Shown: piece by piece, positions 1 to 64,000 of the stretch
How the letters are laid out: each line of letters opens with the position of its first letter
How positions within the stretch are numbered: the first letter of the stretch is position 1
Assembly (NCBI RefSeq): GCF_000519265.1
Contig: NZ_KI912608.1
Span: 3,463,421-3,527,420, forward strand
Origin: Desulfonatronum lacustre DSM 10312
Lineage (GTDB): Bacteria; Desulfobacterota; Desulfovibrionia; Desulfovibrionales; Desulfonatronaceae
Length of the DNA: 64,000 nt
Direction: 5' to 3'
Made by a program: the position numbers and the translations under genes
Notes under the pieces: model-generated
Databases searched by the model: none
What the model was told of the DNA's origin: nothing
The model's input: the letters and a program-made list of their open reading frames with translations, nothing else

Positions 1-51
1 ATGAGTGTGACGAATGGAGTCCTGGTTGCCGTTAGTATCTCTCGATATCAG

Positions 52-180
52 TGTCCAAATCGCAATCGAAATCGCAATCGAAATCGGAGAGAAATACGCA
101 CCACTACCGCATGTCCGCCGCCTTTGATGTTTCTTCTTTCGATTTCGATCACGATTTCGATTTCGATTTCGATTTGGACA
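52..180. repeat. Hexamer-built inverted-repeat element 1 (ATCGAA type)
   Basis: The left arm (52-86) and right arm (139-180) are made of hexamers of the form ATCGAA/ATCGCA and the reverse complement. The outermost 11 bases, TGTCCAAATCG and CGATTTGGACA, are perfect inverted repeats, so the element should fold into a long hairpin around a loop of about 50 bases. It lies just after trpF, and the last trpF codons run into the right arm. It is one of seven related elements in the window; the others are near 2.7, 4.9, 13.9, 15.5, 16.7 and 43.4 kb. Confidence 0.85.
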
Positions 181-844
181 ACTCGCTGGGCATGGCTTTG
201 ATGCGTTCCATGACCTTACGCAGCAGCACGGAACTCTTCCTTCCCGGAGCCTCCTCCACCCCGGAATTCAGATCCACGCCCCACGGACGACATCTGCCCA
301 AGGCTTCCTGGATATTGTCCGGGCTCAGGCCTCCGGCCAGAAGCCAGGGCCGAGGAAAGGTCAGGCGGGCTAGGGACGGGAAATCCAGGCTGACGCCGTG
401 ACCGCCCACCGCGGTTCCGGCGTCCAGGAGCACGGCCCGGCACGAGGACGCGAACGCGCCCATGTCTCGTTCCAGGTCTGCTAAGTTTGGATAGCGCAAG
501 GGCCAGAAGACCTTGACCACTCGTTCCGGCCCGACCTTTTCGCAGAAACGTCGGTCCTGACCTCCGTGAAGCTGGGCCAAGTCCAGATCGGCCTGGTCCA
601 TGATCTCCCGAACCTCTTCAGCGGTTTGGAGCACGAAGACCCCGACCCGCGCGGCCCGGCCTCGGGGCAGGGCCGCGACATGGTCCGGGCTCACGTTTCT
701 GGGGCTGGGCGGGTAGAAGATGAAGCCGGTCCAGTCCACGCCCAGCTCCTCGCACAGCGCCACATCCTCGGGGCGCCGCAAGCCGCAGACCTTGACCAGG
801 GGGCCGTCGACCCTTGAACTTCCTTGGCGGATTTGCTCACTCAT
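149..844 (-). CDS. trpF: Phosphoribosylanthranilate isomerase TrpF
   Basis: TrpF converts N-(5-phosphoribosyl)anthranilate to CdRP in tryptophan synthesis in the cytosol. The 231-residue protein shows the family signatures KVCGLRRPEDV near the N-terminus, LLDAGTAVGGHG, LAGGLSPDNI and GVDLNSGVEEAPGRK, in TIM-barrel order. The ATG overlaps the trpC stop by 8 nt, so the two are translationally coupled. Length is typical except for the tail: after KAMPSEL the frame enters hairpin element 1 and reads as alternating Ser-Lys (SKSKSKSKS) to the stop. The tail is therefore repeat-encoded and probably dispensable. trpB and trpA are not in the window and presumably lie to the left. Confidence 0.96.
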   Translation of the reverse strand: MSEQIRQGSSRVDGPLVKVCGLRRPEDVALCEELGVDWTGFIFYPPSPRNVSPDHVAALPRGRAARVGVFVLQTAEEVREIMDQADLDLAQLHGGQDRRFCEKVGPERVVKVFWPLRYPNLADLERDMGAFASSCRAVLLDAGTAVGGHGVSLDFPSLARLTFPRPWLLAGGLSPDNIQEALGRCRPWGVDLNSGVEEAPGRKSSVLLRKVMERIKAMPSELSKSKSKSKS

Positions 845-1661
845 GGGACTTTTCCTTGCGCAAAGCCCGCAGGAGTTCCGCCAGGGCCTGTCCGGGATCG
901 GGTTCCTGCATCAGCCGGGAGCCGATGAGCAGGCCGTGAAAGCCGGCGTCGCGCATCCGGGCCATGTCCTGGGCCGTGTTCATGCCGCTGGCGCTGATCC
1001 AGACCTCGCCTTCGGCCTTGTGCCGAATCAGGTTCTCCGAAACGCGCAGGTCCGTGGTCAGTCGATCCAGATCCCGGTTGTTGACCTGAATCAGCGTCGA
1101 ACTCGCCGCTTTGGCCTTGTCCAGATCCTCCTCGTCAAAAACCTCCACCACGGCCTCCAGGCCGAACGTCCAGCATTCGGCCAGCATGGATTCCAGTTCC
1201 GCCTGGTTGAGCATCCGGGCGATGAGCAACAGGGCCGAGGCCGGGGTGGCGGCGGTTTGGCGAACCTGCAGAGGGTGAAGCAGGAAGTCCTTGCGCAGCA
1301 GGGGCAGGCCGAGGGCGGCCATGACCGGGAGAAAGTCCAGGCTGCCCTGGAAATAGGCTTCCTCGGTGAGCACGGACAAGGCCGCTGCTCCGGCCCGGGC
1401 ATACCCGGCGGAGGCCTGCTCCGGAGTCCAGCTTGCATTGATCACCCCCCGGCTGGGCGAGGCCCGCTTGTACTCCGCGATCACCGCGCCCGGTCCCCGC
1501 TCCAACAAGGCTTTGGCCAGGGACGGACGAGGAATGGTGGACGGCTCGGGCAGGCGGCCCGCGGATTCCAGGGAGATCAGCTCCCGGATTTCAGCCTGCT
1601 TGGCCTGGCGAAAGCGCTCAAGCATGGAGCTAGCCATGGAGCTAGCCATGGAGTCCCCCAT
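837..1661 (-). CDS. trpC: Indole-3-glycerol phosphate synthase TrpC
   Basis: TrpC closes the indole ring (CdRP to indole-3-glycerol phosphate). Visible motifs include IAEYKRASPSRG, LTEEAYFQGSLDFL, PLLRKDF, VNNRDL, SASGM and GFHGLLIGSRLM, all diagnostic of a TIM-barrel IGPS. The start is uncertain. Four in-frame ATGs (first bases at 1661, 1649, 1637 and 1625) lie in a 12-bp tandem repeat and give the N-terminus MGDSMASSMASSM. The three upstream ATGs overlap the end of trpD. All forms keep the catalytic barrel. It sits between trpD and trpF in a tightly packed operon. Confidence 0.95.
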   Translation of the reverse strand: MGDSMASSMASSMLERFRQAKQAEIRELISLESAGRLPEPSTIPRPSLAKALLERGPGAVIAEYKRASPSRGVINASWTPEQASAGYARAGAAALSVLTEEAYFQGSLDFLPVMAALGLPLLRKDFLLHPLQVRQTAATPASALLLIARMLNQAELESMLAECWTFGLEAVVEVFDEEDLDKAKAASSTLIQVNNRDLDRLTTDLRVSENLIRHKAEGEVWISASGMNTAQDMARMRDAGFHGLLIGSRLMQEPDPGQALAELLRALRKEKSHE

Positions 1662-2655
1662 GAAGTACTCGGCCGCTCACGCCCCGCTTCATCGCGGCCC
1701 GGGCCAATTCCGCGCATTCCACCAAGGTCTTGCCCTCTTCCAGCAGAAAAAGGCAGGCCGCCAGATTCAGGGCCGCCATCTGGACCATGGCCGTTGGGCC
1801 GCCGCCGCCAAGAATTTCCCGCAGCACGCCCACGGCATGGTCCTTGTCCCGGACCGCCACGTCCTCCGGCGCATGGCGGTCGAAACCCAACCGTTCCGGG
1901 TTGATGGCCGTTTTTTCCATGATCCCGTCCTTGACCAGATAGCAGCGGGCCGGGCCAAAAGTGGTCAGTTCGTCGAACCCGCCGGCCCCGTGGACCACCA
2001 GAGCCCGCTCCACCCCGGTGAGCAGCAGGGCCTCGCCCATGGTGAACAGGGCCTCCGGGTCGCCCACGCCGATGAGCTGATGAGTGGGCCGGGCCGGGTT
2101 GAGCAGCGGTCCCATCAGGTTGAACAGGGTCCGGATGCCCAGATCCCGGCGCACGGGCATGATGTGCCTGAAGGCCGGGTGGTAGGACGGAGCGAAGAGG
2201 AAGACGAACTTGCCGACGGCCAGTCGTCCGGCCACGTCCTCGGGGTTCGTCTCCAGGGGCACGCCCAGGGCTTCCAGCACGTCCGCGCTGCCGCAGGAGG
2301 AGGACACGGCCCGGTTGCCGTGCTTGACCACCTGGTAGCCCAGCTCGGCCAGAAACAGGGCCACGGCCGTGGAGCAGTTGAAGCTTTGGGCATTGTCCCC
2401 CCCGGTGCCGCAGGTGTCGATCCGCGGTCCGGAAAGGCCGGGAATTTGTTTGGCATGGGCCAGCCCGGCCCGTACTCCGGCGGCCAGGTCCGTGGAGTCC
2501 TCGCCCTTGGCCCGCAGACCCATCAGGAAGGCGCCGGCCTGGGCCTGGCTCAGTTCGCCCTGGAGCAGGGCGTTGAACATCCGGTCCGCCTGCACGTCGG
2601 TCAGCGGCTGCCTGCGGGCCAGTTGTTCGAGGATGTCGCTTATGCGCGTGGTCAT
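1642..2655 (-). CDS. trpD: Anthranilate phosphoribosyltransferase TrpD
   Basis: TrpD transfers phosphoribose from PRPP to anthranilate. The 337-residue protein has the glycine-rich PRPP loop DTCGTGGD, the KHGNRAVSSSCGSADVLEALG segment and NLMGPLLNPA, the hallmarks of the class III (TrpD) phosphoribosyltransferase fold. It is a stand-alone TrpD with no fusion to TrpG. The 186-bp gap to trpG is filled by hairpin element 2, so this operon junction is unusual. Its 3' end overlaps the possible trpC starts. Confidence 0.96.
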   Translation of the reverse strand: MTTRISDILEQLARRQPLTDVQADRMFNALLQGELSQAQAGAFLMGLRAKGEDSTDLAAGVRAGLAHAKQIPGLSGPRIDTCGTGGDNAQSFNCSTAVALFLAELGYQVVKHGNRAVSSSCGSADVLEALGVPLETNPEDVAGRLAVGKFVFLFAPSYHPAFRHIMPVRRDLGIRTLFNLMGPLLNPARPTHQLIGVGDPEALFTMGEALLLTGVERALVVHGAGGFDELTTFGPARCYLVKDGIMEKTAINPERLGFDRHAPEDVAVRDKDHAVGVLREILGGGGPTAMVQMAALNLAACLFLLEEGKTLVECAELARAAMKRGVSGRVLHGGLHG

Positions 2656-2681
2656 TGGCTCTTACCTCCGGGTTCAGCGAT

Positions 2682-2854
2682 TAATACCATTTCCAATTCA
2701 GCGGTTCTTTATCGGCGTCGCTATCGGAATCGGTATCGGGGTCGGGGTCGGGGTCGAAGTCAGGCTATGCGCATTCAGACATCATCAATTCCGATGCCGA
2801 TTCCGACCCCGACCCCGACCCCGATAACTGCATTACCAAATCAGAATTGGTTTA
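2682..2854. repeat. Hexamer-built inverted-repeat element 2 (TCGG type)
   Basis: Left arm about 2711-2757 and right arm about 2788-2826 are complementary runs of hexamers such as ATCGGT, ATCGGG and GTCGGG and their complements. The outer ends (ACCATTTCCAATT on the left, and the complement of a similar 13-mer near 2841-2853) also pair imperfectly. The element lies between trpG and trpD inside the operon. It provides the last trpG codons, because the trpG TGA is at 2841-2843. Confidence 0.85.
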
Positions 2855-3411
2855 AGGCGTGCATCTTCAGAAAATTCTCCAATAATTTTGGACCATCCGG
2901 GGTCAGAATGGACTCCGGATGAAACTGCACCCCGGCCCAGGGCCGGTCCGTGTACCGCAACCCCATAACCTCGCCCTCGCCATCTTCGGTCCAGGCCGTG
3001 CGTTCCAGCAGTTCCGGAGCCTCCTCCACCCGGACCAGCAGGGAATGGTAGCGCCCGCACTCCATGGGCTGGGGCATACCGGCGAACAAGCCTTCGCCGG
3101 TATGCCGGACCGGCGAGGTCTTGCCGTGCATGATCCGCTGGCCCACCACCACCGACGCCCCGGCGTGATGTCCCAAAATCTGATGTCCCAGACAGATGCC
3201 CAGCACCGGGACCGAGATCGGCAGCAGCTTCAGGAACTCCAGGCACTTTCCGGCCAGCTCCGGTCGGCTCGGCCCCGGAGAGATGACCACGGCCTCCAGC
3301 TCCGGACTGGTCGCCAGGCCCAACAGCTCCGGCTGATCGTTGCGCACCACGTGGGGAAAACGGCCCAGAACCTGAAAGGCCTGGACCAGATTGAAGGTGA
3401 ACGAGTCGTAG

Positions 3412-3431
<20 letters not shown>
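2841..3431 (-). CDS. trpG: Anthranilate synthase glutamine amidotransferase subunit TrpG
   Basis: TrpG supplies ammonia from glutamine to TrpE. The start is the ATG at 3431 (MFLLIDNYDSFTFN), which overlaps the trpE stop by 20 nt; the longer upstream reading frame lies inside trpE and is not used. The class-I GATase triad is visible: Cys80 in GICLGHQ, and His and Glu in FHPES. At 196 residues it is the normal size for an unfused TrpG. Its last codons (LNQF) lie in the end of hairpin element 2. Confidence 0.95.
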
Positions 3432-4842
<1,411 letters not shown>

Positions 4843-4859
4843 GGTGGCTCCTTTTTTTT

Positions 4860-5125
4860 GGTTCACGGTTCAACGGTTCAACGGTTCAACGGTTCAACGG
4901 TTCAACGGTTCATGGTTCAGTAATACCATTTCTAATTCAAAGCTTCTCTTTCGGTATCGGGGTCGGTATCGGTATCGGGGTCGAATTAGGATTATTGGCG
5001 AACAAACAGTATCGATCCCGATACCGATACCGACGCCGACCCCGATACCTGCATTTTCTCAAGCGAAAAACGCATTGCCGAAGCAGAAGTGGTATAACTC
5101 GCCCCCAACCGTTGAACCGTGAACC
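4860..5125. repeat. 19-bp perfect inverted repeat and GGTTCAAC octamer array around element 3
   Basis: GGTTCACGGTTCAACGGTT at 4860-4878 recurs as its exact reverse complement at 5107-5125. On the left side the octamer GGTTCAAC is then repeated about five times in tandem up to about 4912; the right side has only one copy. Both sides end in a run of eight T or A. The arrangement encloses hairpin element 3, giving nested inverted repeats between tyrA and trpE. Confidence 0.85.
4920..5098. repeat. Hexamer-built inverted-repeat element 3 (TCGG type)
   Basis: Left arm 4951-4985 and right arm 5010-5048 are complementary runs of TCGGTA/TCGGGG hexamers. The outer ends, GTAATACCATTTCT on the left and the complement of GTTATACCACTTCT at 5085-5098, match at 12 of 14 bases and resemble the end of element 2. 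It sits between tyrA and trpE, in the untranslated stretch ahead of trpE. Confidence 0.85.
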
Positions 5126-5136
5126 CCTGAACCCCC

Positions 5137-5176
5137 AAAAAAAAGCCGCCCTCCCCTGGGGGAGAAGCGGCTTTTC
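5137..5176 (-). terminator. Rho-independent terminator after tyrA
   Basis: On the minus strand a GC stem (AAGCCGC pairing with GCGGCTT, plus an inner CTCCCC/GGGGAG stem, 5143-5173) is followed by eight T residues. It lies about 30 bp beyond the tyrA stop and about 300 bp before trpE. It should cut, fully or partly, transcription passing from the aro/phe/tyr half to the trp half. The plus-strand side has only four T residues, so it is weaker in that direction. Confidence 0.85.
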
Positions 5177-5208
5177 TTATCTTCGGTACACTTTCGATGC
5201 ACCTGGAT

Positions 5209-6018
5209 TCACGGGCCGGTTTTCTCCCCTTGCTCTGAACTTCGCCACCACCAGCCGGCCCGTTGGGCCAGGACGTCCACATCCCCGCCCGCGGCGAGGT
5301 TGAGATGGGAGCGGAACAGCCGGACCGCGTCCTGGCTGTAGGGGTTGGCCTCGAACAAATCCGCGAACAAGGCCGCGTCCTCGGTGAGCATCTTGCGGGC
5401 CGCTTCCAGGCGACGGCGGAAGGATGGGGTCAGGAAATCCCGGATTTCCTCGTCCCCGGCCAGAGCGGCCAGATAGGCACAGGTGGTCACGAAGTTCAGC
5501 CCCTGGACCGCGGCCATGGCCCGGTCGTGGGTTTCCGCGGTGGTCAGGAAAGGGATGAAGCCCAGTCGCTCCATGAGGATGGACACGGTTTGGGCCGCGG
5601 AATCGTCCCGGCCGGGAGTCACGGCCACCCGGGGATCGTCGCCGGGCTCTTGGCCGAACAAGGGATGCGTGCCCACCACCGGGCCGGAATGATGGCGGAG
5701 CATCAGAGCCAAAGGCTGGACCTTCACGGAACAGACGTCCATCACGATGGTCTCCGGGGAACAGTGCGGGCAACATTTTTTCAAAACTTCGTCCATGGCC
5801 GGGGCCGGAACGGCCAGGAGCAGCAGGTCGTGGCCGGGCACCATCTCGGCCAATCGGGCCGGCTCCAAAGGCTGGTCCGGGGGCTTATCCAGCCCGGTCA
5901 CCGCGACCCCTGCGGCCTCCAGACGGGAGACGAACAACCCACCCATCCGCCCGCGGGAGCCGATCACGCAACACCGGGAAATCGTCCCGGCCTGGTTTAT
6001 TGTATCCGCCTGGTTCAT
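5209..6018 (-). CDS. tyrA: Prephenate dehydrogenase TyrA
   Basis: TyrA oxidatively decarboxylates prephenate to 4-hydroxyphenylpyruvate for tyrosine synthesis. The N-terminal Rossmann loop reads IGSRGRMGGLF, as in Escherichia coli TyrA, and the substrate segment VVGTHPLFGQ is present. The 269-residue protein has no chorismate mutase domain; that activity is on PheA, which fits the operon. It overlaps the aroA stop by 4 nt (ATGA type) and is followed by a terminator. Confidence 0.92.
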   Translation of the reverse strand: MNQADTINQAGTISRCCVIGSRGRMGGLFVSRLEAAGVAVTGLDKPPDQPLEPARLAEMVPGHDLLLLAVPAPAMDEVLKKCCPHCSPETIVMDVCSVKVQPLALMLRHHSGPVVGTHPLFGQEPGDDPRVAVTPGRDDSAAQTVSILMERLGFIPFLTTAETHDRAMAAVQGLNFVTTCAYLAALAGDEEIRDFLTPSFRRRLEAARKMLTEDAALFADLFEANPYSQDAVRLFRSHLNLAAGGDVDVLAQRAGWWWRSSEQGEKTGP

Positions 6019-7376
6019 GTCGTTTCTCGTCCCGCACCGACAAGACCGGCTTTCAGCTCATCCCAACGCTTCCAGAACTCCGGAAAGGATTTGGCCACGC
6101 AGCCGGGCTGGTCCAGGTCCACGCCGATGCCGCCCAGTTCCAGCAGCGACAAGCTCATGGCCAGGCGATGATCCGCATAGGCCTTGAAGGCAAAGCGTTT
6201 TCCCACAGGCAACGGAGCCGGTTCGATGCGCAACCCGTCCTCCAGGGCCGTGGTTCTGGCCCCGATCCGGGCCAGCTCCGTGACCACGGCGTCCAGGCGG
6301 TCGCTTTCCTTGATCCGCAAATGGGCCACGTTGCGGATGGTGGTCGTCCCCTTGGCCTGGGCCGCCACCGCGCCCACCGTGGGCACCAGGTCCGGGCAGG
6401 CGCCCATGTCCAGATCCACGCCGTGCAGCTCGCCGCCGACCACGGTCACCTGATCTTGATCCCAGGACACCACGGCCCCCATCCGGGCCAGGATGTCCAC
6501 GATGGCCCGGTCGCCCTGAAGAGACTCGGGATTCAGGCCGCGCAGCCCCACCGGAACGGCGCTCAGGGCCCCGGCAGCCAGAAAATAGGACGCATTGCTC
6601 CAATCTCCCTCCACGGCCATGTCCCTGGCCCGATACGCACCGGGCTGAACCCGGATGCGCAACCGGCCCGGAGCAATCTCGCCGGGCTCGCGCCAGTCCA
6701 CGTCCATCCAGCGTTCATGGTGCAGGGTCTGCACCTGGAAGCGAATGCCGAATCGTTCCATGATGTCCAGGGTCAGACCGACATACGGCCAGGAAACCAC
6801 CTTGCTCCCGCCCACCAGAATGGTCATGGGCGCACGGGCCAAAGGCGCGGCCAGGAGCAGGCCGGAGAGGTACTGGCTGGATTCGTCCAGGTCGATAGTC
6901 ACCTCGCCTCCGGGCAGCCCGGCGGCATGCAGCTCCAGAGGCGGGCAGCCGGGCTGCTCCAGGTACTCCGCCTCGGTTCCCTGGGAAGCCAGGGCCGTGA
7001 CCAGGCTGGCGATGGGCCGGGCGTGCATCTTGCCTCGCCCCTGAATCCGAAAGGACCCATGCCCGGCGGCCAGCACCGCGGTCAGCAACCGACAAGTGGT
7101 CCCGGACTCGCCCACGTCCATGACCAGCGGCCCCAGGCCGTCCCGGCGTTCCCGGCCCAGGGGGCCGTGCGGCATGCCCGAGACAGCATAGCTGCCGGGA
7201 GCGTCACGCTCGATCAGGGCCGAAGCCCGGGCCAGAATATCCCGGGTCCGCTCCAGATCCTCGCTTTCCAGAACATTGCTCAAATGGGACCGGCCAGGGG
7301 CCAGTGCCGCGGCGATCAGGGCGCGGTGGGAGAGGGACTTGGAGGCCGGAGCCTGGAGGATGACGGGGGTCGGCAT
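6015..7376 (-). CDS. aroA: 3-phosphoshikimate 1-carboxyvinyltransferase (EPSP synthase) AroA
   Basis: AroA joins PEP to shikimate-3-phosphate in the sixth shikimate step. Recognisable parts are the N-terminal LQAPASKSLSHRALI segment, ESGTTCRLLTAVLA (equivalent of the usual GNAGTAMR/L segment), GRGKMHARPI, and DHRLAMSLSLLELGG near the C-terminus. The ATG at 7376 is preferred because AGGAACAACCT lies just before it; a GTG at 7421 would overlap pheA. At 453 residues it is slightly longer than the E. coli enzyme. Confidence 0.92.
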   Translation of the reverse strand: MPTPVILQAPASKSLSHRALIAAALAPGRSHLSNVLESEDLERTRDILARASALIERDAPGSYAVSGMPHGPLGRERRDGLGPLVMDVGESGTTCRLLTAVLAAGHGSFRIQGRGKMHARPIASLVTALASQGTEAEYLEQPGCPPLELHAAGLPGGEVTIDLDESSQYLSGLLLAAPLARAPMTILVGGSKVVSWPYVGLTLDIMERFGIRFQVQTLHHERWMDVDWREPGEIAPGRLRIRVQPGAYRARDMAVEGDWSNASYFLAAGALSAVPVGLRGLNPESLQGDRAIVDILARMGAVVSWDQDQVTVVGGELHGVDLDMGACPDLVPTVGAVAAQAKGTTTIRNVAHLRIKESDRLDAVVTELARIGARTTALEDGLRIEPAPLPVGKRFAFKAYADHRLAMSLSLLELGGIGVDLDQPGCVAKSFPEFWKRWDELKAGLVGAGRETT

Positions 7377-7410
7377 AGGTTGTTCCTGAAAAGATTGAGA
7401 AGTGAAAAGC

Positions 7411-8556
7411 TCACCCTTCACTGACGTCCAGATACGGCCCGGACGGGTAGCTGCCGAGGATGCGCAGGGTGTGGCAGTTATTGCGCAGGTCGGTCAGGAC
7501 TTGTTGGTATTCCTGGCGACTGACGTCGCATTCCAGATCCACGAAAAACACGTACTTCCATTTTTCACCACGAAAAGGCCGGGATTCGAGCTTTTTCATG
7601 TTGATGCCCTCCCGGGCCAGCAGGTTCAGGACCGCGGCCAGGGCGCCGGGCTTGTCCGGCAGGGTGAACAGAATGGACGTTTTGTCCTGGTTTCCAGCCC
7701 CGGCGGGAAGGGAGCCGATGACCAGGAAGCGGGTCCAGTTGTCCGGCTGGTCCTCGATGCGCCGGGCCAGGGCGGTCAGACCGAGCATCCGGCCCATACG
7801 GACATGGCCGATGGCCGCGCTGGTCGGCTCCTCCAGCACCCGACGACCGGCGGCCGCCGTGCTTTCCGCGGGCACGATCCGGGCCATGGGCAGGTGGGAG
7901 CGCAGCCAGGTCGAGCACTGCTCCAGGGCCTGGGGATGGGAGTAGACCGTGGTCACGTCGGCCAGTTGGCGGGCCGTGGAGAGCAGGGCATGGCTGATCT
8001 TGCAGTAGATTTCCGCCTGGACGTGGACCTCGAATTGCAGGAACAGGTCCAGGCTCTGGCCCACGGTGCCTTGCAGGGAGTTTTCCAGGGGGATCACGCC
8101 CAGTTCGGCTTCCCGGGCCACCACGGCCTGGAAAACCTCGTGCAGGGTGGGCTTGGGCTGGAATTCCGCGCTGTGCCCCAGGTATTCCACCCCGGCGAAA
8201 TAGGAAAAGGTTCCCTCCGGACCAAGATAGACGATGGTCTGGGGGCGTTGGAGTCGCCGGGAAGAGGAGAGGATTTCCCGGTAGATGTTGCGCAGATGAT
8301 CTTCCGGAAGCGGACCGGGGTTGGCCGCGGTCAGGCTGGCCAGCAGTTCCTTTTCCCGGAACGGCTTGAAAATGATGTCCCGGGAATCGCGCTTGATCCG
8401 CCCCACTTCCAGGCTCAGGGCGGCCCGGCGGTTGAGGGTGGCCAACAGTTCCTGGTCAATGGCGTCGATGCCGTGACGCAGCTCGGCCATGCGGGTCTGG
8501 GCCTCGGGTGGCAGTTCGGATGACAATTCGGACGGGTCGGAATGGTTCGGGCTCAT
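7411..8556 (-). CDS. pheA: Bifunctional chorismate mutase / prephenate dehydratase PheA
   Basis: PheA converts chorismate to prephenate, then to phenylpyruvate. Residues about 20-105 form the AroQ helical chorismate mutase (RHGIDAIDQELL, RAALSLEVGRIK). Residues about 107-285 form the dehydratase, with LGPEGTFSYFA, PLENSLQGTV and the catalytic NWTRFLVIG (Thr275-Phe277). Residues about 295-375 form an ACT domain with the Phe-binding ESRP motif (324-327), so allosteric feedback by phenylalanine is expected. The start overlaps the aroB' stop by 4 nt. Confidence 0.96.
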   Translation of the reverse strand: MSPNHSDPSELSSELPPEAQTRMAELRHGIDAIDQELLATLNRRAALSLEVGRIKRDSRDIIFKPFREKELLASLTAANPGPLPEDHLRNIYREILSSSRRLQRPQTIVYLGPEGTFSYFAGVEYLGHSAEFQPKPTLHEVFQAVVAREAELGVIPLENSLQGTVGQSLDLFLQFEVHVQAEIYCKISHALLSTARQLADVTTVYSHPQALEQCSTWLRSHLPMARIVPAESTAAAGRRVLEEPTSAAIGHVRMGRMLGLTALARRIEDQPDNWTRFLVIGSLPAGAGNQDKTSILFTLPDKPGALAAVLNLLAREGINMKKLESRPFRGEKWKYVFFVDLECDVSRQEYQQVLTDLRNNCHTLRILGSYPSGPYLDVSEG

Positions 8557-9524
8557 GCTTCGCTGATCTCCTCGCTGATGGCCATGCCGAAATGGCGTCC
8601 GGCCGCGTCCAGCCGGCAGAGAATTTCATCGCCCGGAGCCAGGGCCACCACGCTCACCGGCGTTCCGTCGGGCCGGACCAGGCGGATGGTCTCCGCGTTC
8701 TGCAGAAAGATCGTGCCGGCTTTGTCCCCGCAGGTCGCGGAAATCAGGATCAAGGGCCGGATTTCCACCTTGGAGCGGCCGACCACGGCCAATGATGTCC
8801 GGCCCTCGGCGTCGACGATCAGCACTTCCCGTCCGGAGGCGACTTCACCCAGATAGGCGGTCCGGTTCCGCGGCAGCAGGGTGTAGGCATGCACGGCACC
8901 GGCGTTGATCCGGAAGGGCCGGGCCGCGACATACGGATTTTCCTCGGTCTCGGCATGCACCAGAAAGGTAAAGGCGCTGGAATTGCCCACGAGCATGCCC
9001 TGGCCGGTGCGCAGCAGGGAACAGGTGTCCACGCAGACCCGATGCCCCAGCCCCACGGGGGTGATGGCGTCGATCCGGGCCGTGCTCAGTTCCAGCCGGC
9101 CCTCGGAGAGCTTCAGGGCGGTCACGATGGCCTTCAGGTCATGTATGGCCTCGGGCACGACCACCACGAAATCCACGCCCCGCTCCAGAATGCCCGCGGC
9201 CAATCGGGCCTGCTCCAGGGAGGCCACTTCCACACCCAGGCCTTCCCCCTGAGCCAGGATGTTTTCCACGGGAATGATCTCCCAGCCCAGGCGTAACAAT
9301 ACTTTGCCCTGGGAGCGCATGCAGCGCGTCGCGGCTTCCTCGTCGGCCTTGCTTTCCAGACAAATAGCGTCCACCTCGTCCTCGGCGAACACCACGACCC
9401 GCCCCAGGGCCTTGATTGCATCAACCTTGTCCGCCGGGGCGATCAGGGCGTCCACCCCGGATTCCAGGGCCAGGGTCACGGTGGTCTTGTCAAAGGGTAC
9501 GGCCTTGAACCAAACTTGGATCAT
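8553..9524 (-). CDS. aroB': 3-dehydroquinate synthase II (AroB', DKFP route)
   Basis: This enzyme family oxidatively deaminates and cyclises 2-amino-3,7-dideoxy-D-threo-hept-6-ulosonate to 3-dehydroquinate, replacing the classical DAHP/AroB entry. The diagnostic block VGLGHRVCVDTCSLL..GQGMLVGNSS is present, with PFRINAGAVHAYTLLP after it, and the 323-residue length fits. The route was defined in methanogenic archaea and is known in Desulfovibrio. It lies directly behind the DKFP synthase gene, its functional partner. Confidence 0.93.
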   Translation of the reverse strand: MIQVWFKAVPFDKTTVTLALESGVDALIAPADKVDAIKALGRVVVFAEDEVDAICLESKADEEAATRCMRSQGKVLLRLGWEIIPVENILAQGEGLGVEVASLEQARLAAGILERGVDFVVVVPEAIHDLKAIVTALKLSEGRLELSTARIDAITPVGLGHRVCVDTCSLLRTGQGMLVGNSSAFTFLVHAETEENPYVAARPFRINAGAVHAYTLLPRNRTAYLGEVASGREVLIVDAEGRTSLAVVGRSKVEIRPLILISATCGDKAGTIFLQNAETIRLVRPDGTPVSVVALAPGDEILCRLDAAGRHFGMAISEEISEA

Positions 9525-9533
9525 GATGCGCTC

Positions 9534-10337
9534 CTACTGTAACAGTTCCATGGCCTGGGCCACTTCCCAGTCGTCGTGGACGATGCCGTGCAGGGCCTGG
9601 ACCAACCGGGCCGGCTGGGCGGCCTGAAAGATGTTCCGACCGATGGACAACCCCGCGCCGCCGGCTTGCAAACTGTCGTAGACCATGCGCACCAGGTCCT
9701 CGCTGCTGTCCAGCTTCGGTCCGCCGGCAATGACCACCGGCACGCAGCAGCCGTCCACAACCCTACGAAAGGACTCCACGCTGCCGGTATACGGCACCTT
9801 GACCACGTCCGCGCCCAGTTCCACGCCCACTCTGGCGCACTGGGCCACCACGCCCGGATCGTATTCGTTGCCGACTTTCGGTCCCCGGGCATAGATCATG
9901 GCCAGCACCGGCATGCCCCAGTCCATGGCCGTGGAGGTCACCCGGCCCATCTGTTCCAGCATGTCGCGCTCGGTCTCGTCGCCAATATTGACGTGCAGGC
10001 TGACCGCGTCCGCGCCCAGCTTGATGGCGTCCTCCACCGTGCCCACCAGGGTCTTGGCGTTGGGAAACGGCGACAGGGACGTGCTGGCCGAGAGATGGAC
10101 GATCAATCCGATGTCCGCCCCCTTGCCTCGGTGGGAGCAGCGCACCAGCCCCTTGTGCAGGATGATGGCGTTGGCTCCGCCCTCGGCCACCCCGTTGATG
10201 GCGTCGCGCATGTCCACCAGCCCGTCGATGGGCCCGACGCTGACCCCGTGGTCCATGGGCACGACGATGGTCCGGCCCGTGTTGCGGTTGAAGATCCGTT
10301 CCAGACGGACGGCTTTTCCCAAGTGCATGTTCTGCAT
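9534..10337 (-). CDS. aroA': 2-amino-3,7-dideoxy-D-threo-hept-6-ulosonate synthase (AroA', class I aldolase family)
   Basis: First enzyme of the alternative aromatic pathway: a transaldolase-like condensation giving the seven-carbon amino sugar used by AroB'. The 267-residue protein belongs to the DhnA/class I fructose-bisphosphate aldolase family, with [10 protein letters not shown] (27-36), a lysine in [10 protein letters not shown] (Lys180, the expected Schiff-base residue) and VVIAGGPK. The ATG at 10337 (MQNMHLGK) has a strong GGGGAGGGG Shine-Dalgarno; the longer frame upstream runs through the attenuator and is not used. It is the first structural gene of the supra-operon. Confidence 0.92.
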
Positions 10338-10406
10338 GATCGTTCCCCTCCCCCGGCATTGTCGCCTGGTGTTGTCTCGGGGGGTCGCTTCCACCGATTC
10401 AGCCAT

Positions 10407-10440
10407 AAAAAAAGGGCCGCCGGCGGTTTGCCTGCGGCCC
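10407..10440 (-). terminator. Attenuator terminator in the aromatic supra-operon leader
   Basis: On the minus strand GGGCCGC and GCGGCCC (10440-10434 and 10420-10414) form a perfect 7-bp GC stem, with extra pairing inside, followed by seven T residues (10413-10407). It lies about 30 bp beyond the leader-peptide stop and about 70 bp ahead of the first gene, aroA', so it can only act as an attenuator of the operon behind it. Confidence 0.88.
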
Positions 10441-10505
10441 TTTGAGAGCGGTTTTGATAGAGTTTCCTACTATTTCGGATACACCGCTTCCCTCTGACCA
10501 CAGGC
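10430..10505 (-). promoter_or_regulatory. Antiterminator pairing overlapping the attenuator
   Basis: GCCTGTGG (10505-10498, in codons for Ala-Cys-Gly just after the aromatic run of the leader peptide) can pair with CCGCAGGC (10437-10430), which is the 5' arm of the terminator. This gives eight pairs, one of them G-U, and is mutually exclusive with the terminator. A ribosome stalled on the aromatic codons just upstream would leave GCCTGTGG free to form the antiterminator. The pairing is seen in the sequence; the regulatory outcome is inferred from classical amino acid operon attenuation. Confidence 0.75.
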
Positions 10506-10574
10506 CAAACCACGCCAAAAATAAAAAAAACCAAAATAAAAGTTCGTGGAGAGGAAAGTAGTGGAGGAATGCAT
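10470..10574 (-). CDS. Leader peptide rich in Phe/Tyr/Trp (attenuation sensor)
   Basis: A 34-codon frame starts at the ATG at 10574 and ends with TAG at 10470-10472. Residues 11-20 read NFYFGFFYFW: five Phe, two Tyr and one Trp in nine consecutive codons (12-20). A terminator and a competing antiterminator follow immediately. This is the arrangement of the phe, trp and his operon leaders of enteric bacteria, but here all three aromatic amino acids are sensed at once, matching an operon that makes all three. No strong Shine-Dalgarno is visible, and the best promoter match places the transcript start only a few bases upstream, so it may be translated from a nearly leaderless end. Confidence 0.85.
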   Translation of the reverse strand: MHSSTTFLSTNFYFGFFYFWRGLACGQREAVYPK

Positions 10575-10583
10575 GGGGAAGAG

Positions 10584-10612
10584 CAATAATGAAATTTTCC
10601 GAAACGTGTCAA
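10584..10612 (-). promoter_or_regulatory. Candidate sigma-70 promoter of the aromatic supra-operon
   Basis: A perfect -35 box TTGACA (10612-10607) is followed after 17 bp by TTATTG (10589-10584), a weak -10 box. The start of transcription would be near 10577, only a few bases from the leader-peptide ATG. An additional promoter further upstream, in the AT-rich stretch to about 10680, cannot be excluded. Confidence 0.45.
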
Positions 10613-10781
10613 GCGTTTTTTTTCAAGTTTTTTCGTTCGTCGGTTCGCGACATGATTCGTTCAAGGGAAAAGTTCGGCGTGAAAGGATGAGAAACAGCGG
10701 GGAGGCGGCAAAACACTTGCAAGTTGAAAGGTTTTTTGAAAACATGAGAAGAAACGTCACCGCCAATGGGAGTATAGTGTT

Positions 10782-11498
10782 ATGGATAAGAAAAGCTGGT
10801 TGCAGAAATTGGAATCCATGGAGCAAGAGCGCCAGGAGGTCGAGGTCCCTGAGGAGGAAGAGCGGGGGTCGCTACGCGACGCTCTCGAAGGGAGAGGAAA
10901 GTATGTGATCCTGGGAGGCATCGGTCTGTTCGTGCTGGTCCTGCTGGTGATTATCGCCTCTTCAGGCGGCGGGAGCAAGTCGGATCGCGATTTTCATGAC
11001 ATCCTGGCCCGACTGGAGGTCATTGAGACGAAACTGGTCGGGTTGGAAAATCAAGAGAGCGGGCGGCAGCAGGCCCTGGTGCGGATGCAGGGCGATTTCA
11101 GCATTCTGACCATGCGGGTGGACAAGCTTTCCCGCGAAATGAAGGAACAGGCAGCCGAGACCGCGCCGAGCCAGGAACAGCGCCAGGAACAGCGTCAGGC
11201 CGCGGCCCAACCGGCTAGGCAACCCGCTCCGCAACCTGCGCAACAGCCGACTCAACAACCGACCCAGCCCCGACAACAGCAGCAGACCGCCGCGACCCCG
11301 GCTCCCGCGCCCCAGGCTGCCCCAGCCGAACAGCCACGTCCGGCCGCGTCCAGGCCGGTGACCCACGAAGTGCAGCCCGGCGAAACCCTGTTCCGGATCA
11401 GCCAAACCTACGGGGTGAGCGTGGACGATTTGCGTCGTCTGAACAATATTTCCGGAGATCGGATCAACCCCGGCCAAGTCCTCAAGGTGCGACCGTAA
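10782..11498 (+). CDS. Membrane-anchored LysM-domain protein
   Basis: The 238-residue protein has a charged N-terminal cytoplasmic segment, one membrane helix (about 41-60, YVILGGIGLFVLVLLVIIAS), a coiled-coil-like region (about 67-135), a long Gln/Pro/Ala-rich linker (about 135-190) and a C-terminal LysM domain starting at HEVQPGETLFRISQTYGVS. LysM binds peptidoglycan, so it probably tethers the inner membrane to the cell wall. GGGAG lies ahead of the ATG. It is divergent from the aromatic operon and ends at a strong terminator. Its exact role is unknown. Confidence 0.85.
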   Translation: MDKKSWLQKLESMEQERQEVEVPEEEERGSLRDALEGRGKYVILGGIGLFVLVLLVIIASSGGGSKSDRDFHDILARLEVIETKLVGLENQESGRQQALVRMQGDFSILTMRVDKLSREMKEQAAETAPSQEQRQEQRQAAAQPARQPAPQPAQQPTQQPTQPRQQQQTAATPAPAPQAAPAEQPRPAASRPVTHEVQPGETLFRISQTYGVSVDDLRRLNNISGDRINPGQVLKVRP

Positions 11499-11540
11499 TT
11501 TTCATTTTGATGGAAGATTGTCCGTCTTCCTCCAAAACCA

Positions 11541-11584
11541 AAACGCCGAGCACGGTTACCCATCGTGTTCGGCGTTTGTTTTTA
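11541..11584. terminator. Bidirectional terminator between the LysM gene and the U32 peptidase gene
   Basis: A 14-bp near-perfect stem (AAACGCCGAGCACG at 11541-11554 with its complement at 11564-11577) is followed on the plus strand by TGTTTTT. On the minus strand it is followed by an A/T-rich TTTTGGTTTTGG. It separates two convergent genes and slightly overlaps the end of the U32 gene. Confidence 0.85.
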
Positions 11585-13765
11585 CAACAACCGCAGGTTC
11601 CAGTTGAACGGCGAAGTGCGGGGGCGTTGTCCCAGGCCGGAGGGGAGTTTTTCCTCCAGTTCCACGAATAGGCGGTAACCGACGGACTCCAGGCGGGGCA
11701 GGTGTTGGCGCAGGTCCAGAGCCCAGTCTGGAAAAACCCAGAGATTCGATCCGTATTCGCGGGCCCAGGCGATTTCCTGTTTGGGGCTGGTCAACGGGGT
11801 GTCGACGCGGAGTTCTTCGGCCCGCCAGCGGGAGACGCACAAGGGCCAGAACCCGGCCGTGACGATTCCCAGGGGCAGAGGACTGTGCTCTGGAAGGTCC
11901 AGGATGGCTTGCTCGTCCAGTTCCGGGCTGACCACCGCGCCGGTGAACCCCAAATCGGCCAGCCGGTCCAGGGCCAGGGCGTTGGCCGTATTGCAGAACG
12001 GTCCGGCCCAGAGGCGGGCCGGGCGGAAACCTTCCTGGCCCTCGTTGAACAAAGCCATTTGCCAGGGGGCGTTGCACACGAACACCTCCGCGCCCGCGGA
12101 GCGAACCTTGCCCAGGGCTTGGTGCCAGACTTCCTCTTCCTCCGGCCAGATCACCGGGGGCAGCCACCAGCAGAGATCGCGACACGTGGCGCTGGTCATG
12201 TGCTCCAGGAATTTCGGGTCCAGCCACATGGCCCGGGTTGCGTCCTTGGCGCGGCGTTGCGGCCTACGGGCGACCCGCATCAACCAGGGGCGGCCTTCCG
12301 GACGGCGCGTTTCGGGCAGGGCCGGGGTGAACGTCGAGGCCGGGATGGACGCTTCGGTCCCGGGCCTCGTCTTGGATGCGGCCATGTCCGCGACCTCTTG
12401 CTCCAACTGGTGCAGCAAACGATGCAGTTCCGGTTCCCGGCGGTCGATCAGCCAGACCGGGGTCCCGGCGGGCGGGTGGCCCGGGGTATCCATTCCGTAT
12501 TTTCCGCCAGGCTTGTCGCTTCGTGGGCGTCCTCCTCTGTCCCGAACTTTTGCCCCTTTATTCTCTTGATCAAAGCCGCCGATGGCCCGTTTTTTACCGG
12601 GCCCGGTCGCCAGATCGAATCGCCCGCCCTTGGGCAGTGGCCGGGTGACGCGGATGACCCGGTGCCAGGGTTGATCCTCGGAGCCCAGACGGAGCAGGTC
12701 CCCGGGAAGCAGCGGGATGCGGGGGCGGATGAACGGGCTTTTGGCGTCCTTGGGTACGTGGCCGGCCAGCAGGCCGGAGCCAAGGTGGCTGTCCGGGGCC
12801 AGAGGGATGTACCGGCGTTGTGGCAGAAAGCCGGCATGGGACCCGGGTCGGCCCAGGGCCATTTCCAGCAGGGCCGCGGCCTCTTTCCTGGAGCGTACGG
12901 AAACGGCCTCGTCCCGGAGCAGGCGATAGGCGGTGGTGGTGTAGAAGACATAGTGAGCGCTTTTCTTACGGCCCTCGATCTTCCAGGTGCGCACCTGCGG
13001 GATGTCCAACAGGGTCTTGACCAGGACGTCCAGGCTCAGATCCTGGCAGGAGAAGAATCCGCCCCGGCGGTTTTCCTGGGTGTAGCGGCGGCGGCAGGGC
13101 TGGACGCAGCGCCCGCGCAACCCGCTCTTGCCGCCCATGTAGCTGCTCCAGTAGCACCGCCCGGATACGGCGTAGCAGAGCGCTCCGTGAACGAACACTT
13201 CCAGGTGCATCCCCGGCGGGCAGGCCTCGGCCATCAGCTTGATTTCATCCAGGTGCAGCTCCCGGGGCAGGACCACCTGCCGAACTCCGAGACGCGCCGC
13301 GGCTTGCAGCCCGGAAACCGTGCTCATGCAGGCCAGGGTGGACAGGTGCAGTTCTCCGGAAAAGCCGCATTGTCCGGCCAGGGCCAGCAGCCCCAGGTCC
13401 TGTACGATCAGCCCGTCCGGGCGCACATGGCGTTGCAACTGGTCCACCAGCCGACCGGCAGCGGCGAGATCTCCGGGCTTGACCAGGGTGTTCATGGCCA
13501 CCAGCACCTTTCGTCCTTTGGCATGGGCCAAATTCGTCAGCTCGGCCAGTTCGTTCAGCGAGAAGTTCTCCGCCTCCATCCGGGCCGAGAAATGCTTCAA
13601 GCCGCAATAGACGGCATCCGCACCCGCGGCCAGGGCCGCGAGAAACGCCTGCCGGTCCCCGGCGGGGGCGAGGATTTCCGGAGTCGCGGTCAAAGAAGGG
13701 GGGGAGGAAGGGGAGGCGGTGGTTTGCATACGTGGTCCGAGGGATGAAGGGTGAAGGGCATGCAT
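11582..13765 (-). CDS. Peptidase U32 family protein
   Basis: The 727-residue protein starts with the U32 core: EILAPAGDRQAFLAALAAGADAVYCGL near residue 30, then LHLSTLACMSTVSGLQAA, LPRELHLDEI, LEVFVHGALCYAVSGRC and a cysteine-rich segment (GRCVQPCRRRY) that probably binds an iron-sulfur cluster. Family members such as RlhA and TrhP act in RNA hydroxylation rather than proteolysis, so the name peptidase may mislead. The C-terminal half corresponds to the extra domain of the long U32 proteins. Starts at 13765 or at the internal ATG (MQTTAS) are both possible. Confidence 0.88.
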   Translation of the reverse strand: MHALHPSSLGPRMQTTASPSSPPSLTATPEILAPAGDRQAFLAALAAGADAVYCGLKHFSARMEAENFSLNELAELTNLAHAKGRKVLVAMNTLVKPGDLAAAGRLVDQLQRHVRPDGLIVQDLGLLALAGQCGFSGELHLSTLACMSTVSGLQAAARLGVRQVVLPRELHLDEIKLMAEACPPGMHLEVFVHGALCYAVSGRCYWSSYMGGKSGLRGRCVQPCRRRYTQENRRGGFFSCQDLSLDVLVKTLLDIPQVRTWKIEGRKKSAHYVFYTTTAYRLLRDEAVSVRSRKEAAALLEMALGRPGSHAGFLPQRRYIPLAPDSHLGSGLLAGHVPKDAKSPFIRPRIPLLPGDLLRLGSEDQPWHRVIRVTRPLPKGGRFDLATGPGKKRAIGGFDQENKGAKVRDRGGRPRSDKPGGKYGMDTPGHPPAGTPVWLIDRREPELHRLLHQLEQEVADMAASKTRPGTEASIPASTFTPALPETRRPEGRPWLMRVARRPQRRAKDATRAMWLDPKFLEHMTSATCRDLCWWLPPVIWPEEEEVWHQALGKVRSAGAEVFVCNAPWQMALFNEGQEGFRPARLWAGPFCNTANALALDRLADLGFTGAVVSPELDEQAILDLPEHSPLPLGIVTAGFWPLCVSRWRAEELRVDTPLTSPKQEIAWAREYGSNLWVFPDWALDLRQHLPRLESVGYRLFVELEEKLPSGLGQRPRTSPFNWNLRLL

Positions 13766-13899
13766 CCGTAAAACAAACTTGCCGGGCGTACAAGCCCGGA
13801 ATGCGCCCCTTCAGGGCAATTTTGTACTCTGTAGAATTTCTATAATTTCGGGCTGATAAATAGCAGGGTGTTCAAGGCGCCCCCCCCAGGGTGGGCCAG

Positions 13900-13990
13900 T
13901 AATCATCGAAATCGAAATCGTGATCGAAATCGATTTCTGGTAACTTTCCGATTTCGATAGCGATTTCGATTTCGATACCGATCCAGAACG
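13900..13990. repeat. Hexamer-built inverted-repeat element 4 (ATCGAA type)
   Basis: Left arm 13903-13933 and right arm 13947-13977 are complementary ATCGAA/ATCGTG hexamer runs around a short loop. It lies between the divergent U32 and permease genes, in a gene-free stretch of about 360 bp (13766-14129). I recognise nothing else in that stretch except a stretch of eight C residues at about 13880-13887. Confidence 0.85.
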
Positions 13991-14129
13991 TTCGTGGTTC
14001 GAGAACAAATCCGCCCCATGCGCCCTCGGAGTACAATGGATTGCCTTTTTGCGGGTTTCGAGCGTAAGGACGGCTTTTCATGTCAGGGGCTTCAATTGAC
14101 CGCTGAAACCAGCAAGCAGGAGCATGGCC

Positions 14130-15350
14130 ATGGATCATACTCGTTCGACGGGACTGGGGGCCGGGGCGACCATCGCGGCGGCGGCGTTGATCGCCGGAAA
14201 CCTCGTGGGCGCGGGGATTCTGGGGCTGCCCATCAACACCGGCCTGGCCGGGTTGTGGCCGTCGCTGCTGGCCATGGTCGCGGGCGGGGCCATGATGTTT
14301 CTCACGGCCCAAATCCTCGGCGATCAGGCGGCCAAAAGCCGCAGCGAGACCTTCGACTATCCCTCGTTGTATGAGAAGTTTCTGGGCTCCACGGGCAAGT
14401 GGGCGGCCATCGTCGCGAACATGATCATCCTGTACGGGTTGCTGACCGCCTATTTCACCGGCGGCGCGAAGATCGTGGCCAGCCTGCTGGGCATGGAGGC
14501 GCAGCAGACCCTGGTCACCCTGCTGTTCGCCATCCCGTTGATCACCCTGACCTGCATCAACCTCAGTCTGATCCAGCGCTTGAACACCATGCTGGTGCTG
14601 ATCCTGGCCGGGACCTTTGCTTTGTTGGTGTTCATGGGCAGCGGACATATCGACGCCACCGGCATGCGCTACACGGACTGGGCCTTTCTTCCCGCGACCC
14701 TGCCGATCATCGTCACCGCGTTTCACTTCCATAACATTATTCCCACGGTCACCGCGAACCTGCAATGGGACATGGCCATGTTTCGGCGGGCGGTGTTGTT
14801 GGGAATGCTGCTGGCTTTCGTAATGAACGCCTTGTGGGTGACGGTGGGCATCGGGGTGATCCCCCTGACCGGGGAAAACAGCATCCTGGAGGCCTGGAAG
14901 ACGAACACCCCGGCCACAGTGCCCATGGGCGCGATCATCCAGAGCGCGACGTTCACCCTGTTCGCCTCGTTCTTCGCCCTGGTGGCCATCTGCACCTCGT
15001 TTCTGGCCAATGGGCTGGGCCTGCTGAGCTTTCTGCGCGACCTGACACTGAACACCTTCGGGGTGAACAACCGCCTGTTGGTGGTCGCCCTGACCTTTCT
15101 GCCGCCCTTGGCCATCGGGCTGATCTATCCGGACATCTTTTTGAAGGCCCTGGACATCGTGGGCGGGGTGGGCATCGTGATCCTGTTCGGCATCCTGCCC
15201 ACGCTGATCGTGCTCATGGACCGGCGGAGAGGGCCGATGCTCCGGCTGCTTTGCCTGATCGGGCTGCTGTTCGCGGCGGCCATTCTGGGACTGGAGGTTA
15301 TGAGCGAGACCGGCCTGTTGCGCCTGCATCCTCACGCGGCTGGGTTCTGA
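14130..15350 (+). CDS. Aromatic amino acid permease (HAAAP family, TyrP/Mtr-like)
   Basis: Predicted inner-membrane proton symporter importing tryptophan, tyrosine or phenylalanine. The N-terminal helix with AGNLVGAGILGLPINTG is typical of the hydroxy/aromatic amino acid permease family, and about eleven hydrophobic helices follow over about 406 residues. The second ATG (14130) is preferred over the one at 14124 because AGGAG lies eight bases ahead of it. Its place 4 kb from the aromatic biosynthesis supra-operon supports an aromatic substrate, but which one cannot be told. Confidence 0.85.
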   Translation: MDHTRSTGLGAGATIAAAALIAGNLVGAGILGLPINTGLAGLWPSLLAMVAGGAMMFLTAQILGDQAAKSRSETFDYPSLYEKFLGSTGKWAAIVANMIILYGLLTAYFTGGAKIVASLLGMEAQQTLVTLLFAIPLITLTCINLSLIQRLNTMLVLILAGTFALLVFMGSGHIDATGMRYTDWAFLPATLPIIVTAFHFHNIIPTVTANLQWDMAMFRRAVLLGMLLAFVMNALWVTVGIGVIPLTGENSILEAWKTNTPATVPMGAIIQSATFTLFASFFALVAICTSFLANGLGLLSFLRDLTLNTFGVNNRLLVVALTFLPPLAIGLIYPDIFLKALDIVGGVGIVILFGILPTLIVLMDRRRGPMLRLLCLIGLLFAAAILGLEVMSETGLLRLHPHAAGF

Positions 15351-15510
15351 AATCAGCCCGGTTCCTCGGGGGCAATCGTCGCTTCGAGCTTGCGGATTTC
15401 GGGGGCATGGAGCGATGATTGCGTCAGCAAATATTTGGCGCTAAGGACACGCCCTTGGCCTTGTCATACTTCTTCTCATTCAAGCATGCTTTATTTGCTC
15501 GAGATAATGC

Positions 15511-15623
15511 AGTCGTCGGTGTCGGCGTCGGAATCGCTATCGAGACCGATATTTTCTATACGCCAATAACCTGGATTCGATCCCGATTCCGATCCCGATT
15601 CCGATCCCGATAGCGACACCGAA
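15511..15623. repeat. Hexamer-built inverted-repeat element 5 (TCGG type)
   Basis: Left arm 15511-15544 (GTCGGTGTCGGCGTCGG-like) and right arm 15577-15623 (repeats of CGATCC/CGATTC) are complementary. The right arm ends about 15 bp before the ATG of the downstream transporter gene, so it would form a hairpin in that gene's 5' untranslated region or overlap its promoter. Confidence 0.85.
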
Positions 15624-15638
15624 AAAGAATCTACCAAC

Positions 15639-16616
15639 ATGATCCCCTTCCTCAAAAAACATTGGTTCTTCGTCGGCATGGCCGTGGTTTCGGCCCTGGC
15701 CTTCGTGGTTCCCGGCCTGGGCGTGTTCGTCAAGGAACATCAGATCCTCAATTACGCCATTTTTCTGACTTTCCTGATCACCGGATTCAGCCTGGATACG
15801 CGTACCATCCTGGAACAGATCAAGAACGTTCGAGTGCTCATGGCCTCCTTGATTTCGGCCCTGATCCTGATCCCCGTGCTCACGGCCGTGCTGGCCTCGA
15901 TGTTTTTCGGCAGCAACGTCGACTTCATCATCGGGTCGATCATCATCGCCGCGGCCCCGGTGACCGTGGCCTCGGGCACGGTGATGACGGCCATGGCCCT
16001 GGGCAACGTCCCCCTGAGCCTGTTCATCTGCGTTCTGTGCAACTTCTTCTCCCTGCTGACCATCCCGCTGGTGCTCAACGCCATTCTGGGATTCATGGGC
16101 GACTTTCTCCACTTGGAGGAAGCCGTGTCCCTGCCGGTGCGGCAGATTTTGATCACCCTGAGCAGCATCGTGCTCCTGCCCACGGTGCTCGGCCAATTTC
16201 TGCGACCGTGGATCAAAGATCACGTCGCGCCCTACAAAAAGGTGTTTTCGATTTTCTCCCAATCCGTGGTCCTGTTGATCATCTTCAACGCCGTATCCAG
16301 TTCCGTGGGCGTGATCGGCGCGGTGGGCCTGGGCTTCATCGGTTTGTTCGGGTTCATGATCGTCCTGCACATGCTCATTCTCATCCTGAACTACGCCATT
16401 TCCAAAGGCATCCGCCTGGACCGGCCCTCCACCTCGGCCTTTACCATCCATACCTCTCAGAAGACCCTGACCATTTCCTACCTGGTCTGGGCCGGCTACT
16501 TTGCCCACGCCTTTCCCCTGGCCATGGTCCCGGGCATCGCCTACCATCTTGTGCAAATGGTCATGGACGTCTTTGTCGCGGACTGGTTCCGGAAGCGGGC
16601 CGAACTGCAACAGTGA
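15639..16616 (+). CDS. Bile acid:sodium symporter (BASS/SBF-like) family transporter
   Basis: A 325-residue integral membrane protein with about nine or ten helices and the SBF features FLITGFSLDT near residue 45 and AAAPVTVASGTVMTAMALGN near residue 110. Members of this superfamily move organic anions with sodium. The true substrate is unlikely to be bile acid and is unknown here. No good Shine-Dalgarno is visible, because hairpin element 5 occupies the sequence just upstream. Gene and start are supported by the hydrophobic reading frame beginning MIPFLKKHW. Confidence 0.82.
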   Translation: MIPFLKKHWFFVGMAVVSALAFVVPGLGVFVKEHQILNYAIFLTFLITGFSLDTRTILEQIKNVRVLMASLISALILIPVLTAVLASMFFGSNVDFIIGSIIIAAAPVTVASGTVMTAMALGNVPLSLFICVLCNFFSLLTIPLVLNAILGFMGDFLHLEEAVSLPVRQILITLSSIVLLPTVLGQFLRPWIKDHVAPYKKVFSIFSQSVVLLIIFNAVSSSVGVIGAVGLGFIGLFGFMIVLHMLILILNYAISKGIRLDRPSTSAFTIHTSQKTLTISYLVWAGYFAHAFPLAMVPGIAYHLVQMVMDVFVADWFRKRAELQQ

Positions 16617-16642
16617 GGGCGTTGGATAGCCACGCTCAGGGG

Positions 16643-16752
16643 GATCGGTATCGAAATCGTGATCGAAATCGAAGATCCTATCCAAGATAGATGGCGTAAT
16701 CACAGGGTGATGCACAACATTTTTCGATTTCGATCGCGATTTGGATTTTTGA
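16643..16752. repeat. Hexamer-built inverted-repeat element 6 (ATCGAA type)
   Basis: Left arm 16643-16673 and right arm 16723-16752 are complementary ATCGAA/ATCGTG runs. It lies between the transporter gene and the next gene on the same strand, in a gap of about 300 bp (16617-16920) that also holds the palindrome at 16874. Confidence 0.85.
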
Positions 16753-16873
16753 CGAGAACAGATTTGCCCTGTAACCGCGCTCAATCACCATGGACAATTT
16801 TCGCCAAGGCGACTACGTTTCCAGCCCAAAACGTGCTACCTTCTCTCCCTCGGTGGAGATGACGGGCCGCCCT

Positions 16874-16890
16874 GGCGGAAAATTTCCGCC
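16874..16890. promoter_or_regulatory. 17-bp perfect palindrome, possible operator
   Basis: GGCGGAAA-A-TTTCCGCC has 8-bp arms around a single base, 30 bp before the ATG of the GGDEF/TPR gene. Its position and symmetry suit a dimeric regulator site or a hairpin near the start codon. No regulator is assigned. Confidence 0.35.
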
Positions 16891-16920
16891 CGGCCCGGCG
16901 GTGGTTCAGGATCTTTTCGG

Positions 16921-19503
16921 ATGTTCATCAAGACACCAGATACGTCGGAATCAAACATTCGCCTTGAGCGCCAGGATTTGATCTCCCTGGAACCCGAACT
17001 GCGCCAAGCCATGGCCGGGTTCCTGTCGTTCTCCTCCTACGGCCTGTACTTTCCGGCCCATCCGCCCCAGGACATGCTCGTCGCCGACGATCAGGGGCAA
17101 CGCCTCGTTCCCGTCTATCACCCTCAGGAAAAGAAGGCCCTGCTGCCATTGCATCGCCATGGGGAGCTTTTGGGCATTTTCGTGGCTCGTAACGTGCCCG
17201 GCCGGGTGACCAAGAACACCCTTCACCTGTGGTCCTGCCTGTGCCATCAGATCATGGACAATCTGCTGCTGCACAAGAAGACCCAGGTGGACCCGCTCAC
17301 GGGTTTGGCCAACGCGGCTTGTCTGGAACAAAACCTGAACCGGGAGATTCGGCTGGTGCATCGCGGACTGTGGCCGGACACTCCGGGCAGCCTGGAGGAC
17401 GGGTTTTCCGAGTTCAGTGCCAGCGTGGGGCTGATCTGTCTGGATGTGGACGGGTTTTCCCGGATCAACGAGCGCTGGGGATACCAGTTCGGCGACCTGG
17501 TGCTCCAGGATCTGGCGCGGCTCGTCGTCCGCATGGCTCCGGAACAGGCCATCTGCGCGCGGTTGCGCGAGGATACCCTGGCCATCTGTTTTTCCGGAGC
17601 CACCACGACGAAGTGCCATCAATTGGCGTCGAACCTGGTCCGGGAAGTCTCGGAACTGCGCTGTGAAAACAAGATCAACGGCGAACGGGTCCGGCTCTCC
17701 GTCAGCCAGGGGTTCGTGACCTATCCTCAGGACTTTCATGGTCGGCAACTGCGGCGCTCGGTCCGGGAGCAGACCGGGTTGATGCTGGAAAAGGCCCGGA
17801 GGGCCCTGCGCGACGCCCAGGAGCACGGCCCGGGAAGAATTCGGGGCTTTTCCGGCATTCTCCGGGAAAGCGGGATCGTGCTGGACGTTTTGCCCATGAA
17901 CCGCGTTCTGGTCAGCCTGGGCCGCTCCGTGGACGCCCGGGAAGGGCAGCGCTTTCTCGTCTGGGCTGCGCCCGGGGAGAATGGTTTCGGTGCCGCCGCG
18001 CCCTTGGAGCCGGGAGGAAAAGAGGTGCCGCCGTCCCGGTTCTGCAAGGCTGAAATCCAGCTGATCGAGGTCCAGGGGGAGACCTCCGTGGCCGAGATCG
18101 TCCTGTTGCACGACCCAGCAGGCTGCGCCATCTTGCCGGAAGACCAGTTGACCATCCTGCACCCGGGAAGCTGGCAGGACGTGTTCGGCACCGTGAACGA
18201 GAGGAGGCGGGAACACCGAGCGATTCGTCAGGAAGACCAGCGTCAGGAAGATCAGGTTAGGGGCGAGGGCCCGGGGCCTGTTTTAGGGCTTGACGTCAAG
18301 GTGCGCGAACAGAAGCCTCGGGAGGCCGACGGCGAAGGTGAGCCGTCTCCCGAGGACGCGCGGGCTTGGATGCCCTTGCGGACCCAAGACTTCTCGCGGC
18401 ATTGGACGGACTTTCGTCAGAAGCATGCGCGGTTTGCCGTGATGTTGGCCTTTCTGGAAGGGGGCTCCGTGGAGTCGGAGCCGCTGGACCATGGCGACGT
18501 GGAGCGCAAGATGCATCAGCTCGGGGCCATGGCCGCGGAAAAACTGGGGCCGGATATGCTCCTCGGTCGGTTCAGCTTCAGCACCCTGGCCTGCCTGATT
18601 CCGGAGTCCGGCGCTCGGGACGTGGAGGATTCGGCAAAGGCCCTGGTCCGGGACGCCGAGGAAACGCTGCGCGGATCGGTTTACGTGGGCTTGGCGGAGT
18701 ATCCCTGGCTGAACTTCAACAAAGTGGATACGTTGGAGAACTGCCGCAAGGCCCTGGAGCACGCCCTGATGCTGCCTAAGCCCAACGCCGTGGTCTTCTG
18801 TTCCACCTCTCTGACGGTTAGCGCGGACCGGGCCTTTTCCAGCGGAGACATCTATTCCGCCGTGGAAGAGTACAAGCTGGCCCTGCTGGCGGAGGAGACC
18901 AACCTCATTGCCAGAAACTCCCTGGGAGTTTGCTATGCCCGGCTGGGCAAATACGGCGAGGCGTCGGCTCAGTTCGCGGCCATTCTGCGCCAGGCTCCGG
19001 ACGACATCATGGCCACCTACAACCAGGGCCATACCCTGCTGAAGCAGGGCGAGCCCGACCAGGCCCGGCACTTTTTCGAGCGCTGCCTGGAACTGGACCC
19101 GAAACACATCTTCAGCCTGATCCGCCTGGGGCAACTGGCCGAGCAGAGCGACGACATGGAGGCCGCGCGGGATTGTTACGCCCGGGCCCGCTCGCTCCCG
19201 GGCGGCGAAGGGCTGACCCACCGTCACCTGGCCCGGCTGGAATTGCGGGAAGGCAATCTCGAACAGGCACGGGAGCACCTGCATCAAGCCCTGGTACATA
19301 ACCCCAAGGACGCCCTGGCCATGCACCTGCTGGCCAAGATGTATCTCGAACAGGGCGAGGACGCGGAAATCGCCGAAACCCTGGCCAGGCAAAGCGTGGC
19401 CCTGTTTCCGGAACAGGGCGCGTACTGGGACGTGCTGGCCAAGGCCCTGGAAAGCCAGGGGCGCCATGAAGAGGCCGCGTTGGCCCGTGAACGGAGCGGT
19501 TAA
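16921..19503 (+). CDS. Protein with two degenerate GGDEF-like domains and C-terminal TPRs
   Basis: An 860-residue protein with no membrane helices. Residues about 120-315 form a GGDEF fold (DPLTGLANAACLEQNL, CLDVDGFSRINERWGYQFGD) but the catalytic signature reads REDTL (216-220) instead of GGDEF. A second, more worn copy seems to span about 480-630 (LGRFSFSTLACLIP, then GLAEYPWLNFNKVDTLENC..ALEHA). From about 634 to the end are five or six tetratricopeptide repeats. It is therefore probably a scaffold or nucleotide-sensing protein, not an active diguanylate cyclase. A stem-loop (TTGTTCAT/ATGAACAA, 19508-19546) follows the stop. Confidence 0.85.
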   Translation: MFIKTPDTSESNIRLERQDLISLEPELRQAMAGFLSFSSYGLYFPAHPPQDMLVADDQGQRLVPVYHPQEKKALLPLHRHGELLGIFVARNVPGRVTKNTLHLWSCLCHQIMDNLLLHKKTQVDPLTGLANAACLEQNLNREIRLVHRGLWPDTPGSLEDGFSEFSASVGLICLDVDGFSRINERWGYQFGDLVLQDLARLVVRMAPEQAICARLREDTLAICFSGATTTKCHQLASNLVREVSELRCENKINGERVRLSVSQGFVTYPQDFHGRQLRRSVREQTGLMLEKARRALRDAQEHGPGRIRGFSGILRESGIVLDVLPMNRVLVSLGRSVDAREGQRFLVWAAPGENGFGAAAPLEPGGKEVPPSRFCKAEIQLIEVQGETSVAEIVLLHDPAGCAILPEDQLTILHPGSWQDVFGTVNERRREHRAIRQEDQRQEDQVRGEGPGPVLGLDVKVREQKPREADGEGEPSPEDARAWMPLRTQDFSRHWTDFRQKHARFAVMLAFLEGGSVESEPLDHGDVERKMHQLGAMAAEKLGPDMLLGRFSFSTLACLIPESGARDVEDSAKALVRDAEETLRGSVYVGLAEYPWLNFNKVDTLENCRKALEHALMLPKPNAVVFCSTSLTVSADRAFSSGDIYSAVEEYKLALLAEETNLIARNSLGVCYARLGKYGEASAQFAAILRQAPDDIMATYNQGHTLLKQGEPDQARHFFERCLELDPKHIFSLIRLGQLAEQSDDMEAARDCYARARSLPGGEGLTHRHLARLELREGNLEQAREHLHQALVHNPKDALAMHLLAKMYLEQGEDAEIAETLARQSVALFPEQGAYWDVLAKALESQGRHEEAALARERSG

Positions 19504-19682
19504 GGCTTGTTCATGAAAGAGTTCTCGACGTCTCGGCGAATGAACAAAGCAATCTCTCTCTCATCAGACCGGCGAGGTGTCGCAGGTAGAAGACTGAGGA
19601 GGCTTCGAGGAAATGGGGCCGCCCCCTAAAGGGGACGACGTGAATCCGGCTTGTGCCTCGAAGCCGCGAAACAATGCAGCTC

Positions 19683-19848
19683 CATCAGGCAGGTCTCCCG
19701 GCTTGAGGATCATCCTACTTGCCACGCCTTCCCATCCGGCGGCAAAAAGCCGGACAGTGGCATATCGTGGCGTTCGTCCCCTTTCACGGTTGCGGGCCAG
19801 CGCCGGACTTTCACCGGACTTCCCATTTCATCCTTGCGGAACCTGACG
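19683..19848 (-). ncRNA. Cobalamin (adenosylcobalamin) riboswitch, no gene downstream
   Basis: The minus strand has the conserved cobalamin aptamer in order: closing stem CGTCAGG (19848-19842) with CCTGATG (19689-19683), TGGGAAGTCCGGTGAAAGTCC, CTGGCCCGCAACCGTGA, GCCACTG, GGGAAGGCG, GATGATCCTCAAGCCGGGAGACCTGCC. All core blocks are intact. Downstream on this strand (19682 to 19504) there is only an inverted repeat (GGCTTCGAGG/CCTCGAAGCC) and then the 3' end of the convergent GGDEF/TPR gene. No open frame follows. The B12-related gene it once controlled seems to be lost, or it controls a non-coding transcript. Confidence 0.92.
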
Positions 19849-19892
19849 GAGGAAAACGCACGGCCAACGCTTGCGCAGGCCGTGAGTTGCGT

Positions 19893-19921
19893 TATAAAAT
19901 ACAGGTTCTTTTTTCTGTCAA
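19893..19921 (-). promoter_or_regulatory. Promoter for the cobalamin riboswitch transcript
   Basis: A perfect -35 box TTGACA (19921-19916) lies 17 bp from TTTATA (19898-19893), overlapping TATAAC. This is about 45 bp ahead of the first aptamer stem, the normal distance for a riboswitch transcript, and argues that the unit is still transcribed. Confidence 0.65.
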
Positions 19922-20154
19922 GGGATTATTTTCCCACTTGCCGCTGAAATAAGAATACCATCCGCCAACTCAGATACGCATTCAAAGCCGGCTCACGCAG
20001 TTTAATGACCAGGTTCTCCTTCACTTTGCGGTTGGCCATGCAGATGTCCTTGTGGGTCGCCGACAGGCAGCCGTTTCGAAATAGAATTCTGGGAATCGCA
20101 AGCGCGATGATTCACGCCGTTTGAGGAGGCCGCTCTTCTACCAGCCCGGCCGCT

Positions 20155-20314
20155 GGGCGAACACAGCCGGCACGTTCCCCGCCGCCCCCTGTCAGATCGA
20201 AAAGGCTTTACCCTGATAGCAAATATCCGTGCCAACGCGACGGGCTTCTTGAACAATGGATTGAAACGACCTTTCAGGTCGTGTCAATCCTTGTGGGTTA
20301 GCCTTCTGGGTTAG
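20155..20314. repeat. 125-bp repeat, copy 1, within a long attC-like site
   Basis: Bases 20177-20301 recur at 23853-23977 with about seven mismatches and no gaps. Each copy contains a 15-bp hairpin (GGATTGA..ACGACCT, loop TTC, then the complement) and ends in GGGTTAG beside the 3' end of a cassette gene. Each also has GGCGAAC a little beyond its other end. On the minus strand these ends read as TAAC near the gene stop and GTTCGCC at the far side, resembling attC R'' and R' sites of a long (about 150 bp) type. The attC reading is tentative; the repeat itself is clear. The rest of the gap back to the riboswitch promoter (19922-20154) shows nothing certain. Confidence 0.6.
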
Positions 20315-20565
20315 CTGCCACCACGCCCCATTAGCCAGAGGGCCAGCAGCGGGACGGCATTGAATAGAATGATTCCGAGCTTGTAGGCACCCATGAGACC
20401 ATAGTGAATGGCGTCAAACTGCTCCGGCTGAAGCCGAAACCACTTGCCATGAAGCCTTTGAATTGAGTCCCGCGCAAACAGAAAAGCGATGAACCAGAAA
20501 AGCAGAACGCCGTAGTTGATCGCCAGTGAGTACAGCATGAAGTTCCAGAGGAACGCATCGTGCAT
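20311..20565 (-). CDS. Small two-helix membrane protein (DUF6868-like), cassette gene
   Basis: An 84-residue protein with two hydrophobic segments (about 8-28, LYSLAINYGVLLFWFIAFLF, and about 58-78, AYKLGIILFNAVPLLALWLM) separated by a charged loop with DSIQRLHGKWFRLQPEQFDAIHYGL. The loop and layout match small membrane proteins I associate with DUF6868, which are frequent integron cassette genes; that assignment is from memory and moderate. A GGAGAG site precedes the ATG. It lies between a clear attC upstream (20582-20684) and the 125-bp repeat downstream, so it is a single-gene cassette. Confidence 0.7.
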   Translation of the reverse strand: MHDAFLWNFMLYSLAINYGVLLFWFIAFLFARDSIQRLHGKWFRLQPEQFDAIHYGLMGAYKLGIILFNAVPLLALWLMGRGGS

Positions 20566-20581
20566 GGGTCTCTCCTGTGGC

Positions 20582-20684
20582 AGTTAACGGGCTCTCACGA
20601 CGCGGAAGCGTCGCGGGAACGCTTGGCTTTGCGGCGCACCGGAGCGTAGCGTAGGTGCGTCCGGCAACAGCCACTTGTTAGGCC
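20582..20684. repeat. Integron attC site
   Basis: On the cassette (minus) strand R'' is GCCTAAC (20684-20678) and R' is GTTAACT (20588-20582). The roughly 90 bases between are imperfectly self-complementary (for example GACGC..GCGTC and CGCTACGCTCCG). It lies between the stop of one cassette gene and the start of the next, as attC sites do. Confidence 0.8.
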
Positions 20685-20685
20685 T

Positions 20686-21288
20686 TTATCGTTCGACTGG
20701 GGCAAAAGCATTGTAACTAGGGTTTGCATCTTTTGCTCCCATTTGAAAAAGATAGAGGTTCTTATCGTTAATTAGCTTGATGGTGTGTGCGTTAAGCAGG
20801 TTAACTATTCGGTTTCGCCAGTCTTTGGCCTGCTCCTGATAATGCGGATAGTCTGTTTTAGTGCCATAGGGGTTATCAGCGTGCAGTATTCCGCCGCACT
20901 TCTCGTAAGCCTTAATAAACTGTTCTTTTGTTAGAAAATCATCTTTTCGATCCGCCCAATCAGAGGTGATACCCGGCGTTCTACTTGGGTTTTGTATGAT
21001 GGGGTGCGGATAAAAATCTGGATTGATGCGTTCTAGATCTTTTAGCATTAGCCTGGCATTCCAGTGCTCTGCAAATTTCTTGTGTTGGGCGGAATATATT
21101 TCTCTATTGGCAATTAAAGAGCTAAATGCAACCAGTTCTAGAATCTTTCTAATTTGCAAACAGACGGACTCAACGGTGGTTGGTAAGTAGAGTGCGTGGG
21201 CTTGACCATAAAGGAATGAATCTACGATAGCCATTCGCCGCTTGATCTCAATGAGAATTGCTCGGTATTTATCTTGTGATGAGTCCAT
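20686..21288 (-). CDS. Hypothetical cassette protein, 200 residues
   Basis: I do not recognise this family. The protein appears soluble, helical in the N-terminal half (MDSSQDKYRAILIEIKRRMAIVDSFL and QIRKILELVAFSSLIANREIYSAQHKKFAEHWNARLML), with a conserved-looking middle (GGILHADNPYGT) and no membrane segment. Base composition is visibly poorer in G and C than the flanking chromosomal genes. The stop is 2 bp from the attC R'' site and another attC lies just upstream of the start, defining a single-gene cassette. Confidence 0.75.
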   Translation of the reverse strand: MDSSQDKYRAILIEIKRRMAIVDSFLYGQAHALYLPTTVESVCLQIRKILELVAFSSLIANREIYSAQHKKFAEHWNARLMLKDLERINPDFYPHPIIQNPSRTPGITSDWADRKDDFLTKEQFIKAYEKCGGILHADNPYGTKTDYPHYQEQAKDWRNRIVNLLNAHTIKLINDKNLYLFQMGAKDANPSYNAFAPVER

Positions 21289-21295
21289 ATTTTTT

Positions 21296-21336
21296 GCCTA
21301 ACGGGCCGGATGGACGCAGTCAGCCCCTTGTTGGGC
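21296..21336. repeat. Short integron attC site overlapping the end of the upstream cassette gene
   Basis: On the minus strand R'' GCCCAAC (21336-21330), AAGGGGCTGA and R' GTTAGGC (21302-21296) delimit a 41-bp site; GGG/CCC next to the cores pair. The last seven or so codons of the coiled-coil gene run through it and its TAG is part of the R' core. It is shorter than most described attC sites. Confidence 0.72.
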
Positions 21337-21975
21337 GGCAGTTATATGTTCATGAATACTAGCCGTCGACCTCTTCAATTCTTCAGCGATGAATTCCTTG
21401 CTTGGACCGGAGAACGCGAGACCGAGACCAACAACACCTATGAAAAAGCTAACTAGCGCCACGACATAAGAGACGCGACTTTGTTTCTTAATTGAGGCGT
21501 GATCGCGTTTCATTTCCTGATACTCACCCAGCACTTTCGTTATTGGATGAAGTAACTCCTTGTCACTATCCTGCGAGGTTTCTTTGCAGATCAGAGATAG
21601 ACGCGCAAGCGATGGCCGAACTTCTTCTGGGAGTGATTCGAATGGCTCTGCTCTGTTTAGCTCGGACAGAAGCGACTTAAAGTGACTGTGTTGATCCTCT
21701 TCTTCTGCCTCCGAATACAATTCATATAGCGATTCGATTGACTGGACCGCTGACAGACCAAGGCCTCGACCGATATCAGAGATTTCGTTCGACTCGAGCT
21801 TGATGCCGTTTTGAAGTTTCTTCTTGATTTGATCTTTCAACTTGGCGCGCGCCTTCTCACGCCGATCTTTTTGTTCAAGAAGCAATGGGCGCATCAGCTG
21901 ACTAAGTGCAGCTGCTGCTACCGTAGCTGCTAACGCAGCTCCAAGTACTGGGAGTAATTCCGATATCATACTCAT
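21298..21975 (-). CDS. Hypothetical membrane protein with two helices and a coiled coil, cassette gene
   Basis: A 225-residue protein with an N-terminal helix (about 8-27, LPVLGAALAATVAAAALSQL), a long charged, helical cytoplasmic region (about 34-170), and a second helix (about 178-198, VSYVVALVSFFIGVVGLGLAF). The C-terminal tail CVHPAR is encoded by the attC site. The two-helix anchor with an internal coiled coil suggests a membrane-bound sensor or partner protein, but no function can be assigned. On its upstream side only half of an attC is recognisable (GCCCAAC at 21987-21993). Confidence 0.72.
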   Translation of the reverse strand: MSMISELLPVLGAALAATVAAAALSQLMRPLLLEQKDRREKARAKLKDQIKKKLQNGIKLESNEISDIGRGLGLSAVQSIESLYELYSEAEEEDQHSHFKSLLSELNRAEPFESLPEEVRPSLARLSLICKETSQDSDKELLHPITKVLGEYQEMKRDHASIKKQSRVSYVVALVSFFIGVVGLGLAFSGPSKEFIAEELKRSTASIHEHITAAQQGADCVHPAR

Positions 21976-22042
21976 GTCATCGTCTCGCCCAACGCAAAGC
22001 TAACCGGTGCGCCGAAGCACTATGGACTCGATATCTACACTG

Positions 22043-23767
22043 CTAACTTGTCACCCCTGCGGATTGAGCGTCCGGTTGAGCGCTTTGTTCGCAAGTTTCT
22101 GCTTCTGTCAAAGACCAGGTGGCGCCAGGACCTTTTCCCTGTCGTCGCACGAACTTGGTGTCCCGCAGAAACATACTTGTCTGTGAGGTGTGGTTGTGTC
22201 CTAGCAGTGCCTTGATATCGCTGTTTGGAGCACTTCTATGAATTTTTAGGAACATATACAGGTCTACATACTTACCGCTTGCTGGAGATAAGCGATATGT
22301 CTTCTGCACCTCAAAGAAATTATTCCAATCTGGCCGTGTACGAATGTAAACACCTGATTTGTCGCCACAGAATTGAACATAGGGAAGGTTATTTACTGCC
22401 ACCTTAATTTTTTCCCATGGGTCAGCCTCAATTTTACAGAGATGTGCTTCTAAAGATGACACTGGCACGAGACCTGTTTGGTAGACGGAATTCAGCACCA
22501 TGAATTCCGAGATCCCACAGACGTCCTTGTGAGTCTCACTCGTTACAAAGACCGCTGGCCGAATGTATTGTGCCTGCATTGTGACTATGACAGAATTATC
22601 CTGTTCCTCGAATGTCGGGAAGCCGCGACCGTAGCGCAATGAGTTCAAACTCATGCGAAAAACCCCCATCCCCGCGCGATCCACGAGGTGGTACTCCATC
22701 AACATTCGCGCTAAATTTTTGTTCCTGTGGCGAGGCTCATGTCGGAAGATATTTTCAGGGCGCACACCTCCATAGAAGATGCCCGGGCTTGTTATCGTCA
22801 ATTTGTCATCAAGAAATTCAACAGCAACCATTCCATCAAGGGAGTAATCACGGTGAACGAGGGCGTTCAGGAATGCCTCATGGAATGCTATTCGGTCGAG
22901 GAGTTGCACGCTGTACTTCGCCTTCTGAAATACGATTTCAGCCGGTGTGTTGCAATTCTCGAAATGTGTTTTTGCACGTTTTATTGTGTGCCAGAGACAA
23001 TCATCCCATACATCATTGATCAATAATTGCCCTGTTCTCGTTTTCCTGCTAAACCGATATTCAAAGTTACCGAGTTTCTCGCGGATAGTGGTTGCTTTGC
23101 CGAGAAGCAAGAGTCCTGATTTTGTCAGCCGACCATTCACGGTTACACCGATAGCTTCCAGAAAATCTGGGATTGTCGAGTTGGTAGTCTGTCGGCGCGA
23201 AGAGAAGTCCAAGAATGCTTCAGTCACTGCCTCGGTATCTAGGGCATTATCTGCGGTGATGTCGAGATATTCCGCACTCCAGTCATAGTCTTGAAGTGCC
23301 TTGACTGCCTTTGATATCTCATCAGGCTCCATTGCGCGACTGGATTTCCCATCACGTATACAGACCTTTCCTGATGTTGTTGACACGAGAGTATCGCGGT
23401 GCTTTGGAACGCAAATAATGAGATAGTTGCATCCCTCGAATGTGTACTGGGCTAAGCTCAAATTCTGCTTTGGCCTCAGCTTGCCTGAAAGACGCTCCTG
23501 AGTTGTATGCAAGTCAACGATCGGGAATCCAACAAGTTGATCAATCCAACGAGAGCACCGGATATCTGAGCTGTCACGGATTCCAACAATGATGTGTCCC
23601 CCACGATGGTTTGCAAGAGCGGAAAACTCCTCAGCTAGTTCCTTGGCGTTGTGCAGAGCTTGCTCTGAAGAATAAAGTTTAAATTCAAGAATATCGCTCT
23701 CCAAACGCTCGCTTGGAGTGGTCTTCAACTTCTGCAATATTGAAGCAATCTCTGCTTGCTGAATCAT
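22043..23767 (-). CDS. Schlafen/AlbA_2-domain protein with GHKL ATPase-like region, cassette gene
   Basis: A 574-residue soluble protein. Residues about 20-130 form an AlbA_2 (Schlafen-type nucleic-acid-binding) domain: LESDILEFKLYSSE, EEFSALANHRGGHIIVGI and CIRDGKSSRAMEPDEI. Residues about 290-390 match the C-terminal ATPase-like region of these proteins (AFHEAFLNALVHRDYS, TSPGIFYGGVRPENIF, NKNLARMLMEYHLVDRAGMGVFRM). A C-terminal extension follows. Such proteins are annotated as putative ATP-dependent DNA helicases or regulators and often lie on mobile DNA; a defence role is possible but unproven. It is the largest cassette in the array. Confidence 0.85.
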   Translation of the reverse strand: MIQQAEIASILQKLKTTPSERLESDILEFKLYSSEQALHNAKELAEEFSALANHRGGHIIVGIRDSSDIRCSRWIDQLVGFPIVDLHTTQERLSGKLRPKQNLSLAQYTFEGCNYLIICVPKHRDTLVSTTSGKVCIRDGKSSRAMEPDEISKAVKALQDYDWSAEYLDITADNALDTEAVTEAFLDFSSRRQTTNSTIPDFLEAIGVTVNGRLTKSGLLLLGKATTIREKLGNFEYRFSRKTRTGQLLINDVWDDCLWHTIKRAKTHFENCNTPAEIVFQKAKYSVQLLDRIAFHEAFLNALVHRDYSLDGMVAVEFLDDKLTITSPGIFYGGVRPENIFRHEPRHRNKNLARMLMEYHLVDRAGMGVFRMSLNSLRYGRGFPTFEEQDNSVIVTMQAQYIRPAVFVTSETHKDVCGISEFMVLNSVYQTGLVPVSSLEAHLCKIEADPWEKIKVAVNNLPYVQFCGDKSGVYIRTRPDWNNFFEVQKTYRLSPASGKYVDLYMFLKIHRSAPNSDIKALLGHNHTSQTSMFLRDTKFVRRQGKGPGATWSLTEAETCEQSAQPDAQSAGVTS

Positions 23768-23792
23768 ACAACATCCTCAACTTGTTTGTGTT

Positions 23793-23979
23793 TGGCGAAC
23801 GCCGCTAATCAGCCGCGCGGCTTTTTACGTCGGCTGCATTAGCCTGGTTGTACCCCGCCTCCCCCTGCCAGACCGAAAAAGCTTTACCCTAATAGCAAAT
23901 ATCCGTGCCAACGCGGCGGGCTTCTTGAACAATGGATTGAAACGACCTTTCAGGTCGTGTCAATCCTTATGGGTTAGGC
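23793..23979. repeat. 125-bp repeat, copy 2, within a long attC-like site
   Basis: The repeat proper is 23853-23977, about 94 percent identical to 20177-20301. On the minus strand it begins with a perfect R''-type core GCCTAAC (23979-23973), into which the HNH gene runs, and ends near GTTCGCC (about 23801-23795). Between the repeat and that end is a hairpin, GCTAAT-CAGCCG pairing with CGGCTG-c-ATTAGC (about 23804-23842), with one unpaired base as in attC sites. CGTTCGCC(T/A)AAC occurs at both outer ends of the segment. Confidence 0.6.
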
Positions 23980-25016
23980 GAACGAAAATATGACTGATTG
24001 CCTAAAAGCCATTTTGAATCAACTGTCCGACCAACAAGTTTTTCAATAAAGCTAGATTCAGCACTTGCGTTCGGAAAAGACAGACCACGCTTTATCTCAG
24101 CGCCTTCGATATAGACATACATATTTTCATAAAGATAATCACACCCCATCAAACACACCGGCATTACAATATATGGGTCTAATCGTTCTGCATCATTACA
24201 ATCTGATCTCGGCTTTTTATGTGCGGCGACTAAAGTATTTACGCTGAACTCTAATCCGCAAACAGCGCAGTTTTCATGCGTTTTATCCTTAAATAGCCAC
24301 TCTTGTAATATGCGCTGTTCTCTTCTTGCTATTTGCTCTCTTGTTTCATCCGTCCCGGCTTCTAGAAGCTTTCTTAGTCTACGAAGATAATTTTCATAGG
24401 CATCAACACCTAAACCATCATCCTGTGCGGCAGCTCGATGGCCAACAAGGCTGTATACATAATGCCTTCGACCTTTAGTCTTATCTACATATACTAACGG
24501 TGAAAAATTTGTTGTTTTTAGTATGTGTGGTCTTCCATAACATTTATTAGATAAGTATTTATCAAGATCAGGAAATGATGCGCTTTGACCATGGGTAAAG
24601 GATGATACCAAATCCTCTTCTATTCCATTAAGCTTTGTGGTTTCGCCTATAAATTTTAACCCATGATCAGTGTTAGCCATGTATACAGAACTTCTTAAGT
24701 ATTCCTCGATAATTTCTGTAGGCGGGTACGGATACTTATAGCTCCTACCATCTAGGGCATTTCTATACGTTTCTGCCAGCCTAGTTATGTTGCAATATTC
24801 AACAATACCAAAAACTTTTTCGCTATAGTTGATAATGGTGTTATCTCTGTTCTCAAAAATATACCAGTAGCCATCGCCAATCACACGAACCCAAGACGTA
24901 GGCGAGCTTTCAATTAATAATGCAACGAGCGAATAGTATTGACCAAGCTCCTCTCTCAAATAATTTAAGTTCGCAATACCACAACGACCTGGTAAGCCTT
25001 GTGCTTTTTTGAGCAA
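23967..25016 (-). CDS. HNH-type nuclease candidate, cassette gene
   Basis: A 349-residue protein from a TTG start. The C-terminal part has an HNH-like zinc site: Cys250-x2-Cys253, AAHKKPRS (264-271, His266), and Cys288/Cys292 before a loop. The N-terminal 200 residues contain no domain I recognise. The start is doubtful: the same frame stays open upstream to a TGA at 25116-25118, overlapping the sigma-4-like gene, and has no ATG, GTG or TTG before 25016. The stop lies inside the attC-like repeat. It is much AT-richer than the host genes, indicating transfer. No attC separates it from its upstream partner. Confidence 0.72.
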   Translation of the reverse strand: MLKKAQGLPGRCGIANLNYLREELGQYYSLVALLIESSPTSWVRVIGDGYWYIFENRDNTIINYSEKVFGIVEYCNITRLAETYRNALDGRSYKYPYPPTEIIEEYLRSSVYMANTDHGLKFIGETTKLNGIEEDLVSSFTHGQSASFPDLDKYLSNKCYGRPHILKTTNFSPLVYVDKTKGRRHYVYSLVGHRAAAQDDGLGVDAYENYLRRLRKLLEAGTDETREQIARREQRILQEWLFKDKTHENCAVCGLEFSVNTLVAAHKKPRSDCNDAERLDPYIVMPVCLMGCDYLYENMYVYIEGAEIKRGLSFPNASAESSFIEKLVGRTVDSKWLLGNQSYFRSPNP

Positions 25017-25096
25017 CTTCCTAATATCTTTAACAATGGAATTCCTGATTAAGAATATATTCTTGCTGGTTGCAATCGAGTTTCTCGTGGCTCGTT

Positions 25097-25498
25097 TTAA
25101 TTCTGGAGTGTAAATTCAAAATCACAATCAAGGTTTACATCATCAATTAGATTAAATATTCCTTTTAAATGACGCCCCCTATCGATTAGTCCAGCCTCAC
25201 AAACTTCGTTTTCAAGCTCTGAGAAAAGCCAAAAGTCTTTGGACTGCAAAGTTTGAACAAAATCATTTAAAGAAGGAATAGAATGTTTGGTGACATTGTC
25301 TCTGAACTTGGAATTAAGCAGCTGCCTGATTCTTTCTCTGGTGCCAACACCAAATTGGCTTGCAGTTTCCTCTAATGTAGGCCAAGGCGATTCATTTAGG
25401 CCATAGTAAAATTTTACAATTTCAATATCCCTTGCCTTATTGGCTCCATCCTTGATGCTGCTTTCTAGGAATTCTACTAATTCATTTTCAATGCCCAT
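25097..25498 (-). CDS. Small sigma-70 region-4-like HTH protein, partner of the HNH gene
   Basis: A 133-residue protein. Residues 39-62 (WPTLEETASQFGVGTRERIRQLLNSKF) match the region-4 helix-turn-helix of sigma-70 factors, which reads EEIG..FGVTRERIRQIE. No region 2 is present, so it is unlikely to be a sigma factor; it may bind DNA or RNA polymerase. The C-terminal 60 residues are unrecognised. The gene shares a cassette with the HNH gene, whose frame overlaps its 3' end. An attC lies immediately upstream. Confidence 0.75.
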   Translation of the reverse strand: MGIENELVEFLESSIKDGANKARDIEIVKFYYGLNESPWPTLEETASQFGVGTRERIRQLLNSKFRDNVTKHSIPSLNDFVQTLQSKDFWLFSELENEVCEAGLIDRGRHLKGIFNLIDDVNLDCDFEFTLQN

Positions 25499-25521
25499 CT
25501 ACACTCCTTGACCGAGGAATT

Positions 25522-25600
25522 GCCTAACGCCACGGCTCACAGGCGGCAAACTCGCAGCGAAGCGAAGAGTTTGACGTCCTAGTGCAGCCGATTGTTAGAT
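25522..25600. repeat. Integron attC site
   Basis: On the minus strand R'' is ATCTAAC (25600-25594) followed by AATCGGCTGCA, and R' is GTTAGGC (25528-25522) preceded by TGAGCCGTGGC. The centre can pair (GCAAACTC/GAGTTTG). It is strongly similar to the attC at 26876-26952, as expected for sites of one integron lineage. The TAA of the AAA ATPase gene is part of R''. Confidence 0.88.
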
Positions 25601-26860
25601 CGCTCCCCACTTTAGATAGAAAGCAAAGAACGGATCAGTGATATGCAGTTTTTGCTCTTCTTTTTCCCAATCAATAACTGGCGTAGATGCTTCATCGCTT
25701 GCAGCTATCTCGGCCATGCGTTCCAACACGCGCGAAACCTCGTGAGCTTGGGGAGGTGTTTCATCAAGAACTTGACGAATTGCCGCCCGTAGGTGTTCAT
25801 ATTCAATAGTTTCCAAGCCCGGGGCTAAGACGCTAAGTGCCTTTAATACGACTCCATAAATATCTGCAGAACCACCATCACTTAAAGCACGTTGAAGACG
25901 GTCGGAACGTTGGCGTGGGCCTTTCGACAGCTTGTCATATATTACTTTCCCCGTACCCTCAGCAGCTTGATGATATAGGTCATCATCTACGGATGAAATT
26001 GTAATTCTAGATCGAGACGTCTCTATCAATCCTTCTTGGAATGCACGACGCTGACAAAATTCCTGCATTAAGTGAGGACTGCCATAGGCTTGCGAAGCGA
26101 ACTGGCGCCCGATGCCTGGTGCTAATCGTGCGTTAAGGAGAGGAAAACCTGTGATTGGGATCAACTCTAGCTCTTCGAGAGACCACGACGGAACTTCGAT
26201 ATCTTCGATGCGACCAGTCATTTCCCTTTCTACTCTCACTGCGTCGTATCTTCGATGAGGGATCGCAATCAGGACGACCGGCAACCCTTCAAATATGAGA
26301 GGTTTCAACGCACGAATGACTGATCCTTGAAAGGCTCTATCTAAATAGTGGAAATCGTCTACAACGATAGAACCATCAAAATCTCGTAGCGCACGAAGTG
26401 CTGCTGTTCTAGGAGTTAGCTCAAGTTTTTTGCCCTTCCCGCTCGAACTGGCCTTCATCAATCCGGTTTTTGTTTTTCCCTTAACATCGGCGACAAAGGG
26501 AACCCCAACGCCACCCTGCACTTCACCATCAACTGATTTTGTACTGGAAGAGCTACTGTTTTCCTCCAGCGTTGTGGCCTCTCCGAGTTCATGAAGAATT
26601 GTCGTCCAAAAATCATTTTCAGACGCTACGCTACCCCCATCTATCCAGATATTTTGCCCGACGTCAGCCCTCGGAAGGACGGTGTTCACCAATACAGTTT
26701 TTCCGGACTTTGTCTGGCCCGTAACGGTGATTAGTTTGTGGAGATTTTCAACGGCGTTGCGTAACGAAGCTTCAAGTTTGATAGCCTCGCGAGGAACGTA
26801 AGTTAATCTCGGCATGCCGCCTGGAACAAAAACCTTGGATGTTTTGTATTTTCTCACCAT
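25595..26860 (-). CDS. AAA/STAND-like ATPase, cassette gene
   Basis: A 421-residue protein. Walker A is GQTKSGKT (48-55) and Walker B SIVVDD (164-169), followed by an ORC/Cdc6- or DUF234-like helical domain. The C-terminus LHITDPFFAFYLKW resembles the end of archaeal-type ATPases of that group. A Ser-rich loop (about 101-110) and a Lys/Gly-rich segment (about 126-146) lie between Walker A and B. Such lone ATPases on mobile DNA are often antiviral sensors, but no effector domain is visible. It lies between two well-formed attC sites and is thus a single-gene cassette. Confidence 0.82.
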   Translation of the reverse strand: MVRKYKTSKVFVPGGMPRLTYVPREAIKLEASLRNAVENLHKLITVTGQTKSGKTVLVNTVLPRADVGQNIWIDGGSVASENDFWTTILHELGEATTLEENSSSSSTKSVDGEVQGGVGVPFVADVKGKTKTGLMKASSSGKGKKLELTPRTAALRALRDFDGSIVVDDFHYLDRAFQGSVIRALKPLIFEGLPVVLIAIPHRRYDAVRVEREMTGRIEDIEVPSWSLEELELIPITGFPLLNARLAPGIGRQFASQAYGSPHLMQEFCQRRAFQEGLIETSRSRITISSVDDDLYHQAAEGTGKVIYDKLSKGPRQRSDRLQRALSDGGSADIYGVVLKALSVLAPGLETIEYEHLRAAIRQVLDETPPQAHEVSRVLERMAEIAASDEASTPVIDWEKEEQKLHITDPFFAFYLKWGAI

Positions 26861-26875
26861 CTCTTCCTTTTAATG

Positions 26876-26952
26876 GTCTAACGCCCGGCTCACGCGCCGG
26901 TTTGGAGCCGCGAAGCGGCGTAAATCGGTCGCTGTGCAGCCGATTGTTAGTT
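26876..26952. repeat. Integron attC site
   Basis: On the minus strand the site starts at AACTAAC (26952-26946) followed by AATCGGCTGCA and ends with R' GTTAGAC (26882-26876) preceded by TGAGCCGGGC. The central GCCGC..GCGGC pairs. It shares both L-box regions with the attC at 25522-25600. It separates the ATPase cassette from the hypothetical gene to the right. Confidence 0.85.
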
Positions 26953-26965
26953 TATATACTTGGGC

Positions 26966-27877
26966 TCAATTGTTTTTAGCCTTGTCAAATTCCTCAAAAA
27001 AACGAATTACCATCAAAAAAAGAGATGGAAACATATTTCTAAGCTGATGGTTATAATCCTCCCATGATTCTGTTGGATGTGGAATTGGGTTCCAACCTGC
27101 ATCTTGTTGCCGGAGTGACATGGAGCCTAAATTATAAGGAGGGTCTGGGAAAATTGAAAAAGGCATGGTCGTAATAAATATTGCCTTTGACAAAGTAAAA
27201 TATGATGACTTTAAAGGCTCTATTATAACAGAGGTTTCCGGATCACCATTCCAATCCGAAAGTGTTTCATGATAATCGGCTATGAATGTTGGATGTGCGA
27301 CAAGACTTAGTTTTTGCTTTAAATCCTTTATCTGGTCTTCCATCCCCCCAATCCAGCTAAACCCTCCTTCTTGCAGCTGTTTTTTTAGGTAACGCTCCGT
27401 CTTTTCTTTCGATAGGTATTTGTGCCAGAACTCATTTGCAGTTTCGGGAGTGGTACAAGCTGTGTAGTCACCTAGAATATCATGATCGATTCTAAAGCGT
27501 ACCCAAAGTTGAGCCGTCTCGTAGAGCAGCCGAAGTTGAAGCCTAGCATTTGCATCAAGCCCATAGCCACATAAAACGCGAATTGACGTCAATGTGCGCA
27601 ACAGACGAATGCTGAGTCGATAAAATGTCATTGCTGAAGGGAAAATTTTATGATCCGCTGAGAGAAAATAGACACTTTGGCATCGCAGAAGAACTATATA
27701 TTCGTCCACAAAAGCGTATAAGGCAGCGTATGGAGCGTTTCTTATATCAACTCCAAGTTCGTTTTGAACGTGATTTCCAGGAACAGCATCACTCAACTGA
27801 AAACCCCGATTCTGATAGATGAGTCGAATCGAATTTTTTGCGTGCTGATGAGATAAGTATTCAGGCATGTCTCTCAT
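26966..27877 (-). CDS. Hypothetical helical cassette protein, 303 residues
   Basis: I do not recognise the family with confidence. The protein is largely helical with no signal or membrane segment. The block LRTLTSIRVLCGYGLDANARLQLRLLYETAQLWVRFRI recalls DUF5677-type proteins, but this is only a resemblance. The gene is AT-rich compared with the chromosome. Upstream of its start an AACTAAC (27890-27896; minus-strand GTTAGTT) marks the outer cassette boundary, and an attC lies just downstream of the stop. It is the outermost visible cassette. Confidence 0.72.
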   Translation of the reverse strand: MRDMPEYLSHQHAKNSIRLIYQNRGFQLSDAVPGNHVQNELGVDIRNAPYAALYAFVDEYIVLLRCQSVYFLSADHKIFPSAMTFYRLSIRLLRTLTSIRVLCGYGLDANARLQLRLLYETAQLWVRFRIDHDILGDYTACTTPETANEFWHKYLSKEKTERYLKKQLQEGGFSWIGGMEDQIKDLKQKLSLVAHPTFIADYHETLSDWNGDPETSVIIEPLKSSYFTLSKAIFITTMPFSIFPDPPYNLGSMSLRQQDAGWNPIPHPTESWEDYNHQLRNMFPSLFLMVIRFFEEFDKAKNN

Positions 27878-27889
27878 ACTCTCGTGTGA

Positions 27890-28285
27890 AACTAACAGTG
27901 TTATTATGCGGAACTCACAAAATCCGCCCCTCCAAATTCACGGCCTTCACACCTGCTGATTTGGCAAACACTTTTTAAAAATTTGCCAGCATTTGCCACA
28001 TTATTCCAAAGTGTTGATGGACGCCTGTCAAATCCTTCATGACTCCGAAGTCAGCTTTATGCCTTCTCCTGAGGTCAGCTTTATGCAGCAGCCATAAGTT
28101 CATTCACCATACGGGACATAAAACCAACCTCGGATAAAAAATGATGGACGCATCGGGATGGTTCCACGCACATCGTCAACCATCGACAAATTTCAGCGCT
28201 GGCTTGAAAAAACTGATGAATACCAAATGTTGAGTCCCATAAACCACATTTGGGATGGAAGCAATCGGAATGGTTCGGAGAATTG
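27890..28285. other. Intergenic stretch right of the cassette array
   Basis: This stretch of about 400 bp carries no convincing gene. At its left end AACTAAC could be the R' core of the array. A 13-bp direct repeat, GTCAGCTTTATGC, occurs at 28050-28062 and 28074-28086. A TTGGCAAA/TTTGCCAG inverted repeat lies around 27960-28000. No integron integrase or recognisable fragment of one was found on either strand. Confidence 0.5.
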
Positions 28286-28323
28286 AAAATAAAAAAGCCC
28301 GACCCTGAATATCAAGGTCGGGC
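28286..28323 (-). terminator. Rho-independent terminator
   Basis: On the minus strand GCCCGACC (28323-28316) and GGTCGGGC (28304-28297) form an 8-bp GC stem around an 11-base loop, followed by TTTTTTATTTT. It lies 100 bp beyond the stop of the XRE regulator gene and separates it from the cassette array. Confidence 0.85.
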
Positions 28324-28422
28324 CGTCATGCATATGATCTCTGGGTGGTCGGGTTGAAGCAAGGGGGGGAGGGAGAGTTGGCGGCTGAAAGTCAGGGCAC
28401 GAAAGCGACAGCGCCCAGGGTC

Positions 28423-28764
28423 TCAGTGGGATAGAAAACGCCGAGGCTCCACGTTCAGAACCTTGCCCAGCAACTCCGCATGCCCGTGGCCGATAGGTCT
28501 CTTGCCCTGCTCCATCTCAGACAAATGCCGCCGCGAAATGCCGGTCAGATCCGAGAGCTGCTTCTGCGTCAGGCTTTCCCTGTAGCGAGCCCCGGACAAA
28601 ACCGTCCAAGGCGTCAACGGGGGAAGGATCGCGGTTGCGTCACAGGAGTCGTCGTCAACGATGCACCCCTGTCTTGCAAGATATTCCTTGATATCATGCG
28701 TCTTTTCAGCGGGACAGGTGACTCGGAATAGATCAATAGGGGGCTTTTTCATGTGTTCCGACAT
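28423..28764 (-). CDS. XRE-family helix-turn-helix regulator
   Basis: A 113-residue protein whose C-terminal half is an XRE HTH: SLTQKQLSDLTGISRRHLSEMEQGKRPIGHGHAELLGKVLNVEPRRFL (about 63-111). The N-terminal 55 residues (FRVTCPAEKTHDIKEYLARQGCIVDDD) form a small unrecognised domain, seen in other short regulators and antitoxins. No toxin partner is adjacent, so a toxin-antitoxin role is not supported. It ends at the terminator near 28300. Confidence 0.82.
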   Translation of the reverse strand: MSEHMKKPPIDLFRVTCPAEKTHDIKEYLARQGCIVDDDSCDATAILPPLTPWTVLSGARYRESLTQKQLSDLTGISRRHLSEMEQGKRPIGHGHAELLGKVLNVEPRRFLSH

Positions 28765-28787
28765 AGGTCACCTCGACAAATCAAATA

Positions 28788-28817
28788 ACGCCGCGTCGAG
28801 TGCATCCGACGCGGCGT
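28788..28817. other. 11-bp-stem hairpin upstream of the XRE gene
   Basis: ACGCCGCGTCG (28788-28798) and its exact complement (28807-28817) form a strong stem with an 8-base loop, 24 bp ahead of the XRE start. It has no T-run on either side, so it is more likely an operator or a processing site than a terminator. Confidence 0.5.
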
Positions 28818-28870
28818 AAAGATTCAAGCCCGCCGAATAAAACCCGGCGTTAAAGAGTAATCAACCCGAA

Positions 28871-28990
28871 TCAGGCCACCTCGACCACTTCCAGGTCAAA
28901 GGTCAGGTTTTCTCAGGCCAGGAGCTGGTTGGCGTCCAGGGTCTGGCGACGGATTGTTCCACCCTCCAGCGTGTCTACACGGACTAGGCG
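28871..28990 (-). pseudogene. Remnant of a SlyD-like FKBP peptidyl-prolyl isomerase
   Basis: The minus strand ends with codons for DANQLLA, a TGA, then ENLTFDLEVVEVA and the natural stop at 28871-28873. Intact SlyD proteins end in a very similar DGNHPLAGKNLTFDVEVVEV. The glycine codon between LA and the next residue has become a stop, and the upstream sequence (to about 28990) no longer reads as FKBP. It is the decayed 3' end of a gene in a low-density stretch. Confidence 0.55.
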
Positions 28991-29126
28991 CTCCAGTGCA
29001 CCGTTATGGCTCGGGGTGAACGACAAACACCGATCAGTCAGGGCTATTCGGGAGCTTCCTGAGAATGAAAAGACCACAAATGCTCAATAATATCCAAAGA
29101 GCAGGGTTTCATCGGTTTCCAATTCG

Positions 29127-29174
29127 CGACGCTGGAGCGTCGGGAGCTGCGTTTCCACGCTGGAGCGTGGGAAC
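29127..29174. repeat. Pair of GCTGGAGC palindromes (REP-like)
   Basis: Two adjacent palindromes, CGACGCT-GG-AGCGTCG (29127-29142) and GTTTCCACGCTGGAGCGTGG followed by GAAC (29151-29174), share the same core. This motif family is widespread as intergenic REP-like sequence in many proteobacteria. It lies in a stretch of about 300 bp (28991-29275) without a gene. Confidence 0.6.
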
Positions 29175-29275
29175 GATCCTGTTCCTGTACAGCCTGTGGG
29201 TGCGGTTCGGGCGGAGAAGCAGGAAGCAAGGAGAAACATGATGGGCAATCAATCACAACATAAGAGGGTGTTTTT

Positions 29276-29452
29276 CTATGGCCAGCGGTACTCAGCGCAG
29301 TCATCAACGAACCGTTTGCAGTCATTTGCGCTGCTTTTTTGGCCAGCACCGACGAATCGGTACCAGCCAGGTTCTTCGACGATAATCGCAACATGGCGAA
29401 GTGAAGCCACTCCGGTAAGTACTCCCGCGGCCAGGAGCAAACGGTCGCTCAT
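29276..29452 (-). CDS. Short membrane-protein remnant, 58 residues
   Basis: A frame from ATG 29452 to TAG 29276-29278 reads MSDRLLLAAGVLTGVASLRH.. and continues VEEPGWYRFVGAG. A hydrophobic helix followed by a PGWYRFFGAG-like motif occurs at the N-terminus of small four-helix proteins of about 130 residues. Here it stops after one helix, so it is probably a truncated gene. No clear Shine-Dalgarno is seen. It may equally be chance. Confidence 0.35.
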   Translation of the reverse strand: MSDRLLLAAGVLTGVASLRHVAIIVEEPGWYRFVGAGQKSSANDCKRFVDDCAEYRWP

Positions 29453-29543
29453 TTGGTGTGGGTTGGCCTTTCGTTGTTGCTGGAAGTACCTTCTTCCTCC
29501 CTATTTCCGAAAGTTTAACGACCGGAGCGATCTGGGGTGAGCC

Positions 29544-29759
29544 TCAGAAACCAGCATTCACCTGGATGCAGTCCTTGGGACAGTAGGCAGCGGCCTTGCG
29601 CAGGTCCTCTTCGGGGCCTTGGCTTGTTTTCAGATAGGGGAGTTCCGTAGTTTCATCCCAGCCGAACACTTCCGGGCACAGCTCCACGCAGGCTTGGCAA
29701 CTGGTGCAGTGTTCCAGATCAAGGTTCGCTTCGGCAAGGGGAAGAGAAGGGGCGGGCAT
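29544..29759 (-). CDS. Ferredoxin, Desulfovibrio gigas type
   Basis: A 71-residue soluble electron carrier. Cys18-x2-Cys21-x2-Cys24-x3-Cys28-Pro and a distant Cys60-Pro provide the ligands of one [4Fe-4S] (or [3Fe-4S]) cluster, as in D. gigas ferredoxins I and II, where an additional cysteine pair forms a disulfide. The second half lacks a second full motif, so only one cluster is expected. It probably serves low-potential electron transfer in the cytoplasm. Confidence 0.9.
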   Translation of the reverse strand: MPAPSLPLAEANLDLEHCTSCQACVELCPEVFGWDETTELPYLKTSQGPEEDLRKAAAYCPKDCIQVNAGF

Positions 29760-29832
29760 GGTTGCTCCGAATGGGGGAGTGGTGGGTTTGCGGGAGTGGT
29801 GATTCGTTTATGATCATTGGAGAACGGCTTAC

Positions 29833-29956
29833 CAGTCCGTTGAAAAACTCCCAATTGCTGCGTCGCTGCAAAAAGTTCAAACTCTCACGTATGAATAAAT
29901 ACGCTTCGACCTTGAACTTTTTTTGCTCCTTGCACTTGGGGTTTTTGAACGGACTG
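29833..29956. repeat. 124-bp palindromic MITE-like repeat, copy 1
   Basis: It starts with CAGTCCGTTGAAAA and ends with TTTTTGAACGGACTG, imperfect terminal inverted repeats. The interior (AAAAGTTCAAACTCTCACGTAT and TTGCTCCTTGCACTTGGGG parts) recurs in opposite orientation at 60721-60843. It lies between the ferredoxin gene and the selA stop and encodes nothing. Confidence 0.85.
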
Positions 29957-29983
29957 CCGGATAAGGACTTTTTCAACACTCAG

Positions 29984-31402
29984 TTACGGGGTCAGCACCT
30001 TGGCCAGGACTTTGCCCGCCAGGGCGTGTTCCGCGTCGTCCAGGGTGCGGGGGTCCAGGCAGAAGGCGTCGTGTTCGATGCGACCGATCAGGGGCGGATC
30101 GGTGTCCAGAAGGGCGTCGCGCAGTGCTTCCACCCCGATGTCCGCATTCTGAGGGCGGACAGCCACCAGGGTTGTGGGCAGATCCCGCTCCGGATACGCC
30201 CCGCCGCCCACTCGGGAAGCTCCGGGAAGCAGTGTGATTTCGGCTTTTGCGCCCCCCCCAGGTCCTCTTAAGGCCCGGCGCAAGCCGCGGGCCAGTTTGC
30301 TTGCTTGCCGCCGCAGCTCCTCGGTCGACGCGGTGATCATCCGCAGGGTCGGGATTTCCCGGCGGGCCAGTTCCGGGTCCAGGTAGAGGCGCAGCGTGGC
30401 CTCCAGGGCGGCTAGGGTCATTTTGTCGATGCGCAGGGCCCGGTTCATGGGATTCTTCTTGATCGGGTCGATGTAGTCCTTGCGGCCCACGATGATTCCG
30501 GCCTGGGGCCCGCCCAGGACCTTGTCCCCGCTGAAGGTGACCACCGCGGCCCCGGCGGCCACGGCCTCCTGAACCGTGGGCTCGTGGTCCAGACCGTAGG
30601 GCGTGAAGTCGAACAGGTTGCCGCTGCCCAGATCCTCCAGCACCGGCAGTCCGTGCTTCTCGCCCAGCGCGACCATCTCCCTCAGCCCGACCTCCTTGTG
30701 AAAACCGATGATCCGGAAGTTCGAGGTATGCACCTTGAGCAGGGCCGCGGTTTCCGGAGTGATGGCCCGTTCGTAGTCATGCGAATGGGTGCGGTTGGTG
30801 GCCCCCACTTCCCGCAGTACGGCCCCGCTCTTGGCCATGACGTCCGGAATGCGGAACGAGCCGCCGATCTCCACCAACTGCCCCCGGGAAACCACCACCT
30901 CCTTGCCCTTGGCCAGGGTGTCCAGCATCAGCAGCACCGCCGCGGCGTTGTTGTTCACCACCAGTCCGGCCTCGGCCCCGGTCAGCCGGCACAGCAGCTC
31001 CTCCACATGGGCGTAACGGCTGCCGCGCTGGCCCGTATCCAGGGAAAATTCAAGATTCGAGTAGTGGGCGCAGGCTTCGGTTACGGCCTCCACGGCTTGG
31101 CGGGCCAGCAGGGACCGGCCCAGGTTGGTGTGCACCACCACGCCCGTGGCGTTGATCACCCGCCGGAAATGCGGCCTGGACGCCCGATCCAGAAAGGCGT
31201 GCAGCGGGCCTTCCAGGACGGACCATTGCAGTTCTTCGGAGGCGGTCAGTTTCTGCCCACGAATGTCCACCCGCAACTGATCCAGGTGCATGTTGACGAG
31301 GTCCTTGAGCAGGGGGCGCGGCAGGCGCGCGTAGCGATCGGACTCCGAGACCCGTTGCAGAATCAGGTCCACGGAGGGCAGCATACGATACAGTTCAGAC
31401 AT
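29984..31402 (-). CDS. selA: L-seryl-tRNA(Sec) selenium transferase SelA
   Basis: SelA is a PLP enzyme that turns Ser-tRNA(Sec) into Sec-tRNA(Sec) with selenophosphate, so the organism makes selenoproteins. The 472-residue protein has INATGVVVHTNLGRSLL near residue 85, EDLGSGNL near 257, and the PLP lysine Lys294 in TFSGDKVLGGPQAG, equivalent to Lys295 of E. coli SelA. Length is normal. selB, selC and selD are not in the window. The repeat at 29833 lies just beyond its stop. Confidence 0.97.
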   Translation of the reverse strand: MSELYRMLPSVDLILQRVSESDRYARLPRPLLKDLVNMHLDQLRVDIRGQKLTASEELQWSVLEGPLHAFLDRASRPHFRRVINATGVVVHTNLGRSLLARQAVEAVTEACAHYSNLEFSLDTGQRGSRYAHVEELLCRLTGAEAGLVVNNNAAAVLLMLDTLAKGKEVVVSRGQLVEIGGSFRIPDVMAKSGAVLREVGATNRTHSHDYERAITPETAALLKVHTSNFRIIGFHKEVGLREMVALGEKHGLPVLEDLGSGNLFDFTPYGLDHEPTVQEAVAAGAAVVTFSGDKVLGGPQAGIIVGRKDYIDPIKKNPMNRALRIDKMTLAALEATLRLYLDPELARREIPTLRMITASTEELRRQASKLARGLRRALRGPGGGAKAEITLLPGASRVGGGAYPERDLPTTLVAVRPQNADIGVEALRDALLDTDPPLIGRIEHDAFCLDPRTLDDAEHALAGKVLAKVLTP

Positions 31403-31441
31403 GAAATCTCCGGTGTAGCGACAAAGTGCGCGGAGCGTCGG

Positions 31442-32737
31442 TCACGCCTCCAACCACTCCGGGTGCAGGGCGTATATTTCCGCCAGCAGGTACAACGAAC
31501 CGCAAACCAGAATCGGACCGTCGGCTTGGGCGGGCAGGGCCGTGGCAAGGGCCAGCGCTGTTGCCGGGTCGGACGCGGTCCGGGCTTGGGTGCCCAGTTC
31601 GCGGGCGATCTCCCAGGCGGGGCGGCTTCGCGGCTGCGTGGGCAGTTCAGGAACAAAGATCGGCCCGGATGTCAATTGCCGGACCAGGGGGGCCATGCCT
31701 GCCAGGTCTTTGTCCCGCATGCAGGTGAAGATCACCGCGTCGGGGCGGATGGACAGGTTGTGCAGGGCCGCGTTCAGGGTTTCCAGGGCCGGGGAGTTGT
31801 GCGCGCCGTCCAGAATGATTTCCGGTGAGACTCCCGGTGAGCCTCCCGGTAACATGGAAACGCGTTGCAGGCGGCCGGGCCAGGCCCTGGAGGTCAGGGC
31901 GTGTTCGCAGGCATCGGGGCGCACCGGCCAACCGTGGCCAAGAGCCAGGGCCGTCCATCCGGCCAGAGCCAGGCGGGCGTTGTCGCGCTGGTGGTGGCCG
32001 GGCAGGGCCGGGGCGATGGCGTTCCATGCCTGTATATGGGCATGCATTTCTGCGGACATCCCGGCAATGTCGTTCACGGTGTGCACGATCACTCCCTGGT
32101 CCTCGGCCTCCTGTTCCAGGATGTCGCGGACCACGGCGGCCTGGGAGGCCGAGACGACCACCATGCCGGGCCTGATGGCCCCGGCCTTGTCCCGGGCGAT
32201 GTTTTCCAGGCCCGGGCCGATGATCTGGTCATGGTCCAGGCCGATGGGCGTGATCAGGAGCAGGTCCGGGGTCCAGGTGGAGGTGGCGTCGTTGCGTCCG
32301 CCCAGTCCGGCTTCCAGCACGATCAGGTCCACGCGCTCCGCGCTGAAGCCGACCATGGCCATCAGCGTGATGGTTTCGAAATAGGTCAGGCCGAGGTCGT
32401 GGCAGACGGGGTGGACGGTATTCGCCCAGGTCAGGATGCGCTCCTCCGAAGCCGGAAGGCCGTTGAGGCGGACCCGTTCCCTGAGGGTCAGAAAATGGGG
32501 CGAGGTGAACAGCCCGACGGAAAAGCCGTGCTCCATGGCCAGCCGGGACAGAAAAAACGCGGTGGAGCCTTTGCCGTTGGTCCCCACCACCTGGGCCAGG
32601 GGCGCGGGCGGGTGAACGATGTCCAGCCGCCTTGCGGCCTCGCGCATCCGTTCAAAGCCCAGGCGCATGTGGAACATGCCCAGGGCGTCCATATGCCGCT
32701 GGAAATCCGCGAAATCAGAAAACGATTTCTTCGCCAT
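31442..32737 (-). CDS. folC: Bifunctional folylpolyglutamate / dihydrofolate synthase FolC
   Basis: FolC adds glutamate to dihydropteroate and to reduced folates, using ATP. The P-loop VVGTNGKGST (50-59) and EAGLGGRNDATST are diagnostic of the Mur-ligase-like family. The 431-residue length fits. It overlaps the end of the upstream MBL hydrolase gene by 23 nt, so the two are probably co-transcribed. Confidence 0.94.
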   Translation of the reverse strand: MAKKSFSDFADFQRHMDALGMFHMRLGFERMREAARRLDIVHPPAPLAQVVGTNGKGSTAFFLSRLAMEHGFSVGLFTSPHFLTLRERVRLNGLPASEERILTWANTVHPVCHDLGLTYFETITLMAMVGFSAERVDLIVLEAGLGGRNDATSTWTPDLLLITPIGLDHDQIIGPGLENIARDKAGAIRPGMVVVSASQAAVVRDILEQEAEDQGVIVHTVNDIAGMSAEMHAHIQAWNAIAPALPGHHQRDNARLALAGWTALALGHGWPVRPDACEHALTSRAWPGRLQRVSMLPGGSPGVSPEIILDGAHNSPALETLNAALHNLSIRPDAVIFTCMRDKDLAGMAPLVRQLTSGPIFVPELPTQPRSRPAWEIARELGTQARTASDPATALALATALPAQADGPILVCGSLYLLAEIYALHPEWLEA

Positions 32738-33512
32738 CGCGCAGCAGGTGGTAGGTGTATCCGTCCAGGGCCTGGTGCAACTCCTCCTGGATTTCCGTGG
32801 AAAAGGTGGACTTCATGTGTGAAATGTAGATCTTGGGGCGACCATTCGGTCGGGCATGCAGCTTGTCCAACTCGGCGCGGAGCAGCCTGGGCGTGAGGTG
32901 TTTGGAAAGCAGGGCCAGTTCTTCCATGGCGTCGGGAAACGAGGCTTCGATGATCAGGTTTTCCAGGTCAAAGGGCAGCTCGTTCAGGAACGTCCACCAG
33001 TCGTCGGTCGGGCCGGTGTCCCCGGTAAAGGCGAAATGACTCCCGGAGGTCGGGTCGCGGAGCACGTAGCCGGACGCGGCGGTGGCGTGGTTGACCGGAA
33101 CGGTGACCGCCCGCAGACCGGTCACGTCCTCCCAGACTCCGGGTTCCAGCGGCGCGTACGTCAGGACCGGGTTGGCGAAGGTCGGCAGGATGGTGAAGTC
33201 CGGCCAGATGGTGTCGTTGAGCAGGTGGGTCCGGATGCTTTCCAGCACCGGGGCCAGGCCGCGGAGGCGTACGGCCCCGTGCTCGTTGCGGGCCACCAGC
33301 TCGATCAGGTTGTCCGCCAGAAACAAAATGTCCTTGATATGGTCCAGGTGGGCGTGGGTCACCAGGATTTCCTGGATCGCGGCCTGTTCCGCCAGGGGCA
33401 TGGACGAGGTCACCGACCCGGCGTCCAGCAGAAGGGTCTTGTTCACCAGAAAGGACGTCAAATTGTATCCGGGCAAATCCGAGCCCGAACAGCCGAGAAC
33501 GTGCAGCCGCAT
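32715..33512 (-). CDS. MBL-fold hydrolase, probably class II cyclic-nucleotide phosphodiesterase
   Basis: A 265-residue metallo-beta-lactamase fold: LLDAGSV near residue 30, the metal motif THAHLDHI (about 52-59), FTGDTGPTDDWW, and ISHMK near the C-terminus. The order and the ISHMKS segment match class II 3',5'-cyclic-nucleotide phosphodiesterases, related to yeast PDE1, more than RNase Z. If so, it lowers cAMP or another cyclic nucleotide. The gene is upstream of folC and overlaps it. Confidence 0.75.
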   Translation of the reverse strand: MRLHVLGCSGSDLPGYNLTSFLVNKTLLLDAGSVTSSMPLAEQAAIQEILVTHAHLDHIKDILFLADNLIELVARNEHGAVRLRGLAPVLESIRTHLLNDTIWPDFTILPTFANPVLTYAPLEPGVWEDVTGLRAVTVPVNHATAASGYVLRDPTSGSHFAFTGDTGPTDDWWTFLNELPFDLENLIIEASFPDAMEELALLSKHLTPRLLRAELDKLHARPNGRPKIYISHMKSTFSTEIQEELHQALDGYTYHLLRDGEEIVF

Positions 33513-33759
33513 GGCAGTACTCCGTTAATGGGAAGGTGATGCCCGGGAAGTCCTCCGAGCCGGAAAATCTCTTGCACAGGGCCGAAGGGTTGGTCAACCG
33601 AAACAAGGATTCAGCAGTCCGGCTCAGGTCGACTTGACCACCGCCCGGCCATGGGGTAGCTGGGCGGAAAAACATATTCGATATTCCCCATGGGGGGAAT
33701 TTTCATGGCCAGGGCGACCCAACCTCTGCGAACGGGTGTCCTGGCCTTTCGTCATCCAT

Positions 33760-33813
33760 GACGTCGTCGTTTCGAGGACCGTGCTTCGCGTCGTTTTTTG
33801 ACGCGACGACGTC
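33760..33813 (+). promoter_or_regulatory. Structured leader of greA with alternative hairpins
   Basis: GACGTCGTCG (33760-33769) and its exact complement (33804-33813) form a 10-bp outer stem. Inside it CGCGTC (33787-33792) can pair with GACGCG (33800-33805) around GTTTTTT. The two stems share bases at 33804-33805. The structure ends 28 bp before the greA ATG. In E. coli the greA leader is also terminated early and yields the GraL RNA; a similar role here is only a guess. The rest of the gap (33513-33759) shows only an ATTCCCC/GGGGAAT palindrome near 33685. Confidence 0.45.
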
Positions 33814-33841
33814 CGCAACCATCAAACCTGAGGATAACGCG

Positions 33842-34315
33842 ATGGATTCTATCCCTATCACCGTTGAAGGATTCAGGAAGCTGGAGCGAGAGCTGGACCG
33901 ACTCAAGCGGGAGCGGCCGGAGATCATCGAGGCCATCAAGGTGGCTCGTGAAGAAGGAGATCTGCGGGAAAACGCCGGCTACGAGGCGGCCCGGGAACGG
34001 CAGGGCATGCTGGAGGCCAAGATCAAGTACATCGAGTCCCGGATGGGCCGGTTCAACGTCATTGACCCCAAGACCCTGGGCGGTTCGCGAGTGGCCTTTG
34101 GGGCCACGGTGGAACTGGAGGATCTGGATACCGAGGAGATCAAGAAGTACACCCTCCTCGGTCCGGACGAGGCCGATCCCAATGAAGGAAGCATCTCCAT
34201 CGCCTCCCCCGTGGGCCGGGCCCTGCTGGGCAAGGAAGAGGGCGACGAAGTGGTGGTGGACGCGCCTCGCGGCAAAATCCGCTATGAAATTATTTCATTG
34301 AACTACGATCTTTGA
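33842..34315 (+). CDS. greA: Transcription elongation factor GreA
   Basis: GreA enters the secondary channel of stalled RNA polymerase and triggers cleavage of the backtracked transcript. The start is the ATG at 33842 (MDSIPITVEGFRKLE), with GAGG eight bases ahead; the longer frame from 33758 crosses the leader hairpins. The coiled-coil tip EEGDLRENAGYEAARE carries the key acidic residues Asp40 and Glu43. The C-terminal FKBP-like domain has SPVGRALLGKEEGDEVVV. At 157 residues it is the normal size. Confidence 0.97.
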   Translation: MDSIPITVEGFRKLERELDRLKRERPEIIEAIKVAREEGDLRENAGYEAARERQGMLEAKIKYIESRMGRFNVIDPKTLGGSRVAFGATVELEDLDTEEIKKYTLLGPDEADPNEGSISIASPVGRALLGKEEGDEVVVDAPRGKIRYEIISLNYDL

Positions 34316-34345
34316 TCCGAGCTGCATGAGGGCGGGAGACGGCAC

Positions 34346-35797
34346 ATGGCTGTTCACGACGGACAAGAACTGACCTTGGATGTGGTCAAGCCCGTGCTGG
34401 GCGGGGACGGGTTGGCCCGGCACGAAGGGATGGCCGTATTCATGCCCGGCGCTCTGCCGGGACAGCGGGTGCTTGCCCGGATTGTTTCGGTCAAACCCCG
34501 GCACGCCAGGGCGGAATTGGTCCAGGTTCAGGAGCAGTCCCCGGAATACACACCGCCGCTCTGCCCGCATTTCGGTTTTTGCGGCGGATGCGACTGGCTG
34601 CACATGGAGTACGGTCGACAGCTGCACTGGAAACGGGAACTGGTCCGGGAAACGCTGCGCCATCTCGCCGCCGAGGACGTCCAGGTGATGCCGACCATTG
34701 CCTCGTCGCTGCTCCACGGCTACCGCAACAAGATGGAGTTCGCAGCGGCTTCCAGGATCGTGACCGGCCCAAGCGACACGCCCTACACGACCGGCCCGAG
34801 CGACACGACCGCCGGCTTGGCCGCGGTCAAGGCCGGCGTGGCCGTGGGGTTGCGTCCACGAGGGCTGGCCAACGCGGTGGTTCCCATTCGATCCTGTGCA
34901 CTTTGTCCTCAGACTATGGTCGACGCGGCAAATCTGGTCGGCAAATGGGCCGGGGAAGCCGGACTGTCGGCGTACGATCCGGACACGGGGCGAGGTTTCT
35001 TGCGGCATGTGGTTGCGCGTCATGGAGCCGATCCCGGCCATTTGATGCTTTCCGTGATCACCGGCAGCGACCCTCAAGGCAGGGAGGTCGGGCCGCGTCT
35101 CGAGGAATACCTGTCGCACAATCTGGCGCATCATTCCTTGACGGCTCTCTCCGTGGTTCACGAGACGCGCATGGACCGCGCCCTGGTGGCCCAGGGCGAA
35201 CGGACCGTGTCCGTCACCGGACCGAAAGAATTGATCCATGAATTGGGTGGTCTGAAGCTGGCTATTTCCAGCCGGGCCTTTTTTCAGGTCAACTCCGGGG
35301 CTGCGGAAAAGCTTCGGGACATTGTCGCGGATTTCGCGGAACTGAAGGGGCGGGAGACCGTATGGGACCTGTATTCCGGAGTGGGTGCCATGGCGCTGAG
35401 CTTGGCCGCAAAGGCGGCCCGGGTGGTCGGCTTTGAAACCGAACCGCAAGCTGTGCGGGACGCCCAGGCCAATGCCCGACGGAACGGGATAACCAATTGC
35501 CGCTTTGAGGCCGGAGACGTAAGCCGGACCATTCCCCAGGTTCTCGGTGGTGCTTCCTCGGAGCGTCCGGACGTGATCGTCGCCGATCCGCCCCGGGCCG
35601 GAATGCGGGCCGACGTCGTTGACCGGCTGCTGGAAATCGGCGCGCCAAAACTGATCCTGGTCTCCTGCGACCCGGCCACCCTGGCCCGGGACGTCAAGCG
35701 GCTGGCCTTAGGCTATCATCTGTGCCGCGTCCAACCGGTTGACATGTTCCCCCACACCTCGCATATCGAGTGCGTCGCGGAGCTGCGCCCGCGTTGA
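34346..35797 (+). CDS. rlmD: 23S rRNA (uracil-5-)-methyltransferase, RlmD/TrmA family
   Basis: SAM-dependent methylation of a uridine in 23S rRNA. The 483-residue protein has an N-terminal TRAM domain, the iron-sulfur ligands CPHFGFCGGC (about 72-81) and CALCPQT, the SAM motif DLYSGVGAMALSLA, VADPPRAGM, and the catalytic VSCDPATLARDVKRL. An unusual low-complexity insertion, TGPSDTPYTTGPSDT at about residues 138-152, is a short internal duplication. It lies 30 bp after greA and may be co-transcribed. The exact target base (RlmD or RlmCD type) cannot be told. Confidence 0.9.
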   Translation: MAVHDGQELTLDVVKPVLGGDGLARHEGMAVFMPGALPGQRVLARIVSVKPRHARAELVQVQEQSPEYTPPLCPHFGFCGGCDWLHMEYGRQLHWKRELVRETLRHLAAEDVQVMPTIASSLLHGYRNKMEFAAASRIVTGPSDTPYTTGPSDTTAGLAAVKAGVAVGLRPRGLANAVVPIRSCALCPQTMVDAANLVGKWAGEAGLSAYDPDTGRGFLRHVVARHGADPGHLMLSVITGSDPQGREVGPRLEEYLSHNLAHHSLTALSVVHETRMDRALVAQGERTVSVTGPKELIHELGGLKLAISSRAFFQVNSGAAEKLRDIVADFAELKGRETVWDLYSGVGAMALSLAAKAARVVGFETEPQAVRDAQANARRNGITNCRFEAGDVSRTIPQVLGGASSERPDVIVADPPRAGMRADVVDRLLEIGAPKLILVSCDPATLARDVKRLALGYHLCRVQPVDMFPHTSHIECVAELRPR

Positions 35798-35832
35798 AAT
35801 TCGGTTTATCCTGAGGCGGGGCGGTCAACAGC

Positions 35833-37239
35833 ATGAACCATCCGCTTCGCGCAAGGCTCCAGGGACGCCAAGCAAGAATTTTCGCACCCCCCCCATCCAT
35901 GACAACCCCCCGCACCTTTCGTTGGATCTCGGCATTCTGGGCGCTCTTTTTCGTCGGCTCCCTGCTGGTCGCGTTCCATCACCAGGTTTCGACCAGAGGC
36001 TTTGCGGATGCGCCCTTCGCGATACACTTCGAGTCTGAAGCCGCACCCGTGACCGAAGAACCGATTTACCAGGTCCGCTTCATTTCAGACGGCCTGACCC
36101 GGTTGGTGCATGCGGCTACAGCCGTGCAGCGCCCGGACGGCGCGATCCAGGCGTTCTGGTTCGGGGGCAGCCGGGAGGGGCATGCAGACGTGCGGATTTT
36201 CACGGCGGCCTTTGATCCCGATCTCCAGCAATGGACCGAGGAGACTCCGCTGCTTACCAGGCAGGAAACCGCCGGAGCGGAGCGCCGCCATGTCCGCAAG
36301 CTCGGCAATCCCGTGGCGACCGTGGACCCGCAAGGCCGCATCCTGCTCTTCTACGTCAGCGTGTCCTTCGGCGGCTGGAGCGGCAGTTCCATCAATCTGG
36401 TCGTTTCCGAAGACAACGGCCAAACCTGGAGCAAGCCGCGCCAACTGATCACCTCTCCGTTTCTGAACGTGAGCACCCTGGTCAAGGGGCCGGTGGTGCA
36501 CCACGCCGACGGAACCATGGGCCTGCCCGTTTACCATGAATTTCTGGGCAAATTCTCCGAGTATCTTCGCCTGGACGATCAGGGCCGGGTGCTGGGCAAA
36601 AGCCGGATCACCCACGGACGGTTCGCGATCCAGCCCGTGATTTTTCCTCTCGATGCGCACAGGGCCGTGGCTCTGATGCGCAACACCGATTCGGACAAGC
36701 CGCGACGGGCCTGGGCCAGCCGGACCAAGGACGGCGGGCGGACGTGGTCAGCGCCGGAGCGCACCAAGATTATGAATCGCAATTCCGCCCTGGGAGGCAC
36801 CTTGGGCGACGTCACTATTCTGCTGACCGCGGCCAACGTCACGGAGTACAATCGGTCCTCGCTTGCTCTTCTGCGGTCCACGGATCAGGGGCGGGGCTGG
36901 GCCGTTGTTCATGACGTGGAACCGCATCAGCCGCCGCTTTCGCCCGAAGAATTTCCCGAGGCCGTGACTCGGGACACGCCCGTCTTGGAAGAGGACATGC
37001 CGCTCAGCCCTGAAACGGTGTCCGCGGCGGCCACGGAAATCCAGTGCGAGCCCGGGCGTCCCATCTGCGACTTCCGGTTCGACTACCCGTGGCTGCTCAG
37101 AGACGCCAAGGGGCGCTATCATCTTTTTTACACCTGGAACCGGGCCTTCATTCGCCATGTAACCTTCAGTTCAGCCTGGCTGAAATCCCGGCCTGACCTG
37201 CCCCTGGAAGACCGGGCGTACCAGAAGGGCGGGTCATGA
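35833..37239 (+). CDS. Sialidase-like BNR-repeat protein
   Basis: A 468-residue protein with one N-terminal membrane or signal helix (ISAFWALFFVGSLLVAFHH) and a predicted exported six-bladed propeller. Asp-box repeats are visible: SEDNGQTWSKP, TKDGGRTWSAP and STDQGRGW. Related proteins in polysaccharide clusters are annotated exo-alpha-sialidase. Glycan binding or hydrolysis is likely, but the substrate is unknown. The start may be the ATG at 35833 or the later one at 35899, which has no clear ribosome site. The stop overlaps the next gene (ATGA), so it heads the polysaccharide operon. Confidence 0.8.
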   Translation: MNHPLRARLQGRQARIFAPPPSMTTPRTFRWISAFWALFFVGSLLVAFHHQVSTRGFADAPFAIHFESEAAPVTEEPIYQVRFISDGLTRLVHAATAVQRPDGAIQAFWFGGSREGHADVRIFTAAFDPDLQQWTEETPLLTRQETAGAERRHVRKLGNPVATVDPQGRILLFYVSVSFGGWSGSSINLVVSEDNGQTWSKPRQLITSPFLNVSTLVKGPVVHHADGTMGLPVYHEFLGKFSEYLRLDDQGRVLGKSRITHGRFAIQPVIFPLDAHRAVALMRNTDSDKPRRAWASRTKDGGRTWSAPERTKIMNRNSALGGTLGDVTILLTAANVTEYNRSSLALLRSTDQGRGWAVVHDVEPHQPPLSPEEFPEAVTRDTPVLEEDMPLSPETVSAAATEIQCEPGRPICDFRFDYPWLLRDAKGRYHLFYTWNRAFIRHVTFSSAWLKSRPDLPLEDRAYQKGGS

Positions 37240-37868
37240 ACGCGTTCGCTCCGGAAATCGGCCTTGCGACCAGCGCCGTGGTCGCGGCCTGCTGCGTGAC
37301 CCTGGTCGCCTCCGGCCCCGCACTTCCTTCCCGTTTTTCATGGGGAGTGCATTGGTCGCCGATCAAGCTTGGGTTGCTGTTTCTTGCGACTCTGGCCGCG
37401 TTGTTCCTTCCTCTTGGCGAAGCTCCGCCGGTTTATAGGCTGCGAGGGCTGCTGGGCGAATTCAGCGTGACCACTCTGGTTCTGGCCTGCGCGGCCCTGA
37501 CAGGACGGTTTCGTGGTCGGGCCGTGATTGATCCGTCTCAGAGTCTGATTTTGCTGGCGGGCATCGGCGCGGTCGGCCTGGTGCTCTATCCCACGGCCCT
37601 GGGGCTGACCCGCTTCGATCTCTACGCCTGGGGCTACTTTTCCACGCCCATGCTCGCGGGGATCAGCCTGCTCGGGTTCGTCGCCCTGGCCTTGCGTCTG
37701 CACTGGATCGTTTTTATCCTGGGCGCGGCGCTTCTGACGGCCGGCCTGGAACTGCTGTCCTCCAGCAATCTGTGGGACCATCTGACGGATTTGCCCCTGA
37801 CCCTTTTCGCCTTCGGAGCCCTCTGTGTTCTCGCCGTTCGACGGGTGACCGGACGTGGTCAAGGATAG
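37236..37868 (+). CDS. Hypothetical integral membrane protein
   Basis: A 210-residue protein with about six hydrophobic helices and no family motif that I recognise. It is translationally coupled to the sialidase-like gene (4-nt overlap) and lies 91 bp ahead of the LTA-synthase-like gene. In similar gene orders such proteins accompany polysaccharide transferases, so a role in envelope glycan synthesis is plausible. Confidence 0.75.
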   Translation: MNAFAPEIGLATSAVVAACCVTLVASGPALPSRFSWGVHWSPIKLGLLFLATLAALFLPLGEAPPVYRLRGLLGEFSVTTLVLACAALTGRFRGRAVIDPSQSLILLAGIGAVGLVLYPTALGLTRFDLYAWGYFSTPMLAGISLLGFVALALRLHWIVFILGAALLTAGLELLSSSNLWDHLTDLPLTLFAFGALCVLAVRRVTGRGQG

Positions 37869-37959
37869 GACCGAACCTCTTTCAATACCGCCTCGCGCTT
37901 CCACCATAGAAGATCGCCGTTTTTGAACCTTATACCCAGAACTGTTTTCGAGTCGGACC

Positions 37960-39987
37960 ATGCTCCACCGCATTCCACCCTTGATCCGTTTTTATCTGGC
38001 CGTCATACTGTTTTATCTGGCGGTCTTCAGCGCTGCTCGGCTGGCTTTCTGGCTGGTCTTCGACAATCCCCACGACCCCCTCGGAGTAGGCGAACTCTTT
38101 CCGGCCCTGTACGTCGGCCTGAAGTTCGATCTGCGGCTGACCCTGCTCATGCTCGCGCCGATGTTTCTGCTGGGCTGGGTCAAGTGGATCCACCCCCTGT
38201 TTACTCGGGCCGGGCGGAGGTTCTGGGGGGGGTATCTGGGGGTGGTCACCCTGGGGGCGGCCGGATTCTACGTCACGGATTTCGGCCACTACGCCTACCT
38301 GCTCACCCGCCTGGACTCCACGGCCCTGCGGTTTCTCTCCAACCCGCTGATCTCCGCGCAAATGGTCTGGCAGAGCTATCCGGTCCTGCTCTGGCTGGTG
38401 GGGCTGCTGGTTTTGTTCGCTTTGCTGGGCCTGCTTTACGCCTGGCTGGCCAGGCGTTGCGCCGGGGCCGAGTACGCTCCTCCGCGCCTTTGGCAGCGGG
38501 TCCTGATCATCGTGGCCTGCCTGGGGCTGTTCGCCGGCGGAATCTACGGCAAGCTCTCCTGGTATCCGCTGCGCTGGAGCGACGCCTTTTTCTCCACCCA
38601 TGTCTTCGCCCCTGCCGTGGCGTCCAACCCGGTTCTCTACTTTTTCGACACCTTCAAGACCGGGGCCCTGGAGTACGACGAGGACGCCGTGCGCGCCGCC
38701 TATCCACTGATAGCCGGGTATTTGGGCGTGGACCATCCCGATCCGGACCATATGGACTTTGTCCGCCGCGTCGAGCCCATGTTTCAGCCGGACCGTCCGC
38801 TGAACGTGGTCATCGTCCTGCTGGAGTCCTTTACCACGTACAAGACCGGCTGGTCCGGCAATCCGCTGGACCCGACGCCGAATTTCGACCGATTGGCCTC
38901 GGAAAGCCTGTTGTTTCCGAACTTCTTCACCCCCACCGCCGGAACGGCCCGGTCCGTGTTCACCGCGACCACCGGCCTGCCCGACGTCCAGCTGCGCAGC
39001 ACCGCCTCCCGCAATCCCACGATCATCAACCAACATATGATCAGCAACGCTCTGGAAGGTTACGAGAAATTCTTTTTTCTGGGCGGCAGCGCCAGTTGGG
39101 GGAATATTCGGGGGCTGCTGCAGGGCAACATTCAGGGCCTGCAAATTTATGAAGAAGGCGACTACGCCTCTCCCCGCGGTGATGTCTGGGGCATCTCGGA
39201 CCTGGACTTGTTTCGGGAGGCCCACGGTGTTCTCCAGGAGCAGACCAGCCCCTTCCTGGCCATCCTCCTGACCTCGGGCAATCATCGGCCCTATACCATT
39301 CCGGAGAATAACGACGGTTTTGAGATTCGCGACGACGTGTCCCAGGAAATGCTGGTCAGCCATGGCTTCCATTCCCTGGCCGAATTGAATTCCTTCCGTT
39401 TCATGGACCATGCCGTGGGCCGGTTCATGGACATGGCCAGGTCCGCGGACTATTACCAGGACACGGTGTTCTTCTTTTTCGGGGATCACGGCCATCTCAC
39501 CGAAGCGGCGGTGCATTCTTACCCTTCGGAGATTCAACTGGGCTTGGCCCAATTCCGCGTCCCCCTGGTAATCCACGCCCCGGCTCTGTTTCCCGAGGGT
39601 CGGGTCCTGGACGCCGTGGCCAGCGAGATGGACGTGATGACGACAATGGCCAGCCTGACCGGGCATGCTCACGTGAACACCACCCTGGGCCGGGATCTGT
39701 TCAATCCGCGCTTTGACCAGGATCGCCACGCCTTTGTGATGACCCACGGCGCGGTCCCGAACATCGGCCTGATCAACGACCGGTTCTACTTCCGGATGCA
39801 TCTGGACGGGGCAGGACAGTCCCTGCACCTGATCCATGCCGAGGATTCCCGGCCCAACCTGATGGACCAGCACCCGGAAACCACCGCCGGGATGCGGGAT
39901 TTGACCCGCGGCCTGTACGAGACCACGCGCTATATGATGAACCACAACCCCCATCGCGATCACGGCTCGGGTTCTGTCGACAAGTAA
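37960..39987 (+). CDS. LTA-synthase-family sulfatase-fold transferase
   Basis: A 675-residue inner-membrane enzyme of the alkaline phosphatase superfamily. About five N-terminal helices (to about 190) precede a periplasmic catalytic domain: NVVIVLLESFTTYKTG (about 283), NFDRLASESLLFPNFFTPTAGTARS with the nucleophilic Thr, FFFFGDHGHLTE with the metal-binding DHG, and later residues. Family members transfer phosphoglycerol or phosphoethanolamine to surface glycans. In a Gram-negative cell this suggests phosphate decoration of polysaccharide rather than lipoteichoic acid. Confidence 0.87.
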   Translation: MLHRIPPLIRFYLAVILFYLAVFSAARLAFWLVFDNPHDPLGVGELFPALYVGLKFDLRLTLLMLAPMFLLGWVKWIHPLFTRAGRRFWGGYLGVVTLGAAGFYVTDFGHYAYLLTRLDSTALRFLSNPLISAQMVWQSYPVLLWLVGLLVLFALLGLLYAWLARRCAGAEYAPPRLWQRVLIIVACLGLFAGGIYGKLSWYPLRWSDAFFSTHVFAPAVASNPVLYFFDTFKTGALEYDEDAVRAAYPLIAGYLGVDHPDPDHMDFVRRVEPMFQPDRPLNVVIVLLESFTTYKTGWSGNPLDPTPNFDRLASESLLFPNFFTPTAGTARSVFTATTGLPDVQLRSTASRNPTIINQHMISNALEGYEKFFFLGGSASWGNIRGLLQGNIQGLQIYEEGDYASPRGDVWGISDLDLFREAHGVLQEQTSPFLAILLTSGNHRPYTIPENNDGFEIRDDVSQEMLVSHGFHSLAELNSFRFMDHAVGRFMDMARSADYYQDTVFFFFGDHGHLTEAAVHSYPSEIQLGLAQFRVPLVIHAPALFPEGRVLDAVASEMDVMTTMASLTGHAHVNTTLGRDLFNPRFDQDRHAFVMTHGAVPNIGLINDRFYFRMHLDGAGQSLHLIHAEDSRPNLMDQHPETTAGMRDLTRGLYETTRYMMNHNPHRDHGSGSVDK

Positions 39988-40035
39988 GTCGACCCCGTTC
40001 TCCCCCGCTTTCCGGACGCACCTTCCAGTCGCACC

Positions 40036-41326
<1,291 letters not shown>

Positions 41327-41343
<17 letters not shown>

Positions 41344-42286
41344 ACCGCGCCAATCATCTTCCCAGCCGCCTTCGGCAAATCGGGACCAGCCCGAGCCGTG
41401 CCGGGTTTGCGAGGAACGAACCGTGCCGATCTTCCAGGCCCGCATCCTGGACAAGCACGACGCGACCTATTTCCGCTGTTCCGGGTGCGGCCTGATCCAG
41501 ACCGAACCGCCATATTGGCTGGACGAGGCCTACGATCAGGCCATCGCCGTCCAGGACGTGGGCCTGGTGCGGCGCAACCTGGAACTCGCGGCCAAACTGC
41601 GGAACATCCTGCCGGCCCATTTCGATCCGGCCGGACGATTTCTGGACTACGCCGGAGGATACGGGCTGATGGTCCGGCTGATGCGGGACGAGGGATTTGA
41701 TTTTCATCGCCATGACCCGCTGTGCGCGAACATCTTCGCCCAGGGCTTCGATCTCACAGACCTGCCATATACCCCGGACATCCCATGCCTCCCATACCTG
41801 GCGGGCCACCGTTTCGAGGCCATCACGGCCTTCGAGCTGCTGGAGCATCTGGAAAAGCCGGCGGCAACGGTGCGCCGTCTGCTGGAGCATACCGATGCCC
41901 TGCTTTTTTCCACCCGCCTGCAACCCGATCCCCCGCCCCGCGACGTGGACGATTGGTGGTACTTTTGCCCTCAGACCGGGCAGCACGTCACCTTCTACAC
42001 CCTGCCCGCCCTGCGCGTGCTGGCCGAGAAAACAGGCACGACCCTCTATTCCGACGGCACGGCCCTGCATCTGCTGACCAGGCGAACGTTTTCCGCTGAT
42101 CCCCTGGCCCGGCCCAGGGGCGTCCTCGCCTCCCTGGAACGGCTCCTGGAACGCTGGCGACGGTCCCTGAACAAGCGAATGTTCCCGGTCAAGCCTCCGC
42201 GAAGCCTGCTTCCCGAGGACGCCCGGCGCACGGCCTGCCCACGTCCCGACAGGCCGGAGGCATTTGAAACGGATCGGCCCAAATGA
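41327..42286 (+). CDS. SAM-dependent methyltransferase with N-terminal zinc-ribbon
   Basis: A 319-residue protein. CRVCEERT...CSGCGLIQTEPPYW near the N-terminus forms a zinc-ribbon-like unit; a class I methyltransferase follows (FLDYAGGYGLMVRLM, then FELLEHLEKPAATVRRLL, DDWWYFCPQTGQHVTFYT). This family methylates sugars or acts in polysaccharide and glycopeptide clusters. The ATG at 41327 is chosen over one at 41291. It overlaps the end of the ligase gene, and its TGA overlaps the next gene's ATG. Confidence 0.85.
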
Positions 42287-43320
42287 CCCCGATTCCCGCG
42301 TTCTGCATGCCCTGGCATACCGCCGTGAGCAATGCCTTCCAGGAAATCCTGACAGCGCCGTTGCGCGGCATGCTGGACATCGCCTTGACCCCCTGGGACC
42401 AGAAACCCCAAGCCCCCCTGGACGTCTTGGACCGTGATCCCGGACGGCCCCTGATCTTTTGCCAACTGCCCCCGCCTCCGGAACTGCTACGCCGGGACAC
42501 GGCCCGGATCGTCTGGCTACCCATGTGGGACAACGTGGCCCGGTGGCCCGAGTCCTTCTGGGCCGGGCTGGCCCGGTCGCCGGCCTGCCCGCGCATCGTG
42601 GCCTTTTCCCGGCCCGTGGAGCAGCTTGCGCGGCGCTTCGGTCTGCCCACGCTGCGAGTGCGATTCTATTTCGCACCAGAACGGTTTGAGCCTGTCCGGC
42701 GAGATTCCGAGCGGACCATGATCTACTGGAACCGGGTCGGCCTGTACAGCGAAGCGGCCATCCGCCGCATTTGCGCCGATCTGGCCGTGGAGAAATTGAT
42801 CCACGTCCATCGCCCTGACCCGGGATACGACCATCCTGGCCTGGCTCTGCCGGAGAGCCTGGGAAAAACCCAAGTCCGGACCATCCGCGACTTTCTCCCG
42901 GACGCCGAGCATCAACGGCTCCTGGGGCAAAGCTCCCTCTGCCTGGCCCCCCGGGCCCGCGAAGGCGTGGGCCTGACCGTGCTCCAATCCATGGCCCGCG
43001 GCGCCTGCGTTTTGGCCTACGACGGTCCGGCAACCAACGAATACGTGGTCCACGGCCACAGCGGCCATCTGTTCCGCTCCTACTCTCGCGCCGTGCATAA
43101 ATGGCGCAAGTCCCTGGGCAAGCGCTGGCACCGCCTTACGGTGAAGCCACAGCCATACCTCTACCACATGGTCGGCGTCGGTCAGGTCGGGTCGGCGCTG
43201 CGCCGGATCGACCCGGACCACCTCGGCGCGACGGCCCGGCGGGAGCATGAGCAAGGGTATGTCAACTGGAAAAGCGGGTTGGAAGGGTACGCTGAATTCC
43301 TGAGTGGATGGGGGGAGTAA
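42283..43320 (+). CDS. Glycosyltransferase (GT4-like)
   Basis: A 345-residue cytosolic protein. The C-terminal half has the GT-B donor-site pattern: ARAREGVGLTVLQSMARGACVLAYDGPATNEYVVHGHSGHL, where the EGVGL glutamate and the downstream NEY region bind the nucleotide sugar. The N-terminal half is divergent. It is the last gene of the plus-strand polysaccharide operon, and is followed by hairpin element 7. Confidence 0.8.
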   Translation: MTPIPAFCMPWHTAVSNAFQEILTAPLRGMLDIALTPWDQKPQAPLDVLDRDPGRPLIFCQLPPPPELLRRDTARIVWLPMWDNVARWPESFWAGLARSPACPRIVAFSRPVEQLARRFGLPTLRVRFYFAPERFEPVRRDSERTMIYWNRVGLYSEAAIRRICADLAVEKLIHVHRPDPGYDHPGLALPESLGKTQVRTIRDFLPDAEHQRLLGQSSLCLAPRAREGVGLTVLQSMARGACVLAYDGPATNEYVVHGHSGHLFRSYSRAVHKWRKSLGKRWHRLTVKPQPYLYHMVGVGQVGSALRRIDPDHLGATARREHEQGYVNWKSGLEGYAEFLSGWGE

Positions 43321-43332
43321 GGCAAGGGGTAT

Positions 43333-43495
43333 CTACTCAGCACTTCTTACGCCCGCTCTTACTCCGGCAATCGGGGTCGGGGTCGCTATCGGTATCGGCA
43401 TCGGAACGGAAAATAATTGAACGAACCCCACCCTTTTCGATCCCGATTCCGATTCCGATTCCGACCCCGACAACAGCATTACTTTGTGCTGAATA
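43333..43495. repeat. Hexamer-built inverted-repeat element 7 (TCGG type)
   Basis: Left arm 43370-43407 (GTCGGGGTCGC..ATCGGTATCGG) and right arm 43437-43471 (CGATCCCGATTCCGATTCCG) are complementary. Outer ends TACTCAGCAC (about 43333) and the complement of TATTCAGCAC (about 43486-43495) match imperfectly. It fills the gap between two convergent polysaccharide operons and could act as a shared stop structure. Confidence 0.85.
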
Positions 43496-43544
43496 GTTAC
43501 GTAAATTGTTGAATTTGGCTGGATGGTAGAGGGAGCCGACAGGA

Positions 43545-44393
43545 CTACAAATCGATCCACGCCAAAGGGTCGGGGAGCAGTGTTCCGTTTTTTTCGCGCA
43601 GGGTTCGGACGTCCAGGCGCAGGGGCACAAAGAGATTCAGGGCCGCCGCACCGAAGGGCAGCTTGCGCGCCAGACGGCGAAATATCTGGGCCGCCCGAAT
43701 TTCGCGGGGGGAAAAATACTTTCGGGTGACCTCTTCCCGCTCCCGACGGTGGGCCGCCTCGGATGCCGGGTCGTTGGACACGCCGCCGATGCGGAACACG
43801 GCCACCGGGCGTTTCAGGTAGATACCCCGGATACCGTGCTTGAGAAACGCCCGGAGCAGCCATTCGTGATCCGCGGTGATGCGCAGCCGGGTGTCGAACG
43901 TCCCGCACCGGTCAAAGACGTCCCGAAGATAGAAGATGGCCTGCTGGGTGATGGTCCGCTCCACCAGGGTCAGCCGATTCATCTGACGGTGGCGGCGATA
44001 ACTCTGGACCTGCTTATGCCCTTCGTCCAGCAGAACCACGTCCCCGAAAACGATGTCCGCGTCCGTAAGCTTCAGACACCGACTCATGGAGGTCAGCACA
44101 TCCGGCCCGAAGAGCATGTCGTCGTCGTTGAGAAAATGCAGGACTTCGCCCGTGGTCAGGGCGAGGCCCTTGTTCATGGCTTGATAGATGCCTCCGTCCG
44201 CTTCCCGGAGGTGGCGCACCGGGTAGGGAGCCGTGCGGGCGTATTCGGCAACCAGCTCCGCGGTGCCGTCCGTGGACAGGTTATCCACCACGACGTGCTC
44301 CCAGGGCGGGGTCCGCTGGTTGGCGACGCTTTCCAGGGATGAACGCAGCCGTTCGGCCCGGTTCCACGTGGGGGTGATGATGGAGATTTTCAT
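43545..44393 (-). CDS. Family 2 glycosyltransferase
   Basis: A 282-residue GT-A enzyme starting MKISIITPTWNRAERL. The nucleotide-binding VVVDNLSTDGT and the metal-binding LHFLNDDDML (DxD-like) are clear, with ITADHEWLLRAF for the acceptor site. The first base of the ATG (44393) overlaps the upstream gene's TGA; GAGG lies ahead. It adds a sugar to a surface glycan repeat unit. Last gene of the minus-strand polysaccharide operon. Confidence 0.9.
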   Translation of the reverse strand: MKISIITPTWNRAERLRSSLESVANQRTPPWEHVVVDNLSTDGTAELVAEYARTAPYPVRHLREADGGIYQAMNKGLALTTGEVLHFLNDDDMLFGPDVLTSMSRCLKLTDADIVFGDVVLLDEGHKQVQSYRRHRQMNRLTLVERTITQQAIFYLRDVFDRCGTFDTRLRITADHEWLLRAFLKHGIRGIYLKRPVAVFRIGGVSNDPASEAAHRREREEVTRKYFSPREIRAAQIFRRLARKLPFGAAALNLFVPLRLDVRTLREKNGTLLPDPLAWIDL

Positions 44394-45580
44394 GGCCTCG
44401 CGGCTTGCCACCAGGCTGTTGAACGGTTTTCCCAGGTGAACTCCTCCCGGCGGGCCCGGCAATTGGCCGTCAGGGTTCGGACAAGGTCCGCGTCGCGCAC
44501 GATCCGGGCAAGGGCATCGGCCACTCCAGCGGCGTCCTCCGGGGCGAACAGCACCGCCTCCCGCCCCGGTCGCAACACCTCCGCGATGCTGGGCAGGTTC
44601 GCGGCCAGAATCGGGCGATTCAATCCCGGATAGTCATAGGCCTTGGTGATGGCCACGTAAGGCATGCGACCCCGGTTCAGGGCCGGGATGATCAGGGCGT
44701 CCACGTCCTGCAAGAACCGGGGCAGTTTCCCAGGAGCCACCGGCCCGTGGACCTGGACCGTCTCCTCGCGCCCGACGGTCTGTCCGCGCAAGGCTTCCAC
44801 CTCCCGAGGACTCCCTCCGGCGATCTTCAGCCGCAAGGGCGCATGGACCCGCTCCATGATCTCGCTCCAAGCCCCCATGAGCCACTGGACGCCCTGCTCC
44901 GGGTAGAGGGAGCCGATATAGGCCAGGGTGAAGGGGCGGGAAGCGTCCGGCTCGGGTGGAGGGACGGTTTCAGGGTCAAAGCCGCAGGCCAGCCCCAGGC
45001 TGGTCACTGGCTTGCCGGGAACAAGCTTCTGAAGCTGGTCGCGAAGAACCTCAGTGGTGGTCAGCAGAACGTCCGCATCGGAAAACACGGCCTGTTCGAC
45101 TCTGGCCGCCTTGGATTCCGGACCCTGCTCCAGATGCGTCAACTGATGCACTTCATAAACCCGTCGCACGTTCCGCTCCAGCTCCGGCCGACGGAAGAGG
45201 AATCTCGTCAATCCGGCAAAACTGGCGCTGGCCAGCGTGTCTCCCGGGCGCATCCGGCGGCGCAGGAACAGAAGACACGCCCAGTAATAGACCGCGTTGA
45301 CCGTCACGCCGCGACGGCCTCTGGCCCGACGCAGGGCGGGCAGGGGATGCAAGCGCAGATTGGGCGGAGAGGAAAGCCCCATGCGGTTGAGGTCGTCGGA
45401 AACGGTTTGGTCGCGGGGGGATGCGCGGAGCGGCACTCCCAGCAACGCACCGGGATAGACCAGTCGCACGGTATTTTCCGGGGCCGCGTCGGCCAGGGCC
45501 CGGCAGTTGCGCAGGCAGTAGAGACCGTGAGCCGAGCCGTCGAAGGGGTCCTGGTTGACGACGAAAAAGAGCGTGCTCAT
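44390..45580 (-). CDS. Family 4 glycosyltransferase
   Basis: A 396-residue GT-B enzyme. Motifs: YEVHQLTHLEQ in the N-terminal domain, TLAYIGSLYPEQGVQWLM, LKIAGGSPRE and VHGPVAPGKLPRFLQDVDALIIPALN in the donor-binding domain. The ATG at 45580 (MSTLFFVVNQDP) overlaps the upstream heptosyltransferase stop by 4 nt; the longer upstream frame is not used. Cytosolic, acting on a lipid-linked glycan. Confidence 0.88.
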   Translation of the reverse strand: MSTLFFVVNQDPFDGSAHGLYCLRNCRALADAAPENTVRLVYPGALLGVPLRASPRDQTVSDDLNRMGLSSPPNLRLHPLPALRRARGRRGVTVNAVYYWACLLFLRRRMRPGDTLASASFAGLTRFLFRRPELERNVRRVYEVHQLTHLEQGPESKAARVEQAVFSDADVLLTTTEVLRDQLQKLVPGKPVTSLGLACGFDPETVPPPEPDASRPFTLAYIGSLYPEQGVQWLMGAWSEIMERVHAPLRLKIAGGSPREVEALRGQTVGREETVQVHGPVAPGKLPRFLQDVDALIIPALNRGRMPYVAITKAYDYPGLNRPILAANLPSIAEVLRPGREAVLFAPEDAAGVADALARIVRDADLVRTLTANCRARREEFTWENRSTAWWQAARP

Positions 45581-46593
45581 GTCCGGCCTTCGTCCCGGAG
45601 CAGCTCGTCGCAGGCCTGGAGCACCATGTTGACGCTGATCCGCTCCGCAGGCGACCCAGGGGGCGATTCTTCGTCCGCTGGTTCGGGTTGGATCACCACG
45701 TGCCGGGTTTGCCAGGGGGCCCATTCAATGGGGCTCGAGCCCATGAACAGGGCCGCGGTGGGGCAGGAGCAGGCCGCGGCGAGGTGCATGGCCGCGGTGT
45801 CCACGCCCACGAACAAGACGGCCCTGTGCAGCAGGCCGGCCAACTGGGCCCAGGAGGTTTGACCGGACGTGCTGATGATCCGTCCGGGGGCCGATCTGCT
45901 CAGGGCGGTGCACAACCGGACCTCTTCCGGGTCCGGTCCGCAACTGAGCACGATGGCCGGGATGCGTTCCAGCAGCCTGGCGCAAAGTTCCCGCCAGCGC
46001 TGTTCCGGCCAGCGCTTGATGGACCAGCGCGTTCCGGGATGAAGTACGGCGAAGCGCGTCAGATTGCCCGCCGGAGACCAGGGCCGGGTTCGCTCCCTGG
46101 CAAAGGACAAGGGCGGAATGGACAGGGGGAGCGGCTCGGGCAGACAGTCGCTGACCGTGTAAAAATCTTTTTCCACCTGATGGCTTTTGTACCACCAGAA
46201 GTCGGAAAAGTCCGTGAAGGTTCGTTTCCACCACCAGTGCAGCGGTCGGCCCGCGGCATTGGCGCAACGGTGGCGCGCCCCGCTGATCAGGGTCAGCCAG
46301 CGGCCCCGGTCGCCGTCGCCCAGTTCAAAGGCGTAGTCGAAGCGTTCCCGGCGAACGGCGGCGGCCAAGCCGAAGTCCGAGGCCCAGTTCCAGGGTCGGC
46401 GTTTGTTTTTCTCCGGTGCGGCGGCGGTGAGCACCCGGTCGATGTCCGGGCACCCGGCCAGAATGCCTTCGCACCCCCGGCGCACCACCACCCATATCTC
46501 GGCCTGGGGATCGGCCGCCCGGACGGAGCGGATCATCGGCGTCAGCAGCAGGCTGTCCCCGATGTGCTTGAGTTTGATGAACAGAAACTTCAT
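45577..46593 (-). CDS. Family 9 glycosyltransferase (heptosyltransferase-like)
   Basis: A 338-residue GT-B enzyme: KFLFIKLKHIGDSLLLTPMIRSVRAADPQAEI at the N-terminus and VLHPGTRWSIKRWPEQRWREL, then FVGVDTAAMHLAAACSCPTAALFMGSSP, the ADP-heptose-type donor site. It probably adds heptose or a similar sugar to lipopolysaccharide core. Part of the minus-strand operon with 4-nt coupling to the next gene. Confidence 0.9.
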   Translation of the reverse strand: MKFLFIKLKHIGDSLLLTPMIRSVRAADPQAEIWVVVRRGCEGILAGCPDIDRVLTAAAPEKNKRRPWNWASDFGLAAAVRRERFDYAFELGDGDRGRWLTLISGARHRCANAAGRPLHWWWKRTFTDFSDFWWYKSHQVEKDFYTVSDCLPEPLPLSIPPLSFARERTRPWSPAGNLTRFAVLHPGTRWSIKRWPEQRWRELCARLLERIPAIVLSCGPDPEEVRLCTALSRSAPGRIISTSGQTSWAQLAGLLHRAVLFVGVDTAAMHLAAACSCPTAALFMGSSPIEWAPWQTRHVVIQPEPADEESPPGSPAERISVNMVLQACDELLRDEGRT

Positions 46594-46599
46594 GCCCGC

Positions 46600-47457
46600 C
46601 TACCGCTCCCCCACCAGCCAGCGCCAGTACCAGGACTTTTGCCACAGCGGATTGCGTCTGCGCTGGATGCGTACGTCACGGGACCGCTCCAGAACCACTT
46701 CCCAGCGAAAGCGCAGAAACATCCGGCTGTGTCCGGCGTCTTTGCCGTACTGCTTCATTTCGTATTCCTTGCGGGCATCGATGGGCGTGTTGTGGGACAG
46801 GTCGCGCTCCAGTCCGTGATAGGCCTCGTCCCGGTCCACGTCGATCCGGGGGATGCAGCGATACTTCTTGGGGAGATAGCGCTGTCTGGAACCATGATAT
46901 TTCTGGAACTTGACGAAGCGGTAGTCCTCGGCCCCGTAATGGCCGCAGAATTCCTCGTCATAGCCGTAGAGCCGCAGAAATCTGGCCCGGGAGAGCAGGA
47001 AGGTGTTGGAGTGTCCGTGGCGCAGTTTTCCGGTTACCGGGTCGGTCCGGTAGATCTTGAAAAAATCCCGGCCGCACTCCCGCATCCAGGCCATCCTGGC
47101 CAGGGTGGCTTCGGGAAATTCATGGTCGATGTCCGTGAGCAGCACCTTGTCCGAAGCGGCATAAGTCACGCCCAGGTTTCGCGCTCCGCCCTGGTTCCAG
47201 GGGATGTCGTCGGTGATGCGCAGCCAGGTCAGGTTCAGGTCCAGGTCAGGCACCTCAAACCGCAGCGGCGAGCAGTCGTCCACCACCACGAATTGGATCA
47301 TGTCCAGCAACTCCGGCGCGTACCGCTGATACCGGGCCAGAAGGTCCAGGACCGTGTCCGGGCGTTTCTGATCCAGATAGTAGTGGGTGACGTAGCTCAG
47401 CTTGATGTGGGATTTGTCCGGAATCCGGTGCAAGCTGGACGGCTCGGGGGTATTCAT
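46600..47457 (-). CDS. Glycosyltransferase, GT2/galactosyltransferase-like
   Basis: A 285-residue GT-A-type enzyme: IQFVVVDDCSPLR, ITDDIPWNQGGARNLGVTYAASDKVLLTDIDHEFP (the DIDH stands in the DxD position) and NTFLLSRARFLRLYGYDEEFCGHYGAEDYRF, which matches the C-terminal N-acetyl-galactosaminyl-transferase-like segment. The ATG at 47457 (MNTPEPSS) overlaps the upstream stop. The C-terminal 60 residues are basic. Confidence 0.85.
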   Translation of the reverse strand: MNTPEPSSLHRIPDKSHIKLSYVTHYYLDQKRPDTVLDLLARYQRYAPELLDMIQFVVVDDCSPLRFEVPDLDLNLTWLRITDDIPWNQGGARNLGVTYAASDKVLLTDIDHEFPEATLARMAWMRECGRDFFKIYRTDPVTGKLRHGHSNTFLLSRARFLRLYGYDEEFCGHYGAEDYRFVKFQKYHGSRQRYLPKKYRCIPRIDVDRDEAYHGLERDLSHNTPIDARKEYEMKQYGKDAGHSRMFLRFRWEVVLERSRDVRIQRRRNPLWQKSWYWRWLVGER

Positions 47458-48608
47458 TTTCGTGCCTGCTTTTGACTCTTCTGACTCGTTTCGTCCATGA
47501 GCCGAAGCTGTAATGCTTCGATTCGGCGGCCCATGCCGGAAAGTGTGAATTCGGCTTGGACCATGTTCAGGGCGTTGTCCGTCATTGATCTCGCCAGGTC
47601 CGGCTGATGGAGCACTCGGGTGATCGCGGCGGCCAGGGCCCCTGGGTCGCTGGGGGGGACGAGCAGGCCGGTGCGCTGATGATCCACGATTTCCGGGATT
47701 CCGCCGACAGCCGTGCCCACGAAGGGACACCGCGCGAACATGGCCTGCAGCCCGGCCTGGGGGATGCCTTCGTTTTTCGTGCTGGCCAGCACGGCCACGT
47801 CCAGACCGCGAAAAAACGGCCAGACGTCTTCCTGATGGCCGGGCAGCAGGATGCGTGAGGCAAACGGGCTTTCCCGGCTACGTTTGGAATAGTCGCCCAT
47901 GACCGGCCCTCCGCCCACCAGGAGCAGGCGGGCATCGGGCAGCTTGGCGGCCAGACGTTCAAACGCGTCGATGAGCACGTACTGTCCTTTCCAACTGCGC
48001 AAGACCGAAACCTGACCGATGAGCTGGGCGTTGTCCGGAAGGTTGAAACGTTTCAGCAATTCGCCCCGGGCCCGGTTCCGCGTAGGCATGTCCGGCGCGG
48101 CGATGCCCGTGGGAATGGAGCTGACCTTGTCCGGCGGCAGGCCCAGGGTGCGGCGCAGTTCGTCCCGTATCATCCCGGCCGTGGTCACCACGTGGTCGCA
48201 CAACCCGCGGTACTGCCACCGATTCATGAAATTATTCCCCACCGGCGTACTCACGTGGCGATAGCGGATCGCCGCCGGGACCTTGCACGCCCTGGCAGCC
48301 GTCAATCCCACCCAACTGTCCACGCTGCTGTGGGTGCAGACCACGTCCGGCCGGATGGCCGTGAACCGCCGCATCAGGCGCACAAAGTCCGTTGGCTTGG
48401 TCCGCTTGGCAAAGGAAATCGCTTCACAGTCCAGCCCCGCCTCCCGGGCGCGCCGGAACAGCTCGCCGTGGGCCGGAGTGAACAGGTGCACGCGATGCCC
48501 CCGGTCCCGAAGCCAAAGCGCCTCGGTGAAGACCCGAATGTCCTGCCCGCCCCAGGCGTCCGAGGCTTCGGTGTGGATGATGGTCAAGGGCTTGGGTCGG
48601 AAGGGCAT
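47454..48608 (-). CDS. Family 4 glycosyltransferase
   Basis: A 384-residue GT-B enzyme: IIHTEASDAWGGQDIRVFTEA at the N-terminus, GQVSVLRSWKGQYVLIDAF, LLLVGGGPVMGDY, ILLPGHQEDVWPFFRGLDVAVLASTKNEGIPQAGLQAMFARCPFVGTAVGGIPEIV with the donor-site EG/E pattern. It is the first gene of the minus-strand polysaccharide operon. Two strong hairpins lie upstream (48636-48707). Confidence 0.9.
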   Translation of the reverse strand: MPFRPKPLTIIHTEASDAWGGQDIRVFTEALWLRDRGHRVHLFTPAHGELFRRAREAGLDCEAISFAKRTKPTDFVRLMRRFTAIRPDVVCTHSSVDSWVGLTAARACKVPAAIRYRHVSTPVGNNFMNRWQYRGLCDHVVTTAGMIRDELRRTLGLPPDKVSSIPTGIAAPDMPTRNRARGELLKRFNLPDNAQLIGQVSVLRSWKGQYVLIDAFERLAAKLPDARLLLVGGGPVMGDYSKRSRESPFASRILLPGHQEDVWPFFRGLDVAVLASTKNEGIPQAGLQAMFARCPFVGTAVGGIPEIVDHQRTGLLVPPSDPGALAAAITRVLHQPDLARSMTDNALNMVQAEFTLSGMGRRIEALQLRLMDETSQKSQKQARK

Positions 48609-48635
48609 GCGTGACGGGGGGCTGGGAGAAAACGT

Positions 48636-48707
48636 CTCAGGCCGCCTGAGAGGCGGCCTGAGGGCTTAGGTTCGTCGTGAACAGGTTTTCATGCAACGTG
48701 TTCACGA
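48636..48707. other. Two hairpins upstream of the polysaccharide operon
   Basis: CTCAGGCCGCCT-GAG-AGGCGGCCTGAG (48636-48662) is a perfect 12-bp stem. TCGTGAACA (48675-48683) pairs exactly with 48699-48707. Neither has a T-run. They lie between the pentapeptide gene and the glycosyltransferase gene on the minus strand and may form a weak terminator or regulatory region. Confidence 0.5.
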
Positions 48708-48749
48708 TGATTGAAAGGCGAGTAGTGCTTCAGGGTGCAACGCCACGCA

Positions 48750-49082
48750 CTAATTGCATTGACCGATGGACCCGAAGGCGCAGACCCGTCCATCGGGCCA
48801 GATGGCCTTGCTGAAATTGGCGCCGGTCAGCGTTGCCCCGTCCAGCTTGGCCCCGTCGAGGTATGTGTCGATGAAGTTGGCATTGGTGAGGTTGGCGTTT
48901 CGGAGGTCGGCATTCTTGAGATAGGCTCCCTGGAGGTTGATTCCGGAGAGATTGGCGCCATTGAGGTTCACCCCTGGGCATCTCGTATAGGGTAGCAGGG
49001 TGCAGTTATCGATGACCTGTTGCGCGAACGCCGGAGACGCTGCGACGAGGAGACAAACAAAGAATAAAGCTGATCTGAGCAT
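48750..49082 (-). CDS. Secreted pentapeptide-repeat protein
   Basis: A 110-residue protein with a signal peptide (MLRSALFFVCLLVAASPAFA, cut before QQ) and about ten A(N/D)Lxx pentapeptide units (NLNGANLSGINLQGAYLKNA onward), forming a short right-handed beta-helix. Flanking cysteines (27, 35 and 102, 109) may make disulfides. Periplasmic location is expected; function unknown. Confidence 0.85.
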   Translation of the reverse strand: MLRSALFFVCLLVAASPAFAQQVIDNCTLLPYTRCPGVNLNGANLSGINLQGAYLKNADLRNANLTNANFIDTYLDGAKLDGATLTGANFSKAIWPDGRVCAFGSIGQCN

Positions 49083-49137
49083 GGTTTCATCCTCCGCTGT
49101 GATGGCGTTTCGGTATAGGGGAAAAGGACCGAGGCTC

Positions 49138-49620
49138 CTACTGAACCTTCCAGGAGCCGTCCGGCATGCGGCATGCGGTTCCGTAGGCCTGTTCCGTCTT
49201 GCCGCCGACTTCGACCTGGGTCACGAATTCGCGGCAGTATTGCCCGTCGGGACGCTGATAGGTGTTCACGGGGGTAACGTTGAAGCGATTGCCGGTATCC
49301 GGATTTTTCCACTGCGATGTCTGTCCGGTGGGTTGCGTTTCCAGGGTGCGGCTGACCTGCTGCTGATCCATGCGGTCCATATAACCGCCCACGTAGCTGC
49401 CCAGGACCGCGCCCAGGATGGTCCCGCCGATGATCGCCGCGACCCTCCCGCTGCCCGCGCCGATTTGCGCGCCGGCAATGCCGCCGCCGATCCCGCCGAG
49501 CAGGCCACCACCGATCTGGTTGATGGGTGCGCTGCCGCCCTGGGTGCTGCCGCAACCAGCGGCCAGCAAGGCCAATACAGCCAAAATCGCCAATGTTTTT
49601 CGTGTTGAGTGCATTTTCAT
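49138..49620 (-). CDS. Glycine-zipper outer-membrane lipoprotein (17-kDa antigen-like)
   Basis: A 160-residue lipoprotein with a type II signal and lipobox LLAAGC (Cys23). Glycine-zipper repeats GGGLLGGIGGGIAGAQIGAGSGRVAAIIGG follow (about 38-67), then a C-terminal domain (QWKNPDTGNRFNVTPVNTYQ, CREFVTQVEV, ACRMPDGSW) typical of the surface antigen/RT0821-like family. It probably sits in the outer membrane. GGAG lies just ahead of the ATG. Confidence 0.87.
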   Translation of the reverse strand: MKMHSTRKTLAILAVLALLAAGCGSTQGGSAPINQIGGGLLGGIGGGIAGAQIGAGSGRVAAIIGGTILGAVLGSYVGGYMDRMDQQQVSRTLETQPTGQTSQWKNPDTGNRFNVTPVNTYQRPDGQYCREFVTQVEVGGKTEQAYGTACRMPDGSWKVQ

Positions 49621-49653
49621 ACTCTCCTCCCTGGGGGGTTACGGATCGTGAGA

Positions 49654-50649
49654 TTACTGTTCGCTTTTCAGTTCCCGCCGCATTAATTCCTGCACGGCCT
49701 GTCGCGGGTCCTTGCCCTCGTAAAGAACCTGATACACCTGTTCGGTGATGGGCAGGTCGACCTTGTGCCGCTGACCCAGGGCGTGCACCGATTCCGTGGT
49801 CTTGACGCCTTCGGCGACCATTTTCATCTGCCCGAGGATATCCAAAAGTTTGTTGCCCTGGGCCAGTTTCAGGCCGACCTGGCGATTGCGGGACAGGTCC
49901 CCGGTGCAGGTCAATACCAGGTCCCCCATGCCGGCCAAGCCCATGAAGGTCTGGGCCTGGGCGCCCATGGCCACGCCCAGCCGGGACATTTCGGCCAGGC
50001 CGCGGGTGATCAGGGCGGCCCGGGCGTTGGTGCCGAAGCCGAGGCCGTCGGAGATCCCGGCGGCGATGGCGATGATGTTCTTCAAGGCTCCGCCCAGTTC
50101 CACGCCGCGAACGTCCTTGTTGGTGTAGACCCGGAAGGCGTCCGTGGAGAGCAAATCCTGGATGGACTTGGCCGCGGCCTTGTCCTTGCAGCCCAGGGTG
50201 ACCGCCGTGGGCATGCCCTGGCTGACTTCCTTGGCGAAAGAGGGGCCGGAGAGCATGGCGAAAACGGGCTTGAGGCCGATAAGGGCTTCCTCCGTCACCT
50301 CGGACATGGTCCGCAAGGTGTCCAGGGCGATCCCCTTGCTGGCGGAGATGACCACCGGCTTTTTAGGGAGGAACTCGCGCACGGTCTTGAGCACCCCGCC
50401 GTAAAATTGACTGGGCACGACGAAAAGAAAGAAGTCCGCGCCTTCCGTGACCTGGGCCAGGTCGTCGCTGGCGGTGAGGCCGGGGGCCAGTTCCAGGTCT
50501 GGCAGGTACCACGGGTTGCGGCGCTTGGCGCGGATCAGGGAGGCCAGTTCCTTTTCCCGGACCCATAGCCTGGCCGAGCCGTGCTTGTGCGCCAAGAGAT
50601 TGGCCAGGGTCGTGCCCCAACTGCCGCCGCCGAATACCGCTGTTTGCAT
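49654..50649 (-). CDS. gpsA: Glycerol-3-phosphate dehydrogenase [NAD(P)+] GpsA
   Basis: GpsA makes sn-glycerol-3-phosphate from DHAP for phospholipid synthesis. The 331-residue protein has the Rossmann loop VFGGGSWGTTLA (5-16), FFLFVVPSQ, SASKGI, LSGPSFAKEV, and the catalytic ELGGALKNIIAIAAGISDGLGFG with the active Lys, then TRGLAEMSRLG and GLAGMGDLVLTCTGDLSRNR. Typical length. About 160 bp upstream shows nothing notable. Confidence 0.97.
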   Translation of the reverse strand: MQTAVFGGGSWGTTLANLLAHKHGSARLWVREKELASLIRAKRRNPWYLPDLELAPGLTASDDLAQVTEGADFFLFVVPSQFYGGVLKTVREFLPKKPVVISASKGIALDTLRTMSEVTEEALIGLKPVFAMLSGPSFAKEVSQGMPTAVTLGCKDKAAAKSIQDLLSTDAFRVYTNKDVRGVELGGALKNIIAIAAGISDGLGFGTNARAALITRGLAEMSRLGVAMGAQAQTFMGLAGMGDLVLTCTGDLSRNRQVGLKLAQGNKLLDILGQMKMVAEGVKTTESVHALGQRHKVDLPITEQVYQVLYEGKDPRQAVQELMRRELKSEQ

Positions 50650-50811
50650 GATCAGAAGTCCGTTGGAATATGGTTTGTGGTCGCCGGGTCGGGAACCGGT
50701 CGCGTCAATACGCCGTGGCGGTTCTCACACATGGGGCCTGCGGAGGAAATAAGGTTCTGTCTACTCCAAGCCATTGCCTCAATCAAGTGCGGCCTCCTGG
50801 CGCCCATGCCT

Positions 50812-51126
50812 TCAAAGCACCTTGCGCTCCTGGGTCGATGTCTCCTTCGGATCGCAGGGGCCCAGGGCGTACAGGCGGATTTTCGTGCTGCGGGGGAATT
50901 CCTTGCGCAGCAGGTTTTGCAGGAGTTTGCGCATTTTCTCCGGGGCGACGTTCTCAAAAAGATCTTTGGCAAAACCATCCTGAAGGACGTTCCAGGCATT
51001 CTCCTCTGCCCGGTGAAAGAGCACCCGGCGATTGCGCTTGTAGGTCCGGATCTCCAGGCAGTGGCCCAGGGGCAGTTTGTCCAGGCGCTCCAGAATGGTG
51101 GAAAGGGCCGAGCTTTTGTCGAGCAT
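50812..51126 (-). CDS. Conserved hypothetical protein, 104 residues
   Basis: A small, soluble, basic protein without recognisable motif; it reads as a compact alpha/beta domain (LGHCLEIRTYKRNRRVLFHRAE, then a helix KMRKLLQNLLRKEFP). It lies 25 bp beyond the transglycosylase gene on the same strand, so it is probably co-transcribed. No function can be assigned. Confidence 0.7.
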   Translation of the reverse strand: MLDKSSALSTILERLDKLPLGHCLEIRTYKRNRRVLFHRAEENAWNVLQDGFAKDLFENVAPEKMRKLLQNLLRKEFPRSTKIRLYALGPCDPKETSTQERKVL

Positions 51127-51151
51127 GGTGATCGCGGGACGAAACAGCCCG

Positions 51152-53128
51152 TTACCGTCCGATGAGGCAAATGGAAATTTTGTCCAGGGCGTCTTGGCGA
51201 ATCCAGTCCCATTTTTCCCTGAACAGGCGGTCGCTGCGAAACAGCTTGTTCTCCTGGGCGCGGGTCAGAAATCGATCCAGCTGTCCCGGTCCTCCGTTGT
51301 ACATGGCGTAGAGCATTCCGGCCTGCAAGTCTGCTGTCCAGTTTGCTTCGGGTTCTTTGCGCATCCTGGGATGGGCGTATTTGGCGAAGTACAGGTCCAG
51401 GATCTCCACCCCGGCCTGGGCGTTGTAGGCGATGTCCCAGCGTAGGCGGGTCTGGTCGTAGAGGCCGCGCCAGACCCGTTCATTGATCTGCATGATGCCT
51501 ACGGAAGTGTTGTTGTAGGATCGGATGTACAGGATCCCGTCCCCGGATGTCGTGAACTGACGGAAACAGCTTTCCTGCCAGGCCGTGGCCAGGGCCAGGT
51601 CGTGGAAAAAATCGTGATGGTCGGCAGGCTTTTCGGCTTTGTCCAGAACCTCGTCGGTTCGATCCCGGAGCACTCCGGTCACCCGGTCCATGTACGCTTT
51701 CAGGTCTCGCCCCTGGAAAATCCAATGGGCAAGATCGGCTTCCAGTTCCGCCGGGGGGGACTCGGCCTGGGCGGTTCCAATGAAAAACACCGCGAGGTGG
51801 CCTTGGAGGAATTTTAGGCTCCGGGACCACCGAGAACCCGGCTGCATTGGTTCTCGACCGACATCCTCGTTGTCCAGCCCATTGTCCGGCCCGTTGCCCA
51901 GCCCCCAGCCCAGCCCTAAGGCGCGGCGCAACTCCGGAAGCAGTTCCGGGCCGTACTCCAAAAGCGTCTCCTGCTCGTCCAGCAACCTGGCCAGACGGAT
52001 CAGGCCGTCCCGGCTGATCTCCAGCCCCAGTGTCGGTCCCAGTTTATCCAAGGCCAAGAGGGCGTCGGAAGCGGTAAAAAAAGCCAGGTAGCCCAGCAAG
52101 GAGTTATTGTCGGCCTCCAGGAGATGGCCGCGAAACAACGGTCCGAGCCTGGCCCAGGTTTCCATGAACTGGACGCGGACCAAGTCGGCGTGACCAACCG
52201 GATCTTCGAGGTGATACGCGAACTCATGGCGCATGCGCAGCAAAACGTCCAGCAGGAGCAACTGTTCGTCGTCCGTAAGATGTCTGGCTGTCAGGGTCGT
52301 GATCAGATGCACCAAAAAAGCGTCCCAGACTTCCCAGGCGGCAATGAACTGCTCCAGTTCCTCGTCGGACAGGTACGGCTCCAGCCATTCCGGCTCGGGC
52401 TGATACAGTTCGTCGAAAACCGTCATGACGTTTTCCAGGCGCAACCCTTGAGCCTGGACCTGCACTTCCCCGGGACGCAGGCCTCGCAGCATTTCAAGCA
52501 CACCCGGCCGGTCCTCGGCGGCCAGCATCAACGGCAGGAACTCTTGCAGCTCCTGCTTGGGCGGGCCCAGGTTCACCGAAACGTCGGCCAGGGAACCCAG
52601 AACGTAGTCCTCCACCAAACGCCACGCCAGGGAGGCCAGGCGGGCCGGTTGGCCGTCCGGGGTGCGCATTTCGGATTTGAGCGGCGTGAAGCGGAGGGTC
52701 CAGTCCTCGGGAGAGACCGAGGGATGTTGATACATGACCAGCACCCCGTCGAAACTCAGCGGAAGGACGCAATACCTGCCCATGCTCCGGCCGTAACGCA
52801 GATGGACCTGCGTTTCCATGAGCAGTTCGCCGCCTTCTTCCCGGAAGCGCGGAGCGGAAACAACGACGCCCTGACAACCGTCCTGCTCGTAATACAAGGT
52901 TTTGCGGCTCTTCTCCGTATCCACCCCCGCGACGATACCTCCTTCCAGAAACGTGTTTCGGACCATGGCGTTGAGCAGCGCGTAGTCGATGGTCATGGGC
53001 AGGATGACCTGTTTGGGCTCGCCCAAGGTGTCGGCGGCCGGAGAGGCGGTGGCGATCAACGTCGTCCAGACCAGCAGGCAACCGCACAGGACGGAATATC
53101 CGACTCCATGGCGAATTTTCAGCGTCAT
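51152..53128 (-). CDS. Lytic murein transglycosylase (SLT domain)
   Basis: A 658-residue exported protein with an N-terminal signal (VLCGCLLVWTTLIATASPA). The first 400 residues are unrecognised. The C-terminal SLT domain has the catalytic Glu in LALATAWQESCFRQF, SVGIMQINERVWRG, YNAQAGVEILDLYF and MYNGGPGQLDRF. It cleaves peptidoglycan without hydrolysis, giving anhydromuropeptides. The long N-terminal region is unusual for the family. It overlaps the upstream glycosyltransferase by 4 nt. Confidence 0.87.
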   Translation of the reverse strand: MTLKIRHGVGYSVLCGCLLVWTTLIATASPAADTLGEPKQVILPMTIDYALLNAMVRNTFLEGGIVAGVDTEKSRKTLYYEQDGCQGVVVSAPRFREEGGELLMETQVHLRYGRSMGRYCVLPLSFDGVLVMYQHPSVSPEDWTLRFTPLKSEMRTPDGQPARLASLAWRLVEDYVLGSLADVSVNLGPPKQELQEFLPLMLAAEDRPGVLEMLRGLRPGEVQVQAQGLRLENVMTVFDELYQPEPEWLEPYLSDEELEQFIAAWEVWDAFLVHLITTLTARHLTDDEQLLLLDVLLRMRHEFAYHLEDPVGHADLVRVQFMETWARLGPLFRGHLLEADNNSLLGYLAFFTASDALLALDKLGPTLGLEISRDGLIRLARLLDEQETLLEYGPELLPELRRALGLGWGLGNGPDNGLDNEDVGREPMQPGSRWSRSLKFLQGHLAVFFIGTAQAESPPAELEADLAHWIFQGRDLKAYMDRVTGVLRDRTDEVLDKAEKPADHHDFFHDLALATAWQESCFRQFTTSGDGILYIRSYNNTSVGIMQINERVWRGLYDQTRLRWDIAYNAQAGVEILDLYFAKYAHPRMRKEPEANWTADLQAGMLYAMYNGGPGQLDRFLTRAQENKLFRSDRLFREKWDWIRQDALDKISICLIGR

Positions 53129-54567
53129 AGGCTTTTCTCCCCGGCCACGATCCGGAGTAGTTCCTCGGTCATGGTCAGGATTTGTCGTTCACTTTTCCAA
53201 GAAAAATCGTCGTTTTGCAAGATCAAGTGGGCTTGGCTGTAAAGCGGACGCAGCATCGGCGGGCCTTGCGACCAAAACGTCTCGTCCCTGGCCTGGCGCA
53301 GTTTGCGGTGAAAGCCGAACAGGAAGCGGATAAAGGTTTCGGCCAGGTCAGGGAAGGCGCGGGTCAGGTCGGTCCAGGCCGCCAGGGGCTTGTCCCGTTC
53401 CCACAGACCGAAGGAACTGCCCCAGAACATCGACCAGAATTCGTCCAGCATGTTCCGCGACGACCGCGTGGCGTTTTCCGGGAGCAGGCGGTTGAGGCGG
53501 TACAAGCCTTGGGGCGTTTTGGCGGACAAGAACAGGTTGCCGTCCGCCGTTCTCGGCCTGGCTTCGCCCCGTCCGTCAGGATCGGCCAGGGCATGGACCA
53601 GTTGGGCTACGCGGCGGGGCAGGAAATGGTCGTGGCACCTATGGGTTGCGTGGCGGGCTTCATGGTGCGCCCCCGGATGCTTGGGGTGGGTGCAGCCCCA
53701 GCAGCCCGCGCAGCTGATCCGGGCTTGAAGTACAGAGTGGCCGGGCTGGTAGGGGCCGGTTTCCCATGGATTGACCGGGCCCAGGGACAGGTTGAGGACC
53801 CGCAGGCCGGTCCAGGCGGCCAGATGCATGGGGCCGGTGTCCGGCGTGACCAGCAGTTCCAGGCTCTGGCCGAGGTCGACGAACTGGGCCAGGGTCAGCC
53901 GGTCGACCAGGTTGAGAACATTATGACCGATCTTTTTTTGGACCTTGGCGGCCATGTCCCGTTCAGCGGGTCCGCCCAGAAGGATCGGTCGCAAATCCCG
54001 GTGCAGCAGTTCCCCGGCCAGGTCGGCCCAGAAGCGCGGGGTCGGCCGCTTGGCCGGTTCGCTGGCTCCCAGGAACAGGCCGATACGGCGGCGGTCTCCC
54101 AGGCGGGTCCGGGGCGCGGGCCAGCGGGTGGTGGCGATCCGGGACAGGGGAACGCAGTCCAGGGCGTTCAGGTCGGCCCAATGGAATCGGTTGTGGCGGT
54201 TGGCGTGGACCAGGCCGGCCCGGTAGAGTTGCCATGGGCCATGAATGCGGCGCACGCCGTCGGCGGACTGCACGGGGCCGACGCGGTGTTCGGCCCGGAC
54301 CTCTCCGGCCAGGCCCGCCGCGGCCCGTTCGTGGCTGAGGTTGACGCATAAGGCGAAGGAGGTCCGGCGCACTTGTTCGGTCGCGGTCCAGGGAAAGTAG
54401 GTGACCGCCGGGCTGACGGGCAACAAGGCCTCGTAGAAGCGGGGCTCGCCCACCACCCAGAGCGGATGGCCCGGATGTTCCCGCTGCAACCACAGGAAAA
54501 GGGGAAAGGAGAGAATCAGGTCCCCCATGCGCTGCATTTGGAGGATGAGGATCGGCTTTGCGGACAT
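53125..54567 (-). CDS. Family 9 glycosyltransferase with C-terminal extension
   Basis: A 480-residue GT-B protein: ILQMQRMGDLILSFPLFLWLQREHP at the N-terminus, IGLFLGASEPAKRPTPRFWADLAGELL, then LLVTPDTGPMHLAAWTGLRVLNLSLGPVNPWETGP as the donor site. About 170 residues follow, with Cys/His-rich ISCAGCWGCTHPKHPGAHH, unlike ordinary heptosyltransferases. It lies next to a second glycosyltransferase and the motor genes, so flagellin or cell-surface glycosylation is possible. Confidence 0.83.
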   Translation of the reverse strand: MSAKPILILQMQRMGDLILSFPLFLWLQREHPGHPLWVVGEPRFYEALLPVSPAVTYFPWTATEQVRRTSFALCVNLSHERAAAGLAGEVRAEHRVGPVQSADGVRRIHGPWQLYRAGLVHANRHNRFHWADLNALDCVPLSRIATTRWPAPRTRLGDRRRIGLFLGASEPAKRPTPRFWADLAGELLHRDLRPILLGGPAERDMAAKVQKKIGHNVLNLVDRLTLAQFVDLGQSLELLVTPDTGPMHLAAWTGLRVLNLSLGPVNPWETGPYQPGHSVLQARISCAGCWGCTHPKHPGAHHEARHATHRCHDHFLPRRVAQLVHALADPDGRGEARPRTADGNLFLSAKTPQGLYRLNRLLPENATRSSRNMLDEFWSMFWGSSFGLWERDKPLAAWTDLTRAFPDLAETFIRFLFGFHRKLRQARDETFWSQGPPMLRPLYSQAHLILQNDDFSWKSERQILTMTEELLRIVAGEKSL

Positions 54568-56360
54568 TATCCGTAAACCGCGAGCATGGTTTTGAGCAGG
54601 GAGGTCATCCGCAGGTCGTAGGTATGCTCCCGGAGCACTCGTTTCCGTGCGGCCCGGGCGATTTTTTCGCGGGCCTGGGGACGGCGCAGATAGAAATCGA
54701 TCAAGTCCGGGATTTCCTCGGGGTTTGCATAGGCCACGACCTCCCGTCCGGGCTCAAACAACTCGTCCATCTGGCGGCGTTGATCCGTGATCAGGAATTG
54801 ACCGCAGGCCGGAATGTCGAAGACCCGCTGGTTCACCGCGCCTTTCATCTGCATGCTGGTGCAGTTAAAGTTGATCTCGGAGCAGGGATAGAATCGGGGC
54901 AGATCCGTGTAGTAGCTCAGTTCCGGGTGCCAACGCCACGCTTCCGGTCGGCCTCGCAGGGCGATCTTCCAGTACTTGTCCCCGGCGATGAGCGGTTGGA
55001 AGGGCAGGATGCTCCGGACGCAGCGGTTGCGGTACAGGCGGGTGGCTTCCCAGGTGATCGCGGTTTCGAAAGCCAGCCGTTCCTCCACCGATGACAGAGC
55101 CTCGAAGCATTGGAAAACCTCTGGGAAGGCGATCCGCAGGTGCTCCCGGACACTATCGTCTGTTGAATCCCCGAAGGACCGGGCCACATCGCGATAGGCC
55201 AGGAGCATGGGCCGGGGAAAGTGTCCGGCCTTGAGCCGGGCCGCCACCTTGGCCAGCATGGAGTTGCCCACGAAGGAGACCCGGGCCCGCCAAAAATCGG
55301 GACAGGCGCCGGGACGGCTCGCGGGGTCGGCGGGCGGGTGAAAGCGGTGGATGTCCGTGCCCAGGGGCAGGTAATGGACGTGCTCGAAGCCCATGGCCCG
55401 CAACGAATCCACGTTGTCCGCGTCCCAGGTGAAGATCGTGGTCCAGGGGCTGACCAGCCTGGTGTAGACGTAGAGCACCAGGTGCGGGTTGTCCACGAAC
55501 CAGGAGGCCAGGGGCAGGCGGCACTTTTCCAGCAGCTCCATGAGCACGCCTTCCCGATCCACCCCCAGGTGGTTGATGGTCAGGACCAGATCCGGCTTGA
55601 ACTCCAGGATCGCGGTGAGCAGATCCTGGACGAATTCGGTTCGTCCGGTTTCCCGGGGCGTGAATTCCAGCAGTCGGTGAGGGACGTCCATGCGCTGGAA
55701 GGCCCCGATCACCTCGCCCAAAAGAAAATACTGGCTGGTCAGCAGCAGTACCCGGGGCGGCCAGGCGCGGCATTTGGGGTAGTTGGCCCGGGCCCAGATG
55801 TCGAAACGCGAGCTGGCCTCCAGGTGGGCCAGGATGACCTTGTAGTGGTCCGGATCCAGGCGGGCGTAGAGCGGGATGAGCACCGGGCGAAGCGGCAATC
55901 CGGCATGCTCCATCTGCCAGCGGGTCAAAGCGTCCAGAGCTTCTTCCGGAGTTGAGGAGTCCACCCAGAGAACCCGTGGATCGTCGACCAAGTCACGTGA
56001 GCCGGTCACGGCCTGGATCGTCGTCTCCTTATCCACCACGGCCACCGGCCCGGAGGTGGTTCGCAACAGTTCGCGCAGCGCGACGCCCAGTCCGCAACCC
56101 AGCAACACGGGCAGCCCGCGGGATGAGCCATCCAGCGCCGTCCTGACCAGATCCTCCTCTCGCCGCTTGCCGTCGCGTCCCCAGAGCCGCCATTTTCGGC
56201 CAGAGTCAAAAACAATCAGGACGTCTTCCGGAGGGGTAGCGGAGGAGGTTTCGGAGCCGCCGGGGACGGCCTCGGCTCGGTAGGCGATAGGGCGGGCGGG
56301 AGTGTCGAGTCCGGAAGCGGGCGTCGGGATCGAGGGTGGGGATTGATGGGCGTCGGTCAT
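54567..56360 (-). CDS. CgeB/DUF3880-type glycosyltransferase
   Basis: A 597-residue protein. After an N-terminal domain (about 1-190; [35 protein letters not shown]), the middle carries [20 protein letters not shown] and [16 protein letters not shown], features of the CgeB-like family, and the C-terminus [45 protein letters not shown] forms the glycosyltransferase donor domain. Its stop is linked to the next gene's ATG (TAATG). Close to motB; flagellin glycosylation is a guess. Confidence 0.8.
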
Positions 56361-56367
56361 GGGCGGG

Positions 56368-57096
56368 TCACCAGGATTGAGCGTCCGGGGAGTGGTAATA
56401 GAACTCGACCCGTCGATTTCTTCGTCGGTTGTCTTCTGAATTGTTGGGCACCAGAGGCCGACTGTCCGCGTAGCCCACGGCCCGCATTCTGGTGGGGGAA
56501 AAGCCGCCGTGTTCCATAATATAGCGCAGGGCCGCGGTGGCCCGGGCCGAGGAGAGTTCCCAGTTTGAGGGAAACTGCGCTGTTCTGACGGGCGTATTGT
56601 CGGTGTGACCGCGGATGACCAGGTTCATGTTGTAATCGCGCAGAATCTTGATGGCCGCCTCCAGGGCCGGGACGGCCTCGGGTTTGAGCACGGCGGAGCC
56701 GACGTCGAACATGGATTCACTGTCCACCCGTAATACCAGCCCCTCGTCGTCCGCTTCCACGCCGATGCTTTTTTGCAGAGCCTCGTCGTCCTGCATGATG
56801 GTCCGCAATTGAACGACCATGCTCAGGACTTCCTCGTTTTGTTGGCTGAGTTCCAGATCCTTGCGCTCGAACTCCGAAGGGGAAAAGGCCACGTAGTCCG
56901 CCTCCCGGCGTTGGACCTGGACTCCGAAGGCGGTCTGGATGGAGCCGAGCATCTCCCGAAAACGGACGATGTCCATGTTCGCGAAGGAGAGCACCAGAAT
57001 GAAGAAGGTCAGCAACAACGACATCAAGTCGGCGAAGGTGACCATCCACAAGGGGGCGCCTTCTTCTTCCTGGGGCGGTGTGTTGTTTCTGGGCAT
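56368..57096 (-). CDS. motB: Flagellar motor stator protein MotB
   Basis: MotB is the peptidoglycan-anchored stator half. The 242-residue protein has one membrane helix beginning [23 protein letters not shown] with the proton- or ion-binding Asp23. A linker follows, then an OmpA/MotB domain ([61 protein letters not shown]). It lies 42 bp after motA on the same strand. Confidence 0.95.
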
Positions 57097-57138
57097 GGCG
57101 TCGGCGTCTTGAAAACGTGAAACGTCGCGAATACTTCC

Positions 57139-57888
57139 CTATTCTTGGCGCAGGGCCGGGGGCACGAAGGACTCCAGCTTTTCCAGGATCAGGCGCGGGT
57201 TTTCCCCGCGCAGAATGGACATCACCCCTTCCATGGTCATTTCCATGATCGTGACTTCCTCCAGGGAGCGTTCTTCCAGCTTTTTGGAAATGGGGATGAA
57301 GGCCAGATTGGCCATCAGGGCGCCGTAAAGAGTGGTCAGCAGGGCCAGGGCCATGCCCGGCCCGATGGCCGTGGGGTCGTCCAGAACCTGGAGCATGTTC
57401 ACCAGGCCGATCAGGGTGCCGATCATCCCGAAGGCCGGAGCCATGGCCCCCATGCCCTTGAACACGCCTTGCCCCTGGCGGTGGCGCTGCTGGGTGAAGC
57501 TGAGTTCGGTCTCCAGGATGGTCCGGACCAGCCGCTCCTCGGTGCCGTCGGCGATCAGCATCACGCCTTTTTTCAAAAACTTGTCCGAAATCGTGGCTCG
57601 TTCCAGGGCGATCAGGCTTTCCTTGCGGGCCAGGTTGGCCAGGGCGACCACCTCGTCGATGACGAGCTTGGGGTTGGGGCTTCTGGAGAAAAAGGCTTTC
57701 AGCGCCACCTTGAACGATCCCAGCACCACGCCCATGGGGAACATGATGAAGGTTACGGAAACGGTGCCGCCTAATACGATCAGCGCCGACGGGGCGTTGA
57801 CGAAGCCCATGAAGTCGCCGCCGAGCATGATGGCGATGAAGACGAAGATGACGCCGCTGATCAAGCCGAGCAGGGTTCCGATATCCAT
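57139..57888 (-). CDS. motA: Flagellar motor stator protein MotA/PomA
   Basis: Ion-channel stator subunit, partner of MotB. The 249-residue protein has the four-helix MotA layout: MDIGTLLGLISGVIFVFIAIMLGG at the start, a large cytoplasmic loop, and GMGAMAPAFGMIGTLIGLVNMLQ followed by GMALALLTTLYGALMANLAFIPISKKL. The initial segment resembles PomA-type stators; whether protons or sodium drive it cannot be told from this. Confidence 0.95.
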   Translation of the reverse strand: MDIGTLLGLISGVIFVFIAIMLGGDFMGFVNAPSALIVLGGTVSVTFIMFPMGVVLGSFKVALKAFFSRSPNPKLVIDEVVALANLARKESLIALERATISDKFLKKGVMLIADGTEERLVRTILETELSFTQQRHRQGQGVFKGMGAMAPAFGMIGTLIGLVNMLQVLDDPTAIGPGMALALLTTLYGALMANLAFIPISKKLEERSLEEVTIMEMTMEGVMSILRGENPRLILEKLESFVPPALRQE

Positions 57889-57892
57889 AGTT

Positions 57893-59011
57893 CTAGGAGG
57901 TCTTCTCTTTTTTTGGTTCCGCGGGGAACGTCACTTCGATTTGTCCGTCGCGCAGCGTCAGATTGACGTTGGAAACAGTGTCGGAGATGGACAAAAAGGC
58001 TTGGCCGATGCTGAGCTCAACTCCCGGCCTGATTTGTCCGGGCACGATCACCGCGCATGAAGCCAGATCCGAAACGGAGATCCGTTCGGAATAGGCGAAG
58101 CGCTGCTTGTCCAGAATCGACAGTTTATGGTCCAGTTCCCCAATCAGCTTCGCTTCGGCCTGGCTTTGCTTGTTCCGTGCGCCCAGGGATTCCCGACGAG
58201 CTTTCAGTGTCCGGATCGTGCTTTCCATGTCGCTGATTTTTTGCATTAAAAACGGATCATAGCCCAGGGAGATGGTGGTCGTGGTGCTCACCCCGCCGCC
58301 CAGTTGGGCGCCGACCCGGACCAATCGCCCGCAGACCACTTCACCCCCGATAAGCCTGTCGCCAACGGCCAGGGCGTTGCCCGCCAGCACCTTGCAATGC
58401 AGGCAGACGCTTTCCACCAGAACGTTTTTGCCGGCACTGATCAGGGCGTTTTCGCAAAACCTGACCTTGATGCTGTTTTTGGCCTTCAATTCGGCCTGCT
58501 TGTCCCCTTTGATGCCAGCTTCCACCCGGATGGATTGGGAGGCATCAAGGGACGCGGCCTCTACCGTCCCTTTGACCAGGATGTTCCGACCCTTGACCTT
58601 GAATCCGGAGCGAACCGAACCATGCACCACAACATCTCCGACAAAGGAAATGTTACCCGTGGCATAATCCACGTCCCGGCGGACATTGAGCAGGGTTTTG
58701 ACGGAGATCCGCCCGTCCGGGTCGTAATAGACGTATCCGTTGGCCGTGGCCAGCAGGAAGTTGACGTTCCGAGGGTCGACCTCGGTGTTCGCGCCGACGG
58801 GAAAAACAGGTTGGTTCAGAATGAATCGGGAATCATGCCGGCCTGCTTCGTCGTCGGCTATCTGGACCAGTTCGGCCAGGATCTGTCCGACCACCACGTT
58901 GTGGACGTAGTCGCGGTTCAGGTGGTCCACCCGTTCGTTGCCCCGTGCCTTGGGCTTGATGTTCAGGTGGTTGAAATCCGGATCAAAGTGATGCTTCAAA
59001 ACAAAAATCAT
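57893..59011 (-). CDS. FapA-family (DUF342) protein
   Basis: A 372-residue soluble protein with the FapA polymerising beta-helix: NGYVYYDPDGRISVKTLLNVRRDVDYATGNISFVGDVVVHGSVRSGFKVKGRNILVKGTVEAA, followed by an unusual beta-helix to about residue 250 (Gly/Val-rich, with ENALISAGKNVLVESVCLH), then a coiled coil (KISDMESTIRTLKARRESLGARN). In Vibrio, FapA links chemotaxis or motility to other regulators. Here it lies between the motor genes and a STAS/SpoIIE signalling pair, 5 bp from motA. Confidence 0.85.
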   Translation of the reverse strand: MIFVLKHHFDPDFNHLNIKPKARGNERVDHLNRDYVHNVVVGQILAELVQIADDEAGRHDSRFILNQPVFPVGANTEVDPRNVNFLLATANGYVYYDPDGRISVKTLLNVRRDVDYATGNISFVGDVVVHGSVRSGFKVKGRNILVKGTVEAASLDASQSIRVEAGIKGDKQAELKAKNSIKVRFCENALISAGKNVLVESVCLHCKVLAGNALAVGDRLIGGEVVCGRLVRVGAQLGGGVSTTTTISLGYDPFLMQKISDMESTIRTLKARRESLGARNKQSQAEAKLIGELDHKLSILDKQRFAYSERISVSDLASCAVIVPGQIRPGVELSIGQAFLSISDTVSNVNLTLRDGQIEVTFPAEPKKEKTS

Positions 59012-59041
59012 GGCATCTCCACTCGCGATAAAACGTCCCGT

Positions 59042-59389
59042 CTACATCGGGAGGCGCGTGATCAGTTCGGATTCGTTCTCGATGAGCTCGAAGAAGGCCA
59101 GGAGTTGGACCAATTCCAGGGTTTTCACGACCACCTCATTGGGTTGGTACAGATAAAAACAGCCGTCCCGCTGACGAACCTTGTTGTTTAGAAAGACCAG
59201 AAACCCGATTCCGGAGCTGTCCAGAAACGTGACGCGACCGAGATCGCAGACCAGGATGGGCCGTTCGCCCATTTCCGTCAGGATGGTTTCGGCCTGGATC
59301 TTCATCGCCTGGGTCACCTCGTAGGTGATTTTTCCGGACAGGGACACCTTGGTCCAGTTGGTCATTGGTTCATGGTGCAAGTCGGCCAT
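59042..59389 (-). CDS. STAS-domain anti-sigma-factor antagonist
   Basis: A 115-residue SpoIIAA/RsbV-like protein with the phosphorylatable serine in CDLGRVTFLDSSGIGFLVFLNN and a C-terminal helix. Such proteins are switched by an anti-sigma kinase and a PP2C-type phosphatase; the phosphatase is very probably the response-regulator gene 61 bp upstream. No RsbW-type kinase is visible in the window. Confidence 0.9.
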   Translation of the reverse strand: MADLHHEPMTNWTKVSLSGKITYEVTQAMKIQAETILTEMGERPILVCDLGRVTFLDSSGIGFLVFLNNKVRQRDGCFYLYQPNEVVVKTLELVQLLAFFELIENESELITRLPM

Positions 59390-59449
59390 GATTTCTCCTG
59401 TTAATGAATGCCTGAACGCGCGGGCGCTATGAGGCCGCGGGGTGGTTCG

Positions 59450-60679
59450 TCATCGTGATCCCGGGCCGCGCAGCCCCACCCGCAGGGCGCTGACGTCGTC
59501 GCCGAGCCGAGGGGTTTGGGAACAACCTAAACCGAAAAACAGGTCCCCGAGAACGCAGTCCGGGCGACCGACGAACTCGGCGGCCCGTTTCATGAATCGT
59601 TCCAGACCGAAGAGCTCCCCGTGCCTGATCTCCCATTCATAGCAGCCGTCGGTAAAGAAAAAAAGCACGGTCTCGCCTTCCAGCTCGACGGTCTTCGGGG
59701 GCGCGGCGCAAGGAAAAACGCCCAGGGCGGGCATGCTTGCCGGCAACTGTTCCGGAACCGCTCCGCGACGCAGCACCATGCCCGGGACATGTCCGGCGTT
59801 GATGTAGTCCAGGGCGGACAGGTCGGCCCGGACATCCGCCACGAGCAGGGTGATGAAATCCCCGTCTTCCCCGGCGAATCTGCGCAACTGCTCGTTGATC
59901 AGTTCTACCAGTTCAGTCAGGCTTTGGGACGGAGCGCCGGAAAAGCGGACCATGGCCCGGACCATGGACATGATGAACGCGGCCTTGGCCCCGTGCCCGC
60001 TGACGTCGGCCATAACCACCCGCAGTCCACCGTCGGGCAGGGAGAAGTAATCGAAGTAATCTCCGCTGGCTTGGGACGAAGGCAGATAAAGGCTCTGGAC
60101 CGTGATTCCGGGGTGACAAGGGGATGCGGTGGGCAGGAGGCGACGTTGCAGCCGCGCGATTTCCTCGATCTCCCGGTGCATGATCTCGTAGGCTTGGCGC
60201 AGACCGCGGGTCAGGCGGACCTGACGTTCGGCGACGCGAATCCTGGCCAGCAACTCCAGGGTGTCGAAGGGCTTGACCAGATAATCGTTGGCGCCCAGGT
60301 GCAGGGCCTCTGACTTTTGTTCCAGGGAGTCCTCGGAGGTCAGGACCAGGATGAACAGATCCTGATCCCGGAATTCCCGGCGAATATTGCGGATCACTTC
60401 CAGGCCGCCCATTCGGGGCATGTTCATGTCCAGGACGCAGATTTCCGGGCGGTCTTCCCGGTATGCTTCCAGGGCTTCGACGCCGTCGCGACAGGAGCGG
60501 ATCCGGTATTCGTCCTGGAGGATCTGCTCCAGGTAGTGCCGCACCGTCATGGAGTCGTCCACGATCATAACGCTGATCAGGGCATCCACGCCCGGATGGA
60601 CGCCCGGATGGACGTTCGGATGGACGTTCGGATGGACGTTTTGTCGAGTGTCCTGGTGCGGTGTTATCATGGAGTCCAC
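59450..60679 (-). CDS. Response regulator with SpoIIE/PP2C phosphatase domain (RsbU-like)
   Basis: A 409-residue protein. Residues about 36-155 form a receiver domain (MIVDDSMTVRHYL, the phospho-acceptor Asp84 in CVLDMNMPRMGG, LVKPFD). A linker helix leads to the SpoIIE-type phosphatase (SGDYFDYFSLPDGGLRVVMADVSGHGAKAAFIMSMVRAMVR, then FTDGCYEWEI and LGDDVSALRV), whose Asp residues bind metal. It should dephosphorylate the neighbouring STAS protein when activated. The N-terminus holds a tandem repeat, NVHPNVHPNVHPGVHPGV, from a 12-bp DNA repeat. Confidence 0.92.
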   Translation of the reverse strand: MDSMITPHQDTRQNVHPNVHPNVHPGVHPGVDALISVMIVDDSMTVRHYLEQILQDEYRIRSCRDGVEALEAYREDRPEICVLDMNMPRMGGLEVIRNIRREFRDQDLFILVLTSEDSLEQKSEALHLGANDYLVKPFDTLELLARIRVAERQVRLTRGLRQAYEIMHREIEEIARLQRRLLPTASPCHPGITVQSLYLPSSQASGDYFDYFSLPDGGLRVVMADVSGHGAKAAFIMSMVRAMVRFSGAPSQSLTELVELINEQLRRFAGEDGDFITLLVADVRADLSALDYINAGHVPGMVLRRGAVPEQLPASMPALGVFPCAAPPKTVELEGETVLFFFTDGCYEWEIRHGELFGLERFMKRAAEFVGRPDCVLGDLFFGLGCSQTPRLGDDVSALRVGLRGPGSR

Positions 60680-60720
60680 GGAAGCAAACGGCTAACTGTA
60701 TTGATAAAATCCTTTACCGG

Positions 60721-60843
60721 CAGTCCGTTCAAAAACCCCAAGTGCAAGGAGCAAAAGAAGTGCAAGGTCGAAGCGTATTTCTTGATACGTGAGAGTTTGA
60801 ACTTTTTGCGGCGACGTCGCAATGGGGAGTTTTCAACGGACTG
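60721..60843. repeat. 124-bp palindromic MITE-like repeat, copy 2
   Basis: Starts CAGTCCGTTCAAAAAC and ends GTTTTCAACGGACTG; it is the inverse of the copy at 29833-29956. It abuts the stop of dtd (the TAG at 60844-60846 follows directly) and follows the response-regulator gene start by about 40 bp. Nothing is encoded. Confidence 0.85.
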
Positions 60844-61308
60844 CTAAACATCCAGGGAGTCCCAGACCAGGGTCAGAGGCCCCCAGTTGCGCAGCGCCAC
60901 GTCCATTTCCCTGCCGAAGCGTCCGGTGACGATCCGGTTGGGCAGCAGGGACTCCAGTTCGGCAACGAAGGCCGTGAACAAGGCTTCGGCCCGGCGGGGA
61001 TCCGCGGCAGGGTGGAGTGAAGGACGGCGGCCCTTGCGGCAGTCGGCGTGCAAGGTGAACTGGGATACGGCCAGGATTCGACCTCCCACATCCGCCACGT
61101 CCCGGTCAAGTCTTCCGATCTCATTGGGGAAGATCCGGACCTGGACCAGCTTGCGGGCCATCCGGGCCAGCATGGGCGAGGGCGTCGGCTCGGCCTCGTC
61201 TTCGCGTCCCAGCCCGACCAGGACCAGCAGGCCCAGGTCAATGGCCGCCACCGGTTCGCCTTCCACCCTCACCGAGGCGGACGTGACCCGTTGCACCACC
61301 AGCCGCAT
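60844..61308 (-). CDS. dtd: D-aminoacyl-tRNA deacylase Dtd
   Basis: Removes D-amino acids (and Gly from tRNA-Ala) from misacylated tRNA. The 154-residue protein starts MRLVVQRVTSASVRVEGE and has AVSQFTLHADCRKGRRPSLHPAADP, the active-site SQFTL, and TGRFGREMDVALRNWGPLTLVWDS near the end with the Gly-cisPro-like loop. Normal length. Confidence 0.95.
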   Translation of the reverse strand: MRLVVQRVTSASVRVEGEPVAAIDLGLLVLVGLGREDEAEPTPSPMLARMARKLVQVRIFPNEIGRLDRDVADVGGRILAVSQFTLHADCRKGRRPSLHPAADPRRAEALFTAFVAELESLLPNRIVTGRFGREMDVALRNWGPLTLVWDSLDV

Positions 61309-61309
61309 G

Positions 61310-61696
61310 TCATTCCTCCGAATACGTGGCGATGGAGGTGGGACCCTCGGCCACGGAAACGGCGTGCATGGTTGCTCCGGGTCCGGGCAGCAGGGCCGCG
61401 AGACGGTGATAAATATACCGGGCCAGGTGCTCCGAGGAGGGGTTGATTTCGGTGAACTCGGGCAGCTCGTTCAGGTTGCGGTGGTCCAGTTCGGCCAGGA
61501 CCTGTTTGAGCAGGGACTTGAGTTCCTGAAAATCCATCACAATGCCCAGCTTTGGGTCCAAGTCGCGGCCTTGGACCTGGACCTGGACAGCGAAATTGTG
61601 GCCGTGCAGGGATTCGCATTTGCCCTGATAATGGCGCAACTGGTGCGCGGAACTAAAGTGGTCGGTGACGGTCAGTCGCCAGATTTTTTGGGGCAT
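61310..61696 (-). CDS. queD: 6-carboxy-5,6,7,8-tetrahydropterin synthase QueD
   Basis: Second step of queuosine (7-deazaguanine) synthesis. The 128-residue protein has the zinc ligands FSSAHQL and ESLHGHNF, the catalytic Cys in GKCESLHGH, and the C-terminal Glu (PTSIATYSEE). The ATG at 61696 (MPQKIWRL) has AGGTGA eight bases ahead and is preferred over a TTG at 61702. It is wedged between dnaE and dtd. Confidence 0.92.
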   Translation of the reverse strand: MPQKIWRLTVTDHFSSAHQLRHYQGKCESLHGHNFAVQVQVQGRDLDPKLGIVMDFQELKSLLKQVLAELDHRNLNELPEFTEINPSSEHLARYIYHRLAALLPGPGATMHAVSVAEGPTSIATYSEE

Positions 61697-61702
61697 GGTC
61701 AA

Positions 61703-64000
61703 TCACCTGCTCAGGTCGGCGGTCGCGGAGGCGGGCGACCCGGCGTCGTGCCAGGCGGTCACGTCCTTCCAGAACTGCGGGCCCGGCGACACTTGATGCT
61801 GGGGCCCGAGCTGCAGAATGCATCGGCCCTCGGGAAGGTCCAGGACCACTCGGACCGGTGTCTGGCCCGCGTGCTTTTCGAAGAGCCGTTGCAGTTCCAC
61901 GAGGTCGTCCTTGGCCAGGTCGGCGCGCTCGATGCGCAGATGCACCGGTTCGTCGTTGCGGGCGCAGGCCTCGCCGAGGGGACTGACCCGTAACACCTCC
62001 AGCTTGAGCTGTTGGGAAGCGTTCTCCGAGCCTGCGTCCCCTCGGCCCTCGTAATCGCTGATCCGAGCTTCCAGGAGCAGCGGGCGGTCGCTTTGAAAGT
62101 GACTCTTGGCCGGCAAGTAGACATCCCCGAAGACCGTAGCCTCGGCCATGCCGGTGAGGTCCTCGATCTGACAAAAGGCCATCTTGTCGCCCCTGCGGGT
62201 CTGGAATTCCTTGATCCCGGTGACCAAGACACCCAAACGAACCTCGGTCTTCTTGGACAGCTCCTGACATTCCTGGATCGTGCGCACTCCCAGTCGGCGG
62301 GCTTCTTCACGAAATGGACGCAACGGGTTGCTGGTCAGGAAAAATCCCAGGGCTTCCTTTTCAAAACGAGATTTTTCTTCGTCGCTCCACTCCGGTTCCG
62401 GTCCGTCGCCTACCGGATCCAGGCCGCAGACAAGTTCCAGGGCCATGTTCTCTCCGCCGGGCAGACAGGAGAACAGCGACATTTGCGAGCGCTTCTTTTC
62501 CTTGGCCCGTTTTTGGGCCGTGGCCATGGCCGTATCCACTCCGGCCAGCACCCTGGCCCGTCCGGGATGGATGGAGTCAAAAGCGCCGCTCTTGATCAGG
62601 TATTCCAGGACGCGCTTGGTCACCTTGCGGGTATTCACCCGCTGGCACAAATCGGTCAGCCCACGATAGAGCCCTTCACCCCGGCCTTGGATGATTTCCC
62701 GGATGGCCTCCTCGCCTACGTTCTTGACTCCGGACAAACCGAAGCGAATTTTGTCCTCCTCGACGCTGAACCGGGCCTGGCTGTGGTTCACGTCCGGAGG
62801 CAGGATCGAGATGTCCATCTCCCCGCAGTCGTTGAGATAACGCAGAATTTTGTCCGCGTTGTCCACTTCCGAGCTGATCAACGCGGCCATGAATTCCACC
62901 GGATAATGGGCCTTGAGATAGGCGGTCTGGTAGGAGATCAGGGCATAGGCCGCGCTGTGGGACTTGTTGAAGCCGTACCCGGCGAACTTTTCCATCAGGT
63001 CGAAAATCTGGGCGGCCTTGACCTCGGGCAGGCCGTTCTCGCGCACGCCCTGCATGAACCGGGAGCGCTGCTGGGCCATGACCTGGGGGTCCTTCTTGCC
63101 CATGGCCCGGCGCAGGATGTCCGCCTCGCCCAGGGAGTAGGCCGCCAGGTCCGAGGCGATCTTCATGACCTGTTCCTGGTAGAGGATCACCCCGTAGGTG
63201 TCCTTGAGAATCGGCTCCAGCTGGGGCAGCAGGTATTCCACCGGGAGCTGGCCGTGCTTGCAACGGATGAAGGTGGTCACCATGCCGCTTTCCAGCGGAC
63301 CCGGACGGTACAGGGCCAACAGGGCGATGACGTCCTCGAAGCAGGAGGGCCGCAAATCCATGAGCACCCGGCGCATCCCTGAACTTTCCAACTGGAAGAT
63401 GCCCTCGGTCCGGCCTTCGCAGAGCAGCTTGAAGGTCTCGGAGTCGTCCAGGGGCAGGTGGGCCATGTCCGGCGGGGTCTTGCCGCCCTCGCGGATCAGG
63501 TCCACGGCGTCCTGGATCACGGTGAGGGTCTTCAAGCCCAGAAAGTCGAACTTGATCAGCCCCACGCTCTCCACGCACTTCATGTCCCACTGGGTGACGG
63601 TTTCCTTCTTCTTGCCTACGCACAGCGGAACGTGTTCCACCATGGCCCGGTCCGAGAGGACCACGCCCGCGGCGTGGGTGGAGGCGTGCCGGGCCAATCC
63701 TTCCAAACGCAGGGAAATATCGATCAACCGGCCCACCGTGGGGTCGGTTTCAGCCAGCTTCTTCAGATCCGGCTCCTGCTCCAGGGCCTTGGCAATGGTC
63801 ATGCCCAGGGAGCCGGGAACCAGCTTGGCGATTTTGTCCGTTTCCGAGGGCTTGAGCCCCAGGGCCCGGCCCACGTCGCGGACAGCGGCCCGGGCTTTCA
63901 TCCGGCCGAAGGTGATGATCTGGGCCACGTTGTTCTGGCCGTACTTTTCCGAAACGTATTTGAGCACTTCCTCGCGCCGGGTAAAGCAGAAATCCACGTC
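61703..64000 (-). CDS. dnaE: DNA polymerase III alpha subunit DnaE, C-terminal part (5' end beyond the window)
   Basis: The replicative polymerase. About 764 residues of the C-terminal part are visible, running off the right edge; the window lacks the PHP and part of the palm domains. Visible: DFCFTRREEVLKYVSEKYGQ (palm), FGRMKARAAVRDVGRALGL, THAAGVV near the finger helix, QEQVMKIASDLAAYSLGEADILRRAMGKK, FNKSHSAAYALISYQTAYLKAHYP, the tandem HhH region, and the OB domain (VTGIKEFQTRRGDKMAFCQIEDLTG). The reading frame is intact throughout. Confidence 0.95.
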   Translation of the reverse strand, partial: DVDFCFTRREEVLKYVSEKYGQNNVAQIITFGRMKARAAVRDVGRALGLKPSETDKIAKLVPGSLGMTIAKALEQEPDLKKLAETDPTVGRLIDISLRLEGLARHASTHAAGVVLSDRAMVEHVPLCVGKKKETVTQWDMKCVESVGLIKFDFLGLKTLTVIQDAVDLIREGGKTPPDMAHLPLDDSETFKLLCEGRTEGIFQLESSGMRRVLMDLRPSCFEDVIALLALYRPGPLESGMVTTFIRCKHGQLPVEYLLPQLEPILKDTYGVILYQEQVMKIASDLAAYSLGEADILRRAMGKKDPQVMAQQRSRFMQGVRENGLPEVKAAQIFDLMEKFAGYGFNKSHSAAYALISYQTAYLKAHYPVEFMAALISSEVDNADKILRYLNDCGEMDISILPPDVNHSQARFSVEEDKIRFGLSGVKNVGEEAIREIIQGRGEGLYRGLTDLCQRVNTRKVTKRVLEYLIKSGAFDSIHPGRARVLAGVDTAMATAQKRAKEKKRSQMSLFSCLPGGENMALELVCGLDPVGDGPEPEWSDEEKSRFEKEALGFFLTSNPLRPFREEARRLGVRTIQECQELSKKTEVRLGVLVTGIKEFQTRRGDKMAFCQIEDLTGMAEATVFGDVYLPAKSHFQSDRPLLLEARISDYEGRGDAGSENASQQLKLEVLRVSPLGEACARNDEPVHLRIERADLAKDDLVELQRLFEKHAGQTPVRVVLDLPEGRCILQLGPQHQVSPGPQFWKDVTAWHDAGSPASATADLSR

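Follow-up and report, generated by a model that had tools for sequence, protein, structure and literature searches.

A predicted joint phenylalanine, tyrosine and tryptophan attenuator at the head of the DKFP-route aromatic supra-operon of Desulfonatronum lacustre and other Desulfovibrionales

The aromatic supra-operon of Desulfonatronum lacustre DSM 10312 is very probably preceded by a ribosome-mediated transcription attenuator whose sensor is multivalent for aromatic amino acids, as judged from sequence comparison across the order. The region in question was identified within a 64,000-nucleotide stretch of DNA, here termed the window, in which it is flanked by a divergently transcribed gene (10782-11498, forward strand) and by the gene encoding 2-amino-3,7-dideoxy-D-threo-hept-6-ulosonate (ADH) synthase of the DKFP route (9534-10337, reverse strand; NCBIfam TIGR01949, 395.7 bits, above the cutoff). 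The latter represents the first structural gene of a supra-operon of 12 co-oriented genes, of which trpBA are the last. On the same reverse strand, it is followed by the 3-dehydroquinate synthase II gene (8553-9524; NCBIfam NF002628, above the cutoff), by pheA (prephenate dehydratase), aroA, and a tyrA-like gene (5209-8556), and by trpE, trpG, trpD, trpC, and trpF (149-4842), these being NCBIfam assignments for which the best models of trpE, trpC, trpF, and tyrA score below their own strict cutoffs. The trpB and trpA genes, identified by reading their sequences, are located just past the window edge (L130, positions 7397-6219 and 6074-5301). The 12 genes presumably constitute a single transcript, and internal promoters could reside in the repeat-bearing gaps upstream of trpE and trpD. 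Tandem repeats of 6 to 12 bases are present both between operon genes and elsewhere (window positions 57-175, 2710-2756, 4860-4919, and 15574-15611), while a cobalamin riboswitch is located at window positions 19671-19861 (Rfam RF00174, 113 bits).

The leader peptide ORF, MHSSTTFLSTNFYFGFFYFWRGLACGQREAVYPK (10470-10574, reverse strand), comprises 34 codons and a stop, with its ATG at 10574 and its TAG at 10470-10472. Its sensor codons, 11 to 20, specify NFYFGFFYFW, and an earlier note on this DNA had both the position and the sequence of this frame right. The ORF is rich in codons for the end products of the operon, a property expected of an attenuator. A pyrimidine-rich region 1 (10558-10572, reverse strand) can pair with region 2 as an anti-antiterminator, according to folding and to permutation across genera. 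Region 2 (10488-10511, reverse strand) consists of the antiterminator 5′ strand GGTTTGGCCTGTGG (10511-10498), whose core is GCCTGTGG (10505-10498), and of the next bases, which pair with region 1. Region 3, CCGCAGGCAAACC (10425-10437, reverse strand), serves as both the antiterminator 3′ strand and the terminator 5′ arm; the two structures are mutually exclusive through this common strand, and compensatory changes accompany them. The antiterminator formed between GGTTTGGCCTGTGG and CCGCAGGCAAACC (10437-10425) contains 13 pairs and one bulge, and the pairing of GCCTGTGG with CCGCAGGC (10437-10430) that had been proposed previously is correct, albeit too short. The intrinsic terminator (10407-10443, reverse strand), located between the leader ORF and the first structural gene, was previously described as a perfect GC terminator ending in seven T residues; the hairpin (10443-10411) and the seven T residues (10413-10407) are indeed present, but the former contains one A·G mismatch. 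The 87-nt stretch holding the antiterminator folds at -35.5 kcal/mol (z = -4.7 relative to shuffles), the terminator hairpin with its T-run folds at -24.6 (z = -3.8), and the hairpin pattern matches once in the whole 3.76-Mb genome.

Relatives were anchored on the 3-dehydroquinate synthase II gene, found in 282 of the 297 genomes of the order, the DKFP homologue being ambiguous as an anchor because many genomes carry paralogues. Tandem doubling of DKFP-synthase-like genes at the operon head was observed in several genera (L054, L055, L065, L068, L069, L086-L088, L108, and L110). Across the 120 operon regions compared (window included), representing approximately 40 genera, terminators were called by the motif GCCGC(A/G/T)GGC, a loop, GCCGGCGGC or a close variant, and a T-run. 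By these means, a leader ORF and a terminator motif were detected upstream of the DKFP gene in 119 operons, the motif search giving no match in the remaining one (L159). The alignment across Desulfovibrionales of the aromatic codon run, antiterminator, and terminator, which had been suggested as a check, thus bore out the original description in 119 of 120 operons, and we regard the leader, antiterminator, and terminator upstream of the DKFP operon as confirmed, at the level of sequence, to be real and conserved throughout the order.

Phe and Tyr codons are present in all 119 leaders and Trp codons in 113, and at least seven aromatic residues per 12 codons were found in 108 of these 119 homologous leaders versus 45 of 3000 (1.5%) random 300-nt stretches drawn from the same loci. 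In comparisons of close pairs, which are not mutually independent, 676 aromatic codons were unchanged, while the changed ones comprised 51 synonymous replacements, 23 replacements by another aromatic codon, and 70 others; the synonymous share (51/144) exceeds the 1/9 that, by our own estimate, would be expected for random single changes of Phe codons. Substitutions upstream of region 2 affected codon positions 1, 2, and 3 in 238, 215, and 242 instances, respectively, and this lack of an overall third-position excess counts against the model.

Base pairing is retained alongside codon content. The 8-bp antiterminator core forms all eight pairs in 99 leaders and seven of eight in 14, and the central antiterminator pair is T:A in 78 leaders, C:G in 25, T:G in 8, and A:T in 7. 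The A:T form, found in the Fundidesulfovibrio group and in a single member of a different genus, converts a Cys of the leader peptide to Ser, which argues that it is the pairing of the RNA that is maintained and not the peptide. In permutation tests using one leader per genus (n = 39), native antiterminator strands yielded -21.8 versus -19.2 (sd 0.35) for strands swapped between genera, and native pairings of regions 1 and 2 yielded -21.2 versus -17.9, with 0 of 20000 permutations in either case; region 1 could thus sequester the antiterminator strand, although shared base composition may contribute to its signal. The terminator 3′ arm, mostly GCCGGCGG, does not follow the antiterminator changes and usually leaves a mismatch, and its invariance perhaps keeps the antiterminator competitive. 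In the window, this arm reads GCCGGCGGC (10414-10424, reverse strand), which is near-invariant across the order and mismatched to a varying 5′ arm.

Initiation of the leader also appears to be leaderless, a point overlooked in the earlier note, which had otherwise listed leader parts that are all present. A -35 element (TTGACA; 10607-10612, reverse strand), conserved in relatives, lies 38 nt upstream of the leader ATG, and a probable -10 element (TATTGC; 10583-10588, reverse strand) is suggested by its position and by conserved spacing in relatives. Transcription is predicted to start at or beside the leader ATG, i.e., to produce a leaderless mRNA. Among the 76 trp-holding operons, TTGAC(A) occurs 35 to 40 nt upstream of the ATG in 71, which would position a -10 element approximately 7 nt before the ATG, and a Shine-Dalgarno core is present in 3 of these 71. 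The trp-less Desulfovibrio/Mailhella group, in which a few leader start codons are ambiguous, mostly exhibits a longer distance between TTGAC(A) and ATG, and a Shine-Dalgarno sequence in 19 of 22 cases.

Transcription probably begins at the leader ATG, presumably with a ribosome trailing the polymerase. A shortage of charged Phe-, Tyr-, or Trp-tRNA would stall this ribosome within the aromatic codon run, leaving region 2 free to pair with region 3 before the terminator 3′ arm is made and thereby permitting read-through into the DKFP-aro-phe-tyr-trp operon. Where all three amino acids are plentiful, the ribosome would run on to the stop codon, which lies immediately beyond region 2, and part regions 2 and 3, such that the terminator would form, in which state region 1 could hold region 2. 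Sequence comparison demonstrates the set of parts, how they are conserved and covary, their fixed spacing, and the association of Trp codons with trp genes, whereas we infer translation of the ORF, its start site, ribosome stalling, and read-through upon limitation of any one amino acid. The geometry of the leaders is consistent with such a scheme: in 80 of the 119 leaders, the last aromatic codon precedes region 2 by an identical distance, and in most, the end of the stop codon falls 24 to 30 nt past the start of the antiterminator strand. If the edge of the ribosome is placed 16 nt from the P-site codon, the antiterminator strand would be left fully free by stalling at 459 of 545 Phe codons, 276 of 367 Tyr codons, and 104 of 163 Trp codons, while stalling at the final aromatic codon, which is Trp in the run of this genome, would mask between one and four region 2 bases.

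Time-ordered folding assigned the antiterminator a probability of 0.93 with the ribosome stalled and the 3′ arm not yet made, whereas the full-length RNA at equilibrium favored the terminator even with a stalled ribosome (0.91). Antitermination must, therefore, be kinetic, as attenuator switching in general is thought to be. Before synthesis of the 3′ arm, the antiterminator was also favored in the absence of a ribosome (0.74), and clear termination in an untranslated leader is consequently not predicted.

The case for Trp as a third sensed amino acid derives from a comparison of leaders with operon content. Trp codons are present in all 76 leaders of trpE-holding operons, with at least two in 41, while in the 33 operons lacking trpE they occur in 27 leaders (one codon in 26 and two in one) and are absent from 6. 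Two or more Trp codons are thus found in 41 of 76 trp-holding operons versus 1 of 33 others, and the six Trp-less leaders, which reflect five independent losses, all come from operons that lack trp genes. On the 3-dehydroquinate synthase II tree, operon trp content underwent at least five changes, and leaders shifted between having and lacking Trp codons five times. Few independent events underlie the association of Trp codons with trp genes, an independent-pairs sign test having too few pairs to reach significance, and the association is one-directional, because most trp-less operons keep one W. In most of 14 cases in which trpE is split off, the gene is preceded by its own leader with clustered Trp codons (for example, MNVFSNTISNSFKGWWWRIQLRGGDVRA) and then a terminator, the leader at L126 containing a single Trp. 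These separate Trp leaders, mostly WWW, were observed upstream of trpE at L113-L126, outside the aromatic supra-operon. In one case (G051, L050), the sole trpE-family match in the genome is weak, and trpE itself, therefore, seems to be missing. The joint Phe/Tyr/Trp reading advanced in the earlier note is supported by the tracking of trp content by Trp codons and by the separate Trp-cluster leaders at split-off trp genes.

Similar leaders were also identified outside the order. Among 13 DKFP-type loci from other families of the phylum Desulfobacterota, eight (two of which are near-identical) carry, ahead of the DKFP gene, a leader rich in F and Y together with a terminator whose sequence differs, an example being MQQLKGGFYYFSYFDLGLPTVS, with GGTCTGCCCAC facing GTGGGCAGACC. 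Trp lies within the aromatic run of two of these eight leaders, and trpE was not detected within the regions retrieved for the 13 loci. The F/Y-rich leaders at L291-L301 likely represent the same control in an ancient or independently evolved version. It is reasonably probable, in our estimation, that the leaderless leader peptide constitutes a three-input OR gate, in which scarcity of any single one of Phe, Tyr, and Trp would open the whole supra-operon at the DKFP entry step; that its codons are evolutionarily tunable, with Trp sensing moving to a separate Trp-only attenuator where the trp genes leave; and that the principle extends across Desulfobacterota with different terminators.

The most substantial rival explanation is that only one or two amino acids (Phe/Tyr) are sensed, with the Trp codons being a T-rich by-product or too close to region 2 to function. 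F and Y codons occur in every leader and are more common than W, which is often located late in the run, where stalling would mask part of region 2, and trp-less operons often retain one W. Against this stand the presence of W in every trp-holding operon, often two or three times, the restriction of all five losses to trp-less lineages, and the majority of W codons at which a stall would leave region 2 fully free; we consider sensing restricted to Phe/Tyr unlikely. It is far less probable still that the leader encodes a TnaC-like arrest peptide, whose nascent chain would bind the free amino acid within the ribosome, instead of tRNA charging being read through its codons. A conserved short aromatic peptide ahead of an operon would have much the same appearance in that case, but the order and spacing of the residues vary widely (FYFWYW, QYWYYW, SYFFFFYFWRW, and YVFVYDYY), with aromatic content alone being kept, and the residues following the run (ACG, ARG, and ASG) change along with the terminator RNA.

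Only a very slight chance is accorded to either of two further possibilities. T-rich DNA readily gives Phe codons, as the 1.5% of random stretches noted above illustrates, and an ordinary terminator, belonging to an upstream gene or generic to the intergenic region, might adjoin a chance T-rich ORF. Such a coincidence is contradicted by conservation and covariation, by the single occurrence of the hairpin pattern in the genome, and by the retention of leader and hairpin in nearly all operons; moreover, the upstream gene is divergent, and no known transcript, therefore, ends at the leader terminator. A structured leader with a terminator would equally suit a metabolite-binding riboswitch or T-box controlling the operon, to which the ORF would be secondary. 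However, no conserved sequence resembling an aptamer was evident beyond the hairpin and region 2, and in an Rfam scan of the leader no family, including T-box and the amino acid operon leaders, reached its gathering score, the best subthreshold matches being to unrelated families. Ribosome-mediated attenuation with joint aromatic sensing is, accordingly, the reading that we prefer.

Our verdict is that the element is real and represents a new variant of ribosome-mediated attenuation, of which the type of mechanism and multivalent sensing were already known. We know of no earlier joint Phe/Tyr/Trp attenuator, and this would, to our knowledge, be the first. It would explain, for the entire order, how sulfate reducers that enter by the archaeal-type DKFP route regulate the shared pathway and its three branches by one RNA switch. 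The F/Y/W leaders of full operons and the trp-less operons with separate Trp-cluster leaders would amount to a natural experiment in which sensor codons can be seen to track the gene content of their operon, and the leaders would offer extensive covariation data for a new RNA family, along with an opportunity to test leaderless initiation within attenuation. A 2013 survey that included Desulfovibrionales drew on only the Rfam leaders for His, Trp, Thr, and Leu, with attenuators for Ile/Val and Phe also being mentioned (PMC3766115). No prior description of a three-aromatic sensor was found in the open-access literature searched, and priority is uncertain beyond that literature.

The earlier note had held that sensing in known attenuators is limited to one amino acid, which is mistaken, since multivalent attenuators are already known: the leaders of ilvGMEDA and thr sense two or three amino acids. 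As is generally known, the enteric ilvGMEDA and thrABC systems likewise combine one leader peptide, codons for several end products, and a competing antiterminator and terminator, but they employ branched-chain or Thr/Ile codons, whereas the present leader employs those of three aromatic residues and apparently lacks a Shine-Dalgarno sequence. The enteric trpL and pheL leaders, also familiar, share the control-codon ORF, the alternative hairpins, and the intrinsic terminator before the first gene, but each responds to a single aromatic amino acid and governs one branch, while the device described here is placed where the common pathway begins and stands ahead of every branch. The Trp-cluster leaders (mostly WWW) of split-off trp operons in Desulfovibrio, Mailhella, and their relatives belong to the same order of bacteria and are built from the same parts (a short ORF, a terminator hairpin, and the first gene), but they would sense Trp only and their terminator differs in sequence from that of the DKFP leader. 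In the trpLE(G) attenuator of Sinorhizobium meliloti, the transcript starts with the ATG of the leader ORF and is thus leaderless (PMC7298713), whereas such a start is predicted here; that attenuator senses Trp only, through a 14-aa leader whose peptide differs from the one described in this study.

What the first reader, a model, noticed from the sequence alone, without database searches (positions are those of the whole stretch)
19683..19921. Complete cobalamin riboswitch and promoter with no gene behind it
All conserved aptamer blocks and a TTGACA-17-TTTATA promoter are intact, yet downstream the strand runs only into the 3' end of the convergent GGDEF/TPR gene. Either the controlled B12 gene was lost, perhaps in the event that brought the cassette array, or the riboswitch controls a non-coding or antisense RNA, as known for B12-controlled RNAs of ethanolamine genes in Listeria and Enterococcus. 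An intact aptamer with no gene argues for selection.
Basis: partly seen in the sequence, partly recalled or inferred. Interest (0 to 1): 0.68.

Follow-up and report, generated by a model that had tools for sequence, protein, structure and literature searches.

The report
Vitamin B12 riboswitch severed from btuB
An apparently intact vitamin-B12 sensor RNA stands in front of no gene because the DNA breaks off inside its on/off hairpin, just before the place where relatives carry an outer-membrane receptor gene, so it is most likely a recent leftover and not a new kind of regulator.

Summary
In detail: window 19861..19671 (minus strand) is a full-length Rfam Cobalamin aptamer (113 bits, E 1.6e-27), a TTGACA promoter lies upstream, and no minus-strand gene follows. 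Relatives explain it. In same-genus genome G002 an 89%-identical stretch (271 aligned bases, window 19863..19596) is followed by a TonB-dependent (btuB-type) receptor gene, and so are the best 12 of 12 matches outside the genus. Homology in the window ends at 19596, inside the expression platform: the 5' arm of the terminator is kept; its 3' arm (also the ribosome site), T run, start codon and gene are absent. The window's genome has no match to that receptor or its barrel family. The fragment lies at the left end of a ~10-kb low-GC insert. In none of seven same-genus genomes was this leader found behind the GGDEF/TPR gene, and no nearby terminator was found, so an antisense or small-RNA role is unsupported. 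The orphan shows no excess of changes, which fits recent loss as well as selection. Verdict: an ordinary decapitated btuB-type riboswitch, with a small remaining chance of re-use as an antisense RNA.

The parts
19893..19921 (-). Sigma-70-like promoter: TTGACA (19921..19916), 17-base spacer, TTTATA (19898..19893); TATAAC at 19896..19891 is an alternative -10
   Evidence: sequence; TTGACA and TTTAT at the same spacing in G002; not flagged by the consensus scan
19671..19861 (-). Cobalamin riboswitch aptamer (RF00174), full length
   Evidence: cmscan 113 bits, E 1.6e-27; 91% identical to the btuB-type aptamer of G002
19596..19670 (-). Surviving 5' half of the expression platform: GGCTTCGAGG...AAGCC hairpin, its distant partner CCTCGAAGCC, and the 5' arm (CCTCC) of the terminator
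   Evidence: homology to G002 ends at 19596; same elements in relatives; the remainder still folds well, z -3.3
19504..19595 (.). 92 bases between the break and the GGDEF/TPR stop codon; in relatives the leader continues here with terminator 3' arm, ribosome site and receptor gene
   Evidence: no match in the other 7 same-genus genomes; no terminator-like site
16921..19503 (+). Convergent GGDEF/TPR gene, 860 aa; not thought to be the riboswitch's target
   Evidence: Pfam GGDEF and TPR; orthologues in 7 of 7 same-genus genomes without this leader behind them
19504..29546 (.). About 10-kb lineage-specific insert with the orphan leader at its left end; GC about 37-55%
   Evidence: in relatives the GGDEF/TPR gene is followed by ferredoxin and/or SelA, which in the window lie at 29547..29735 and 29984..31402 (Pfam names); GC

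Best explanation
This is the severed 5' leader of a btuB-type gene, that is, a gene for a TonB-dependent outer-membrane receptor, presumably for vitamin B12. In the intact arrangement (G002 and relatives) the RNA starts at the promoter; with B12 bound, a terminator forms whose 3' arm is also the ribosome site, so the receptor is not made; without B12 it is made. In the window the DNA after the terminator's 5' arm (19596) has been lost or replaced, taking the terminator 3' arm, ribosome site, start codon and gene. The fragment now lies at the left end of a ~10-kb insert beside the GGDEF/TPR gene. If still transcribed, it would give a leader RNA that may bind B12 but has no output. Shown by sequence: aptamer, homologues with receptor, break, missing receptor, insert. 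Inferred: ligand binding, transcription, the direction of the switch, the receptor's substrate, and arrival of the leader from another lineage.
For: G002 carries an 89%-identical leader (271 aligned bases, window 19863..19596) followed after 29 bases by the ATG of a 648-aa TonB-dependent receptor (Pfam Plug and barrel, run on residues 2-648). In an order-level search of 297 genomes the best twelve matches outside the genus are L090-L101; 12 of 12 have Plug plus barrel downstream (10, L100, L097). In 12 of 12 platforms read (G002, ten loci, L097) a CCTCC arm faces GGAGG, then a T-rich stretch and a start codon; L094's was not printed. G002's terminator region folds better than all 200 shuffles (z -4.0). 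The window's homology stops right after the CCTCC arm. The window's genome has no match to the receptor and none to PF00593 (the family rang in 3 of 14 control genomes). Its other two cobalamin riboswitches precede NrdG/NrdD and CbiK/CbiM (Pfam). A ~10-kb low-GC stretch separates GGDEF/TPR from ferredoxin/SelA, which follow it directly in 6 of 7 relatives in one form or another. The orphan and G002 aptamers are 91% identical, against 66% and 68% for the Nrd and Cbi riboswitches of G006, whose GGDEF/TPR protein is about as distant as G002's.
Against: Only one same-genus genome carries this leader, and on another contig beside other genes, so no before/after comparison at this very place exists; the receptor may never have stood here. 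The link between the loss and the insert is positional. Most relatives are draft assemblies (84-99% complete), so a leader could be missed. The case for transfer rests on few comparisons, and Nrd and Cbi riboswitch identities to other same-genus genomes range from 64% to 96%. Weaker order-level matches, mostly to the aptamer core, have mixed neighbours by eye. The receptor's substrate is not tested.
Confidence: 0.87

Rival explanations
1. Antisense-acting riboswitch: transcription from 19921 runs leftwards into the 3' end of the GGDEF/TPR gene and lowers its expression unless B12 stops the transcript, as described for Listeria pocR.
For: The geometry is right: the aptamer ends 167 bases from the 3' end of a convergent gene. 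The mechanism is described for a cobalamin riboswitch at pocR and proposed in other genomes (PMC9943018, passages).
Against: The terminator arm that would make the antisense RNA B12-dependent is missing. A tolerant scan found no terminator-like site between 19700 and 18724 on that strand; it found three further in, at 18723, 18543 and 18314, inside the coding region. In none of 7 same-genus genomes was this leader found behind the GGDEF/TPR gene. The sequence's origin is explained by btuB.
Confidence: 0.05
2. Free-standing B12-controlled small RNA acting in trans, like the ANTAR-binding RNAs Rli55/EutX.
For: An intact aptamer and promoter without a gene.
Against: In Rli55/EutX (from memory; papers seen only in the listing) the aptamer is joined to hairpins that bind an ANTAR protein. 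Here the structure beyond the aptamer is the remainder of the btuB platform shared with gene-bearing relatives. Neither eut genes nor ANTAR proteins were searched for.
Confidence: 0.03
3. The break is an assembly error and the receptor gene is really there.
For: Cannot be tested here without reads.
Against: The genome is one 3.76-Mb contig, 99.7% complete; both flanks of the insert continue into conserved gene order; no receptor match exists anywhere in the genome.
Confidence: 0.03

Closest known systems
Cobalamin riboswitch leader of TonB-receptor (btuB-type) genes in the same order: G002 and L090-L101 (RF00174)
   Same: Full aptamer, platform hairpin with its distant partner, 5' arm of the terminator; promoter spacing as in G002
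   Different: Lacks the terminator 3' arm with the ribosome site, the start codon and the receptor gene
Antisense-acting cobalamin riboswitch of Listeria monocytogenes pocR (PMC9943018, passages seen)
   Same: Cobalamin riboswitch converging on the 3' end of another gene
   Different: That one has a B12-controlled terminator, a B12-related target, and is found in other Listeria; here the terminator is incomplete and the arrangement is in no relative examined
Fortuitous convergent riboswitches beside pseudogenes and transposases (categories f and g of PMC9943018, passages seen)
   Same: Riboswitch left in a convergent position by a change nearby, with no advantage proposed
   Different: Here the missing target gene and the break inside the platform can be named

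Membership tests
Cobalamin riboswitch (RF00174) | Full-length match to the covariance model over the gathering score | tested here: met
   113 bits against 31.5, positions 1-189 of 189
Cobalamin riboswitch (RF00174) | Binds a cobalamin | not testable with these tools
   needs in-line probing or a similar assay
Working btuB-type riboswitch | Complete terminator/ribosome-site hairpin in the expression platform | tested here: not met
   homology stops after the CCTCC arm at 19596; no terminator-like site from 19700 to 18724
Working btuB-type riboswitch | TonB-dependent receptor gene downstream | tested here: not met
   no such ORF; no receptor match in the genome
Antisense-acting riboswitch | Converges on the 3' end of a gene | tested here: met
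   aptamer ends 167 bases from the end of the plus-strand gene 16921..19503
Antisense-acting riboswitch | Ligand-controlled terminator ahead of the convergent gene | tested here: not met
   3' arm absent; tolerant scan, which finds sites in 13 of 13 control leaders, finds none from 19700 to 18724
Antisense-acting riboswitch | Arrangement conserved in relatives | tested here: not met
   not found in 7 of 7 same-genus genomes, most of them drafts
Trans-acting B12 RNA (Rli55/EutX type) | ANTAR-target hairpins and an eut operon | not tested
   definition recalled; no eut or ANTAR search was made

The most novel reading that the evidence does not exclude
After losing btuB the leader was put to a new use: its transcript, running into the 3' end of the GGDEF/TPR gene, dampens that gene or ties it to B12, a riboswitch re-used as an antisense RNA soon after gene loss.
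Probability: 0.05. Interest if true: 0.5.

Novelty: new member of a known kind. Interest (0 to 1): 0.2.

Why it matters
It shows that a full-length, high-scoring riboswitch without a gene need not mean a new regulatory RNA: a relative names the lost gene, and the break lies in the expression platform, not in the aptamer. A survey that calls antisense-acting riboswitches from position and aptamer score could list this locus, so checking that the platform is complete would be a cheap filter.

Tried and rejected
Short hidden gene downstream: rejected; only a 53-codon frame overlapping the aptamer, and 19490-19600 matches nothing in the other 7 genomes of the genus.

Decay in the aptamer as a sign of age: loop L5 of the orphan reads GGTGAAAG where G002 has GGTGCAAG, but at least three intact order-level loci (L094, L095, L096) also have A there, so this is not damage. 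Placing the 30 differences from G002 by a crude majority rule gives 5 on the orphan side, 12 on the G002 side and 13 unclear, using 8 outgroup loci of which L090 and L091 are near-duplicates; L092, L094 and L096 were dropped because the script did not find their platform motif. There are too few changes to test selection.

Terminator scan: the consensus scan found no site in 17500-20000, but as a control it also missed G002's own bulged terminator and that of L100 and found that of L095, so by itself it proves little. A tolerant scan reports hairpin-plus-T sites in 13 of 13 control leaders, though in some only the first two, not the platform terminator, were printed; in the window it reports none from 19700 to 18724 and three beyond.

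An error of mine, mended: the first listing printed only ORFs ending above position 1400 and so hid the receptor of L097; searches show it.

Transfer on a plasmid: 23 of 72,556 plasmid records matched; in the 20 listed at most 18% of the query is covered, within the aptamer.

Cassette array: a strict scan for paired attC core sites in 19500-29600 found one imperfect pair (the same place on both strands) and none in 34 kb of control. The best integron-integrase matches in the genome are below the cut-off. The array reading is left open.

Literature: searches for orphan, lone, solitary or remnant riboswitches and for cobalamin riboswitches with btuB or antisense listed no paper that by its title concerns this locus; one search returned none. 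Only passages of PMC9943018 and PMC11124144 were seen; all else was listings.

Full report
Check. The whole-window Rfam scan gives a single match, the Cobalamin riboswitch at 19861..19671 on the minus strand, full length, 113 bits. The genome is one 3.76-Mb contig with three such riboswitches. The other two precede an NrdG/NrdD pair and CbiK/CbiM cobalt genes (Pfam names, where NrdG shows as a radical-SAM protein). The third has no minus-strand gene after it: 167 bases, then the 3' end of the plus-strand GGDEF/TPR gene.

Organism.

What the leader belongs to. A DNA search of the genus (the window's genome and seven others) found an 89%-identical stretch of 271 aligned bases in one of them, G002. 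It covers the aptamer and the first part of the expression platform and ends at window 19596. In G002, after 29 more bases, a 648-aa TonB-dependent receptor begins (Plug and barrel by Pfam, run without the first Met). On the opposite strand behind it are genes for an ABC ATPase, a FecCD-type permease and a periplasmic binding protein, as in B12 uptake but not specific to it. An order-level search of 297 genomes found matches in 51, the window's own and G002 included. The best twelve outside the genus are L090-L101, and 12 of 12 have a TonB receptor downstream by Pfam. The weaker match L106 has one too; other weaker matches, mainly to the aptamer core, have mixed neighbours by eye.

The platform. 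In G002 and the eleven of these loci whose platform was printed, the stretch between aptamer and start codon has one layout: a GGCTTCGAGG...AGCC hairpin, a distant CCTCG-type partner, then a hairpin whose 5' arm holds CCTCC and whose 3' arm holds GGAGG, a T-rich stretch and the start codon (for L097 only the last hairpin was printed). So the terminator's 3' arm is also the ribosome site. G002's terminator region folds better than all 200 shuffles (z -4.0). The window keeps everything up to the CCTCC arm and nothing after it; what is left still folds well (z -3.3). The simple terminator scan finds nothing in 17500-20000, but it also misses G002's own terminator; a tolerant scan finds no site between 19700 and 18724 and three further into the coding region. 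How B12 shifts the balance is inferred, not shown.

Where the gene went. The window's genome has no match to the G002 receptor and none to the barrel family PF00593. Behind the GGDEF/TPR gene relatives have a convergent ferredoxin (G002, G005, G006, G007), with SelA next in G007; G001 and G003 have SelA directly; the stretch taken from G004 has neither. In the window ferredoxin (29547..29735) and SelA (29984..31402) are still there, in this order, but about 10 kb lie between them and GGDEF/TPR. GC in that stretch is about 37-55%; it is 60-65% within the GGDEF/TPR gene and 62-68% on the right, though it falls to 56% further left. The orphan leader is the left end of the stretch. A second contig in the G007 bin (C392) has yet other DNA after a nearly identical gene end, so this place may be prone to rearrangement.

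Age and selection. The orphan and G002 aptamers are 91% identical, while the Nrd and Cbi riboswitches of the window's genome are 66% and 68% identical to those of G006, whose GGDEF/TPR protein is about as far away (61-65%) as G002's (61-67%). For the other same-genus genomes the values are 76-96% (Nrd) and 64-86% (Cbi). This hints that the leader moved between lineages, but the comparisons are few. Of 30 differences from G002, 5 are placed on the orphan side, 12 on the G002 side and 13 are unclear. An orphan long free of constraint should show the reverse. Recent loss explains this without selection; selection is not excluded.

Rivals. Antisense control of GGDEF/TPR is the best rival, because a cobalamin riboswitch in this position is known (Listeria pocR) and more are proposed (PMC9943018, passages). 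The same paper describes convergent riboswitches beside pseudogenes that it considers fortuitous. Here the terminator is incomplete and none of seven same-genus genomes shows the arrangement. A trans-acting RNA of the Rli55/EutX kind has no support beyond the absence of a gene.

Conclusion.

Noticed in passing
G000:C1:1156934-1157121 (L001/L004) and L070-L075: A cobalamin riboswitch stands in front of NrdG/NrdD (anaerobic ribonucleotide reductase) in the window's genome and in G001, G003, G004, G005, G006 and G007 (tblastn).
   Followed up: partly
window 20301..20167 and 23977..23850, minus strand: A ~130-base intergenic repeat, 94% identical between the two copies and 90-93% identical to one place each in G003, G004 and G005. 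It holds a hairpin and TTGGCACG-N4-TTGC, which resembles a sigma-54 promoter (consensus recalled). No common downstream gene was seen by eye.
   Followed up: partly
window ~13811-14008, 15419-15613, 16659-16862; L005 1594-1680; L062: Intergenic runs of ATCGAAATCG-like units (SKSKSLSKSE in one frame) recur near several genes of this genome and of G005, seen by eye in ORF lists.
   Followed up: no
L063 (G007:C392): Second contig in the G007 bin with a GGDEF/TPR 3' end 99% identical in protein to the window's over 125 residues, but followed by different DNA: another rearrangement at the same place, or a second strain in the bin.
   Followed up: no
L062, first ~20 bases (end of contig G005:C59): Read outward from the gene, the contig ends in CTGTCTCTTATACACATCT, which looks like a sequencing-library adapter left in the assembly (recalled).
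   Followed up: no
L069 (G005:C18), riboswitch 4788..4974 minus: G005 has its own cobalamin riboswitch in front of a TonB-dependent receptor (Pfam), only about 55% identical to the orphan, so btuB-type control exists in another lineage of the genus by a different leader.
   Followed up: partly
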